From positions 5,084,001 to 5,148,000 of the forward strand of contig CM074762.1 of the NCBI GenBank assembly GCA_037355855.1: a stretch of 64,000 nt of DNA, written 5' to 3'. The translations under genes and the position numbers were made by a program. This document shows positions 1 to 64,000 of the stretch, in pieces. The stretch's first letter is position 1. Each line of letters opens with the position of its first letter. The notes below the pieces were generated by a model, which saw only the letters and a list, made by a program, of their open reading frames with translations, did no database searches and was not told the origin of the DNA. The DNA comes from Pseudo-nitzschia pungens. Its lineage: Eukaryota > Bacillariophyta > Bacillariophyceae > Bacillariales > Bacillariaceae.

Positions 1-1586
1 CTCAGAACCTCGGAGAGTAGTTTTCGCATGTCCGAGAATTCCTTGAACCCCACCAGGGCCTTGACGACATTCGGGTTGAGAACGTTGTCCTGCCGGTTCA
101 CGTTCTGAAACCGTCCGGCCTGCATCTTGAGCCAGGGGTGTTTCTGGGCCTCCCGGGCGGTGGGCCGCTTCTTGGGATCCGTCACCAGCAGATCCTGCAC
201 AAAGTCCTTGCCCAGGTTGCTGACCAGGTCCCAGATGTCGGCCGGGGCAAACTGAAAGTCCCCGTCCAAAATGTTCTGTCTCACTACCATGAGCGGTTCC
301 GGGCCCCCGCAGCCCCCAAAGGGGGGGTCGCCGCTGAACAGCAAAAAGGCGATCACTCCAATTGCCCAGATGTCGCAACGCTCATCGTACTGGCCCCGGA
401 TGACCTCCGGTGCCACTGTGTAGGGGGTCCCCACCGCCTCGTGATGGACCTCACCGTACCGAAAATGCTTGCTGAGCCCAAAATCGATCATCTTCAGCTC
501 CGAGTCCTGGGCCGTGCTGGAAAACAAGAAATTCTCAAGCTTCAAATCGCGGTGGATGATCCCCTTGGAGTGGAGGTATCGCACCGCACAGAGCATCTGC
601 TTGATCAGCCGCGCGCACTCGGCCTCGGTGTAGTGGTAATCGGGCTGCTCGTCCAGGCGGTCAAAGAGCTCTCCCCCCAGACACAGTTCCTGGACCAGGT
701 AGATTTCCGAGTGGCTCTCGTAGACCTCTTCCAGTCGCACAATGTTGGGATGGTCCAGCTGGCACATGATGAAGATTTCCTCGCGCAGCTGTTCCAGTCC
801 CTCCTTGGTCTCGACCCACTTGAGGTCCAGCGCCTTGACGGCGTATTCCACTCCCGTCTTCTTGTGGCTCACCTTTCGGACGATTCCCGAGACGCCCGAC
901 CCCAGGATCGGCCCATTGTGGACCCCGTCGTAGACCTCCTCGATGGGCCGGCCAAAGGGAACCTCGATGTGGACCACCTTGGATGTCAGGGACGTGATGT
1001 TTTGGTCGTTGAGCATGTTTTCGAGGTCGATGGCGGATCCGGTGTGCTTGTGTTTGTACAGTTTGTTCTTTGGTTTCATACCGGTACCCCCAGCGCTCGC
1101 GCCACCCGGAGACGAGGCCGTCTCGTCGTACTTGGTCTCGACTCCGTCCTTGCCGTCGCTGCTGGCGTCTCCCACCCAGCTGAGGTTTCCCGAGCTCGTG
1201 TTGGGTGTGGAAGCCCCCGAGGCGTAGCTCAAAAAGCGTCCCCGTTTGTCGTCGCTTCCCCCGCTGCCCGGGGAGGGAACCGTGTCGTTGAGCTGGACCA
1301 TTTTCAGGGTCTTGAAGACCTCCTCGCCGTCGACACCCATTGCAGAGCCGTTCGCTTTCTGATTGTTTGTTTCATTGTGATTCCTGTTTGGGGTTGTGGC
1401 TGTGGCCGTGACTGTGGTTGTATTCGTCGGTGTCTGGCTGGAAGCGCTGCTGTCGTATTGGTACATGGCGGAGGAACCCGGTGAAGTGGGGGCTGCGGAG
1501 AGTTTGTGTGCGGGAATGGGGGGATGCGATTCGATCCGCGGCGCAGGCGAAACCGCGTCAGATTCCTTGCTCTGTTCGCATCCCAT
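1..1586 (-). CDS. Calcium-dependent protein kinase (CDPK), 5' part, truncated by window edge
   Basis: About 528 residues are visible in one uninterrupted frame. The start at 1586 gives MGCEQSKES, an N-myristoylation context (Gly2) with a palmitoylatable Cys3, so membrane anchoring is likely. A Ser/Thr/Asn-rich linker of about 200 residues precedes the Ser/Thr kinase domain: glycine loop ILGSGVSGIV near residue 227, catalytic HRDLKLEN near 344, DFG in MIDFGLSKHF near 365, and activation-segment GTPYTVAPE. The visible part ends in the junction region after the kinase domain (FKEFSDMRKLLSEVL), which in CDPKs leads into the EF-hands. These would lie beyond base 1 and are not seen. The gene is a paralogue of the kinase at 15890-19849, which supports the CDPK rather than CaMK call. 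The codons are GC-rich at third positions. No intron is visible. Confidence 0.9.
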   Translation of the reverse strand, partial: MGCEQSKESDAVSPAPRIESHPPIPAHKLSAAPTSPGSSAMYQYDSSASSQTPTNTTTVTATATTPNRNHNETNNQKANGSAMGVDGEEVFKTLKMVQLNDTVPSPGSGGSDDKRGRFLSYASGASTPNTSSGNLSWVGDASSDGKDGVETKYDETASSPGGASAGGTGMKPKNKLYKHKHTGSAIDLENMLNDQNITSLTSKVVHIEVPFGRPIEEVYDGVHNGPILGSGVSGIVRKVSHKKTGVEYAVKALDLKWVETKEGLEQLREEIFIMCQLDHPNIVRLEEVYESHSEIYLVQELCLGGELFDRLDEQPDYHYTEAECARLIKQMLCAVRYLHSKGIIHRDLKLENFLFSSTAQDSELKMIDFGLSKHFRYGEVHHEAVGTPYTVAPEVIRGQYDERCDIWAIGVIAFLLFSGDPPFGGCGGPEPLMVVRQNILDGDFQFAPADIWDLVSNLGKDFVQDLLVTDPKKRPTAREAQKHPWLKMQAGRFQNVNRQDNVLNPNVVKALVGFKEFSDMRKLLSEVL

Positions 1587-3529
1587 TGTCAAAACAATTG
1601 CTTCGTACTTTGGATCTGTGATATAATTTATATCTGTATATTTGCGTGCAGTGAGGAAGTGTGTCACCGCTGTTTCGGATATCGACGTTGCAATCGATCA
1701 ATCAACACAAGAGCTGTTCGGCGATACGATTTTGGAAATCTTGGCTACAGCGAGATTCGCGTTTGTTGCCGCCAAGCTGCGAGTGAGAAATGGATGCGAA
1801 TGGATTTTGTTTAACGGCGTGATTGATTGTTGTTGTCAAACTCGAAAAGATGTTGCTTTTTGGATTGCTTGTTTCCGCCGAGCTTGTTGTGGAGGGATAA
1901 TGCTGTGTTATCTATTCTTCGTTGGTTTCTGTTGTTGTTATTTGGTTTGGGACGATTGATGCTGCTTGAGGTTGAATTGATTGATGAGAATGCAACTCGA
2001 ACAAAATCTCTGGGCCTGCGAATCCGGGTGAGAAGTTTTCGTCGTTGGCATCTAGAAACAGAAAAAATTATAGTAGTAGTAACCTTAAGTTTCCCTTGCT
2101 TGTAATACCGTACTATTACAATGGTCTCGTTCTCTTCTCTCGTATGGGTGTGTCAAGACGAAGCGAGACACGAGCGAGGTGTGACAGTCAACTCCCAGTA
2201 ACTTACCCGTTACTCGTACAGTTAAAATTAAAACTTTTTGATTGAGAGAGGGATTTGATTTCAATCTCGAAACAATCTTACGTAACCTTAATACTTGGTC
2301 GAACCGGTACATAAGGCGAATCTCTCGGGCGGCGATGTGGTAATCACTTCGGTGATCAAAACGAATACCGGGTTTCCCGTAACCGTACGGTACGAACAAC
2401 TCCCACTGACTCCCGAAGCAGCAGCTACGTTACGTACAGTACGTATTTCTACTACTGAACCGTGCTATCGACTGTTCCAAGCAAGAACAAGGATAGAACA
2501 AATTGTTTAGGGAGTGAAACAATCATCAACCTCGACTGAGGGTTCGCTCTTCGCTCACATTTTCCGCCGCCAGAACTATTACGAAGTAGTAGTACGAAGT
2601 ATTTTTTACTTCGTAATCTTACTTCGTATTTACTACGTACTTCGTACTATTACTAATTTGTACATGTAGTAGGTTTAGTTCGTTCCCGAAGATTTTTTCA
2701 TTCACTCGCCGACCACCCGCCGAAGTAAGACTAGCCCCTTCTTTGTGCTTCCTAGATCGGTCCAGAAGAAAGGCAATCCTATGTCCCATTAGGAGTTTTT
2801 CTGGTGCAATTTCTACTGGACCCGACGATCGAAATAGTGTCAGAATTCACCGCCGAAGCGCGCAGAGTTTTTTCTTCGTCCGGAAAGATCCATTCGTACA
2901 AATCCTCCCAACGGACCAATCAAAAAACGAGATGAGAGGGGGGAGACCTCCCAAACACAGTCTAATACGCTCGCCGAATGAAGTAAGAGGTAAAAATTAA
3001 GAACAATAATGTCTTCCCTACCGTACCGGTACGGTAAGTTACCAGTACAGTAGGTGTCTTGTTTGTCAGGAGAGTTCTTATCAAAGAGGAGATAGAATGA
3101 CGTACCTACCATCTTCTGCAGACGAAGACGGACTACAAGGCTCAAACTATGGTAAGGTTACCGTATTAGAAGTACTCGTATATTATTAGGGGAAGTGGTG
3201 GTTTGTAATCTGTTGTGCGACAATTTGGTTCTTTCTTGTTGAAACCTATTGCTGGTGGTACTAGTACTACTAGTACTACTAGTACTAATAATACTACTAC
3301 GGGAGTTAGTAGAACAAGAAGACGAGCATGATCATACCAATACCACTTTCTCCTTGTAGAAAGCTTGGCAACACACTTCTTCTCATTGGGTGTTACCAAG
3401 GAGTGAGTCATGAGTGGAGTTGACATTGTTGTTATTGTTTGTAAGAATGGTATGTTTGAATTTTGAACAGTAATGATTGTGACCAATAGCTTGTGGCCAT
3501 TCATTATCCAAAAGCATCATGTGCATGTT
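1587..3529. other. Intergenic region, no gene recognised
   Basis: I see no supportable gene. The sequence is AT-rich but contains many CpG-bearing short palindromic words (TACGAAGTA around 2580-2650, TACCGGTAC around 3020-3050). A run of CTAGTACTA trinucleotide-type repeats lies near 3256-3300. The first few hundred bases probably contain the upstream region of the CDPK at 1-1586. Confidence 0.6.
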
Positions 3530-3601
3530 ATGTCAAAAAGAGGAGAAAGTGAAAGTTCATGGATCAATGTTGGAACCATATGCATACCAAGTAGTTTACT
3601 T

Positions 3602-4366
3602 GCCATAACCCCCTGGGTTTACTAGCATCCCCTGGACCTGGAGTGGGAGAAAACACATTTTCTGCGCAGCGTGCAAAACCGTTTGCCTTATTCCTGACTT
3701 CTCCAAACTAGGTTTTTGGGAAAACCTGTACATTATGGGGCCTAGGAGCCATGGCCTTCAGGTTGAATTTTTTCACTAATTAGTCTCCTGTTGAATTTTA
3801 TTAAAAAGCATTTAGGTTGAGGTTGTAGGTTGAGATTGTAGGTTGAATATGGGCAACCTTAGGTTGAGATTGTAGGCTAAATAACGACAAACTTAGGTTG
3901 TAGGTTGAGGTTATTTACCACAACCTTGAGGTTGAGGGTGCATCTTATTACTACTAGTAATTAACATGTAAAACAAAAAATACTTTTTAGGTTATTTACC
4001 ACAACCTGAAGGTTTTATGTTGAGGTTATTTCACACTATGTTAAGGTTTTTGGTTGAGGTTTTTTACAAAACATTGAAGGTTGTAATTGTTGACTTAAAA
4101 TTGGGTTGAAAACAGAGATTGAGAGTTTCCCCTGACCACTTAAATGTTATTTTCAATGCACATGGTTAAATTATCATGCTAGAAAATTTGCGTTGAAAAG
4201 AATATTTTCTACTGCTCCTGCTAGTGATGAGATGAGTAGTGATTTGCAAATTTTGAGAGCTGATAATTCTTAGTAGTAGTCTATTTGCACCTGGTGGTGA
4301 CAGTCCTTCTTGCCATCAGCAGTTGCATTCCTAGTTCCAAGGGGACTTGTGACTGTTTCTGGTGCA
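3602..4366 (-). mobile_element. Decayed solo LTR of the gypsy family at 36063-46229, split by a MITE
   Basis: Bases 3602-3635 (TGCCATAACCCCCTGGG...) resemble the start of the 182-bp LTR at 36063 as read on the plus strand. Bases 4221-4366 resemble its remainder, including GTAGTGATTTGCAAATT and the end GGTGCACTGCA. The 583 bases between them belong to an inserted element. No internal retrotransposon sequence follows, so a solo LTR is likely. Three of four CpGs in the final 40 bases of the intact LTR are TpG or CpA here. Confidence 0.55.
3638..4220. mobile_element. MITE E, copy 1 (AGGTTG-rich element)
   Basis: This block matches 35524-36044 in reverse orientation over most of its length: the ends with TTTCTGCGCAG, the CCTAGG(A/C)..CCATGGCCTTCAGGTTGA stretch, repeated AGGTTGAGGTTGTAGG units, and TTTCCCCTGACC. 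Diverged terminal inverted repeats begin CTGGAG. The bases CTAG lie on both sides and could be the target duplication. No coding capacity is visible. Confidence 0.5.
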
Positions 4367-5477
4367 CTGCATTGTTGCTGCATGATTTATCTGGCCAACT
4401 AAATAGTATCAAACAAAACATGACTCCTGACACATACTAAATTATTATGTTTTGATGGCTGTTTCATGACAATGATGCAATTTCACACCAAGAATGGTGC
4501 AATTTCACAATGTGAACATCCAGCCCCAAGATGCCTGCTGCTGTTTAGGAAACATGCCATTGCTCCAAGTTCAAAGCTTCCTTTGTCCAAGTTGTCCCTG
4601 ATCACTTTCCCTTGGCAGCCATCGCATTGAACTGGTGGAGGGAGCCCTCAATAATATCTGTGTAGAGCATTCATTTCTTCCAAATTGTTGTGTGTAGCAA
4701 AGAATTATGTTTGACTTCTGTGCTTTATTCAAGCAAGGAGAGATTTGTCCAGCAAAAACTTGATTTATAGATCTATCATATTCTTTTGAGTACAAGTCCT
4801 GGTGCACCAGGTCATAAGTTCTTGGGTGTGTTGAGAGGAAAAACTGTATGATGCAGTAGCACCAGTTATACTTGCAATGATATGCAAGGCAGTAAATTTT
4901 TTAGTGCCAGTAGTCTTACCCATGTATTAGTATCTTCAGTGGTTTCATGGGCCTAGAACATGATTCAATTTTTTTCTATGATGTGGAAAAACAGTATGAG
5001 GTTCTTGTTTGTCTGTGCCCCGGGAGGCAACCATATTGTCCACCTGAGGAATTGAATATTCTCTTTCAATTCTTAGAATACCAAATCCATTCTTTTAGTT
5101 ATCAAACTACAGTGCTAGTAGTCCTACGGACTAAAATCATCATCGTTACTAGTAGTTCGACCCACATTAAAACGGAAACAGCAGTTACCATGATACGGTA
5201 ATTAGCCAAGTTTTTTCAATCGTACTTCAAACAACGGAATCTTTGCGCACCGTCGTCACAAATTTATCACCACATTACGTTGATAGTACCTTTTAGACCG
5301 TTAGAAAACATGAAAAATAGAGACTTAGTCCGTTCAAGTCCTTCAGAACTGCGCCCTTCCGAGTCGCACTGGAGAAATGAAACAGAAGTAATAGAAAAGG
5401 ATCTCATATTCACTAGTACACTTTTGATCATACAAAACGGATTTTTTAGACTTTTGACGATACGTAAAAATAAATTT

Positions 5478-6312
5478 ATGTTTCCCACGATCGCAGAGGC
5501 GGAGGATGTTCATTTTCCGAAGAAGGTAAGATTTGCATACACGATGCCATCATTCAGCTTTGTGGAATACTCTCGACGCATCAGACTTCAAAAGGAGAGG
5601 TGTCGAAAAACTAATCGCGAAAAACTTGGGTAGTAGTAGCCCAGCTACCGCTGCCTTTGCCAAGAAGACAAAGAAGACGATAGAGAAACAATCAATGATG
5701 TACAAGCGATCGAAACCTGTACGAAAAGTAAAAGACGAAGACAGAAATGGACGTGATGTTCCACGAGCTAAACCCGTACCAAAAGCGAAAGATGAAGACA
5801 GAAATGGACGCGATGTTCCACGAGCTAAACCTGTCCGAAAAGCAAAAGACGAAGACAGAAATGTACTTGATGTTCCACGAGCTAAACCTGTCCGAAAAGC
5901 AAAAGACGAAGACAGAAATGTACTTGATGTTCCACGAGCTAAACCTGTCCGAAAAGCAAAAGACGAAGAGAGAAACGGACGTGATGTTCCTCGCGGTTTG
6001 AAGACCATGCCTTCGATGGCGGAAGACGAAACGCGAGAAGGAATACAGGACTACACCTTGTCGGATCTATCAGGTTACGACGACGATTCGTCAGTCGCTT
6101 CTATTGATTGGACGCTACCAGGAGTGGATCAGAACGTCGATATTCGATATGAGTACATCGATACGGATTACTACGCCCCTGAATTAAGACAAAAGAGAAA
6201 GGAAAAGGTCCAAAAGGAGGGGCTGCAACGGATGAGATCAACCGACACGATGGAGATGATTGCCAAAGGATCAAGTTGCCTATGTTACGGCGAGTGGCCC
6301 AGATGCATATGA
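5478..6312 (+). pseudogene. Repeat-containing hypothetical protein, frame break near 5575
   Basis: The N-terminal frame starts at 5478 (MFPTIAEAEDVHFPKKVRF) and runs to about FVEYS near 5570. The remainder is in the +1 frame (SDFKRRGVEKLIAKN onward, stop at 6312), so the whole reads through only if one base is dropped. The N-terminus resembles a motif I know from diatom proteins of unknown function (K-V-R-F ... P-S ... Y-S, then DF..R). The middle has five copies of a 19-residue charged unit (core KPVRKAKDEDRNGRDVPRA; 57 bp each, 5709-5996). An acidic stretch and a basic C-terminus follow. It may be a real gene with a sequence error, a frameshifted pseudogene, or an unusual intron case. The strong-looking donor GTAAGA at 5527 gives no GT-AG intron of suitable phase nearby. 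AT-rich codons set it apart from the GC-rich neighbours. Confidence 0.45.
5709..5996 (+). repeat. 57-bp tandem repeat inside a coding region
   Basis: There are five units of 57 bp; GATGTTCC(A/T)CGAG-type cores recur at about 5755, 5812, 5869, 5926 and 5983. The last three are almost identical, which suggests recent expansion. The period is a multiple of three, so frame is kept and a 19-residue basic/acidic unit is repeated. Confidence 0.85.
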
Positions 6313-6385
6313 ATGGATCTCTAGAGTTGACTCGTATTCTAGGCTTGCGTCATTTGCTTCACGGTATATACCGCGTTCGCAAAGC

Positions 6386-6760
6386 GTTGAAATTGCTCCG
6401 TCTAATGTGCCATTCCAGCTGAAAGTAAACAAATAATAAGTTGCATAATTTTTTCTATTGTACTGCTAAAATCTTGTAGAAAATTCGGCATTTCTCTGTC
6501 CCGAAGAGAATTTATTTATTGTTTGTTGTATTGAACATGCTTTGTTGCTTTTCCAAGCTTAACTTGACCGCTCACAATGTTGAGATTGCTTCGTATATTC
6601 TACCATTCCGGCTGAAAGTAAACAAATTATTTGTTTTGTTCTTTCTATTGTATTGCTAAAACCTGCGTTGGAAATTCGGCATTTGTGTGTCCCCAAGAGA
6701 ACTTTGTTTAGTGTTTGTTGTATTGAACATGCTTTGTTGCTTTTCCAAGCTCAACTTGAT
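6386..6760. repeat. Tandem duplication of the kinesin 3' end
   Basis: Bases 6386-6568 and 6578-6760 are diverged copies with a period of about 192. The second contains the last codons and stop of the kinesin gene. The first carries an equivalent reading on the minus strand (LGKATKHVQYNK followed by a stop), plus matching downstream sequence. The outer copy is therefore a tail fragment of the gene that now lies in its 3' flank. Confidence 0.8.
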
Positions 6761-9550
6761 TAACGCGCTGGGCAAACCGCAGCGAGCATACACTCTCTCC
6801 GCAACTAGCTGTTGTTGGACTGAGATTGACAAACATGAGAGCTTTTCCATCGCCACTTAGGCAGTCTTGAAGTAGGTAAGTCAACTTCGAATTCCTGTAA
6901 GGAATGTGCGATGCACCGGTTGCGAGAGCATTGAAAACATCACCAAGGCAACTCAAACTCTTGTTGATCGACTGTGTTTCTTTCAGCCGTTTTGCATCCG
7001 CACCTGCACCACTGCGATCCAACCTCTCACTTCCAGCAAGATCACACAAATTCAATGCTCCACTGACGATAGCGCCGCTATCATCGTTGTAACCATTGAG
7101 ATGAAGCATGAACACGGAGTGACTTCTTGAACTTTGAGAATTCATCTTTGTGCTAGCAACTGAACGCGACCGCGCGGCAACTCCCATCAAAGCTTCCAAC
7201 TGTTCCATCCCAGTTAAGGTGTCGCATACGTCTATAGGAATTTTAGTCAATCCATCTACAAAACTTTTTCCCTCGCGGTCCCGTTTGATTGATAGTTTTT
7301 TGTTCGTGTTTTCGCTAGATGGCTGCATCGATGTCAATAAATCGTTGAGGTTTTCGTTGTAAATCTCAAGAAAAGACGCTGCAAGAGTGAAGTTCCACTT
7401 TTGTTTATTCATAGCTCGGGCTTGATCAAGAATCTTAGAAACGGACCGGGGAATAATACCCCTCATCGGTCCGTTCCCACAACCTTGCATAGTGTGGGTT
7501 TTTCCAGATCCAGTTTGGCCATACGAAAAGAGACAAACGTGATAACCATCCAAAGCACTCTGCACAAAATCAGACACTTCATCAAAGACAAATTCTTGTC
7601 CGGCTGAAGGAGGAAAGACTTTGTCAAATTTGAAGTCCATTGGATTTCCACTTCGTCGGTCAAGAATTGTGAGCGACTCTCCGTCAGGAGTGACATTGAT
7701 TGGTGAATCATCAGTTTGCTTGTCGCCTGGAAGGAAGGGTCGTGTACGGACGTAGACTCGAATGTTTCCTCTCAGTTCTTGAATGGCATTGTGCATTTCT
7801 CGACGCAGTTGCTCACCCTTCAGAAGTTCGTTTTCTAGTTCGGCAATACGCCTATCGCGTTCTTCTATACGAGCCCGAAGAACAGCATCATCTTCACCTT
7901 CTACTGAAAGATTTGCTGCGTCAACATCCATTTGAACTTTGCTTGCGCGCGTCTTAATGACACTCAAATCAAACTGCAGTTGTTCAATTTCTTTCTTGTG
8001 TAATTCCTCCTTTTCTTTCATAGATGCATCAGCCCGGGCCTTCGTTGCATCTAAATCTGCGTAAACCGCATTTAGTGCGGCAGTCGTTGCAATATGCTCT
8101 TCTGTCAAGACTTCAAGTTTGATCTCGGCCTCGTTGTTTTCGGAAGTATGCGCCGCAATATCATCGTATTCTACTTTCAGTTCATCGTAGTTTCTTTCCA
8201 AACACCTCAACTCAATTCGAGTAGCGTGCAATTCTTTTTCGAGCGATACTTTTGCAAGCCGAATGCCACTTATTTCTTCTTCTGCAGCACGTAGTTTGTC
8301 TTTCATTTCTGCAAGATCTCTATCATTTTGTAATTGTCTCCCCCATAGACTGTTACTATTTGATGCAGCTGCGACTGATCCCGACCCTCCGGCAGCAATA
8401 CGCGTCGAACTCGAAGCTTTTCGTACCTCATGACGCAAATGAATAACTTCTTCAGTTGCAGTTTCGTATTGGGCCTTGAGATCACAATATTTCTCATCTG
8501 CCTCCCGAAGGGAAGCCTTTGCCGTCTCAATCTGATCCATCAAACTTGATCTATCCTTTTGCCATAAATCTTCTTTTTGACGAAACCTGGCCTCGAGAGG
8601 TGCCTTTGACATTGACAGTTCCATCTTCTCCTTCTCAAGTTGTTCCACGCGTTGCTTCATTCGTTCCATTTGGGATGCCAGACCTGCCCCTTCAACAGAG
8701 CCAATAGTTTCCAATTTGATAGAGGACTGGTCGAATTCAAAGTCTTGAGTCAGCTGGCTCAAAGGCTCCGGTTGACTCAACTCTTTATCGCAGTCAAATA
8801 CAATAAAGAAATGTGAGCACAAGGTTTCTTAACGTACGAGGAACTGGATCCATAGTAAAAACTATCACTGGCTTACCTTCGCGACTGTTTTGCATCACAC
8901 TTCGACCGAGTAGCGGAGTTTTGCGAAGGGCAGAACCCATGGTGGTTCGTCGATTGGACGAAGGTGTTCGACCAGAAAGAACAGAAGTCGCCCCATAGCC
9001 AGTTGTTCTACTATCCATATCGTCGTCATACAAGTCAATGCCACCCCCGTTCGAATAGAGATTGGGTTCTTGGGAATAATTTTGGGCATAGTGGCTGTGA
9101 GTGTTCGAAGTCATCGATCTGGGTTGCTTTGACGTTGGAGGCAACGGAGGGTCGCCTCTGTAACGTTTTCGAGTATCCACCACGGGGGCATCATCTGCAG
9201 GAGCACGGGCACCGCCAGTACCTGCTGCGGCAGCACGAGACTGCCTCCATTGCTCTAACATCGCCCGTCGATCCCGGATTGGTGTTCCGCTGGTTGCGCT
9301 ACTAGTCACATAATTTCCACGAGATAGCAGACCGTCTCCCTCCAAATGATTGGCGTCTAGGCACGGACGACGAACGCCTCCGAGTCGAGCTGTAGGAAGA
9401 AACCGATGATTTGTGTGGAGTGATGCTGTTCTCATCGTCGCTTCCCGTATCATATCGTGAATTCAATCGTGACGAACTGTCAACCAGAGGCGTTCCTGCT
9501 CGACGCAAAGCTCCTCCTCCCAAGGACATTCGACTGCGACGAGAGCTCAT
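6708..9550 (-). CDS. Kinesin-14, C-terminal motor (minus-end-directed type)
   Basis: The motor domain lies at the C-terminus (about 350 residues) after a long coiled coil. It is preceded by the neck motif ELRGNIRVYVRTRP, typical of kinesin-14 (KAR3/Ncd/HSET). Motor motifs are complete: P-loop GQTGSGKT, switch I NSQSSRSH, switch II DLAGSE, and YRNSKLTYLLQD. Such motors usually act in the spindle and in minus-end-directed transport. The start at 9550 (MSSRRSRMSL) gives a Ser/Arg-rich N-terminal tail. One clear intron lies at 8783-8876 (GTAAGC...AAAG, 94 bp). A second frame change near 9310-9400 needs removal of 3n+1 bases: either a short intron (31 and 64 bp GT-AG candidates exist) or one surplus G in a GGAGGGAG run. 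With one base removed the product would be about 915 residues. Confidence 0.88.
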
Positions 9551-10626
9551 CTTGCAAACCGAACTTGAGGTTCCTAGTCTATGAAATTCTGCTGCTCTGA
9601 CACTATAGAGTTTGAAAGATCCCTGTTCATCCACTTCGCAATGCAATGTTCTATTAGGCCACTACACCACTTTTCTATGCTACTCATCCCTTCATGGGAT
9701 GGATACGAATAACGTCAACGTTTTCTTCTTCTTCGTTTGCTTCAAAATTTAAAATGAGTAAGGCAACGGCTCTGGAATCAATATATTCGTGCTGATTATT
9801 TGAATATATAGACTCGGCTGACGCGGACTTAGCGAACCTTGGGCTAGTTTCGCGCGTCGGAGTATCAGTCGTCAAATTGCGTACGTTCCGTAGAACAAAA
9901 TATCAAAATGTTCATGACTTATGACCCCCTGTCATTCTCCTTCCGCGAGACTTGCAGATATATGTATCGATATTCATACTACGTACCTTACGAGTAGATG
10001 GAACGCATCCGAAAGATGCATTGAATGATGATTTTTGGTTCCTTGCGTAAGGTTACTAAAAAACTACTCGAATTTGTACATGCACATTCAACATGTGCAG
10101 AATTTGTGCTACCGGTAGTAAACTGAGGTGTACCCGCGGATTTCCTCGTCACCGAACACGCTAAAAGCATCCAGCACCCCGGGTACCGTCATACCCCACC
10201 ACTGTATTTACTCGTTACCTCCGAGCTCAATCAAGAAGCAAAACGCAGCAAAACTTCGTATCTCTTCGTACACATCCCACCACTATTACATATCATAATA
10301 TCGGTAATCGGATGTACAAGTAATATAAGTTACCGTAGGTAGGAAGTATTGTTGATGATCGTACTCTGTTGCAAGCCACCTGAATTTCACCTTGATGGGA
10401 AATGATCCGACACAGTATCAATAAACCTGAGATATTCATACCTTACCCATTGTCACTCGAAATCACTCGCATCGTTGAATTCCTGATCTCCCGAACACAT
10501 CCATCCGACACGAAGTCTCACATCCCCTTGCTCGCGTTCCACAACCACTCTGCCTCTCTACTTTCCGAGGATAGCCCGACACATCACCACGACGCTACAC
10601 GAAAATTGTCTCTCGCACGTTGAAAC
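9551..10626. promoter_or_regulatory. Divergent intergenic region between kinesin and the duplicated-domain gene
   Basis: The flanking genes are transcribed away from each other from about 9550 and 10627, so both upstream regions must lie in this 1.08 kb. No TATA box or other definite element is assigned. Palindromic words such as TTACCGTA recur around 10300-10340. Confidence 0.5.
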
Positions 10627-12579
10627 ATGACGGAGGAAATAAAGATCGAAACAGCAGCAAAGCCCGACGCCGGGTTCACCGGTGATCCCATGGCCTATGT
10701 TAGCGGTTTTGATTCCGAGGAGTTCAAGCGATCCTTCGCACTGAATTACGAGTTGAAGAAGAAGCCCAAGGTCCTCTTTGCCATGGCCCTGGGTTTCCCC
10801 GAGTTCGATGGCATTCTCGATCGACCTCCGATCTCGACGATCAAGAGGAAGGAGCTGAACGATCAGTACATTCCCAAGGCAGAAGACTACAAGAACGAAA
10901 TCAAGAGAAGGGCTCACTACTTTATGAATGATAGCGACGAGTCCAACTATTACACGGAGCAGCTCAAGAGGCCCCACCCTCTCAAGACCAAACGCAGCAG
11001 CATTGTTTTGCCCCAGCCAAATCAGTGGTTGAACACACAGCTCAAGAAGTGGTTGACAGAACGCCCACTCAACCCAAACGATAACGACGTCAAGTTTCTC
11101 CGCTATCAGATCAAACGAGCCCTGGATTTTCTGACCTCGGACGTCACCAACACCGTGAATGGCCAAGATGTCCTGCAGGAATTCCCCGTTCTACCGACGC
11201 CTGCGGATGCACCACTCGATGGTCCCGCCATTACCGGTGGTGTCGGCGACGGAGAGACCAAGGTGTCGATCCCCATCACCGAGACAATCATGGCCAGCAA
11301 CCAGCACTCTTCATCCAATGTCTCCCTGAGTCTCGGCAGCATCAACACGGAACCATACTGTTACACTACGGAACACGACTCGGCAGACTACAAGCTTTCT
11401 GCCGCGGAAACCTTCTTGCTCAAGGGCAAGCAGCCACGCATTTTGTTTGCCATGGCTCACGGCATTCCCGAGCTCCAGTCGGTCATCGAAAAAACCACTC
11501 AGAATCTCGTAAAGCGAAAGGAAGTCACGGAGGAATTCATGCCGCGTGCCGAGGACTTCCGCTACGAAATCAAGCGCAGGGCCAACTACTTCATGAACAT
11601 GGAGGAGCAAAAGAACTACTATGTCCAAGAGTTGGAGCTGAAGAATCCCCTGGAAAACATGAGGGGAATCGTCACCCTGCCCCAGCCCGCTCAGTGGAAG
11701 GTCCACGCACTGAAGCAGTGGCTGGCCGAACGCCCGCTCAAGCCGGACCAGCGCGACACGAAGTTTCTGAACGCATCCATCAAGCAATGCACCAAGGCTC
11801 TGACCGAAGCCGTCATGAAGGATCCCACCCTGACCCAACACGGTGTCAAGCGCAGCGCCACCATGATGCTTACGGGTGAACTGACCACGGCTCTCACCGA
11901 CGGAGCTCTCACGGGTGGTCCCCTGATGCAGGTACTCGCCAAGCAGGACGCCATTCTCGGGGCCGTGAAGAAGCAAAACCAGCAGCAAAACATCCTGAAC
12001 AAGATCACTGTTCTGACCCAGAGCATCATGGGATACAACCAAGAGATTTCAATCAAGCAGAGCACCCTCAGCGACATTCAGAACCGCATCCTCACCGTCG
12101 AGATGAAGATTGCCGAAAACCCCGCGGCCGAGGAGGGATTGAAAGCCATCATCGTCAAGCACGAGTCGAGCAAGACCGAAACCGAATCCCAGATCAGGGT
12201 CCTCGAGGAGAAGGTTGCTGCCGTTCGAGCGGACATTGACGCCCAGAACGAAACCCTGAAGACCATCGACGACAAGGACGCGGCACCCGGAGCAACGAAG
12301 ACCGAACCCGCAGCAGCCCCTGCAGCAGCACCGCAACCCGAGCGCCCCGAACCACCGACCAAAAAGATCAAGCTCGACGAAGAAGCAGCACCACCACCAC
12401 CACCGCCACAACCACCCGCGCCAGTCCAAGTGCCGGTACCAGTGCCAGTGGAAGCGCCAGCGGAAGCGCCAGCAGCTCCTGTACCTGTACCATCACCTGC
12501 GCCCGCACAATTCGAGTTGCCAGTTGCGGAACAGCCGCAGGAGGTGAACCAAGCTCCTGATCAACAAGCCGCTGTGTGA
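10627..12579 (+). CDS. Hypothetical protein with internally duplicated domain, coiled coil and Pro-rich tail
   Basis: A single 650-residue frame without introns; I cannot name the family. Two units of about 125 residues (44-166 and 266-392) align along their length. Shared blocks are (V/I)LFAMA.G.PE, RKE....(Y/F)(I/M)P(K/R)AED(Y/F), EIKRRA.YFMN, and LPQP.QW....LK.WL.ERPL.P....KFL. Between them is a Ser/Thr-rich spacer. Residues 430-550 look like a coiled coil. A basic PTKKIKL stretch (about 577-583) could be a nuclear localisation signal. The end is a Pro/Ala/Val-rich low-complexity tail. The WL-containing unit might bind DNA or protein, but that is speculation. GC-rich third positions suggest good expression. 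The start follows an ATG in the context TTGAAACATGACG. Confidence 0.85.
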   Translation: MTEEIKIETAAKPDAGFTGDPMAYVSGFDSEEFKRSFALNYELKKKPKVLFAMALGFPEFDGILDRPPISTIKRKELNDQYIPKAEDYKNEIKRRAHYFMNDSDESNYYTEQLKRPHPLKTKRSSIVLPQPNQWLNTQLKKWLTERPLNPNDNDVKFLRYQIKRALDFLTSDVTNTVNGQDVLQEFPVLPTPADAPLDGPAITGGVGDGETKVSIPITETIMASNQHSSSNVSLSLGSINTEPYCYTTEHDSADYKLSAAETFLLKGKQPRILFAMAHGIPELQSVIEKTTQNLVKRKEVTEEFMPRAEDFRYEIKRRANYFMNMEEQKNYYVQELELKNPLENMRGIVTLPQPAQWKVHALKQWLAERPLKPDQRDTKFLNASIKQCTKALTEAVMKDPTLTQHGVKRSATMMLTGELTTALTDGALTGGPLMQVLAKQDAILGAVKKQNQQQNILNKITVLTQSIMGYNQEISIKQSTLSDIQNRILTVEMKIAENPAAEEGLKAIIVKHESSKTETESQIRVLEEKVAAVRADIDAQNETLKTIDDKDAAPGATKTEPAAAPAAAPQPERPEPPTKKIKLDEEAAPPPPPPQPPAPVQVPVPVPVEAPAEAPAAPVPVPSPAPAQFELPVAEQPQEVNQAPDQQAAV

Positions 12580-14207
12580 AGCAAGAGAATAGGGGACATC
12601 TCAAAGAAGTGAATTTATCAGAATATTTTAATGATTTATCTAATATCAAAAAAACATAAAAAGCTAACAATAAACCAATACCATGATATTCACCACAACT
12701 GTTAGCGTAGCAACTCTTCGCTCAACAACAAAAGGGCAAACATAAATTTGCGGCACTCTATGGTTTATGGTGGATAAAAGAAAAACGCTGAGAGAGAACG
12801 CTACTCCAGATTCTAGACTACATAGTTACGACTCCGATAAATAACACAAATGGCAACTAGTAGTATTACTCCGGAACTGCTCCAATTTTAAACTGGTTCT
12901 AACAGCTCATCGGTAAAGCAGTGGATAATTGATCTCCGCTCTTTAGTGTCTTTGGATGAATTTGCGTGGCTCTCATACTGTTTGCGAACCTAAGGAGTTA
13001 AGGTAAGCCTTACGGTATCATTGAATATATTCAACAAAAAATTAGGACGAAGACTGTGCTTCCTTCGGATGCAATTATTGGAAATACGAAGTTTTTTGGG
13101 TGAAAATTGTTGTCCACTTTTCAACTATCTTACTTATGGACGGAAGTAAGGTTACTCGTAGCTACCGTACTGTTGTCCCCCGTAGAAAATACGAAGTATG
13201 AAGTAAGGTTTACTACTATTAATGATTAATCTCAACAAGTTTCGGTGAGTCCAAAAATTGGCGCGGCCGATTTCATCTCTTATTATTATTTGTTGGGAAA
13301 AACACGCGGAATGAATGAAAAAATTGGCGCGGCTTATCAATCGACGTTCGGCAAAAAGTACGAGTACTCGAAGTAGAAAGTAAGTTAGCCTTAAAATTAA
13401 TTAATACCGGTAAGGTTACCTTACTTGTAACAACAACGACTTCAATAATTGTGATCGTGAGGAGAAGGAGTGTACGGTAATTAGAAGTAGTTCGTGAATG
13501 ACTCTTTTTCACGGAGATTTCAATCGTGAGTAGAAACGAAAACTCTACGTACCGGTACGAGCGACGAACGTACGTAAGTACAAAGTACGTACTCGTACGT
13601 ATTCTTATCTGTTCAAAGAACAATAGAACCTTACGAATAAGTTAAAAAATCTTACTCGTACGAATAACCTTACTTGTACTCTTAACTTACTCGTATCCGG
13701 ACGCAGGTTTCGTTTCAATGCGTCTGGCATTCGTTTCTTTGTGCATAGTACGAGTACTCCAGGGCGTTGAACCGTTACAGAATTGTGCGGCCAAACCCTA
13801 CTATTGTTTTTCATGGAACTCGGCATGTGTTCTCATTCGCCAAACTCTTGGGACCATCAGGAAAAGCGTTCGCTGCGTGATTGCCTTCCCTTGCCGTTTT
13901 GTCTTGTTTTTGAATTAACTGTTTGACATGACATCATTTCTCGCGTCCATCGGAACTCAGCTACAAATTTCGTAGCGTTGTATCGGAATCACTCCTAAGA
14001 GGTCTCCATTCGAGACAAGTAATCCATCACCTCATCAACAACACGCGAGAAGAAAACATCGATTACAGTTTGCATTGCGCGGTAACACAACGTCAACAAT
14101 CCGACAATCTCAACTCAATAGTCATTTCAAAATCAGAGAGAGAGAGAGGGAGAGAAAGCAATTTTCTGGTGACCCTTGTTTTCAAATTGGAACACCCACG
14201 AACAAAA
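12580..14207. other. Intergenic region, no gene recognised
   Basis: The first part is the presumed 3' UTR of the 650-residue gene (ATAATGATTTATC...AAAAAACATAAAAA). The rest is AT-rich, with many GTAAGGTTACCG and ACTCGTACG words, densest at 13380-13700. A GA repeat (AGAGAGAGAGAG) lies near 14135-14158, just upstream of the next gene. Confidence 0.55.
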
Positions 14208-14993
14208 ATGAACTCAACAATAGCAAGACTTTCACTGCGTCGCGTCGTCGTGGCGCGGCAAGGCGGTAGCAACGGACTGATCATCGCTCGAACCAACGCA
14301 ACAAGAACGACAATGGCTACGTCAATGATCACGGCGAAGCCGGATCCTTCCGCTGGAGTTGCTGCCACGATACGGTTCTTTGGAACGCCCGCGAAGAAAA
14401 TAGCAGAGGATCCTTCTCCAACGGCGACAGACGCACACAAGTACGAAAAACTGGTCGAAGAAAGCATCAAGAAATTGATGACGACCACCAATCGGGATGA
14501 TGCACAAGAAGACTTGAAGCCAATTTCAAACGAAGAATTGGAAATTCGACTGAATTACTACAAGGTAAGTCTTTGCCCTTGGATTTGAGAGATGAATTTT
14601 TCCGATGCGTTTCGCCCGCAAACAATTCTGCAGCATTTTTGCAAAACGAACGCTGATCCAAAATCAATTGCTTGTCTTCCCGACGAATTTACTGCGATGA
14701 TCCCGCAGAAAGTATTCGAAGAAGCCGAACTGTGTCTGAGCGATCTTCGAGAAACACTTTTCGAGGCCGACGACGAACAATACAGAGAAGAAACCAAGTG
14801 CGCCGAAGGAGCAGTGAACAACGCATTCACGGCATACATCGATCTGCTGGAAGACTTCCAGAGGTCCTCGGAAGAGCAGCAAACGGTTTACAGCGAGGTA
14901 CGAAACAACAATGCGTGCAATTTAAGGCGGCTTCGAAAAGAATTGGAAAAGATCATGGAGGTGGCCGAAAACAGAGTGCGAGCTTCGTCATAG
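14208..14993 (+). CDS. Hypothetical, probably mitochondrial protein (two exons)
   Basis: The start at 14208 (MNSTIARLSLRRVVVARQGG) gives an Arg-rich, acid-free N-terminus typical of a mitochondrial presequence. Exon 1 ends at 14564 with AAG|GTAAGT (phase 0). Two acceptors keep frame: CTGCAG at 14633 (intron 69 bp) and CCGCAG at 14708 (144 bp); I cannot choose between them. The rest is helical, rich in Glu and Lys (EELEIRLNYYK; KVFEEAELCLSDLRETL; LRRLRKELEKIMEVAENR), and ends at 14993. No enzymatic motif is seen. It may be a small organellar assembly or structural factor, but I do not recognise the family. It converges on the CDPK at 15890-19849. Confidence 0.7.
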
Positions 14994-15889
14994 TAGCAAG
15001 AAAGAATGGTGCCTGTATTCGTGATTTTTCTTTGAGGTATAGTTGACCAGATAGTATTTATTTTCGCCTACGATGACTGTGATGCGTTTTAGAGTAAGAT
15101 CTTATCGAAAAGGTAGCGACATCTTTCGAAGTGACAAAATTGTCGATGATAGAAACATAGGACTAACCACCTACAGATAGTTTCAACATAGCTTGTCATC
15201 AAAACCACATTCCAGTTTTTGACTGAATCTTGTCCAGCGCAATACGGTCGTCGCTTTCGATTTTCCCTGTTCAGTTGCGCTGACACGTACGTACATGGTT
15301 AAATCTTGCGAAAAAAATAGTATTAGAACCATGAAAGGTCGGAATGAACGTTCATGCGATTCCAAAGCACTTCTTTTGCGCGAGTCGATGGGATTTATTC
15401 TCTTTCCAACCGATCTGAATGATGGTACGAAAATTAGGTGAAGGAAAAGAGGATTGAATTCAATCGTAAGGTCGCGCCTCTGCGGCCAGTATGAGTTTCG
15501 ATTCTTAAATCAGAGACGGAAATTGCCGAAACTAGCTCGAAATAGTCCGTGTATTTTTTTTTTCCCAGAGAGCGACATGCAACGATCGGTGTGATGGAAT
15601 TGTGAATACGTAACGGTCTCGCGCGACAAACTGTTCTTTGCAGAGATGATTGGAATAATAATAGCTATTGTTGATCATTATCAGTTGAGATGCTTGAGAG
15701 TGACAAGAAACTCTTGCCTACATGCAGTTTTGGGCATCGGTCCATACTAAAAAAAGGAAGACCGTGACCCCATGAATATTGATGCATTCTGTTCAAAATG
15801 GATTGACTCCTGTTGATTCATTCATTCGAATGCATGCATCAAATCACATCACACCAAACTCGTCGATTGATTGATTCATTGATTGATTC
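14994..15889. other. Convergent intergenic region, no gene recognised
   Basis: It lies between two convergent genes and so should hold both 3' UTRs. It contains a poly-T tract near 15555 and GATTGATTGATT repeats near 15866-15890. No further gene is supported. Confidence 0.5.
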
Positions 15890-18800
15890 TCACTTTTTCG
15901 TCATCATCGACGCGTATTTCCCGTGCGACCCAAACGGATCGTTCACGCGGCGGAATTCCCCGGGTACGGTTGCGGGTCTAAAGTTTGTCCCGTCGTTTGT
16001 CGCCTCCAGGGGCTTTGTTTCAATGACGGTCGGGATTATCGAGATGGGTTTTATCGTGCTTTCGATGCTGCTGGTCCTGCTTTCCGGGATCGGTGGTTTC
16101 GTCATCGACGATTGCGCCTCGACGCTGATCCTGGTCATTTCTTCCGACGACAGCGATCCCATCATGGCACTGAGATCCGAGACGGTCTTTTTCCTGCGCG
16201 ACCGCCGTCCCCCGCTCCTGTGGTTCGCCTTGTCCATGAGTTCCTGGTGCTTCTTGCGGTTCTGCTCCAATCGCTGCTTGATCTCCTCGGACGACACCGT
16301 CTTGTTGTCGACGCGGCGCATCACCAGACCGGCCTTCCCCGACGTGCTCGCCTTGTTCTTCTCCGCCAGCAGCACCCCGTGCGCGTGCCTCGCCTGGTGC
16401 TCCTCGAATCGCTTGCAGGCGTCGATCACCGACAGGCGCATCTGCCGGTGCGATCGATAGAGCTGCCGGTTGACCCGGAGGGCGCTCATCTGCGTGTCGC
16501 TCAGGATCTTCTTCTTGTGTTCGGGGTCGTGCTCGGGCAGGGCCAGGGCGCGGCGGGAATCCACGTCGCAAAAGGACTTTTTCATCTCGCGCTCGTCAAA
16601 GGACCGGGACTTGACCCGGACGTGGATCACGCTGGGCTTGGGGATCTGCGGGATAAGGTGCGACGACGCCTTGTTGGATTCCGGGTTGCTGTTGACCGTC
16701 TGCGCCATCACCTCCTCCATGACCGAAACGGGTTGCTTGGCCTTGCTCTTGGCCTTGCTCTTGGCCTTGGATTCGATGGTCGTCCGGGGGGAACCGGTGG
16801 CTCGGTTCGGCGTGGAGGGGGGCGAAAACGCGGGCAGGACCGGAAACGGCGCCGTGTCCGGCAGGCCCACGGCATCGTCGTCTTCGTCCATCGAGAGCGG
16901 CGATTCCTGGAACATCGGACTGCCCGGCACACCGTCGTTGTTCAGAAACAATCCGTTCATCGGACTCAGGTGCTGCGGGTGGTGGTGGTTCTTCGGAGAG
17001 ACCGCCGTCGTCGTCGTCGCCGCCGCCACACCTCCCTTGGCCGCCGCCGCCGCCATTTCCGCTTCGTCCACCTCGTTGACGGCGTGCGTCAGCGCCCCGT
17101 TCAGGCGCTGTCCCGATTCGGTGCGGACCACTACCCCCGCGCAATCGGTGGTCGTTTCGAATTCCCTCGTCTGGCCCTTCATAATGAGGACGAAATCCTC
17201 GTAGGTGATCCTGGCGAGGCTGCAGTTGCAATCCTTCATGCTGTCTCCCCACATTTTTCGGAGGGCTTCTTCTCCCTGCACGGCATCGCTTCCCATGAGA
17301 TCCATAATGTCGTCCAGTGTCACGTACTGCATGCAAGCAAACAAGAACAACAAGAACAACGAGGATAGCAAAGACAAGCATGAGACACAGCGTCTCCAAC
17401 AACACACACGCACACACGCACACAACATAACACACTAATGGACAAGTATTCTTCCGTCCATCGACAATCCACTCCACTCCATTGCGGTCGGTTGCGGCAA
17501 CCCATCGATTCCTTCTGCGCCTATCTCATTCATTTGCGCGGTAGAATACTCTATCGAATGCCATGCCATGCCATGCCATGCCATGCCACACAATCCAATA
17601 CAACAATGCATGCAACACAACAATGCTGCGACCCGCGCAACGACTCCCGCTGCTACTGCTACTCACCCCCTTGTGGTCGTTGTCCAGCCGGTCAAAGGCC
17701 AGCCGCAGGTTCCGATCGTCCACCTCGCACTGGGACAATCCCGCCGCGATGAACTCGTGCCACCGGATCGTCGTCTCGGTTTTCTTGACGCGCATCGCGT
17801 TGAAAATGTCCTCCACCTCCTCCTCCGTCAGGGCCCCCAGCGACCCGGCCCCGGCGTTCGTCACCAGCACCTGCTTGAGGGAGAGGAGCGAGATCTCCCC
17901 CGACCCGTCCGTGTCGAGCGTCTCGAATTCCTTGCGGAGGTCCTTGATCTGCTCCGGCAGCAGGGTAAAGCTCAGGACCTCGCACAGGAGCTTCCGCATG
18001 TCGGAAAACTCCTTGAAGTTGACCAGCGCCCGGACCACGTTGGGGTTCAGAATGTGGTCGTTGTCGGTCCGGGTCTTGTGGGCCCACTCCATCAGCCACG
18101 GGAGCTTCTGGGCGTTGCTGGCCGTCGGCCGGAACTTGGGGTTGGTCACCAGCAGCGAGCGGATAAAGTCCTTGGCGCTGTCGCTGACCAGGTCCCAGAT
18201 CTCCGACGGCTCGAACTCGTAGGCCCCGTTGAGAATGTTGGCCCGGACCTGCATCAGGGGCTCGGGCCCCCCGCAGCCGCCAAAGGGCGGGTCGCCGCTC
18301 AGCAGCAAAAAGGCAATGACGCCGATCGCCCAGATGTCGCAGCGCTCGTCGTACCGGCCCCGGATGACCTCCGGTGCCACCGTGTAGGGGGTTCCCACCG
18401 CCTGCTGCTGGATCTCCCCGTACTGGAAGTGCTTGCTGAGACCGAAATCGATCATCTTGAGCTCGGAATCGGGGGCGCTCGACGAGAACAAAAAGTTTTC
18501 CAGCTTCAAATCGCGGTGAATGATCCCCTTGGAGTGGAGGTATCGCACGGCGCAGAGCATCTGCTTGATCAATCTCGCGCACTCGGCCTCGGTGTAGTGG
18601 TAATCGGGCTGCTCGTCCAGGCGGTCAAAGAGCTCTCCCCCCAGACACAGTTCCTGGACCAGGTAGATTTCCGAGTGGCTCTCGTAGACCTCCTCCAACC
18701 GCACAATGTTGGGGTGATCCAGCTGGCACATAATGTAGATTTCTTCCCGCAGCTGCATCAGTCCCTCCTCCGTGTCCACCAGCCCCAGGTCCAGGCACTT

Positions 18801-19849
18801 GACGGCGTACTTGACGCCCGTCGCCTTGTGGGTGACCAACCGGACCACGCCCGAGATGCCCGATCCCAGGACGGGCCCGGTCTGGACGCCGTCGTAGACC
18901 TCCTCGATGGGCTTGCCAAAGGGGACCTCCATGTGCACGACGTTGGCCGTGAGACCGCCCTCCTCCCGGCGGCTCTCGATCATGGAATCGAGGCCGATGA
19001 CGCTCGAGGAATTCCCGAGGGAAAGCCGGCTGCGGTGGAGGCCCCCGGCGCTGCGGCCGCTGCGGTCGAGGCCGCCGTTGTAATTATTGTTGTTACTGTT
19101 GGAGTGATTGTGATGGTTCGCGTTGTTTCCGTAGCTCCCGCTGCCGCCGGCCTCGCTCCCGAGGGATCCCCCGGTGGTCATTCCCGATCCGATCGAGGAA
19201 ATGTCGTCGTGGGTTCCTGCCGCCGCCGCCGCCGCCAGGGCCGCGGTCGCCGGGCCTCCCCGAAACGACGACGCGCTGCTCGCCGACGCCGACGAGGCGG
19301 TGATGGAGGCCAGGGCCGCCGTGGCCGAGCCCGGGCCGATCGGAATCGGTGGGGACGAGTGGGGGGTCGTCGCCGCGGAAGCGTGGGAATGGGAATTCGA
19401 ATGGGAATTCGAATTCGAGTGGGAATTCGTTCCGTTGCTGCGAGCGGTTTGGTCCGTGGAAGATCCTGGACGCGCGGAAGCCAAGGAGTCGAGAATCGAG
19501 TCGAGAGTCGAGTCGAGTAGCAGAGTGGTAGGATGATAGCAGAGCACGAGAGCAGGGTTTCGACGTGAGTTTCGTGGTGCTGCTTTGTTTGGAAATTGTT
19601 CTGGATGGATCCGAAACAGTGCAATGCCAAACAATGCAATGCCAAACTATGGAATACAATACACTGCAATGCAACGCCAAACAACGCAACGCAACGCAAT
19701 GCAATGCCAAAGAAAGAATGCTTACCGGATGCCAGCGATTTCTTGGTTGGCACTCCCGCTTTGTTTCGTTGCTCGGGAAGTTCCCGTTCCGGTTGGACCG
19801 ATGCCGATGGAACGGGAACGTTGGCGGGGCTGCTCTGACAAGAACCCAT
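15890..19849 (-). CDS. Calcium-dependent protein kinase with long C-terminal extension (three exons)
   Basis: Exon 1 is 19849-19726, starting MGSCQSSPAN (myristoylation/palmitoylation context) and ending at a GTAAGC donor. Exon 2 is most simply 19465-17667 (acceptor CCAG); an in-frame alternative acceptor near 19594 would lengthen it. Exon 3 is 17326-15890 after a 340-bp intron (GTGAGT...GCAG) whose removal completes the EF-hand LDNDHKGYVTLDD. The product is about 1119 residues. After a low-complexity Ser/Asn/His/Ala linker, the kinase spans about 235-500: VLGSGISGVV near 240, HRDLKLEN near 358, DFG near 381. The EF-hands follow. EF1 (DTDGSGEISLLS, about 562) and EF3 are intact, but EF2 (RVKKTETTIRWHEF) and EF4 (DCNCSLARITYEDF) lack the acidic ligands. 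The last 400 residues are an unusual basic/low-complexity extension with SKAKSKAKSKAK. It should be a membrane-associated Ca2+-activated Ser/Thr kinase. Confidence 0.88.
17327..17666 (-). other. CDPK intron 2 with ATGCC pentanucleotide microsatellite
   Basis: A GT-AG intron placed by EF-hand continuity. It contains a (ATGCC)n run at 17559-17587 on the plus strand. Intron 1 of the same gene (19466-19725) holds a related imperfect run of ATGCA, ATGCC and ACGCA units. Confidence 0.85.
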
Positions 19850-20009
19850 TGTGTTTTAAAATGGTTGGTTGGTAGGTTGGTTGGTTCTTGGATTTGGATT
19901 GGATTGGATTTGGATTGCTCTCGGCGTGTTGCTATATGGCGAGCTCAATTCTGCGTGTACAAGGAGTTGTGGTTGTGAATGTTGTGGTTGTGGTTTTGGT
20001 TGATGTAAA

Positions 20010-20041
<32 letters not shown>

Positions 20042-22320
20042 TTGCTGTTGCTATTTCCGTGCTGTATTTGTCGTTGGTGCACGACGAAAATTGGACGTTG
20101 CGTTTTCGGCTGGAGAAGCTGAACAACGTTGGTGGGATCATGTAAGGCAGAGACGGAAGAGAGCTATAAATGCGTGTGTGTGTGTGAATGTGAATGTGTG
20201 TGAATGTGAATGTATCACAAGTATGATTACCGTATTGGTTGCGTTTCTGTTGTTGTTGTTGTTGTTGTTGTTCTTGTTGTTCGCTCCTTCGTTCGTTGGT
20301 TTGTGAAACCGAAGCAACAAGTGAATGGACGAATGAATGCAATGAATGCAATGAATCAATCGAAAAGGACCTCGCTCGTTGTCTCTTGGTCGTGTGGTTC
20401 TGTGCTATGCTATGCTATGCTATTATGCTGTGCTACCAGTGTGCCGCCGTTTTTTCGGTGTGTCGTGGGAGGAACTGAACGCAACGGAACGGTTTGGGCA
20501 CGCACAAGTAGAGTTGTTGTGAGTGACCATTACGAGTTTCGTCGAGGTGTTGGTCGGTGTACTAACTAGTTAGGGCCAGTATGGTACCGTACGGTACGGT
20601 ATTTTGTATTTTTTAATATTGCAGTACGAGTAAGGTTACCGTACGGTATTATTATTACGGTATTAGTACGGTAAATTATTGTTGTTGTCATTATTGTTAA
20701 AAAAATTTGCAGCCTTTATTTATCGCTTGTATTCATAAGGTTACCGTAATTACCATACTCAAATTCCTTTTTGTACATATTACGTAGTAACTTACTTCGT
20801 ATTCACTATGGTACTTTTTTTCTTCCGTCTCCCATTCATCCGATAACCTTACCGCACCACAAAATGCTGTTTTTCCATCCTCATTTTTCTCACAAGGCTT
20901 ATTTGGAAAGGTTTACGTCAACACACATTCCACATACCGCATACCGTATTGCATACCGCATGCCGATTACACGTACGAGTACTAGTATCGGTAAGGTTAA
21001 TTACCGGTAGCGATGAAATTGCGCAGTTTCGTACGAGTCGCGACGGTCTTGGTGACTCGTACTTTCGGACCCGTGCTTGTCACATCCCGCATCGCGTTGC
21101 ACCGGGATGATGGAACACAAACTACTAAGGTACGGTAAGTTACGGTAAGTACCAGTTAACTTACCGTACTTTTGCGGCAATTGGAAGGATGGTGTATGTT
21201 CCAGCAGTACACCATGTGAGTATGTGAACAGGGAACAGTGAACAGTACTTTACTACGAAGTACTTCAAACCGGAGGACCGGTGGATCTTTTCGATTTTCC
21301 CGGGAATGATGCGTAACTACTACCGTGCGTTACGCAACTTCTGCGCACCACGCCGAAGCAACAACGCGTTTCGGTTCCCGCTTCCAAGACCGAACCGAAC
21401 GGAAGCAAACTACTACCGTCTGTAACTTGCCGGTAATTAACTAATAATTATTCTCAATCTCAATACTTTATGGTTGGCGACGGCGAAACGAGAGGTTAGC
21501 TGATATTCGGTGGTCGCGTTTCATGGTTTCGGGGGGTCGTGACAGCGCACGAACATGTCATTCCTTCCGAAACTTGATTGGAAGTTTCGTTGGAGGCAGC
21601 GGTTGGGAGTGCGATGTGTGGCGTGTGTGTGATGTGTAGTGATGTGATGTGTGGTGTGTGATGTGTGCGTTTCCCGGAGGATTGGGAGTGTCCTTTTGAA
21701 CCGCAACTTACGTTACAGATATTATGATAGAGGGCACGAGGTAAGTACGTACAGCACGAGCCTTCGGACGTTGGAGGTGCTGGAACACTGCGGTGCGGTG
21801 CGGTGCGGTGCGGTGCAGTGCACTGCGGTTCAGTGCAGTGCAGTGCAGTGCAGTGCGGTGCTGTCCTGCGATGTGCCGTAACTTACGGTAATACAGTGCG
21901 CGACAGAAACGACGTGTGCTGCCTTTGCACCGAAACCCGGATGTAAAAGTAATCTTAATTACTGGAACTGTTGAGACAAAAAATTGCAGAATACGGTACA
22001 GAACACAGAATAATCTAACGAGTTTACTACTACCTGTACGTAATACGAAACTGCAATTCGTACGGTAAGTTAACCTTTTTTAATTTACTGTACCGCATTC
22101 ATTCATTCGAGGTCGAACTTAGGGAAGTTGGATCGTTCGTAACTTAACCTTACTAGTAGGAGAGATGAGTGAGTCAGTCGCGCAACCAACTCCGTAAGTT
22201 ACGCTGCTGTAGTTTGTACTGGTAGAAGAAAGCAACCGAAAATTGAGATGGGTGAACGAAACGGAAGCAGTGCAGCACGGAGCACGAGTAAGATCTTAAA
22301 ACGTAACTTACTCGTACCGG
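19850..22320. other. Intergenic region upstream of the CDPK, microsatellite-rich
   Basis: No gene is supported; open frames here are composed of simple repeats. Visible runs: TTGTTGTTGCTGCTG at 20005-20055, TG/GTGAATGT at 20170-20215, GTT repeats at 20248-20282, CTATG pentamers near 20405, and GTGTGATGTG repeats at 21610-21665. Words such as CCGTACGGTA and GGTTACCGTA are frequent between 20580 and 22320. Confidence 0.55.
21790..21857 (+). repeat. Pentanucleotide microsatellite (TGCGG)n/(TGCAG)n
   Basis: Five-base units TGCGG, then TGCAG, repeat for about 65 bases with few interruptions. Confidence 0.9.
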
Positions 22321-22829
22321 TACTACGGAATTCCTATCAGCTGATCCCCCCCATTTTTAATCAGATTAACTCGGGGAGTTTAGGGCATTTTGACCTTCGT
22401 CTGGTAGTAGATTTTTCTACACGGCTCTACAGAGCATCTCCAAGGCAACTTGTTGAGAAATCTCTCCATTACTAATTCTACATGATATTGTTCAAAATTA
22501 CATTTTGGCTCCTACTCAACCAATCTTGACTTGATAACACCAGACAAACCAACTCTGGGCACAAGGGTTGGATGGACATAGGTGGTATGGCTACAAGTCT
22601 ATTGCAACTGCTTCCAATTCAATCACTATGGTCGGGAGGAGTTGTAGCCTAATTTGTACATGAATTTGTGTAGAAAATTAGTACCAGAGTTTCTTTCTGG
22701 GAAATGACAGAGTCCTGTAGTAGACTCCAGTAGAAAAATATACCACCAGACAAAGGTCAAATTGCCCTAAACTCCCCGAGTTAATCTGATTCAAAATGGG
22801 GGGGATCAGCTGATAGGAATTCCGTAGTA
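22321..22829. mobile_element. MITE, family 1 (about 509 bp, long terminal inverted repeats)
   Basis: The left end TACTACGGAATTCCTATCAG and the right end are inverted copies. Similarity continues for roughly 90 bp per side (GCTGATCCCCCCCATTTT, ATCAGATTAACTCGGGGAG, TTTGACCTT). The outermost TA on both sides fits a TA target duplication. The interior has almost no CpG and no coding capacity. A short relative lies at 28156-28250. Confidence 0.8.
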
Positions 22830-23125
22830 GGTAATTGTAGGACCTACCGGTAGGCGTAAGTTACGATGCGGATTTTGCGATTGTGCCATGTGGCTGCACT
22901 TTTTTGGGGGAACATAGGGTTTTTACCGTAAGTTACCGTATGGTAAACCTTATTCTTTGTTCATCATCTCAATCGAAACAAAAAAAATGGTTGAACCTTT
23001 TGTGGATCCACCGGTACCGTAAGATCTTACGGTAGGTAACCTCAAGGAACATGGTTGATTTTTGAAAAAAAATGAATTTCCCCTTACCGGTAGGATTGAA
23101 AATAAAAATCCCAGATGAATCATAA

Positions 23126-23276
23126 GCGAGTGTCAAAGTGACACCCAGGGTCAAAGTGACACCCGGGGTCAAAGTGACACCCGGGGTCAAAGTGACTCCC
23201 AAAAGTATCAGCGAGTGTCAAGTGTCAAAGTGACCCCCGGTATCATTTTGACACCGGGTGTCAAGTTGACACTCGC
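23126..23276. repeat. Small inverted-repeat element with GTCAAAGTGACACC tandem units
   Basis: It begins GCGAGTGTCAAAGTGACACC and ends with the near inverse GGTGTCAAGTTGACACTCGC. Between them are about four 19-bp units (GGTCAAAGTGACACCCGGG). A looser inverted pair containing GGAACATGGT surrounds it (about 23045 and 23363). It is a candidate MITE or foldback. Confidence 0.65.
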
Positions 23277-23289
23277 AAGTTTGGCAGTA

Positions 23290-24480
23290 AGTTGGTAGTA
23301 GTTAATTCAAATTATTTTTAAAAACCGGACCAGGAATTATTACAGTCTGCAAAAAACAAAAATCAACCACCATGTTCCTGGTGTTCCACAAACACTCACC
23401 ATGAAATTACAACTTGTTACTACTAGCACCCCTACTGTTGGATGGATGGAATTAATTTCAATCCAAACAGTTTGCTCTGCCAAAGGGTTGGCTCGCAACC
23501 ACCCCAAACAGATGTTGTGTGTACTACTACTACTAGTACTTGTGGTAAGCTACAGCAGGAAGAGGACAGCAAGCAGGAGAAGAAGCAGGGGGTGATGGCT
23601 GGTAAGAAAAGCTTTGGTCAATTACTACTAGTACTCCTCAGCATCCAAATGATAGTTTTATTTCATAGAGGAGAGGAGTTAAAAGCAGAATTACTGGTGA
23701 TGGAATAATGAGTGTAGCAGTGACAAAGATAGAAATACAATAGGCCTACTAATGATGTTAGTAGTAGCTTGTTGTTACTACTACTAGTAGTACTACTTCT
23801 GTGTAGTACTAGCATCTTCACTATTGCTGAAATTGCTTCTTTCCAACGATTGACAGTCGACATCCTCCTGGCTATCCAATCATTGTGAGCTCTAGTACTA
23901 GTAGCCCCAGAGTAGTAGTCTATCTGTGGTGTTGACTAGCATCAAATTCCAATGTTGAAGGCTACTATCTCCTAAAATGCCAACAGATGGGATTTGTATC
24001 ACCGTGTCACAACAAAACAAACCTGAGGTTCTACTACAAGCAAGTATGTTTCAAGGATTCTTGCTGCTGCTAGGAATGAGGAGATTTTGCAATGGACACT
24101 GTTGGCCTTTGGGCCTACTATGAGTACTAAGTTACCAGGAAGTGGTAGTAGAGCCTATAGGAGGAGTTGCTGGGAAGTGGACCAAATTTGAGCTTTAGGA
24201 GAAACTTATAGTGGGGCATTTGTAAAAAATCATAATCTTGCAGTTAAAGTGTATGACAACCTTGATCTAGTATTTCACATCCTGATTTGGTTGAACATAA
24301 AAATCTTGAGGTTGACGTTGAAAAGTTGTAGAAGTGCAACCTAAGGTGGAAGAAGTTGCTGTGGGTTGAAGTTGAGGGTAAAATCAGTTCCTAGTAGTAC
24401 TACTATTAACACACTACTCCTTGTATTAAACTAGTACTAGTAAAAAAAACACTATTTTTCTCAGCCTTTTGGTTCTAGAT
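23290..24480. repeat. CpG-depleted block, no gene recognised
   Basis: By eye only about seven CpGs occur in about 1.2 kb. TACTACTAGTAGT words are abundant. It has the same character as 3530-5110 and probably consists of decayed repeats. Confidence 0.5.
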
Positions 24481-24543
24481 GGAGGTCAAAAATGCGAAGC
24501 TTGAGAAACTAGGCAGAGCTTACTGCAGTTCGGACAACCTGAG

Positions 24544-24914
24544 TGTAACACTCTAGGGTAGAATTAGATGGAGTGGTACGCGATAGAGGTATTTTAATAA
24601 AGAATAATTATAAAATTGTGAATGGTTGAATACTTTACGAGATGGGAATGATTTCTTGAGTATGGGATGAATGAGCGATCGAACAATAATAATGTTCGTC
24701 GGGCATAATATCAATAATCAGCGAGTCACGGGAATCTTTGTTTATCTTGATATTTGAGTATCCAATCAGTATCGAATTGTATGTGTTCCCTTGTACGTTG
24801 AATATTCAGTACATGTTTGTTACATGTACATGAATATCATATATATTGGAGTACATGCGGGATTCAATAATCATTTAGAAGCCTTTCGTAGTAAGGCTAC
24901 GCCAGCATGTTACA
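24544..24914 (-). repeat. 3' LTR of the short retrotransposon
   Basis: 371 bp, bounded by TG...CA and by target duplication CTGAG on its outer side. On the minus strand a purine stretch (TTGGGGAAC) lies just inside it and could be the polypurine tract. Confidence 0.9.
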
Positions 24915-26068
24915 TAGTTCCCCAATGATTAGGTGAAGTTCGTATGTGGTTCAATACAACAGGTTCGGAGCTGGGTAGTATCGATGAAAAAGAGATATGC
25001 TTGTTCGGAGAACCGGTTGAAGAAGATATATGCCATTTGAAGGAAAGTATTGTAATGTAGATCGAAGTGGGATTGAAGAAGGTTCTTTGACACTGAAGGG
25101 ATCAAAGATTTGTTTCTTGTTCATGAGAAGGTTCATAATGACATGCTAAAAATAGAAAAAGAGTCGAAGAAAATTCTTTTCCTCCCCCAACTGTGATGTA
25201 CCTCTCGAGGTAGTGGAGCTGATTTGAATGTTGATTGATTGATGTGAAAGCGATTGCTCTTATTGCTCTTGGTAGGCATAAAAACACCTCCTGATGTCGA
25301 GATCGGAGTTTAGGTAGGTGAAAAGCCAGAGCGTTGGATGTTGCTTGCCGTATCTGCGATTTGTTAAAGCAGAGAAGGGACGCATTGTTAGCAGTTGAAT
25401 GGATGTTAAATTCAGTTGCGATTTGCCGTATACTTTGCCGGTCTTTATTTGGGTGTGTTTGCAGCAGTCTACCGGAGTTTTGGATTTTGTAACTCCAGAG
25501 CACCTCTGTGGGTTTTGAATATGGTTCTTGTGGGATTGCTCTTTTATCTTTGGAGCTCCCTGTGGACTATTCATTTGTCCGGAACAAGGTTGGCCTTGTT
25601 ATTGCTGTTGTACCCTTTATTTGTTTTGCGTCTGTACCCTTATCGATATCGATATCGATATATGATTCGATTCGATTCGATTGATTGATTCATGATTCAA
25701 GGCGTTAGCGTCTGTACCCATTGCAATTTGGTTCGCGTCCGAACCGATCTGCGTCCAGATCTTTTATTGCTGTTTGATTCTTTCTTTTGCCATAATTGAA
25801 TCTTTATTGTTGTTTTTATTTGGTTGATTGTTGTTGCCGTCACTGTGGATCGGACTGAGCGCTTTTGATTTAGTTCGAACATTTTGTTTGCAACAGGGCT
25901 CATCTCTGTAGGTTCCTTCCCTCCTTTCTGGGAGTTCTCCTCCATGCGTCATCCCAGACAGCAGTGCTGTACTGGCAATCAGGGCCAGTGGCGCTGAAGG
26001 CACGGTGCGGTGGATATCGTGATCCTGGATTCGTGATCCTTTTGTTTGTTGTTTGGTTTTAGTGGCTG

Positions 26069-27145
26069 CTATGGTTGCCATGTAGGACTGCCATCGAAGT
26101 TTCTTTCGATGCGTCCTCCGTTCTCCATGCAATAGGATTGCATTGCTTGTCTGATGTAAGCTTGGAAGGATTCATTGGAAGCAGTGCTTCCAGTTTCATT
26201 GCTAGGAGCCGAAGCAGTACTGTTGTTGCTGCTATTGCTCTTACTTCTTTTGGAATATTTATTTCTTGGACATTCAGACCAATCATGGTCGTGTCCTGCA
26301 ATTCTGCAAGGGTTATTGTACTTGCGCTTGCTGGAATTAGTGTTGCTCTCGTCTTCTTCTTCTTCAGAGTCAGAGTCGCTGTTACTGTCTGAATTAGAGC
26401 TGTTGTTGCTTTCAGCGTCCGAATCGTTATCTGCGTTGTTGCTTTCAGAATTGCTGACGCTGTTGATATCGAAATCGTATGGATTGGAGTTTCTTTTGCT
26501 CAATCGATCAAGGGAGCTCATATGGTCCACTATAAATTGCACAGTGGTGTAATGTCTGATTCCACTATGGATTCTGCAGTAGTCTTCAATCCATTCATTT
26601 GGGAAGCTGTGGAGCAAGACTGTCATCTGTTGTAAGTGGTTTAGATCCGCTGCAAAGCCTTGTAGTTTTGCAGTGTATTTGAAGAGCTGTTTCATTCGGT
26701 CTGCATGGTCTTTGCATGATACGTTGCTTGGCTTCTTGCATGATCCGGAGCTTTGGAGATAAGCATGCATGATGTCTTTTGCATCTTCGGCGCTGCAATG
26801 TTCTTGCTTGATGAAGGCTGAAATTGCTCGCTTGTATCCATTTAGTGTTTGTGGATATCCTTGTCTCGTTAAGGACCTCCACTTGGTTTGGGCGTTAACA
26901 GATAGAAATCGGCCAAAGTATTTGATGTATTTAGTTGCTGATATATCAAGATCTTCCGCCGCATTTTGGAAGGCTTCTTCTGTATGTAGGAGTTCTTCTA
27001 GTCCTCCTGTGTCGGTGAATAGAGGGACTTTGACGCTGTCTTCTTGGTCTTCGGCGTTGTAAACTGTTAGTGTAACAAGCTTGGGATTGGAGCTGTCGAA
27101 GGCTCTCTTGTAAGGGATTGGAGGATCTCTGTATAATCCTGCCAT
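26069..27145 (-). CDS. Gag-like capsid protein of the short LTR element
   Basis: 358 residues. The N-terminal two thirds are helical and resemble retrotransposon gag polyproteins (EEAFQNAAEDLDISATKYI; LNGYKRAISAFIKQEH; ADRMKQLFKYTAKLQGF). A Ser/Asn/Asp/Glu-rich low-complexity segment follows. Next is a zinc-knuckle-like CRIAGHDHDWSEC motif and a basic KYSKRSKS stretch. The position 0.3 kb inside the 5' LTR is right for gag. The frame is intact, consistent with a recent insertion. Confidence 0.75.
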   Translation of the reverse strand: MAGLYRDPPIPYKRAFDSSNPKLVTLTVYNAEDQEDSVKVPLFTDTGGLEELLHTEEAFQNAAEDLDISATKYIKYFGRFLSVNAQTKWRSLTRQGYPQTLNGYKRAISAFIKQEHCSAEDAKDIMHAYLQSSGSCKKPSNVSCKDHADRMKQLFKYTAKLQGFAADLNHLQQMTVLLHSFPNEWIEDYCRIHSGIRHYTTVQFIVDHMSSLDRLSKRNSNPYDFDINSVSNSESNNADNDSDAESNNSSNSDSNSDSDSEEEEDESNTNSSKRKYNNPCRIAGHDHDWSECPRNKYSKRSKSNSSNNSTASAPSNETGSTASNESFQAYIRQAMQSYCMENGGRIERNFDGSPTWQP

Positions 27146-27481
27146 GGTTTCGTAGCGTTCGGTCGTATCGATCGATCGGAGATTTGAATTGCTTTCTTTG
27201 GAAGAGTTCGATCGATTCGGTTTGCGATCGATTTTGCGTTCGATCGGTTCAGAAGTTCTTGCTTCGATCGTATTGGTTGTTTCGTAGATATCGATCGTTT
27301 CGTAGATATCGATCGTTTCGTTCGCTCGGTTCTTGTTTCTCGATTTTCGATTCTTTCGGAGGTTCCAATTGTAGGATTTTGCTTGTCAGGGTATCGATGT
27401 ATCCCTGTTGTTTAGGATAAAGGTTGTTTTGGATTCAGTACTGAATTGGTTCTGTTCTACTTTCAAGCGGACAGTAATTAC

Positions 27482-27854
27482 TGTTTAACACTCTAGGGTA
27501 GAATTAGATGGAGTGGTACGCGATAGAGGTATTTTAATAAAGAATAATTATAAAATTGTGAATGGTTGAATACTTTACGAGATGGGAATGATTTCTTGAG
27601 TATGGGATGAATGAGCGATCGAACAATAATAATGTTCGTCGGGCATAATATCAATAATCAGCGAGTCACGGGAATCTTTGTTTATCTTGATATTTGAGTA
27701 TCCAATCAGTATCGAATTGTATGTGTTCCCTTGTACGTTGAATATTCAGTACATGTTTGTTATATGTACATGAATATCATATATATTGGAGTACATGCGG
27801 GATTCAATAATCATTTAGAAGCCTTTCGTAGTAAGGCTACGCCAGCATGTTACA
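27482..27854 (-). repeat. 5' LTR of the short retrotransposon
   Basis: 373 bp, nearly identical to the copy at 24544-24914. The inner edge carries a 2-base T insertion. The outer edge ends TGTTACA and is followed by the target duplication CTGAG. Confidence 0.9.
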
Positions 27855-27859
27855 CTGAG

Positions 27860-29044
27860 TTCTTCTTGAGTGAGTGCGAATGTAATGATATTCGCTCGTC
27901 AGCAAAAGAGGGATAGCGATAACAACAGGACAGGACGTAGCTACCGGATGCTACTGCCTGTAGCCCCAGTACACTTCCCTACACAGGAGCCTTAGCACAG
28001 TCCATAGCATCCGTCTTGGATATCTTCATACGAAGAATGGTGGGCGGGTCTTGATCTACGGGAAAGTAGTCGAAAAACAAATTTTGTAGCGTACGGTTAG
28101 ATATTATGTGAAGAAGGAATCTGAGTCGTCCTATCCAAATTCTTTCCCTTCGTGATACTACAAAATTCTTATCAGCTGTCCCCCGGTTCTACATCCCCAA
28201 GTACTAATTCCTACGGAAACCGGGGGACAGCTGATAGGAATTCCGTCGTACTTATTTTTGTTGTTGCTCTACCGGTATTTATCTGACAGAGAGGAAGGAA
28301 AAGTGGATGGGAATGGATTTACAGGAATCTTGTTACAAAGAACAAATTTAGTGAGGTAGAAGTACTTGAACGTACATAACGGTACAATTAAACTTAACCG
28401 AGGACCGAGTAACCTTATTTAACCCTTACGAAATACTGTACTTTTTACAAGTGAAAAAATAATACTGTAATACAGTAATAATGATCAGCAGCACGATTCT
28501 AGGTTGTCCTAACGTAACTGCACGGAACCTTACTTAATCAAGTTTTGAGTCGTCCTATGATTCGTAGAACCCCCTCTGTCAAATTACGTAAAGCGTCCAA
28601 TAATAGCCTTACAAAGTCAAACGTGCTCTCTTCGGTTGTTCCATTGTTCATGATTACTTTTTGACAATGATATTTATGATGTGAAATATCACAAGTTTAA
28701 AAGTCAGAATGCGCTTTCGGAATCGATAAATAATAAACCAATTGTGATCAATGAATGTTTTTGCGCGAAATCTTTGCTGAAAGCCTTCACAAACCGTATA
28801 TTACTCGTAATAAGAAGAAAAACTTGGCGAGAATGTTGGGTAATTAACCACCACTGCAAATAGTCCAAGACCGAATAAATAAGAATAGCAGAGAGAATTT
28901 TGACACAGTAATACCTGCCTTCAATCCAAATAGTAGGAGCAGTTTTTTTCCGTTAAAGTGCTTCGTGATCGTGGGTTTGGGCGACATTTTCTTGAAGCAC
29001 AATAATATGTATTTCGGCGGGACGCAGAGGAACCAAAATCATGT
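27860..29044. other. Intergenic region with a short MITE
   Basis: No gene is supported. It contains the small element at 28156-28250 and AT-rich, CpG-containing sequence. Short frames near 28681-28863 show no recognisable features. Confidence 0.5.
28156..28250. mobile_element. MITE, family 1, short foldback form (95 bp)
   Basis: The inverted ends TACTACAAAATTCTTATCAG and TACGACGGAATTCCTATCAG (reverse complement of the right end) extend through CTGTCCCCCGGTT. They match the ends of the 509-bp element at 22321-22829. The TA dinucleotide at both borders fits a TA target duplication. Confidence 0.75.
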
Positions 29045-30418
29045 TTATATCCATAGGGATTTCTTCGTGTGCGATTTCGACCTCAGTCTCTTCGAATGCT
29101 CATCAGTGGACGAACCCAACAAGATCCCCTTTCGTTTCTTGGATTCGTTTGTCTCCCGTTCTTGGCAGAACTTTGTTCGATGATGCCCCTGTTCCTGTTT
29201 GTCCATCGTCTTTTCCGAGGCTTCCTCGCTTGATAGGACCACTCGTGCGACCGGAGCTCCTTCTGTGTGACAAAAGATCGAACTCAGTAGCTGGGGTTGT
29301 CTTCGAAGCATGAAATAAACTCCGTCCAAATGGATGCGTTTGTTGGAACAAGCATGCAGGAAAGTATCAGCATCAACCTCGTGATTTATTCCATCAGTTA
29401 TTTCCTTGACCGTTCTCTTTTCTGTAGGATCGAGCTGGTACGGCGACGGCTTGCACGCGAGTTGAAAGGGCGTGTTACCTTGATTGTCTTTCTGGAACAG
29501 CAAACCGATTCCTTTCATGGGGAAATGACGCAGTCCCGCTTTAAGAACCGTGCGAAAGTCGCCAAGACCGAGTATTGTCGACGTAACTGCCCAGTAGTGA
29601 AGAGGAATCCTTCCATGGGTGTCCGGTTGCGCCAATGCAGTTGGGTCCCAATCAACTAGGTAGAGGAATCTCTGTCGCGGAAGAACCAAATGGTTACACA
29701 TTCGATGAAGCATGGCGTTATTCCGTATATCTTCTTTTTTGAAAAATCCCATTGCCCTTAGTTCCTTGATCACGTCCAGATAGAGATTGTCCACAATTTG
29801 ATGGTGTTCTGAATAGCACAGAGTGTGGTAGCTCAGATTTGTTGCTGCTAGCATCTGCAAAACATTGTTTCCACTCCATATGTCCCTTAGAAAGAGACCT
29901 CCACGCTTGTCCTTTTCAAACTGGCCCAATTCGTTTCCAAGACGTGCCAAGAGAGGAACGAAGGATACGCAATTTGCATCGCGGGGTCCTCTCTTGAAGT
30001 CGGGCTGGGCCTGTAACATTATTGCATTGTAAGTGCTCAAACTCCTTCCGCTTTTGAACTTCGTCGAAAGAACTCGGGGAAAACAACGAATCGAGAATTC
30101 TATTGCATCCTCCGTATCAGGGTTTCTTTCCAGTCCGCTGCTTTCACACAACAGTTGTAGCACCGAATATTCCACGTTCCGAAGGAAAGTATGGATCAAA
30201 TCATCGATTCCGTTTCGAATGCTTGGATCAAAGGGAGATTTTGCCTTCTTGTCAAAGAGTTCGATAGCCATGAGAATCTCTTTGGCCGATTCATCGATTT
30301 TCTCTTGAACCACAACTGGAAATTTCGCCCGCTGCTGAAGGATTGAAATGGCTTGAAGAATTCGATCGTCCGATTTTGTACATCCCATTGCTCCTAGCAG
30401 GTCCTTTCGTTTTCTCAT
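29045..30418 (-). CDS. Ankyrin-like repeat protein of a diatom-expanded family
   Basis: 457 residues in one frame, start at 30418 (MRKRKDLLGAMG). The first part is helical. About residues 190-400 contain ankyrin-style units, such as GRIPLHYWA, DNQGNTPFQLAC and NKRIHLDGVYFMLRRQPQLL. The arrangement (PLLARLGNELG..., GLRHFP...GIGLLF.KD..G.TPFQLAC, ...HLD.VYF.LRR.P) matches from memory a large family of pennate-diatom proteins of unknown function. It is probably a protein-protein interaction module. The C-terminus is Lys/Arg/Ser-rich (KRLRSKSHTKK) and may act as a nuclear signal. Codon usage is more AT-rich than in the kinase or Rab genes. No intron is needed. Confidence 0.75.
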   Translation of the reverse strand: MRKRKDLLGAMGCTKSDDRILQAISILQQRAKFPVVVQEKIDESAKEILMAIELFDKKAKSPFDPSIRNGIDDLIHTFLRNVEYSVLQLLCESSGLERNPDTEDAIEFSIRCFPRVLSTKFKSGRSLSTYNAIMLQAQPDFKRGPRDANCVSFVPLLARLGNELGQFEKDKRGGLFLRDIWSGNNVLQMLAATNLSYHTLCYSEHHQIVDNLYLDVIKELRAMGFFKKEDIRNNAMLHRMCNHLVLPRQRFLYLVDWDPTALAQPDTHGRIPLHYWAVTSTILGLGDFRTVLKAGLRHFPMKGIGLLFQKDNQGNTPFQLACKPSPYQLDPTEKRTVKEITDGINHEVDADTFLHACSNKRIHLDGVYFMLRRQPQLLSSIFCHTEGAPVARVVLSSEEASEKTMDKQEQGHHRTKFCQERETNESKKRKGILLGSSTDEHSKRLRSKSHTKKSLWI

Positions 30419-33129
30419 CCTCTATGTTTATGTTCAAAGGTGAGGGATTGAATTTTGTCAAGTTCTGTTCTTAGCAGGTCAAGCGACCGTTGTAGCTGTT
30501 GTTGCGATTTTCTGTTCGGGTTCAATCAGACAAAAGCTTCGGGGAATTTGTTCCACGCTTTGGAACCATACCGGTAATTACGTATTCGTGCCCGTCACGT
30601 TGTTTTAATATAATATTAAAATATTCATTCGTGCTTAGTATGACAAGAACTGTGTTGTCATCCAAACACGAAGGCGATTCACTCCTTTTCTGTTTCCATT
30701 ATCACCTAGACCTACGTAACATCTGCGATAACTCACACGCAAAGAACTTTTTTTAAAAAATGAGGTTGCCATGACAGCTACGATTTGATATTAAGTATTG
30801 AGAAAAGTTAAAACATTATTTAAAATTATCACTAGTTAAAAAAAACGATCAATGACATTCTTTGTATGGGGACTAAGCTTCAGCATCTGATGTGACGTGC
30901 TTCGATAACGGTCACAACCAATAATTGACTTTCCCATGGCCGAAGGGTGATACAGCGAGATGTGCGAAAGGGCGATGGTCTAATGTAGAGTAATTATTCT
31001 CGAAAGTTGCAATACCTCAATAAATTTCCATTGTATCCATTTAAGAACAGACCATCTCTTCTTCGTTCCGAACACCTTTCTTTCTTCCTTACAAACCTGA
31101 AAACAATAAGTACAATACCGAAAATACTGCAGCCCTAGACTTTTCAGGTCGTATTTTTGATATACTACTACAGAATTCCTAGAGGAGTAATTAGCTAACC
31201 AAGTGTACCTTTTAGTAGTAACCTTACGGTATGAATAACGTTTTACCGTAGAGGATGTAGAACAGAGAAGTCAGCTGATATAATATAAGGTTACCGTATT
31301 CGGGAGTACGGTACAAGTGCTGACGATACGTGTACTAACGCATCATACCGTACCAAAAATGCAACCATAGTTGTCAGCGCTACTGCCCGCACCTCCACCC
31401 GCATCCCCTGTGAACTTGCCACGAGCACTACTACAATGTATGTGAGGAAGGTCCCAATGGTAGGTAGGTAAGTGCCAAGAGAGGGACAACATTGTATGCA
31501 CCACAGGCGGGCACCGCGTGGTGCCCGCAAGAGTTGCACAGTCGCTGCCGGGCGTAGAGGTGTGGGACAATGACTTCCCCATCTGCTCACCTCATTGTCC
31601 CTTGGTCAACCCCAAGCTGAGGACAATGAGGAGTGCTGTCCCTGTGGGAGTGGATCAACTAAACTTTCCTTTTCCTCCCCAGACACCCCTCTCCACCATG
31701 ACAACATCCCACTCCCATCACCCAGTTGCCCTGTTGGTAGTGCCAATGCTGCTCAACCGATGCCACTCAACCTGCGTCTGACTGCTGCATGCTGCTTAAC
31801 CCAGCTCTCCTGATCCTGTTGATCATCCACTGCTTAATCCAATACTCTGTCGCTGCTTAACCCAGCACTCTCCCCTTCCCAAAACCAGGGCCACCTTAAC
31901 TCTCCCTGTGATCCCCTCTGTCCCCACAAAAATCTGTTAGAACAATGATGTGTGGCAGTGGTGGCATGCAAGTACAGTGTCCAATACCATGGAGCAGGAT
32001 AGGAGCGCCCAATGCTGTAATCCAAATCAACGTAATTGATTGGCTGAGACATTTCCTAATGACACCGGGGCATTGGAACAAGGTGACCAATGAACTGAAC
32101 ACAGAGTACGTGCACTCCAAAGTTGACATACATCCAAGACGGTACCAGGGCATCCCATAGGATATGCGCCCATTTTTGGTTGAGGGTGCAACAGTAAGAT
32201 TACCGCTTTCGCATCAGAACCCCATTAAAAAATAACATGGGTATGCAACCGAAAAAATTCCAGGAGTGAAAAGTAACAAGAACAAGAGCAAATGGAGTAC
32301 TAGTAGTGCTTTGATATTGCTTGTCAGCAAAAGATAACAACAGCAGCAGCACATCAAGTGCTGGCAAACAGTGAGTCTACAGAGTAGTATACTGTTCAAG
32401 CCCTATTGCATTCCCTAGGTAGTACTAGTTTTTGCCCTTGTTGGTCTGTGGATCTGTTGTAGATCAGTCTTCTACTAGCTGTAAAGTACCAGTAGTGACC
32501 TAACTTTGCAAAATATTTTCAACTCCAAACTCATACTAATAAGCGGCAGTTGTGCTTGAGAATGAGCTTTGCACATGCTAATTAGACAATTTGCGCATCG
32601 CGCATTTTGTCCGACGTTCCGATGTTCCAGTACTAAAAATACGTAGATTTCTACACAACTTTACCATGCGATATCTCGCTCCCTTTTACACCACCAATCA
32701 CAACCCCAGGACCTACATGTATTAACCAAGACCTGCGCTCTTTGTTTCTGCTATTGGTTCAGTTGCTGGCTGCTTCTTTTGGTTGATTTGGTTGCCAATT
32801 CACCACTCGGCCGATCGATCCGCAGCAACAACCAAAACAAAACCGACACCTAATTTTCTACAGCACCTCCAGTACCGATTCTACAGCGATTCGATGCCGT
32901 CTTACTGTTGCCGTCTGTACTGCTTCGATCTGTTTCCAAGCTCCACCCTCAAGGCCCTTAAGTATATATTATACTTAATGTTCTACATTGTTTCCAAGCT
33001 TCCTAAGTGATTTCCACTTAACGTTCTACATTCTTCAAGGTTCCTTGCTAAGTCCCCTAAGTCTTTTCAAGGTGTAGTTCACGAACAGCCCCTTCCACTG
33101 TAGGTATATTTCTACAAGAAATTCCAGCT
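30419..33129. other. Intergenic region, no gene recognised
   Basis: It holds the upstream region of the ankyrin-like gene, then partly CpG-poor sequence. A hairpin GCGGGCACC-GCGT-GGTGCCCGC lies at 31507-31528. An inverted pair GGGACAATGA/TCATTGTCCC lies at about 31562-31602. No coding region is convincing. Confidence 0.5.
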
Positions 33130-33930
33130 GTCATCTGTTTTCAAGTCCATTGCCCTGCTGGACCATATGTGTTTTCGCTTATGGTCCTACTGTTTCTTGA
33201 CCCAAGCCCCAAAGCCGCTAAGTACAGTTTGCTTAAGGCTCCACCACCTACATAACCCTCTCAGGTGTACTGTATAAATGTCATCTGTTTCCAAGTCTAC
33301 TGCCCTGATGGACCCTAAGTGTTTTCGCTTATGGTCCTACTGTTTCCTGACCCAAGCCCTAAAGCCACTAAGTACAGTTTGCTTAAGGCTCCCCTACCTA
33401 CATATACCTCTCAGATGCATTCTTCAACTGTCATCTGTTTTCAAGTCTACTGCCCTGATGGACCATAAGTGTTTTCGCTTAAGGTCCTACTGTTTTTCTG
33501 ACCCAAGCCCCAAAGCCGCTAAGTACAGCTTGCTTAAGGCTCTCCTACCTACATATACCTCTCAGATGCACACTTCAACTGTCATCTGTTTTCAAGTCTA
33601 CTGCCCTGCTGGACCATAAGTGTTCTCACTTAAGGTCCTACTATTTCCTGACCCAAGCCCCAAAGCCGCTAAGTACAGCTTGCTTAAGGCTCTCCTACCT
33701 ACATAACCCTCTCAGATGCACACTTCAACTGTCATCTGTTTTCAAGTCTACTGCCCTGATAGTCCATAATTGTTTTTGATTATGGACCTACTGTTTTTAT
33801 GACCCAAGCCCCAAAGCTGCTAAGTACATGTTACTTAACGCACCACCACCATTATATACCCCTCCAGTTCACAGTACAGCAGAGACCTGTTTTCAAGCCT
33901 ACAGCCCTGATGGTCCATAAGTGTTTTCAC
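33130..33930 (+). repeat. 150-bp tandem repeat, about 5.5 units
   Basis: The anchor GTCATCTGTTTTCAAGTC recurs at about 33130, 33280, 33430, 33581 and 33731, with a diverged start near 33883. Spacing is 150-152 bases. Units share TACTGCCCTGATGGACC, CTGACCCAAGCCCCAAAGC and TAAGTACAG. Short open frames across it are by-products. Confidence 0.9.
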
Positions 33931-35523
33931 TTAAAGGCCCTGTTTCCAAGCTACTACAGGAGAGCAAGTTCAAGTTCGAACAGAAGGCCAGCTGTTACGA
34001 ATTTGAATTTGGTAGTAGGCTCCACCGCCTCTACGTGTCTCCTACTACGAAGTTGGAACAGAAGGACAGCTGTTACGAATTTGGTAGTAGGCTCCGTACT
34101 ATATGTACCATACAGTGGTAAGGAATGTGTTTGGGGCACTCGCATTACTGATGCTGCAATACAGCATGCAGAGACCAGTTTTGCTTGCGTCAGCTGACCA
34201 CTTGCATTACAGATACTATGTATCTAGGCAAGGGTTTTGCTTGTGTCAGCTGACCACTCCAAGCATCACTGATGCTGTACAGTGGCATTCAAGGGACAGT
34301 TTTGCTTGTGTTTTCCCTTTCACGTTCTTGTTACCCCGTCTCCTGTACGCTTTGCAACAGCTGTGTCTGTTGTGCTCTGGACTGGTTCGTTTTTTTCCTG
34401 TTTCTTACCAAGGTTCGTGTGCAAAATAGCCGTCTTTACAACCTGGGGCCTATTCCCCATGGTTGAGGCGGCGCGTCGTTCTACAACTTGGGGCCTAACC
34501 TCTCTTCGATTGAGGCGACGATAAAGCCTGGTTACAGACTGAGTAGCTTTTAACCACCTTCGGTGGATTTTCCTACTTAAATAAGTATATTATTATTTGC
34601 ACATGCTAATTAGGCCCTTGTAGAATTTTTCATGTTTTCAAGTACGGTACTCATACTACTTTTAGATCCATAAGGAGATTATGATACCAACACTGTACTC
34701 CATATTTTGTAACATCGTTGATGCAAGTGCAAAATGTGGCTAGTTTCATGAAACAAAACCAAGCCACCTCTATCTCTTAAATCACAATTTTCATAGTAAG
34801 TTCTAAAATTTAACCATTCTTAATAGTAGTAAAAGTTAGCAAACTTTGATGCTCAACCTTCTTTAACTTGCAGTTTGATGTCCTATTCATGTACAAGATG
34901 GAATGTGTTGCAGAATGTACTTCTAGTATCATTTTCTGCTGTGTTGTCAGGTGTAAGTTTTGGCAATCTATCTTTTTGGAGCTGAAAGTTTTGGCCAAGT
35001 ACATGTGCTTGTTAATCAAAGACCAAAGGTGAAAACTTTGCAGTCTTGGTGATCAAAATGAAGCAGCCACAGTATAATCCGACTGCTATTCTCAATATAT
35101 CAAAAGAGAGGACAGAATGAATTGTGAGCTGAAATGAAGATGCTGAATAGAATGAATTCAGCAAAGTGTATATCCTTGGACAAAATTGTTTCTACTAGTT
35201 TCATAAAATAGTAACAACAAGCTCCTTTATTGCAAAGATTTTCCAAATCAGTAAAGATTTTCCAAATCAGTAAAGCTCCATTCTTTGTCTTCTGTAATTA
35301 GTTTGAGGTTTGTATTGGTGATGGATAGTTTGTCTTGGACTGTAAATATTAGAAGGGGATGATATTGTGTTGCTGTGGATTGAGGCTTCAAGCCATCAGC
35401 ATGTGGTTCCTCTGTCTCTTGCAAACTGTTCATCAATTTTTCAGAGAGAAGAACTAAGGAACCAAGCTGATATTGTTGCTAAGGCAATAAGACAACAACA
35501 GGAATAATTGAACATGTATATTA
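33931..35523. other. Intergenic region with minor repeats, CpG-poor in its right half
   Basis: It contains a duplicated unit around AGCTGTTACGAATTTG (33990 and 34070), a roughly 45-bp tandem pair near 34435-34530 (GGGGCCTA...GAGGCG), and a 19-bp tandem repeat at 35235-35275 (AAGATTTTCCAAATCAGTA). From about 34740 to 35520 almost no CpG is present. No gene is supported. Confidence 0.5.
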
Positions 35524-36044
35524 CTGGAGCAGTATAAAATACACTTTTTCACGCAAGTTGTGCGGATTGACGAGGGGTCAAAATTAGAAAAAAGATTATG
35601 CACATTGGCAATAACATTTAGGGGGTCAGGGGAAACTCATAATCTTTGTTTTCAACCTAATTAAAAGTCAATGTTGTGTAAAAAACCTCAACCTGAAACT
35701 TTAAGGTTGTGTAAAAGAACCTTAACCTAGAACCTTAAGGTTGTGGTAAATAGGGTGTTAGGGTGCAACCTTAACCTCAAGGTTGTGTTAAATAATCTCA
35801 ACCTACAATCTAAGGTTGTCCTTATTCAACCACCTAAGGTTGCCTGCCATATTCAACCTACAACCTCAACCTAAATGTTTTTTTAAGTTCAACAACCTAA
35901 TTAGCGAAAAAATCAACCTGAAGGCCATGGGATTCTCCTAGGCCCCAAAATGTACAGTTTTTTAAAAAATATTCTATGGAAAAGTCAGTAGTGAGGCAAA
36001 CGGCATTGTGTGCTGCGCAGAAAGTGTATTTTCTTCCGCTCCAG
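35524..36044. mobile_element. MITE E, copy 2 (521 bp)
   Basis: The left end CTGGAGCAGTATAAAATACA and the reverse complement of the right end CTGGAGCGGAAGAAAATACA are inverted repeats of about 30 bp. The interior has AGGTTG/CAACCT repeats and matches copy 1 (3638-4220) in reverse orientation. It lies 18 bases outside the gypsy LTR, so the retrotransposon landed beside it. Confidence 0.7.
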
Positions 36045-36062
36045 CACCAAATTCTGCCATAC

Positions 36063-36244
36063 TGCCATACCCCGGGTCTACTAATGAATAAAGTAGTGAT
36101 ATGCAAATTGTGAGCTCTATCAATTAGTCTATTGCTATTGCTTTCGATTGGCATTTGGAATCGGCGATTCCAACGCCTCGCTAATTTATCCTCAACCTTA
36201 ATCCAGTCCCGAGTGGACTCGTGACTGTATTCCGGTGCACGGCA
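36063..36244 (-). repeat. 3' LTR of the gypsy element
   Basis: 182 bp. A purine-rich stretch (ATGGAGGAGCA on the minus strand) directly precedes it and may be the polypurine tract. Confidence 0.9.
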
Positions 36245-36268
36245 TGCTCCTCCATGGTACTGTAACAA

Positions 36269-37966
36269 TTACTTCTCTGGTTCAGGGCTATCCCTGCAAT
36301 AATAGGGATGGACTCTCCTGATGTTAACCCGGTCAGTTACAAAAGGAGCAGTTTCAATAGTTACAGTTCCATTATCATGGGCCTTGAGCACCTTGTAAGG
36401 TCCTTGCCGTGGGAAGGATAGTTTTGGAATAATGCCCTTCCTTTCCAGGGTGACATAGTCTCCTTCTTTATAGACATGGGGGATCCTCTTCTGGTTTTCC
36501 CTGATGTTGCTCTTGTGGATGCTTTTCTGCTTCCTTGCTTGGATTGCTTCCCAATCCACTGGGAAGTTCACCGGCATGAACATGTCTCGACCAAACACCA
36601 GTTGCGCTGGGGAGTACCCCAGGGTGGCATGGATGGCGCTTCTGATAGCATATGCTGCCTTGGTGGTGAATTCCTCAAAAGGGTCCTCCTCGTGGAGGTC
36701 CCTGTTTTCCAGGTTGAAGGACAACAGACAGTCCTTTAATACCTGATGGATCCTTTCCAACACCGAGTTGGATTGTGGGTTCCAAGCCCCACTGGGCTTT
36801 CTTTTCATCCCCATGTTCTCGCAGAGCTCTTGGAACTCTGCTTTGAACTCACTCCCGCCATCAAAGCCAATTTCCTTTGGGCGCGGATATCTTGCCAGCC
36901 AGGTACTGTCCAACAATCGTTGAGTTTCTGCTGCATTTGGGGAGTCCTTCAGGTGAGCCAGTTCAAACCATCCGGTCACTGGGTCCACCATGGTGAGGAC
37001 ATGGATTTGGTAGTCTTTACCATTTTTGTTGTGGACAGTTGCAGGTCCCCAGAGGTCCACATTGACCCTCTGCCATTTGGTGATCTCAGCTGCTTTTTCC
37101 GGTAGTAGTCCATACTTCTTCCGGCCACTCTTCTTAAACATCTGACACGTGTGGCAGTGTTTGCAGAGGTCCTGAACGTCCTTCCGTAGGCCTTTCCAGG
37201 TGAACACTGAGCGTATGCTCTGTTCCATTCTCTTTTCTCCGGGATGGACCAACATGCTGTGGTACCATTCCATAACTCTATCCTTGAGTTTGTCAGGGAT
37301 CAGAATCTTCCCTTCCTTGTGGATTAGACTGTAACCTTCCACATTTTTGGTGGTTAGGCGGTTGTCTTTTTCCAGAGCATTCACGATTCCTGTGTCCTGT
37401 TGCTGGTAGAACTGAATCATGTCCGGGGCAAGTGGGAATGCACTATTGCCCTGGAATTCTTCCGGCGCTTCTCCAAGTGGGAATAGGAGTTGCCGGAGGT
37501 GCTCTTCCTCATCCGCGTAGGTGAGGGGCTTATTTGGTGGTAGCCATTCCACTGTGTCCGCTGGGTCATCTGTGATGTCCAAGCGAGACAGCGCGTCTGC
37601 TGCATCGTTGTCTTTGCCAGCAACGTGCTTGACTACGGGGTGGAACTCCTCCATGAGGAGTCTCCATCGGACCATCCTTTGGGTGGGCATCTGCTGATAG
37701 AGCAGATTAAGGTGGTCTGTGTGAATAATTACATCTTGTCCTCGTAGGATTCCCTCAAACGCTTTCAAGCCCTCCACTATACCAAGGAGCTCTTTTTCCC
37801 CGACAGTGTAGTTGAGCTGCGCTGAGTTCAGTTTCCTTGTGTAGAAACCAAGGGGTTTGCCATCTTGGCATACAGTTGCTCCCAGTTGCCTGTCACTGGC
37901 GTCTGAGTAGAGGTGAAATGGTTTCGTAAAATCCGGGAATGCGAGTTTCGCTTCATCTGCGAGCAC
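36269..37966 (-). pseudogene. Gypsy pol, RNase H and integrase portion
   Basis: About 565 residues. RNase H motifs YSDASD, GEKELLGIVEGLKAFE, IHTDH and DNDAADALSR come first. The integrase zinc-binding region (HSMLVHPG ... CKHCHTC) follows, then the catalytic triad: D in VNVDLWGP, D in EIGFDGGSEF, E in VLERIH. A C-terminal DNA-binding-like domain follows (GPYKVLKAHDNGTVTIE). The frame is intact up to the break at 37966, where the TIR element severs it from the reverse transcriptase. The part is well preserved but cannot be made as one polyprotein with the rest. Confidence 0.9.
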
Positions 37967-38060
37967 GTCCGAAAACTGGTTCGCGACCCATCGCGACCAA
38001 TCGCGACCGGATCGCGACCCAATCGCGACTTGTCTAAAAAAAACGCGACCCCAATTTTTT
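37966..38060 (+). repeat. Left TIR and subterminal GCGACC repeats of copy A
   Basis: After the 24-bp TIR, the motif ATCGCGACC recurs four or five times in 60 bases. Matching TCGCGA-containing motifs sit beside the right TIR (43740-43850). Such subterminal repeats are commonly transposase-binding sites; that role is inferred here. Confidence 0.7.
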
Positions 38061-38362
38061 ATTTCACAACCTTTTTTCCATTATTCTCCACTTTTTTCCA
38101 TTATTCTCAACCACATTTCTCCCTTTTCTCAACTCCCCCAACGTGTTGACGGAAATGTTCTGTTCTAGACCCTGACATTCAGTCCCTCTTCACATTTTCA
38201 TTCCATTTTACACATTTGACACACTTGACTCAACACAACAAATAATTTTTAATCCAATTTACTTCAATCACACAAAAGTGTTTCGTCACGCACCTTTGTC
38301 AATTTTTTTTTCAGTGGTGTCACATCACATACCGGAATCGCATCACAAAAACACACACCACC

Positions 38363-38690
38363 ATGCCGAAAGCTTCCTCCGACCCAAGGCACTTTGCCAA
38401 TGAGCCCAGAATACCCAAGACATTCCAATGTCGCAACTGCATTGCCTCCGGAAGAAGAAGAAAATCAAAATCCTTCAAGGGATACAAACAAGAATCGAGC
38501 CACTTTCACACCTACCGATATGTATCTCAAGGCCTCTCCAGGCATCTCTATTCCAACAGTGATTGCCGAACTTATTATGTTAAGAACGATCTTATGGATT
38601 TTATTTCTTCTGCGAAAGCCGAAGTCACCCTCCCTTTGGTCCGACACACACCATCACAGTATGGACTGACAATGACACTAGGCAGCAAGC
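38363..38690 (+). pseudogene. Zinc-finger-like N-terminal protein fragment in copy A
   Basis: The frame starts MPKASSDPRHFANEP. It has a CRNC pair, then LSRHLYSNSDC, a Cys2...His-x6-Cys spacing resembling zinc fingers at the front of some eukaryotic transposases. After about 108 residues it runs straight into the minisatellite (continuing meaninglessly to 38923), so it looks truncated. Copy B has no counterpart that I can see. It may be the remnant of an autonomous element's transposase gene. Confidence 0.45.
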
Positions 38691-39755
38691 AGCAACACGT
38701 CGATAATACAGGGGGGACAGCAAGCAGCAGCAACGCGTCGATAATACAGGGGGGGGACAGCAAGCAGCAGCAACGCGTCGATAATACAGGGGGGACAGCA
38801 AGCAGCAAGCAGCAACGCGTCGATAATACAGCGGGGGACAGCAAGCAGCAGCAACGCGTCGATAATACAAACGCGTTGATAATACAGGGGGGGGACAGCA
38901 AACAGCAACCAACGCGTCGATAATACAGGGGGGACAGCAAGCAGCAAGCAGCAACGCGTCGATAATACAGGAGAGGGGACAGCAAGCAGCAAGCAGCAAC
39001 GTGTCGATAATACAGGGGGGACAGCAAGCAGCAGCAAGCAGCAACGCGTCGATAATACAGGGGGGGACAGCAAGCAGCAGCAACGCGTCGATAATACAGG
39101 GGGGGACAGCAAGCAGCAGCAATGGGTCGATAATACAAACGCGTCGATAATACAGGCGGGGGGACAGCAAGCAGCAGCAACGCGTCGATAATACAGGGGG
39201 GACAGCAAGCAGCAACCAACGCGTTGATATTACAGGGGGGGGGGACAGCAAGCAGGGGGGACAGCAAGCAGCAACGAACGCGTCGAAAATACAGGGGGGA
39301 CAGCAAGCAGCAACCAACGCGTTGATATTACAGGGGGGGGGGACAGCAAGCAGGGGGGACAGCAAGCAGCAACGAACGCGTCGAAAATACAGGGGGGGGG
39401 ACAGCAAGCAGCAACGAACGCGTCGCAGCAAGCAGCAACGAACGCGTCGACTATGCAGGGGGGGACAGCAAGCAGCAACGAACGCGTCGAAAATACAGGG
39501 GGGGGGACAGCAAGCAGCAACGAACGCGTCGCAGCAAGCAGCAACGAACGCGTCGCAGCAAGCAGCAACGAACGCGTCGACTATGCAGGGGGGGACAGCA
39601 AGCAGCAACGAACGCGTCGAAAATACAGGGGGGGGGACAGCAAGCAGCAGCAACGCGTCGATAATACAGGGGGGACAGCAAGCAGAAACGCGTCGAAAAT
39701 ACAGGGGGGGGGACGGCAAGCAGCAACAAACGCGTGGATAATACAGGGGGGATAA
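38688..39755 (+). repeat. G-tract minisatellite of copy A (unit about 35 bp, roughly 30 units)
   Basis: The core unit is ACGCGTCGATAATACAGG, a run of 6-9 G, then ACAGCAAGCAGCA with variable AGC repeats. Each unit contains the MluI-type palindrome ACGCGT. Variants include TCGAAAATACAGG and TCGACTATGCAGG. Long open frames on both strands are by-products of the repeat. The same unit occurs inverted in copy B. Confidence 0.95.
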
Positions 39756-40900
39756 TACACGAGAATATTTTTAAAAAACTCTTGCCGTGGTTGTCTTTCC
39801 TTGTCAGCGATCGTATCGGTCGTTCCCCTTTTCAGCAATCGTATCGGTCGTTCCCCTCCGTCTCCGTCTCCGTCGTTCGTCTCGTTCGTCTCACTGGTAG
39901 GGATTATTTCGATCCATCGCTCCTTTTCGCAACAACCGAAAATCGTAGGGGTGTCGTTTTTCTCTGGAAAGACGAAATTTAAAAAAACAACGACAAACCG
40001 TTAGTACCCTCGTCGTCCCCGTCCGAAGCGATTGTAGCGATCGTACCCCCATCGTCCCTCTCTGGAGCGATTGTACCCCCGTCGGCCCGCCTCTCTGGAG
40101 CGATCGTACCTTCGTCGTCCTCGTCGTCCGTCTCCGCACCAATCGGTTGTGATTTTCGTCTTCGTTGTTTTCAATATCAGTACGTCGTATATCTGGGTAA
40201 GCCAGGTAGTTCCAGGACTTCAACACACCCAACCTCCGTGATATGAATCAGACAACAGAGCAGAAAGCAAGAGCGGCCGTTCTCAAGCTCCCCACAGCAT
40301 GTGTGTCTTTTTCAAAAGAGATGGTCCCGGTGCCTGATGGCTAGGTTAAACTGGACCGGCCAGAATATTCCGATGCATGAGATGAAACGAAAATGAAAAT
40401 GAAAATGAAAATTATGACACATCCGGTACGAGGGAGATGTGGGGCGGAAAATCGATCTGCCACTGTGACGTAGTGCTTTAGTGCTTTATTACGTGCTTTA
40501 TGGTACTGTGTGTACAGGCTGAGTGGAAAAAATGACAGCAATGTACGTACTTTACAGTACTAAGTGTACAGGCTGAGAAAAAAAATGACAGGTCTGTGCA
40601 TACCCGTTCCTAGTAGGTACCGACAGTACGTACAGGCTGGGGATGTGTAGGTTTCCAGTACGGTGTAAACGGTACGTATAAACTGTACGTACGGTACTGG
40701 TACAAATCTTTTGGCGCGAAGTGGTGGAGGTACGGTAACTTAGTGTTGGTACATATTATACAGGATGAGCCTTCCCCGAGATGGTGGTAGCATTAAAACA
40801 TGGAGAGAACACCTGTTTAGCAGTAGTAGACAGCAGTAATAGTGGCACTACTGGATTGTATGCAGTTGGTATTGTTGGTTCGAGTCCCGTCACGGGAATG
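39756..40900 (+). repeat. Conserved core of the satellite element, copy A
   Basis: The segment containing CGATCGTATCGGTCGTTCCC, GAGCGATTGTACC repeats, GAACGGCCGCTCTT (reverse strand) and the GGTTCGAGTCC motif is found inverted in copy B (about 49440-50640). No convincing protein frame. A GAAAAT pentamer/hexamer run lies near 40388-40415. Confidence 0.8.
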
Positions 40901-40980
40901 TCTTTTGCTACATCACGATGCAATAGAAATATTTTTGCTGCGAAGCATTTGTCACCAGGTGATCTATTCAGTTATTCAAT

Positions 40981-42190
40981 GGTGACATCCATACCATTGG
41001 TGATTTTTGAATACTTCTTTTTGCATACTCTTGCCCATGCATAGGATGAGAAATATTCACACTGGAATCACAAAATATTGACTAGATTCATTCACATATT
41101 TGATTTTACAGCAGTTTCTACTAAATGCTGCGGTACTGGGCCAAATATTAATTATTCAGTGGTGACATCCAAATTATTGGTGATTTTTGAATACTTCTTT
41201 TTGCATACTCTTGCCCATGCATAGGATGAGAAATATTCACACTGGAATCACACAAATATTGGCCAGATTCATTCTGATATGTGATTTGGTACTTTTTTCT
41301 AGTAAATTCTCCAGTAGTTGGCCAAATATTAATTATTCTGTGGTGACACCCAAATTATTGGTGATTTTTGAATACTTCTGTTTGAATAGTCTTGCCCATG
41401 CACAGGATGAGAAATATTCACACTGGAATCACACAAATATTGGCCAGATTCATTCTGATATGTGATTTGGTACTTTTTTCTAGCAAATTCCGCAGTAGTG
41501 GGCCAAATATTAATTATTCAGTGGTGACACCCAAATTATAGGTGATTTTTGAATACTTCTTTTTGAATAGTCTTGCCCATGCACAGGATGAGAAATATTC
41601 ACACTGGAATCACACAACTATTGGCCGCATTCATTCAGATATGTGATTTGGTACTTTTTTCTAGTAAATTCCGCAGTAGTGGAACAAATATTAATTATTC
41701 AGTGGTGACACCCAAATTATTGGTGATTTTTGAATACTTCTTTTTGCATACTCTTGCCCATGCACAGTATGAGAAATATTCACACTGGAATCACACAACT
41801 ATTGGCCAGATTCATTCCGATATGTGATTTGCTACTTTTTTCTAGTGAATTCCGCAGTAGTTGACCAAATATTAATTATTCAGTGGTGACACCCATACCA
41901 TTGGCGATTTTTGAATACTTCTTTTTGCATACTCTTGCCCATGGATAGGATGAGAAATATTCACACTGGAATCACACAAAGATTGGCCAGATTCATTCAG
42001 ATATGTGATTTTACAGTATTTTCTAGTAAATTCCGCAGTACTGGGCCAACTACTAATTATTCAGTGGTGACATCCAAATTATTGGTGATTTTTGAATACT
42101 TCTTTTTGAATAGTCTTGCCCATGCATAGGATGAGAAATATTCACACTGGAATCACACAAAGAATGGCCAGATTCATTCAGATATTTGAT
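40981..42190 (+). repeat. 181-bp satellite, about 6.7 units, copy A
   Basis: The anchor GGTGACA(C/T)CCAAATTATTGG recurs at 40981, 41161, 41342, 41523, 41704, 41885 and 42066 (period 180-181). Each unit includes GATTTTTGAATACTTCTTTT, TCTTGCCCATGCA and ATTCACACTGGAATCAC. It is CpG-poor. The same satellite is inverted in copy B at 48745-49410. Confidence 0.95.
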
Positions 42191-42539
42191 TTGATGGTAT
42201 ATTCACTGAGGTAGTACTATTCTTGCTGCTTGTAGTAGTAGTACAGTTATACACTGCTGCTACATACTACTGCAGTGCGTAGGTAGTAGTACATAAGAGG
42301 TAGTCCAAAATTATGGCGCAGCGGGGCTGGCTCTCTGTGGTTTAGGTGGCGCGCGATATCACCATCATCAGCTTTCTACTGGTTTCTACTATTACTTCAG
42401 TACGGTACATACTACTACTAGTAGTAGTAACTCTACTGCTATCATGTAGAAGAAATCAATTCTCGGCAAACACATGCATGACAGAAAATGCATGTGTCGT
42501 AAATCTTACTTCACATAATTTTGGGTCGGAACGGAACAA

Positions 42540-43050
42540 GAAAGACGGCAACTGAAATATAATGAGATGGAAATGGTAAGTGAACCACATCAAGGTTGGA
42601 GGAGGTATTAATAATGGATTTTGATTCGTCTAACTGTGCATCATTGACTTGCCTGCTTGCTCCTGATGGGGAGGCGACCGCAACTGCTGATGAAATAGGA
42701 TGCAACGGCAAATGAAATATAATGCAACGGTGAGTGAAGCACATCAAGATCTGGGGTATTGATAATGGATTTCAATTGTTCTAATTCTGCATTGAGTTGC
42801 CTGCTTGCTACTGATAGGGAAGAATCAACTTTAATTCGACGGGGCAACTGAAAAATGATGCGAAACATGATGCAACGGGGCAACTGACACATATTGCGAT
42901 CGCAAGACAAATATGATGGGATCGCAACTGACAAAATGATGCGATTGCAACTGATGAAATATGATGCGATGTGAGGAGACCTTTACTGGCAGTACAGATA
43001 CCGGTATGGATGAAATTATCACGATGACCATTATTTAAAAATCGTTTGAA
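42540..43050 (+). repeat. AACTGAAATA-type repeat region, copy A
   Basis: Units resembling GCAACTGAAATATGATGCGA and GCAACGG recur. Two larger units share CACATCAAG...GGTATTAATAATGGAT...GAGTTGCCTGCTTGCT. The inverted counterpart in copy B is the 177-bp array at 47735-48420. Confidence 0.75.
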
Positions 43051-43059
43051 CCAAAATTT

Positions 43060-43385
43060 GTGTGGTGTGCATGAGGACGAAGACGATCGGAGCAAAGAGC
43101 AACAACGATTTCAAGGACGACAAAGACGATCGAAGCGAAGAGCAACGACGATTTCAGAGAGGACGACGAAGCCAATCGAAGCAAAGAGCAACAACAATTT
43201 CAGAGAGGATGACGATTTCAGGGAGGACGACGAAGAGGAAGGCAATTTGGAGCGAAGAGCAACGACGACTTCAGGGAGGACGAAGACGATCGAAGCGAGA
43301 AGCAACGACGACTTCAAGGACGACGAAGACAAGGACGATCGAAACGAAGAGCGACGACGATTTCAAGGACGACGACTTCTTTTAA
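43060..43385 (+). repeat. GACGAAGACGATCGAAG array, copy A
   Basis: Imperfect units of about 30-40 bp containing GACGAAGACGAT, GAAGCGAAGAGCAACGACG and TTTCAAGGACGAC. Open frames encode only Asp/Glu/Arg-rich low complexity. It occupies the same relative place as the AGGCAACGCCCAT array of copy B. Confidence 0.8.
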
Positions 43386-43865
43386 CAAACCAAAATTTGT
43401 GTGTGCGTGTGTGAGAAAATTGAACAGAGAATAAACAATTATTAGAGTAATATCAATATTTATCAAAAGAAAGACTTATATTTTGCATCATAGTGTTTCA
43501 AAATTTTTTTTCATGGGGGTCGCGATTCCTGGGCTTCGGGTAATAATTGTGATTTTTGTGATGAATTTCTTGAGGGGTGTGATGGGAAATACTTTGTGTC
43601 GGGATGAGAAATCAATTTTTGGGAGTGAATTTCTGCAACAGTCTCATAATATATAATGATGGTAGGGTCAGTAATAATGAGTCAGATTGAAAAAAAATTT
43701 GGGTCTTTATTTTTTTTTTCTCGTAATTGAGGTAGTATCTGGGTCGCGATTGGGGTTGCGAATCGCGAGAGAGCTAGGAATCGAGCTACGTCAAAATGAG
43801 CCAGGAATAAATCGCGACCCCCCTAAATAAATTCTTGGGAGGGGTCGCGAACCAGTTTTCGGACG

Positions 43866-44909
43866 CATCCTCTTCGCCTCCATGAAAGCTTTCTGCTCTG
43901 CTGGGCCCCAGTACCAGTTCAGTTTTCCCTTTTTCCCTGCAAGCTTGTTGAGGGGGGCCAGGATGTGGGAGCGGCGCTTCCACATGTCCCTGTAAAAGTT
44001 GACCATCCCAAGGAACATCTTGAGTTGCTTGGTGTTCTTGGGGGGTTCCAGGCGCTTCATCGCCTCCAGTTTCTTTGGTTGGGGTTGAATGCCCTCTGTT
44101 GTTAGTAGAAACCCCAAATACTCCACTTCTTTTTGCATGAAGAAGGATTTTCTGAGGTTGGCTCGGAAGCCGGCATCATCCAGTCTCTGTAGGACTGTAT
44201 CGATTTTGTTGAGGTGATCCTGTTCGGATTCTCCCTCTCGTTGAATGATCAGGATATCATCAATATAGACAAGGACGTAGTCCAGGTCCCCTAGTAGGTT
44301 CATCATGACTGATTGGAAGATATCCGGAGCACACGCAATCCCCATTGCTAGTCTCTTGTAGGCATACTTTCCCCACGGCAGGATGGTGGAGCAGATTTTC
44401 TGGCTCTCTTTGCAGATGGGGATGGTATAGTATCCTTGGGACAAGTCCAGCGCCGTAGCTGATTGGAACTTCTGTAGTCGTTGGATTGTTTCCCCTATTC
44501 GTGGTAGTGGGAATGGTTTCCTCTGGATGGCGGCGTTCATTTTCCGGAAGTCTGTGAGGACTCGGATGTCGCCTGTCTTCTTTGGTTGGCAGAAGGTAGG
44601 AGATGCCCACGGTGAGTCATCATCGTGGGGGAGTTTCTCCAGGACTCCAATCTCACAGAGCCTGGTGATCTCCTTTCGAAGTGCTTGTTCAAAGGCATGG
44701 GGCACAGAGTAGTACCTCTGCCGGACCGGTTTGACTCCTGGTTGGAGCTCAATGGACACCGGTTCTATATTTTTGAGTAGACCCAGCCCTCCTCCAAAGA
44801 GTGTTGGGAATTTCTTCAGTGTTTTCTTCAAGGCTTCCTTGGACGCGTCCGTAATCTCCAGGTCATTGACCATGGCGTCTATATCGACTTTGGAGTAGTC
44901 TGCGTCCAA
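43866..44909 (-). pseudogene. Gypsy pol, reverse transcriptase portion
   Basis: Starts in frame near MDADYSKVDIDAMVND and carries reverse transcriptase motifs in order: GVLEKLPHDDDSPWASP, VLTDFRKMNAAI, ATALDLSQGYYTIP, CAPDIFQSVM, the catalytic YIDD in VLVYIDDILII, and AKRM at its broken end. Translation continues for a few nonsense codons into the inserted element and stops at 43791. The upstream frame (ILQQEEERQAKILDADY) overlaps the end of the gag frame in a different phase. Confidence 0.9.
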
Positions 44910-45271
44910 GATTTTGGCTTGCCTCTCTTCCTCCTGTTGGAGGATCGGACTTTGTGTGTTGGTTCGGCCAAGTAGGTCCGAGCGAGCGTTCGCTGGACAA
45001 GTCCGAGTGCCTCAGTAGAGAGAATTCTCTGTAGAACCTCCAATTTCTGGTCTCCGTGGAGTTTGTCATTGCCAGCAATTTTCTGGTCAAAGTCTCTCTT
45101 CCAGATAAGGAAGAGTTCTGGTCTTTCAGTACCATTGAGAACCTTCAGGTAGTCGCTGAATGCGATTCCACCTTGTTCGCTGTCTACATTCATCTTTACG
45201 GTGGTGGCGTCTTCCGGCCAGTCCTCCCGTGTGATGTTGAAAGGTTTCAGTTTGGTTCCTTTAGACGCCAT
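44879..45271 (-). pseudogene. Shortened gag remnant of the gypsy element
   Basis: 130 residues starting MASKGTKLKPFNITREDW, with a gag-like helical stretch (ELFLIWKRDFDQKI; KLEVLQRILSTEALGL). It ends after a basic tail and overlaps the reverse-transcriptase frame. The usual gag C-terminus with zinc knuckle and the protease are missing, so this region appears deleted or fused. Confidence 0.65.
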
Positions 45272-46047
45272 GGTTAATCAGTTTCTTTTTATTTACTTTA
45301 GTTTAGTTACAGTATTTCTGTAAGTTGTTATTTGGGGTGGAAATGAGCAAAAAGTGGTTGTTTCAGTTTGCTCCAGTTTTCTCTTTGTCTACACGATATC
45401 CCGTGTTGTAACTGATTTTCCCCTTTCGTAATACACGTTATTCCGTGTTGTAACTGATTTTGCTTTAGGCTTGTCCAGTGGTGGGAGTTGTTTCTCTCTT
45501 TAGTTCCCGGGAATCCTGTGGTTCTCCGGAGTTGTTTCTGTTTTTATTTCGTGGGATTCGATTCCCGTGGTTCTCCGGCGTTGCTTCCCTATTAAGCAAT
45601 CACCGGGCCGGTCCCACTTCCCGTTTCCCGTGGGATTGGTGGTGTTTAGGTATTCATTATATACCTTTCCGGATATCCGTATACTTCGGTTTTGGTTGGC
45701 ATCCCCTATTCGGTCTGTCCATCCACTCAGTGTTGGTCCAATTAGTCCACTCACTGGATTATGTGTCATTTTTTCAGCGTGTGTTTTCAAATTTTTCGAT
45801 TACATGCTGTTGTCGACCATGGTCCTGTTCAGGTACTTAGGTGTCTCTGTTGCTGCTGTTGCTCCCTTCTTTGGGCGCCAACAGTTGCTGGGGTCGGTCT
45901 TCCTTGTGCTGCAGACACTGGATATCCTTCTCCCTGTTTTGCTTCTCTGCGCCTCCATTTTTGGCAGTCTTTCGGTCCCGTCGGCGCCTTGGTCGATCGG
46001 TACCTTTCTGCTCATGGTCATCAGCGCTCAGCTTGATTTTAAAATCA
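45272..46047 (-). other. Gypsy 5' leader between LTR and gag
   Basis: About 0.78 kb with no convincing protein frame on the element's coding strand. It should hold the primer binding site immediately inside the LTR (TGATTTTAAAATCAAG on the minus strand), but I cannot match this to a tRNA by eye. Confidence 0.5.
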
Positions 46048-46229
46048 TGCCATACCCCGGGTCTACTAATGAATAAAGTAGTGATATGCAAATTGTGAGC
46101 TCTATCAATTAGTCTATTGCTATTGCTTTCGATTGGCATTTGGAATCGGCGATTCCAACGCCTCGCTAATTTATCCTCAACCTTAATCCAGTCCCGAGTA
46201 GACTCGTGACTGTATTCCGGTGCACGGCA
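46048..46229 (-). repeat. 5' LTR of the gypsy element
   Basis: 182 bp, one mismatch to the 3' LTR, with target duplication CATAC outside it. Confidence 0.9.
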
Positions 46230-46245
46230 CATACATGCTCTATCA

Positions 46246-46706
46246 GGAACATTATGAAAAAAAAAAACTTTTCTGGAAAATTTCCATTTTCATGCGCATT
46301 GTGCGCGCGACTACTCTCAAAAAATCTGTGGGCAATAAGAACGCCTCTTCTATAATTAATATGCGACCATAATTTAACGGTCTTAAACGGTCATCTTTGT
46401 CCTCAAAACGATTGTCCTCAAAAAGTGTCCTCAACGATTTTGTCCTCAACAGACTGTCCTCAACCATTATGTCCTCAACAATTATGTCCTCAATGTTTTG
46501 TCCTCAACCTCAACGTTGAGGACACTTTTTGAGGACAGTTTTGAGGACAGTTTTGAGGACAGTTTTGAGGACACTCTGCGTACTCGTACAGCCGTTAAAG
46601 TGGATATTCAACAAAAAACAGCCGTTAAAAATTACATCAATTTTATTGCGCGCAACGCGCATGAATATGGAAATTTTCTCAAAAAAACTTTTTTCCATAA
46701 TGTTCC
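46246..46706. mobile_element. Foldback element with TGTCCTCAA hairpin array
   Basis: The ends are imperfect inverted repeats of about 60 bp (GGAACATTATG...TTTCCAT..TCATGCGC). The centre holds about eight TGTCCTCAA units (46398-46510), then about five inverted TTGAGGACA units (46514-46575), pivoting on CCTCAACGTTGAGG. The whole can fold into one long hairpin. CAG at both borders might be a 3-bp target duplication. There is no coding capacity. Confidence 0.75.
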
Positions 46707-46969
46707 AGGAAGTCAAACAGAAACCCCTTGCAATCTACTAGAGCCTGCTTAATGGAGGCACTCACAAAAATGATGTGGTAGTAGCATATTGCAAATACTT
46801 TGTACAAAGCACTATATTCACAATCCTTTCAGAAGCTGGCTTTTTCCAAATTACATAAAGTTCTGGACGCAGTGAAAGCATTCTTGAAGTAATTCAAATA
46901 CAAAGTACGTCTGATAACTGATTTTAGACGTGGGTCAAAAATTTTCGTGCCGGGTCCTTTTGGGGTCAA

Positions 46970-47420
46970 ATATTTGACCAAAGGATTGTCCCCCGGGTTC
47001 ATTTTTTCAGTCCCGTACCATATATATTTTAGAGCCAATGCCAATTATTTTTCGAGGCAACGCCCATTATTTTTCCAGGCAACGCCCATAAATTTTAGAG
47101 GCAACGCCCATAAATTTTCGAGGCAAGCCCCATTACTTTTCAAGGCAACGCCCATTAATTTTCGAGGCAACGCCCATTAATTTTCCAGGTAATGCCCATT
47201 AATTTTCCAGGCAATGCCCATAAATTTTCGAGGCCACGCCCATAAATTTTCGAGGCAAGCCCCATTACTTTTCGAGGCAACGCCCATTAATTTTCAAGGC
47301 AACGCCCATTAATTTATGAGGCAACGCCCATCAGTTTTAGAGGCAACGCCCATCACTTCAAGAGGCAACGCCCATCATTTTTAGACGCAACGCCCATCAT
47401 TTCTAGAGGGAACGCCCATT
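46970..47420 (+). repeat. AGGCAACGCCCATTAATTTT array, copy B
   Basis: About sixteen units of roughly 27-28 bp with the core GAGGCAACGCCCATTAATTT and variants (AAGCCCCATTAC, CATAAATTT). Confidence 0.9.
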
Positions 47421-47499
47421 ATCACATGATAATAATGTTACACTATTATTGATGTTAAGAACCACTAGTATTCTGATACTGTACTGGTACAAACTGGAT

Positions 47500-48420
47500 T
47501 TCAGTTGCCGTCGTATTGCATTTCAGTTGCCGTTGCATCCTATTTCAATTGCTGTCGGATTGTATGGCCGTCGCATCTTATTTCAGTTCCCCGTCATGTT
47601 CCAGTCGCATCCTTGCATCATATTTCAGCAGTTGCCGTCGGATTGTATTTCAGCAGTTGCCGTCGCATCGTATTTCAGTTCCCGTCGGATTGTATTTCAG
47701 TTCCCGTCGCATCATTGTATTTCAGTTGCGTTTTGTGTATTCTTCCCTACGAGGACCAAGCAGGCAATTTCATGCATGGTTAGAAGTGAACTCCATGATC
47801 AATACCCCCGATCTTGATGCAGTTCACTCACCGTCGCATTGTATTTCAGCAGTTGCCGTCGGATTGTATTTCAGCAGTTGCCATCGCATCGTTGTATTTC
47901 AGTTGCGTTCTGTGTATTCTTTCCTACGAGGACCAAGCAGGCAATTTCATGCATGGTTAGAAGTGAACTCCATGATCAATACCCCCGATCTTGATGCAGT
48001 TCACTCACCGTCGCATTGTATTTCAGCAGTTGCCGTCGGATTGTATTTCAGCAGTTGCCATCGCATCGTTGTATTTCAGTTGCGTTCTGTGTATTCTTTC
48101 CTACGAGGACCAAGCAGGCAATTTCATGCATGGTTAGAAGTGAACTCCATGATCAATACCCCCGATCTTGATGCAGTTCACTCACCGTCGCATTGTATTT
48201 CAGCAGTTGCCGTCGGATTGTATTTCAGCAGTTGCCATCGCATCGTTGTATTTCAGTTGCGTTCTGTGTATTCTTTCCTACGAGGACCAAGCAGGCAATT
48301 TCATGCATGGTTAGAAGTGAACTCCATGATCAATACCCCCGATCTTGATGCAGTTCACTCACCGTCGCATTGTATTTCAGCAGTTGCTGTCGGATTGTAA
48401 TTCAGTTGCCGTCAGATTGC
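47500..48420 (+). repeat. 177-bp satellite and TTTCAGTTGCCGTCG repeats, copy B
   Basis: Four units of about 177 bp share GAGGACCAAGCAGGCAATTT, AACTCCATGATCAATACC and TGCAGTTCACTCACCGTCG. They are preceded by short ATTTCAGTTGCCGTCGCAT units. The strong similarity between units indicates recent amplification. The 294-residue frame across it is an artefact. Confidence 0.92.
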
Positions 48421-48744
48421 ACCCAAAATTATGTGAAGTTTGGCACACGCATTTATGTGCTTTTTCTGTACGTGCTTTTTCGGTTTTGGTGCATACCAAG
48501 TACAAAGCACTACTGTATTTACTACAGAAGTACTCGTGATTACTACAAGCCTGCCCTCACCCACTTCGAGCCCACCCCGCCGCGCCATAATTTCTGACTA
48601 CATTTATGTAAGGTTACTCCCAATGGAAAAAGGACAGACGGAGCGGAAAAAGGACTAATCAATACACAAACAGTAGTAACTACAGTACTAAACTATTAAA
48701 TGACTTATCTACATTACTATTTTGGACATTTCCACCATTCCAGC

Positions 48745-49410
48745 ACGGATTCCAGTGTGAATATTCCTCATACTGTGCATGGGCAAGAGTATTCAAAAAG
48801 AAGTATTCAAAAATCACCAATTATTTGGGTGTCACCACTGAATAATTAATATTTGGCCCAGTACTGTGGAATTTACTAGAAAATACTGTAAAATCACATA
48901 TCTGAATGAATGTGGCCAATAGTTGTGTGATTCCAGTGTGAATATTCCTCATACTGTGCATGGGCAAGAGTATGCAAAAAGAAGTATTCAGAAATCACCT
49001 ATATTTTGAATGTCACCACTGAATAATTAATATTTGGTTCACTACTGCGGAATTTACTACTAGAAAAAAGTACCAAATCACATATCTGAATGAATCTGGC
49101 AAATATTTCTGTGATTCCAGTGTGAATATTCCTCATCCTATGCACAGGCAAGAGTATTCAAAAAGAAGTATTCCAAAATCACCTATATTTTGGATGTCAC
49201 CACTGAATAATTAATATTTGGTCCACTACTGCGGAATTCACTAGAAAAAAGTACCAAATCACATATCTGAATGAATCTGGCAAATATTTCTGTGATTCCA
49301 GTGTGAATATTCCTCATCCTATGCATGGGCAAGAGTATTCAAAAAGAAGTATTCAAAAATCACCTATATTTTGGATGTCACCACTGAATAACTGAATAGC
49401 TCACTTATTG
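48745..49410 (-). repeat. 181-bp satellite, about 3.7 units, copy B
   Basis: The anchor TCCAGTGTGAATATTCCTCA recurs at 48751, 48932, 49116 and 49297. It is the reverse complement of the satellite in copy A. Confidence 0.95.
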
Positions 49411-50640
49411 TGACATGTGCTTCGCAGCAAAAATATTGCTATCGCATCATGATGTAGCAAAAGACATTCCCATGGTGGGACTCGAACTGGTAACACCAAT
49501 CGGGGACAATCCAGTAGTGCCACTATTACTGTTTACTACTGCTATAGAGGTGTTCTCTCTATGTTATAATGCTACCATCATCTCGGGGAAGGCTCATTGC
49601 TGTCATTTTTTCCACTCAGCCTGTACACACAGTACCGTAAAGCACTTAATAAAGCACTAAAGGACTACGTCACAGTGGCAGATCGATTTTCCGCCCCACA
49701 TCTCCCTCGTACAGGATGTGTCATAATTTTCATTTTCTTTTCATTTCATGCATCGGAATATTCTGGCCGGACCAGTTTAACGTAGCCTTCAGGCACCGGG
49801 ACCATCTCTTTTGAAGAAGACACACATGCTGTGGGGAGCTTGAGAACGGCCGCTCTTGCTTTCTGCTCTGTTGTCTGATTCATATCACGGAGGTCGGGTG
49901 TGTTGAAGTCCTGGAACTACCTGGCTTACCCAGATATACGACGTACTGATATTGAAAACAACGAAGACGAAAATCACAACCGATCGGTGCGGAGACGGAC
50001 GACGACGACGACGAAGGTACAATCGCTCCAGAGAGGGCCGACGGGGGTACAATCGCTCCAGAGAGGGACGATGGGGTTACGATCGCTTCGGACGGGGACG
50101 ACGCGGGTACTAACAGTTTGTCGTTGTTTTTTTTTATTTCGTCTTTCCAGAGAAAAACGACAGATTGGTGTGGAGAGGGACGACGACGACGAAGGTGCGA
50201 TCGCTCCAGAGAGGGACGACGAAGGTGCGATCGCTCCAGAGAGGGACGACGGGGGTACGATCGCTCTCTCCGGATGACGAGGGTACTAACAGTTTGTCGT
50301 TGTTGTTTTTTGAATTTCGTCTTTCTAGAGAAAAATGACAGGAACGACGAGGGTACGATCGCTACGATCGCTTCGGACGGGGACGACGAGGGTACTAACG
50401 GTTTGTCGTTGTTTTTTTAAATTTCGTCTTTCCAGAGAAAAACGACACCCCTACGATTTTCGGTTGTTGCGAAAAGGAGCGACGGATCGAAATAATCCCT
50501 ACCAGTGAGACGAACGAGACGAATGACGGAGACGGAGGGGAACGACCGATACGATTGCTGAAAAGGGGAACGACCGATACGATCGCTGACAAGGAAAGAC
50601 GACCACGGCAAGAGTTCTTTAAAAATATTCTCGTGTATTA
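49411..50640 (-). repeat. Conserved core of the satellite element, copy B
   Basis: Reverse-complement counterpart of 39756-40980, including the B-box-like motif at about 49480 (GGACTCGAACTGG on the plus strand) and three or four extra GATCGCTCCAGAGAGGGACG units at 50020-50260. The shared stretch near 49600-49950 is highly similar to its partner. No gene is recognised. Confidence 0.8.
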
Positions 50641-51625
50641 TCCCCCCTGTATTATCGACGCGTTGCTCCTGCTTGCTGTCTCCCCCCCTGTAATATCGAC
50701 GCGTTCGTTGCTGTTTGCTGTCCCCCCTGCTTTGTCTACGCGTTCGTTGCTGCTTGCTGCGACGCGTTCGTTGCTGCTTGCTGCTTGCTGTCCCCCCTGT
50801 ATTTGCGACGCGTTAGTTGCTGCTTGCTGTCCCCCCTGTATTGTCTACGCGTTCGTTGCTGCTTGCTGTCCCCCCTGCATTTTCTACGCGTTCGTTGCTG
50901 CTTGCTGCGACGCGTTCGTTGCTGCTTGCTGCTTGCTGTCCCCCCTGTATTGTCGACGCGTTCGTTGCTGCTTGCTGCTTGCTGTCCCCCCTGTATTTGC
51001 GACGCGTTCGTTGCTGCTTGCTGTCCCCCCTGTATTGTCGACGCGTTCGTTGCTGCTTGCTGCTTGCTGTCCCCCCTGTATTATCGTCGCGTTGCTGCTG
51101 CTTGCTGTCCCCCCTGTATTATCGACGCGTTGCTGCTGTTTGCTGTCCCCCCTGTATTATCGACGTTGCTGCTGTTTGCTGTCCCCCCTGTATTATCGAC
51201 GTTGCTGCTGTTTGCTGTCCCCCCTGTATTATCGACGTTGCTGCTGTTTGCTGTCCCCCCTGGATTAATTTTTTTTCTACGTATATTCCTGTACAATTTG
51301 TACTGGAAAATCGAATTTTTTGATTGGCTCATTCACTCAGCACCTGTATCTGCTTGCTGTCCCCCCCTGTATTATCGACGCGTTGCTGCTGCTTGCTGCT
51401 TGCTGTCCCCCCCCCCTGTATTATCGACGCGTTGCTGCTGCTTGCTGCTTGCTGTCCCCCCCTGTATTATCGACGCGTTGCTGCTGCTTGCTGCTTGCTG
51501 TCCCCCCCCCCTGTATTATCGACGCGTTGCTGCTGCTTGCTGCTTGCTGTCCCCCCCTGTATTATCGACGCGTTGCTGCTGCTTGCTGCTTGCTGTCCCC
51601 CCCCCCTGTATTATCGATGCGTTGC
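50640..51625 (-). repeat. G-tract minisatellite of copy B, two blocks
   Basis: Same unit as in copy A but inverted (C-tracts on the plus strand): 50640-51260 and 51350-51625, separated by about 90 bp of other sequence. The right block is highly regular: GCTTGCTGTCCCCCC, TGTATTATCGACGCGTTGCT. Confidence 0.95.
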
Positions 51626-51635
51626 TGCTACATAC

Positions 51636-52460
51636 AGCGCTACAGGGATACAGCGCTACGATACTGCGCTACAGGGATACAGCGATACAGGGATACAGCG
51701 CTACAGGGATACAGGGATACAGCGCTACAGGGATACAGCGCTGCAGCGCTACAGCGTAGAATAACAGAGCTCTGTAGCTCCAGTACTGTATTATACGGAG
51801 CAACACAGCTTACGGAGTAGCGATTAATTAGATGCTGGCTTGCTCTCTTAATAACTGTTTGGGTCAGGCGTCCGGTCGTAGTACATATTGTACACCAGTG
51901 ACCCGACCCCAGCGGTAGCATAGTATCTTAGCATGGTAGCATGGTAGGTTAACATATCCAGTATTTCGTAGCATTTTAATAACTCATAGATAATAGAGCT
52001 CTGTAGCTCTAGTACTGTATTATACGGGTAGCGTACGGAGTAGCGTAGTAGCGTAGCTCCGCTTATTAATTACTTCGTAGATTCAAAGGTGTGCTAGCGC
52101 GTTGGGTAACTGTCTGGGTCAGGTATCCGGTCATAGTACATATTATACACCAATGACCCGACCCCGGCGGTAGCATAGTATCTTAGCATGGTATCATGGT
52201 AGGTTAGCATCTCCAGTATTTCGTAGCATTAGCAACCCTAACCTTGTACCGTAGCACTCAGTTACACTGTATTAGTACGGATGCTATACCCGGGGTATGT
52301 ACAACTGGTACAAATTGTACGCGAAACGCCTGGTATCTCTGGAGTTAGCAACCCATACCACACGTTCGCTACAGGGATACAGGGGATACAGCGCTACAGG
52401 GGATACAGCGCTACAGATATACAGCGATACAGGGATACAGCGCTGCAGCGCTACAAACAT
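51636..52460. repeat. ACAGCGCTACAGGGAT arrays and a 229-bp tandem duplication, copy B
   Basis: Short arrays of TACAGGGATACAGCGC occur at 51636-51752 and 52368-52458. Between them two units with period 229 begin AGAGCTCTGTAGCTC at 51766 and 51995 and share GACCCGACCCC and GGTAGCATAGTATCTTAGCA. These blocks are absent from copy A. Confidence 0.88.
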
Positions 52461-52692
52461 TAACCCTAATGGTGGTTGTACAACGAATTTTGACCCCGGC
52501 TCTTAATTTTTCGACCCAAATATTCGAGTTTGGAGCAAAAAATTAATTTTTGGAGCCAAAAAATAATAATTCGAGCTTAAGAAAGGCACTTTCGCTCCAA
52601 ATAATAGAAATATTGGAGCTAAAAACATCTAAAAAATAAGAGGGGGGTGGTCGAAACGGGTCAAAATGGTCGAAAATCAGTTATTAGACGTA

Positions 52693-53401
52693 ATCATTAG
52701 AAAGAAACATAGTTGATCAGTAGATGTTATACTCCCACACATAGTATCTTGCCAAATTAATAATATTGTTCTGTTTGTTGTCATTGACATTCAGTAACAA
52801 ACATGTGACGACAGGTCATAACCTGGAACAGATGGTGTCAAACAAAACTGCAATGACCAAGCCTCATGTGGATTTTGTTTTGTTCATTTCTAATTCATGA
52901 CTTTTCTTTGATTCTTTGCAGCCAGCCAAAAAGTATTGTCCCAGGCCTCAGATTGTGAAGGTTTTGGTTGCTTGTACATGATGCTACCTGATATTTGCAA
53001 TCAATCAAATCCTTACGAAAACGATACAGCCCCAAAGGCGGATCAACCCGAAAGGAAACGACTTGATCTGCTGGGTACGTTAGAAATCCGAACGAATGCA
53101 TGGAACGAATATGGCACTCATTTGAAAACTTGTAAAGTTCTCTTGTTTCACCAAAGCCACATCACGAACTATTTTAAATAATGTTAAGATACAGTCGGTG
53201 TTGTGCAGAGATGCGGTATCATCATCTTTTTGTTTTCTTTTTTTCAAACTGGACTAACGTGACGTGCTAAATCTCATCCCTTGGATCCAAGCGATCGATC
53301 CATCAATAAAATGCAAATTATTCTAGAGCCACGCCACCAATTTCGTTCCGTTGTGTCAACGTTAGTGTCTGCCTGCCTGCCTGCCTGACCGCTCTCTTCG
53401 T
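52693..53401. other. Intergenic region, no gene recognised
   Basis: A short frame at 52936-53181 (81 residues) shows no family features. The right part should hold the 3' UTR of NDUFS4; a CTGC tetranucleotide run lies near 53369-53388. Confidence 0.5.
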
Positions 53402-54191
53402 TTACCGAATCTTGTAGTAGGACTCGGAGTGTGGGACCGTTTCGTCGTGCATGTTGGGTCCGTGCTGGCGGACGGTTCCGTCGCCGTGGAACTTGAGGGG
53501 ACGGAAGTAGTGGGAGCATCCCGCCGCCTTGCGTTGCCAGTGGTCGCACTGGACGCCCTCGCGCTTGACCTTTCCGGCAATGGCCTGGGGCAAGAAGTTG
53601 TCCTGGTACTGGGCATCGTCGTGTCTCATCTTGCGAATGACGGGTTCCTGGACCAGATATTTCCATCCGCGCTTCTCGGCAAAGTAGACGGCGTCCTGGG
53701 CGTTCTTAAAGTAGAGGGGTGGATCGCAGCCGTAGGTATCGGCGGTGGAGTTCCAGTTCATGAGCGAGTTCTTCCATCGCTCTCCGACGGCACCGTCGTC
53801 GTCGAATGAAATTTTCCAGTAACGCTCGGGATTCAATGGATTCTGGTTGGGGCGGGCTCGCAATTGCTTGATGACCACCATGCGCTTCCCGGCCATCGGG
53901 CATGCGAACGCTCGTCTTGTAGGAGGCATCGAGGGCGGCTACCTCGGCCTTGTTTTCGGGCATGACGGGGTCGGGAAGATTGGTTCCCGAATCGAAGACC
54001 ATTACGCTGTCCTTTTCGGACATGGCTTCCATGCGCTTCGCCAGGGCGGGCACATCCTCGGGCTCTTCGGTCTCACCGGCCTTGACCAAAGCCTTTTTGA
54101 CGCTGACCACGCTTCGGGTTTGCTGTTGTTGCTGGGCCGCCCTCGTGAGAAGGGAGCGTCCGACGGATTTACGAGCAATAGACGAGAACAT
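53402..54191 (-). CDS. NDUFS4: NADH:ubiquinone oxidoreductase subunit NDUFS4 (complex I, 18 kDa type)
   Basis: Accessory subunit of mitochondrial complex I, at the N module of the matrix arm. The start at 54191 gives MFSSIARKSVGRSLLTRAA, a typical mitochondrial presequence followed by a Gln run. The conserved domain reads RYWKISFDD, ERWKNSLMNWNSTAD, DAVYFAEKRGWKY, matching NDUFS4 (ETC complex I subunit family). A C-terminal extension of about 70 residues, with Cys and His (CDHWQRKAAGCSHY), exceeds the animal protein. The two parts lie in different frames (54191-53706 and 53929-53402). Joining requires loss of 3n+1 bases near 53870-53950. Candidates are a 58-bp GT-AG intron (GTAGCC...GGGAAG) or one extra G in CCGGGAAG. 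The length would be about 240-262 residues. Confidence 0.9.
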
Positions 54192-54925
54192 TGTTGTATT
54201 CTTCTGTGCTTTCTTGTCAGAAGCAAATTTGCAAGAGCAACAACAGAGAACGAATCAATCAATCAGCCAATACGCAACCCAAACGAGTTCAGTAGTCGTC
54301 CTTTCAACTACGTAGGATTGATGTTGTTGTTGCTACCTGATGTTGTTGGCTTCTCTCGCTAAACAACCTGAAAAAGCTGTAACTTACCCTCACCCGGTAA
54401 GTTACCGTACCATAGTGAAAGAAGGCACTTGTACCGGCTCTACTCGTATCGTACATACTTCTTTTACGGGTACGTTTTGGACGCATTGATTGAACCAAGC
54501 ACAAATACAGCAACACGTGAGGGGAACCAAATTCGGGGGATATTTGAAGAATCTTCTTCTTCCCCCTTTAAGCTGATTCCCCATGAACAAGTCTCGAAAA
54601 CATTTAATCCACGAATGGGACTTGAGGGAAAAAATAAGGGACATGATGAGAAACAAGAATAAAGGTTTCACGACACATTCAACGGTTCCATTAGGTTTTC
54701 GAACTCCTTCGAGCACTTCTGAAGGTGTGCCACCTCGTCATTTCAAATCCTGTGCAGCCATCGCGAAGCAGCCCGTTCGTACAAGTAACTCGCTCGTAGT
54801 AATGAAAAACTGAAAAAAAATCCTCGTCGAAATCGCACAACGCAAATATATAAAAATAATTCGGTAACCGTACTTGCTTGTTCACTCCACAACAACACAC
54901 AAAGACAAAACAACAATATACAACA
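54192..54925. promoter_or_regulatory. Divergent promoter region of NDUFS4 and Rab1
   Basis: The two genes start on opposite strands 734 bp apart, so both promoters lie here. The sequence ahead of Rab1 is AC-rich (CACTCCACAACAACACACAAAG...). No definite element is assigned. Confidence 0.5.
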
Positions 54926-56040
54926 ATGAATCCTGAATAGTAAGTATCCACAACATACGAGGGATATTGGTCAAGACGAAGCTACCGGAACGACATCCAC
55001 AATGACGCCAACGAAGCGGACACGAGAAAAGAACAACACGACACAAAACGGTCACTCGTGTGGCAAAGGGTTCCCATGCGCGATTCACGCCGAAAAGGCA
55101 CGAACGAAAACTTTCAGAAGACGAATAGAGGTATCACGAATCTACTGATTCCTTCAATCCGTCGAATGGAAAGACCTTGATGAATTGCACGCAACCGATA
55201 CCGATACCACAACAGATACACGAAACTGATTGTATCTGAGGTTTATGACCTTGTGGTGTGGAAGGAGAGAATCAAACAGTCTCGGATTTGCGTTCCGCGC
55301 ATTTAGGTCATTTCGGAAGCATCCATGGACATCGTCCGCATTTTGGCTCGCTCTTCCCTCTTTGCGGCTGCCGATCAAACTCACTCCTTTTACTAACGCT
55401 AATTCTTGTTGCATGTTTTGTCTTTGTGTCGGAATTTTTAATCCACAACAGCGACTACTTGTTCAAGCTCCTTCTTATTGGAGACTCCGGTGTCGGTAAG
55501 TCTTGTTTGCTTCTCCGATTTGCAGACGACTCTTACAGTGAATCCTATATTTCCACCATTGGGGTTGATTTCAAAATTCGAACCATCGAATTGGATGGTA
55601 AGACGATCAAGCTCCAGATCTGGGATACCGCCGGACAAGAACGCTTCCGCACTATTACGTCTTCCTACTATAGAGGTGCCCACGGAATTATCGTCGTCTA
55701 CGACGTTACCGACCAAGAGTCGTTCAACAATGTAAAGCAGTGGTTGCACGAGATTGACAGATACGCCGCGGAGAACGTGAATAAGCTCCTCGTGGGTAAT
55801 AAGTCCGATTTGACGGGCAAGCGTGTCGTGTCAACGGAGCAGGGCAAGGAATTTGCCGATTCGCTCGGGATTGAATTCCTCGAGACTTCCGCCAAGACTT
55901 CGACCAACGTCGAGCAAGCCTTTTTGACCATGGCCAGCCAGATCAAGGCACGAATGAAGACCCAACCAACAGCCGCCGCGGGAGGAAAATCTCTTCCCCT
56001 CACGGGAGAGAAGATCAAGAGCAACTCGGGATGCTGCTAA
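54926..56040 (+). CDS. RAB1: Rab1/Ypt1-type small GTPase (two exons)
   Basis: Exon 1 is only 14 nt (54926-54939, encoding MNPE plus two bases of Tyr) before a GTAAGT donor. Exon 2 is 55452-56040 after CACAACAG. The join restores the canonical Rab1 start [16 protein letters not shown]. The product is 200 residues. GTPase motifs are complete: GDSGVGKS, effector-loop [37 protein letters not shown], and ETSAK. The C-terminal CC is for geranylgeranylation. Rab1 directs ER-to-Golgi vesicle traffic. The 512-bp intron is long compared with others in the window. Codons are strongly biased to GC at third positions, consistent with high expression. Confidence 0.95.
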
Positions 56041-59000
56041 ACGAACTTTTTTGCAAAAACACAATCCAACGAACCAACCAAGCGTCGGTACATTCTATTT
56101 TGAACGAAGTAAAGTATACTATTTTATTACCAGAGAGAACCAAACATAACAAAGAATCTCTCGTCCTTTCGTTTTTCTGTTGGTTGGGTGGTCGGTCTGG
56201 GATCATGGTGATGATAGAAAAAGAAGAAAAAAGAAGCAAGGTGTTCTATTTGGAGACTGAATTTATACATATGAAAAGTTAGTAAATGTTGTACTGTAGA
56301 TAACGGTGGCAGCCAATCGGCGTGGATATCGAAGTGGATATCAATGGTGATGTCAACGGCAACAGGGACAAGGATCCTGTTGTTGTGACGAATTGTTTGA
56401 ACAAAAGAAAAAAATATCAATGATAAAAATAAACCGCAAATACAAAAAAATTGAACAACCGCTAGTCCTATATTGCTCAAATTCTTGTTTCTCGCTACTG
56501 CTGCAACACTGTAAACCTTACTCTAGGTTTTCGTTCACGACAATTCTATCTTATTCACGATTTACCGCACGGGGCATGCTGCGACATCCAACCAATGCGT
56601 ACGAGTAACTCAACTCACTTGTACTCGTACCACGACCAAATCGGTCCCGGGGTCATAACAAGTCGTCGTGCCGTTCATCACCAAGATCGGAACAAGTCAT
56701 TACGGCATGCTTTTCGTCACCAAAACCCTTCGAAACCTTTCGACTCGCGGAGACCATTAGCTGTTCTCGTGTTGATGGACTCTCGGAACAAGTCTTGCCG
56801 GTTCGATGTCTCCGGCAGAACCCCGGGTTCCGATCGCAGCCGGCGGTCGGTGGTCTCGGCGGTTGCGAAGGTCGCAACAAGGAACCGTGCACTCGTAACG
56901 GGCGGGAGCGGCTCATCCTCGAGAGTCTGCCAACGACCCGGATCGGTTCTCCCTGCTTGGATCCAACGCGATTGGAAGTTGCAATCGCGACCCGTAGCTA
57001 TCGCGTTTTTCCATCGGTGTGCGTGTATGCGTGTGTGCGTGTGTGCGATCGCTGTCGACGAGTGTGTCGATCGATCGTACCACTTTCCCGGGCCGGAATG
57101 TTTGGGTGCAGTGGTTCCGCTTGTCGGTTGCCTCGTGTTGCGCTGCATTGCATTTCGTTTCATTTCGTTGCATTTCATTTCATTTCGTTGCATTTCGTTT
57201 CGTTTCGTTTCGTTTCATTGCATGACGTGTAGAAGTTACTGCGTTTGGCTCGCTCCGCTCGACACCAGGGTGCTCCGGCTGCGACACAATTTCGGACCGG
57301 AGTTTGCTGCCCGATCTCGCGGTCCACTTTGGTGTCGGCGCCCATCAGAGGCGGTCACCACGAGTTGATCGAGGGGACGCGCTGTCGTACGGTAGAACCC
57401 GTCGGTTCGGGGCGCCCGAATCCTTGTTTTTTACTAATGGTTTCCCCCGTCACCGACATGGATGGATATTAGCTAGTAAGTCTGCTTCTTTTCGGTGCGG
57501 CGATCGCATGCTGCTGCTGCTATCTCGCACTCTTGGGATGAACGCACCGCTACACGTACGCACGACCTCGTCCACCAACCCCGCCGTTTCCGAGTTCCGA
57601 AGCCACAGCGAGAAAGGAACGCACGTGCCGTAGAACAAATACAAGTAATTACGGAACAATTCGTTTTGGGATGGATGAGATTTTGTTGTTTTGGGATCGC
57701 GGATGACAAGTTTTTCTTCTCGGGTTCCGAGTTCGAACTTCTTTTTCGCACGTTTGAGCAGAACGGAACATTCCAATCTCAATCGTGCATACGTACGGTA
57801 CCGTAAATCTTACCGTAACCTTGCGTAAAAAAATCGAAATCCGAAACAGTTGTTGTTGGTCCTGCTTCACAACGAAACGGAGAAGTTTTGCACCATCTTT
57901 GTTTCGTCGGTTCCTGGAGAGCCCCACAATCCGATCCGATCCGATCCAATTCTCAATCCGGTCCGTTCCGTTCTGATCCTCCTTCGCACCTTTGATCCAT
58001 CCATCCATCCTATCGTAGACACGCACAGACAGAATATACATTATTATCATTCCCATTTCACCCGAGACTTTGCCATACTTACGGTATCTGTTTCCCGCAT
58101 CGACGAAGAAAAGAAAGATAGCAGCGGTGGTTCCTTCCTTCCTTCCTTCGTTCCTTCCCTTCTGGCATGGAGGAATGACCCTTTCGATTCATTCATGGAT
58201 TCCCATCATCGCATCGCAACGGCGAAGATCGGTTTTTGATCTCCGCCTGCATCGCTCCGGGTGGGGTTGGTGGTACGCACGCATTTCACAAAGAATTCGG
58301 AACGCAACGCAACGCAACGCAACCCGGACGATGTCGGTGGCGGTGGCGGTGGCGATAGCGATGGAACGAGATTCGAGGCATCGATTGTCGCGATCCAAAG
58401 ACCTCGAAACGCAACGAGATTCCGTGGCCCGCGTCTCGCAACCAAACGTGTCGCGTCGTGTCGTGTCGCTTCGAGACATCGCCGGGAACTCGGGGGCGTT
58501 GTCTGCACCGACTTGTTCGGAGAGATACCGTGCTGTATCGGCACGCATCGGACGGGACGCACGGCAGACGAGATGCTGCCGCCGGAACAGGAACCACGGT
58601 TCGTTTGGTGGATGCCATTCCGTTCCGTTCCGTTCCGAGCATCGCACATGGGAAGAACCGGCACGGAAGGAGATTCGGTGTCTCTTTTCGCTTTTTCGGA
58701 GTGAAACAAACAAGGAACGAGGCTTCGTTTGGACCGTTCCAAGACGAACGCACCGTCGCTCTGGATTCTAGAACTTGATTGAGATACTACTGGAAAAGGC
58801 TGGCGAGCATCATCGAACCTTACCGATGGGATTTTTCGAACAAACACACGGAGGTCGATGGTATAAACGAACGAACGAATGAACGAACGAACGAATGAAT
58901 CGATCCATCGTCCCCACTTATGGGCGCGACTCGCAACGCTCCGATCGGAATCCATCCTTGGTCGGCCCGCTGTATTTCATCGCGCATCGCGCCGATGGGA

Positions 59001-61937
59001 CGGAGGACGAGCGCGCCAAACCTCGTCCGGATCGTTTCTCGATCGGTTCGGGCAACCCACCGTGTTTCTCGAGGTCGTGATATCACGCCGCCCGATCGAT
59101 GGCGATCGACGTTTCTCGGGCACGCGATTCGACTTCGGGTTCGCGCCCGGGTTTGACAAAACACGTCAATCAACCGACCGGCATTGCGCTTCCCAGCTGT
59201 CGAAGGGGCGAATTCTTTGTCAGGGAACAAACAGCACTAATGAACAAACGAACGAACGAACGAATTGAATGGCATGTTCGAGACGCGACGGAGAACCCAG
59301 TCAAACACACCAAATCTGCACAGCATATTCAACGCGATGTACCGGTACGCACTCGTGCATGCACATCGTTCGGACACCTACAACAACAACTCCGATTTGA
59401 AACCCGCGGTTCCCGCTCATCGATCGGGGCAGAATGCCCGGTGACGCGCAATGCATGCGTCTATACTGTTGCGTGCACAGTAATTGCTCCCGTTGGACTT
59501 TTCTTTCGGTATCATGGTCACGGCAATACCGCGCGGCATTGTTGTCGTCGAGACATGGATCATTGTTTTGCGCCGAGGATTGGTCGCGAAAAACTCATTT
59601 CTCGGAACCCTTCGCAGAAAACCATAGAATTTGATTCATCACTATAACATACGAAGTACCATCATGCAATCACAAACATTTTTGCGAAAAGAGCGGGTCA
59701 AACTCAGGCTGCGATACAACTAGTACGGTAGCTGTTTTTGAGAAACGACGATTGTCTCGTACGGTAGATTGAGGTGCAAGTCGATTAACCTTACCAACAC
59801 CGTACGAACGGCACCCTCTCGTTCCAAAGAACACACGGTATCACATTATTTATTGATGGCCCCACGCCAAGGAACAAAGAGAGATAATGCTTATTGTTCT
59901 TGTCGTCGTCGTCGTTCTTGTTGTTGTTGACCTTGGTGTCGTTGAACACAATTGATTGAGCTTTCATTGTGACAACACTTGCTTTCTGCGAGCGATCTCG
60001 CGATGGACGAGACCAAAGAAATTGCCGCATGGTTGGTGTCAGAATACGCACTCGGAACAAAAAAATTCAGGAATTGGCCGACCCAAGTTCCGCGATTTCG
60101 TGCAACTATTTGCGGTGCGGTGCCTAAAAACGGATAGTTTCCTGGATTGGCTCATTCGTTCTCTCGGATGATTCAACGAGATGAAATCAACACTAATTGG
60201 AATAATAAGGGTATTTGCCTACCCGTGCCCAACAGATTTTACCTGTAGGAGACAGACACGACGCGACACAAACAGTGCATGACAGTTGCCGACAACCTAC
60301 GGTACATGTAGGTTACACGGTACAAAGTGAATTACCGCATAATATTATCGTCTCGGCGTTAAAAACGAGTGACAAGTTTTTTCCCGTTGTGATTGCTTCA
60401 CTTTCAGTTTCTCTCGATTACAACGGCACTGTCAACTTGTGGTGTCAATCCCGACCAATCAGAATGCACAGAATACCTGACGTTTTCCACGTCCCCAGTG
60501 TACCCCCTAGCAAAGCACCAACCGAAATTGTTCCATGCGAGGATCGCCGGTTATTGTTTCTTCACAACGCAATTTTGACGCGTCATGATAAAGGGTGTGA
60601 TCGCGCAGATGACGGTGGATGAGTGGGAGCGAGTTTGGATTGTTATTGGAAAAAACACTACTGTAGCTTTACTTAGTTACTTCGACGCGACGAGGTGACA
60701 CCCAAAACGTTGGTTTTGCCGTCGCAAAGACACATCCAAAAAAGACATCAACCACAATCCGAACGGAAAAGCAACCGTAGAGTAGTACGAAGTAGTGTGC
60801 AGCACCGTACCGTACATTAATTAAGTTACCGTAACATCACGGGAAGAATCCAATTCCCTTTGTTCCAATTTGAGCGGTCTCTCTCTCATACCGTACACAA
60901 AACAACACGGTTGTTCGCAATCCCCGACAGCACCCCAGACAACGCAACAGGACACGATACCCACGACGATACACAGTGTTCCCAAGCAACTCCGTCCACA
61001 GCCAAACGGGTAGGTACTAGACAACACAATAATCCAATCGAACGAAGAAAGGCGGAACGAAACTGTCGCCAATCGGCGGAGGGTGTGTGGGGGGTTGTCT
61101 TCAATGTGGACGATCCTTTGGGATTTTCTCTGTGCGCGCGGCACGTAGATTTAGTATGGAACGCTTCGTAAACGGAAGATTTCCTGCGCGCAGGGGAGGA
61201 AACCAAAAATCAACTTCCTTCCCACCCCCTCTCCGGCGAGAGCCCGATGGATTGATTCCAGAGACAACAAAACCCTAGCGATCTTCGCACATCGATGATG
61301 GCAATCAGAGAATCAAACAAAAGGGATCCCTGCTGTTGCCGCATCGATCTTTGTGAGGATCGGCACGGAGCGCCCTCATCCGCATCGACGGGGTGGTTTC
61401 CTTCCTCGTCCTCTTCTTCCTCCCTTCCGGGTCGAGACAAGAGAGATGGGATTAAATTTTCGTGCGCAGGAGGGCCTCACATTTGTATACTGGATTTTCA
61501 TTGGTTCATAATGACGTCAAATACTGGATTTGATGTCATCGTTCTTCCGCTAGGAGAACAAACAGAACAACAAAACATCAATTTTCGTACGAATTATTTC
61601 CTTCCTCACATGTTCCTCTCTTGCATTCCTCCGTTCTTCTGTCGCGCAGAAATACCGTACTAATCTCAAAAGCACGCGAGAATAGTTCCCAGCCCAAGGT
61701 TAATTTTACCAGGTTGAAGCAAGCTGCTGCCCAACCTACTCGTGTCAGTCGATCAATCCATCAACATAACGGTACTGTAAGGTTACGGTAAACCTTAATT
61801 ACCAAATAGGATCCTTTCTTTGTTGCCCAAGAGCAGGAGGAAGAAGCAGCCTTTGATATCAATAGGCCTATCGATACTACCACCGCTCCTCTCGCTTTCG
61901 CTCTCGTTGTTCGTCCCCCACCGCAGGGCAAGACCTA
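56041..61937. other. Long intergenic region upstream of the aureochrome, no gene recognised
   Basis: About 56600-59640 is CpG-rich, with long but overlapping frames on both strands and no recognisable domain; I do not accept any as a gene. Microsatellites: (TTTCG/TTGCA)n at 57145-57226, (AACGC)n at 58303-58323, TTCC at 58132-58165, (GAAC)n at 58866-58900 and 59243-59263. From about 59650 to 61900 the sequence is mixed, with CCGTAC-type palindromes. A 5' UTR of the aureochrome must lie at the right end. Confidence 0.5.
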
Positions 61938-63598
61938 ATGTTAGCTCCCCTGCCCATCATGGCCCAACCAGTAACGATCCCCGTGTTTGGATCGACCAGC
62001 AACCAGCAGCCCGGAACCGGAGAATGGTATATGGACGATGGGGAACAGGACATGGACTTCGACCTCCTGGCAGAGTACCTCCTGGAAGAAAACCCCGGGA
62101 GCACGCAGACGAATGGTATGAACTTTGATTTTGGGTGAGTACTCGTAGTATCTTGTGTTGATTGAGTGTTGGTTTGTGTTGAAATCAAACGGAAGCTGGC
62201 TAGATATCTTTTCGTGCACTCACATGAATCTTTCCGTGTCTCTCCGCTGTCGTTGTTTGACTGCCAACTCCATTGTGCCGTGATCGCCTGTTTCCCCGAC
62301 TCCAAAGCGACTTTGTCGTGTCCCCCGAACAGAGCGTGGACGGTGCGGGAGACAACGGAGGCGCGGCTCAGGCCCGTGACATTATCACGCAGCATGCCGC
62401 CTCGATCGCCGCCGCGGCAACCTCCGCCCCTGCGACAACCAATGCTATCTCCGAACCCCTCAAGACTCAGGTCGTCCAATACGCTCCGGTTCCGGCGCCT
62501 CCCCCATTGATGGTTCCCCCACAGATCGCCGCCCAGGGCATGGCCCATCCGGCCCCCATTCCCCAGTACGTCCCGCAGGCAGCACCGGCGGTGAGGGTAC
62601 AAACGCAACGCCAACAGCAACAAACCCACCAATCACCGGCCCCGGTGGCGGCACCCAAGAAAACCACCACCGCTCCGGACGCCAAGCGCCGCCGGACCAA
62701 TCCCCCGGAGGTCGCCCCCCAGGGACTCATCAACACGTCGTACATGACCAACGGCACCGCCAACATGTCCCCGGCGGTGGTTGCCGCCGCCGCCGCTGCC
62801 GCCGCCATGCAGGGCCGGGGCCGCAAGAAAACCCAGGCCCAGATCGACCGGAGGCGGGAGCGAAACCGCATCTTGGCGCGGAGGACGCGGCTCCGGAAAA
62901 AGTTTTTCTTCGAGTCGCTGCAAAAGGAGGTCATCGAACTCCAGCGGGAAAACGCCGCGCTCCGCGACATTGTCCGCACCGAGGTGGAATCGGAGGAGGG
63001 CCGCGCACTGCTGGAGCAGTGCAACGCTGCCCGGAATCTGCCGCGGGAGGTCCTGGAGGCCTGCGGAGAAAACCCGGACCTGGACCAGGAGGACTTTAAT
63101 CTGGTGACGAGCATCCAGCAGTCGCAGCACTCGTTTGTCATTACCGATCCGAGCCTCCAGGACAATCCGATTGTCTTTGCGTCGGACGACTTTTTGACGC
63201 TGACGGGATACTCCCGGGAGGACGTTCTCGGGCGGAACTGCCGGTTCTTGCAGGGACCCGAGACCTCGAAGGAAAAACTCGACATTATCCGCAAGGGGGT
63301 GGCGACCGGCGAGGACATTTCGGTGACCTTTGTCAACTACACGTCGGACGGGACTCCCTTTTGGAACAAGCTGTTTATCGCAGCCCTCCGCGACGCCCAG
63401 AACAATATCGTCAACTTTATTGGCGTCATTGTGCGGGTGGCCTCCCCCGAGCCGGGGGATCCCGAGTTTGGAAAACAGATTGGCGTTGCTCCAGAAACCG
63501 AAGACTCGCCGGAGGATGATGTCGATGGGACCGTCCGGGCCATCGAGGGCGCCGTCGATGCCACGGTGGTCGCGGCTCCGACCGTTCTGACCGCGTAG
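61938..63598 (+). CDS. AUREO: Aureochrome: bZIP transcription factor with LOV blue-light sensor (two exons)
   Basis: Exon 1 is 61938-62134 (MLAPLPIMAQPV..., donor GTGAGT). Exon 2 is 62308-63598 after CCAAAG. The 173-bp intron joins phase 2, giving 495 residues. The N-terminal region is Gln/Pro/Ala-rich. The basic region and zipper lie at about 240-300 (RRRERNRILARRTRLRKKFF then heptad leucines). The LOV domain is at about 335-440 with GRNCRFLQG; Cys near 377 is the flavin-adduct residue, so the sensor looks photoactive. Unlike most LOV-effector proteins, the effector precedes the sensor, as in all aureochromes. It should bind DNA as a dimer and change activity in blue light. The intact Cys and LOV core favour the AUREO1 group, but I cannot fix the subtype (1a/1b/1c). 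Alternative start: Met8. Confidence 0.96.
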
Positions 63599-64000
63599 GG
63601 AGGGACGCAATTCCAGCGAGCGACCGAGCGAGCAAGAACGACTGCCAATCTCGTTGGGATTCCCGGGAACCAACGCCGAGAGCGAAGTGGGAGACGCCAG
63701 CCATGTACAACCAACCAACCACCGCGGGGTCTGCGGTTTGCGTTGTCCGCAACGAACAAACCGAGAAGAACAAATACTACAACTACTATTATTACTATCC
63801 TAACTACTACATACAAACATCTGCCTTGGACGAAACGAGCGCGGTATTCCGGTGCGCAATCCTACCAACCAACCAAGCAATCAGTATACAACTCAGACAG
63901 ACCGACCGGCCGAGTCACAGAGTTCAAGCAGTACCTTTACCAATACCAGTACCGCACCGTACGATACAATCATTCAGTGCGTGCCCTATTCTTTTGACAT
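63599..64000. other. 3' flank of the aureochrome gene
   Basis: Presumed 3' UTR, then intergenic sequence with CCAACCAACC and TACCAATACC repeats. No gene is seen before the window ends. Confidence 0.5.

Follow-up and report, generated by a model that had tools for sequence, protein, structure and literature searches.

Satellite-bearing elements related to two Plavaka-like transposon lineages in the diatom Pseudo-nitzschia pungens

The window, a 64,000-nt stretch of Pseudo-nitzschia pungens DNA (contig CM074762.1), contains two elements with terminal inverted repeats (TIRs), A and B, which lie in opposite orientation. Element A is inserted in a retroelement whose flanking open reading frames (ORFs) are gypsy-like, an assignment made by eye and without a profile search. 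The features are as follows:

37966..43865, + strand: element A, complete, non-autonomous, 5,900 bp, within the gypsy-like retroelement
37964..37965 and 43866..43867, unstranded: left and right copies of the A target duplication CA, which match
37966..37989, + strand: left TIR of A, 24 bp; TCGCGACC-type subterminal repeats come next
38246..38680, + strand: remnant, in A, of the start of the transposase gene
38682..39752, + strand: G-tract minisatellite of A (AACGCGTCGATAATACAGGGGGG...)
39800..40970, + strand: conserved core of A
40972..42193, + strand: 181-bp satellite array of A, 6.8 units
42194..43400, + strand: further repeats of A, partly like the 177-bp array of B, with GACGATCGAAGC-type arrays
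43842..43865, - strand: right TIR of A
46908..52690, - strand: element B, complete, non-autonomous, 5,783 bp, in opposite orientation to A
46906..46907 and 52691..52692, unstranded: left and right copies of the B target duplication TA
47026..48405, - strand: 22-bp and 177-bp (TATTTCAG) arrays of B, adjoining the equivalent of the A right end
48748..49391, - strand: 181-bp satellite array of B, 3.5 units
49393..50592, - strand: conserved core of B
50641..51629, - strand: G-tract minisatellite of B
51632..52690, - strand: ATACAGCG-type repeat and transposon end of B, the same end being found in long B copies

Both elements carry their arrays in the same order, as the initial annotation had described, with B read in the opposite orientation. 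The CTGAAATA-type region that it regarded as common is indeed present in both, yet only ~80% alike in the best stretches. Its statement that most of each element is satellite suits B, in which tandem arrays make up 60% of the length (union of array intervals), but is loose for A, with 50%.

The two 24-bp tips of A (CGTCCGAAAACTGGTTCGCGACCC) are identical and have CA on either side; those of B (CGTCTGATAACTGATTTT and CGTCTAATAACTGATTTT) differ at one of their first 18 positions and have TA on either side, in agreement with the 2-bp target duplications proposed earlier. Within the 64-kb window, the tip consensus CGTCYRAWAACTGRTT has four exact sites, exactly the four tips of A and B, and six additional sites at 3 mismatches. 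Genome-wide, the A-type 22-mer occurred at 224 + 223 sites with ≤2 mismatches and its reversed control pattern at 0 + 0. A 2-bp duplication was seen by eye in 15/15 elements read at both ends (CA, TA, CT, AC, CT, TA, TG, GA, TT, AA, TG, AT, CA, TA and TG; two of the 15 with one tip mismatch), and the element termini are CGTC..GACG. Left and right A ends were paired from all listed exact tips (85 + 90), 40 full and 41/42 further end rows, and the 22-mer sites on contigs C1-C3, with the listed sites on C4 left out; 46 of the 67 pairs span 5.5-7.5 kb and none spans <1 kb. Pairing of B ends used 35 left-end and 38 right-end rows, after rows not starting at the element tip were dropped, and the clustering test of right tips covered 82 of 90, on nine contigs. 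Because only 40 candidates were scored per search (of 220 for the core, 228-735 for the ends and 232 for the 181-bp satellite), the element, core and satellite counts are lower bounds.

Empty-site comparisons concerned A insertions only. The joined flanks of A matched across the junction in all 40 scored retroelement copies, and an A element nested in another A gave the same outcome; on these comparisons, A is a proven insertion with a 2-bp duplication. The description of A and B as non-autonomous TIR elements with satellite arrays inside is upheld by their ends, the 2-bp duplications and the empty sites of A.

Long copies of about 13-16 kb with A- or B-type ends were found, and the search for a long copy with a transposase, recommended in the initial annotation, succeeded in both lineages: the transposase frames are open over 1051-1105 aa, and four more ORFs are common to the A and B copies that were compared. 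Bases 1-713 of A, its left end, are 97% identical to a long A copy on C4, and its final ~480 bp are 94-95% identical to a long A copy on C2. Judged from its residues and family matches, the transposase of the long copies is Plavaka-like and related to CACTA and RAG. In an alignment of the query with 27 of 116 homologues, the query itself has no match to Pfam PF18759 (Plavaka) and 21 of the 28 proteins match it (best E 3.5e-13), while D384, D493, C515-x2-C518, H752-x3-H756 and E776 are invariant in 28/28; in our own assignment these residues fit the DDE pattern of the CMCT clade, with C(2)C and H(3-4)H between the second D and the last E. Residues 217-824 have a RAG1/Transib-like predicted fold at 8-12% identity, and the protein has extra N- and C-terminal parts beyond this region. 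The target duplications of RAG1/Transib are 5 bp long, whereas those observed here are 2 bp. Since a Plavaka-type transposase is encoded by long copies that share these ends, the earlier statement that no described superfamily shows this combination fails, and a new superfamily was rejected. A polinton-like virus, an idea raised by the 14-16 kb size, was rejected as well: the transposase of the long copies is of the DDE type, and three scans, covering 7, 5 and 4 ORFs, brought up no conspicuous capsid or polymerase family.

Elements of the CMCT clade (CACTA/Mirage/Chapaev/Transib/Plavaka) have TIRs and duplications of 2-5 bp, and here TIRs go with 2 bp in 15/15 elements and at the empty sites of A. 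The termini CGTC..GACG do not conform to the usual 5'-CA..TG-3'; placement in the wider clade was retained because these termini, given for 'most cases' in PMC12730594, are usual and not universal.

Several further searches accompanied these assignments. Psemu1 (Pseudo-nitzschia) relatives were found, in line with a diatom. A BAH-like domain in the transposase is only a lead; among titles and opening parts of abstracts, BAH domain and transposase were not found jointly with 'transposon-encoded' or CACTA, and profile searches of PDB sequences with the transposase family and with the transposase C-terminus gave nothing significant. TET/JBP-bearing transposons encode a dioxygenase of that family, and some B copies here carry a 431-aa ORF with an HxD...H pattern, typical of 2OG oxygenases; the strongest Pfam signal, PhyH in 4 of 10 aligned proteins, stayed within noise (best E 0.058), its structure model was too poor for use (pLDDT 39.7), and a profile search of PDB sequences with its family gave nothing significant. 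No homologue at E≤0.001 was found for the 879-aa ORF of A with 765 aa as query, and an NCBIfam scan of the ORFs gave sub-threshold matches only. Known structured RNA in the elements was rejected on 0 Rfam matches in 37900-52800.

Very probably, A and B arose by internal deletion, as non-autonomous derivatives, from two related, ~13-16 kb, multi-gene cut-and-paste lineages of the CMCT type (CACTA/Plavaka/RAG). Their sequence shows that they have kept the ends and a non-coding core, lost the genes and carry tandem arrays. The shared ends suggest that the Plavaka-type transposases of the long copies could act on A and B in trans. A few founder elements would have been the place where local duplication enlarged the arrays, with transposition spreading them afterwards, and recombination between nested or neighbouring copies may have placed similar interiors between two sets of ends.

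The 181-bp satellite could be followed unit by unit. Across three copies located on other contigs, units in equivalent array positions are 98-100% identical and different units inside one array are 83-95% identical. As units can be traced by position across copies on different contigs, the arrays are seen travelling with the transposon, and these identities show that, within one group of A copies, the 181-bp array and its element were copied together, the array forming a fixed block. This positional identity joins the empty sites and the A-in-A insertion in corroborating the mobility of the element. Array lengths vary between copies, the units of the nested composite L033/L034 deviate from the common positional pattern and L032 conforms to it less closely, so local expansion, loss or divergence occurs. 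The initial annotation had considered that most arrays might lack flanking TIRs or that array-bearing TIR copies might be confined to A and B; instead, 30 of 40 scored arrays lie between paired A ends, nine have one end nearby and one (C7:4685662) has no collected A end within 12 kb, and further copies were found on other contigs. Of its proposal that a mobile element seeds and spreads satellite arrays, the spreading stands on the unit-by-unit identity and the seeding is not supported: no large 181-bp array outside the elements was seen among the 40 scored places, in a search that skips very common words. The element thus appears to spread ready-made arrays; a role in starting free-standing satellite DNA would go beyond these observations. 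Possibly, though we consider it rather unlikely, the 181-bp repeat pre-existed as a free genomic satellite and was then captured by these elements. Such a capture would suit the lack of a clear source for the unit in eight long copies, in which the single match is 34 bp at 85% (C2 A copy), and has a precedent in CACTA elements of Chenopodium quinoa, for which capture of a 171-bp satellite was proposed, in the available part of PMC8978399; that, among the 40 scored arrays, no large free one was seen and a single one had no collected A end nearby speaks against it.

The claim that A and B form one family holds for their related ends and shared module order, but they are not one simple family: their ends go back to two lineages that have diverged, and interiors have been exchanged between these. 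The transposases of the A and B lineages are 55% identical, yet the A and B cores, where they align best, share 92-97% DNA identity; in one long A copy, the interior is B-like and the neighbouring transposase A-like. A single non-autonomous family that has kept its ancestral interior since the lineages split, with no exchange between them, would account for the common module order and for the core being found in long copies of both lineages, where, in those having one, it lies between two divergent ORFs; it is nevertheless improbable, since a deep split would yield such a mosaic only with extreme constraint on the interior. We therefore favour, on the sequence comparisons at hand, two diverged lineages whose interiors appear to have been exchanged. 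Neither of the long A copies that were read, the second of them in part, contained the G-tract array, so its route into A is inferred. That these are ordinary dispersed satellites, with TIR-like ends due to chance or later insertions and spread by array-driven recombination, has next to no probability: the varying array lengths and the divergence of L032 and L033/L034 would fit, but precise empty sites with 2-bp duplications, on which it was rejected, already contradict it, as do the numbers of end sites (447, with 0 for the control pattern), positional unit identity across contigs in three copies, and 15/15 duplications.

In the available parts of Kojima 2025 (PMC12730594), fungal PlavakaA has 2-bp duplications, as here, with TGT..ACA termini, and PlavakaB has CATCA..TGATG termini, neither of which matches CGTC..GACG. 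Fungal Plavaka elements have a transposase related to PF18759, the family matched here by 21 of the 28 aligned proteins, and in some families also a gene besides it; unlike them, the elements described here occur in an alga, have five shared ORFs and include deletion derivatives that bear satellite. The main text of that paper contains none of the words satellite, diatom, stramenopile and tandem repeat. Satellite or tandem arrays inside CACTA elements are already published (PMC7320549, PMC8978399): in the portions available, the CACTA-like Jozin and its relatives in Chenopodium belong to the same broad clade, have tandem arrays inside or beside the element and were proposed to spread captured satellite. 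There, the satellite lies in a 16.5-kb coding element or its monomers come from the transposase gene, whereas here it lies in gutted elements and block-wise array travel was followed unit by unit. MITEs with internal tandem repeats (Xenopus miDNA4, bivalve Pearl and others; excerpts of PMC9659126) are also non-autonomous TIR elements with satellite monomers, but measure ~400 bp, whereas the A pairs are mostly 5.5-7.5 kb and the elements combine several different arrays with a core shared with long copies. Among the matches listed, titles and opening parts of abstracts joining diatom with Plavaka concerned a green alga and a mushroom, and those on diatom satellites and transposons described no such elements.

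Three points appear to be new: that the carrier is Plavaka-like, that spread can be documented unit by unit, and that interiors have been swapped. Satellite dispersal has often been argued from sequence resemblance; here, units were followed by position across contigs, which allows later changes in an array to be dated relative to transposition. As the same genome contains long copies whose transposase frame is open, trans-mobilisation of the satellite-bearing derivatives is directly testable, and the Plavaka/RAG clade, described from fungi in the sections available of PMC12730594, would be extended to large multi-gene elements in an alga.

The genome comprises 66.9 Mb in 28 contigs (cited here as C1, C2 and so on), and the window (C5:5084001-5148000) holds two non-autonomous TIR elements, A and B, of which A splits a retroelement:

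36269-38080 and 43791-45011, minus strand: gypsy-like retroelement split by element A
37966-43865: element A, with CA on both sides
46908-52690: element B, with TA on both sides, inverted relative to A

The initial annotation had proposed two TIR elements carrying the same ordered set of arrays, and this proved correct for the tips, the 2-bp duplications (CA and TA) and the mapped modules. Within the window, its terminal consensus is matched exactly only at the four tips of A and B; the A tips are identical to each other across 24 bp, and the B tips show one difference in 18 bp. According to the module mapping, both elements run in the order end, G-tract minisatellite, core (a conserved non-coding segment), 181-bp satellite, TATTTCAG/CTGAAATA-type repeats and end, and tandem arrays account for 50% of the length of A and 60% of that of B as calculated from the repeat intervals. 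Two further repeats were noticed nearby, namely tandem repeats of TTGTCCTCAA and of TTGAGGACA, which face each other immediately left of B (46397-46573), and a tandem array with 5.4 units of 150 bp, situated to the left of the retroelement ORF (33128-33933).

A lies within the gypsy-like retroelement, with reverse-transcriptase and integrase frames (recognised by eye) on its two sides. When both flanks were joined with one CA omitted, giving a query of 500 bases, all 40 scored genomic copies (433 candidates) spanned the junction in one stretch (1-499 or 1-500) at 95-99% identity; the A insertion is absent from each of these 40 retroelement copies elsewhere in the genome, and two that were fetched run gap-free through the 500 bases. 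A second empty site comes from an A copy nested in another A copy (L033/L034, C9:2756356-2769024; duplication GA), the joined flanks of which align over 398 bases, gap-free and at 99.5% identity, with three other A copies including the window copy; for two further A copies the identity is 96.6-98.8%, with gaps at 3-13 positions. A 2-bp duplication was found in all 15 elements read at both ends. These comparisons, in which the empty-site evidence concerns A copies, show that the elements are transposons and that A is a real insertion.

Genome-wide, the A-type 22-mer with up to two mismatches occurs at 224 and 223 sites, the reversed control pattern at none, and longer exact tips number 85 left and 90 right. 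From 229 collected ends we obtained 74 pairs. A left end is matched with a right end in 67 of these, of which 46 measure 5.5-7.5 kb and eight, nested composites among them, 12-16 kb. For B, 35 left and 38 right matches gave 26 pairs, 14 of which are below 10 kb. All six long B copies fetched have B tips and an open transposase frame (1051-1069 aa, stop to stop). The tblastn alignment of the copy at C1:3.05-3.07 Mb shows two in-frame stops, which we take to lie upstream of the start, since the open frame retains the first methionine and the remainder. Two of the six contain additional large ORFs that resemble an inserted retroelement. A 431-aa ORF with an HxD...H pattern resembling 2OG-Fe(II) oxygenases is present at L015:4303-5598 (plus strand) and in other long B copies; it has nine homologues, and the gene number of one of them directly neighbours that of a homologue of the transposase (Psemu1/50050 and 50051).

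The long A copy at C2:8647238-8662942, read end to end, is 15.7 kb in length, with the duplication TT and a transposase frame of 1101 aa, and the long A copy on C4 (L037), read in part, has a frame of 1105 aa. Bases 1-713 of element A are 97% identical to the C4 copy and its final ~480 bp 94-95% identical to the C2 copy, and a transposase start is still readable in the window from base 38246. Among 43 transposase loci scored by tblastn (239 candidates), 18 are 91-100% identical to the B type, one 69% and 24 56-57%; at eight of these 24, leaving out a ninth with an oppositely oriented tip, a correctly oriented A left tip lies 380-657 bp upstream. Five ORFs are common to the C2 A copy and a long B copy on C8 (identities of 55%, 58%, 33%, 25% and 35%). 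The long copies probably supply the enzyme.

The satellite behaves as cargo. We compared the six full 181-bp units of A with their counterparts in copies on C1, C3 and C11, and units at the same array position are 98.4-100% identical across copies, whereas pairwise identity between different units within the window array is 83-95%. In the C11 copy the first unit has been lost, and the positional match starts with the second. Thus transposition, and not local rebuilding, multiplied the array in one group of copies. The same pattern, weaker (94.6-100%, one unit being equally near two positions), was seen in the C2 copy L032; in the L033/L034 composite, neither of the two arrays agrees position by position with the window copy. 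Paired A ends enclose 30 of the 40 satellite arrays scored (232 candidates); another nine have a single recognised A end, correctly oriented, no more than 6.4 kb away, and for one (C7:4685662) no recognised A end lies within 12 kb. No large free 181-bp array was among these 40, in a search that passes over very common words. Comparison with eight long copies gave no clear origin of the unit, the sole hint being a 34-bp stretch at 85%.

A-type and B-type transposases share just 55% identity, whereas the A and B cores agree at 92-97% in the best-aligned stretches. In the long copies that have it (C8, C2 and C4 as read), the core sits, by coordinates, between two divergent ORFs. The transposase region of the C4 A copy is 96.6% identical in DNA to that of the C2 A copy; its following 4.6 kb, including an ORF and the core, is 82% identical in DNA to the C8 B copy (ORF 95% in protein), and over that interior the C2 A and C8 B copies match at 68% across 1.6 kb only. 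With an A-like transposase region joined to a B-like interior, the C4 copy indicates that interiors have been exchanged between the lineages, and it suggests how A and B came to share theirs. Five of the six long B copies carry the G-tract array, and none was seen in the two long A copies read (one in part), a distribution which suggests that this array also crossed over.

Tandem arrays inside CACTA-type elements are already known: a C. quinoa CACTA element is reported to hold a 171-bp satellite, with spread proposed (PMC8978399), the Jozin transposase gene is described as a source of satellite monomers (PMC7320549), and MITEs bearing satellites have been reported (PMC9659126). In the openly licensed literature searched, we found no description of the present elements. 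The Pseudo-nitzschia relatives fit a diatom host. Probably, long copies provide transposase in trans, gutted copies that retain tips and subterminal repeats are mobilised with any intervening sequence, and arrays grow or shrink locally before a successful copy spreads its own array; within this scheme, we infer the trans-mobilisation and the order of events. What is new here is direct evidence of spread by transposition, in a different host group, together with the swapping of interiors.
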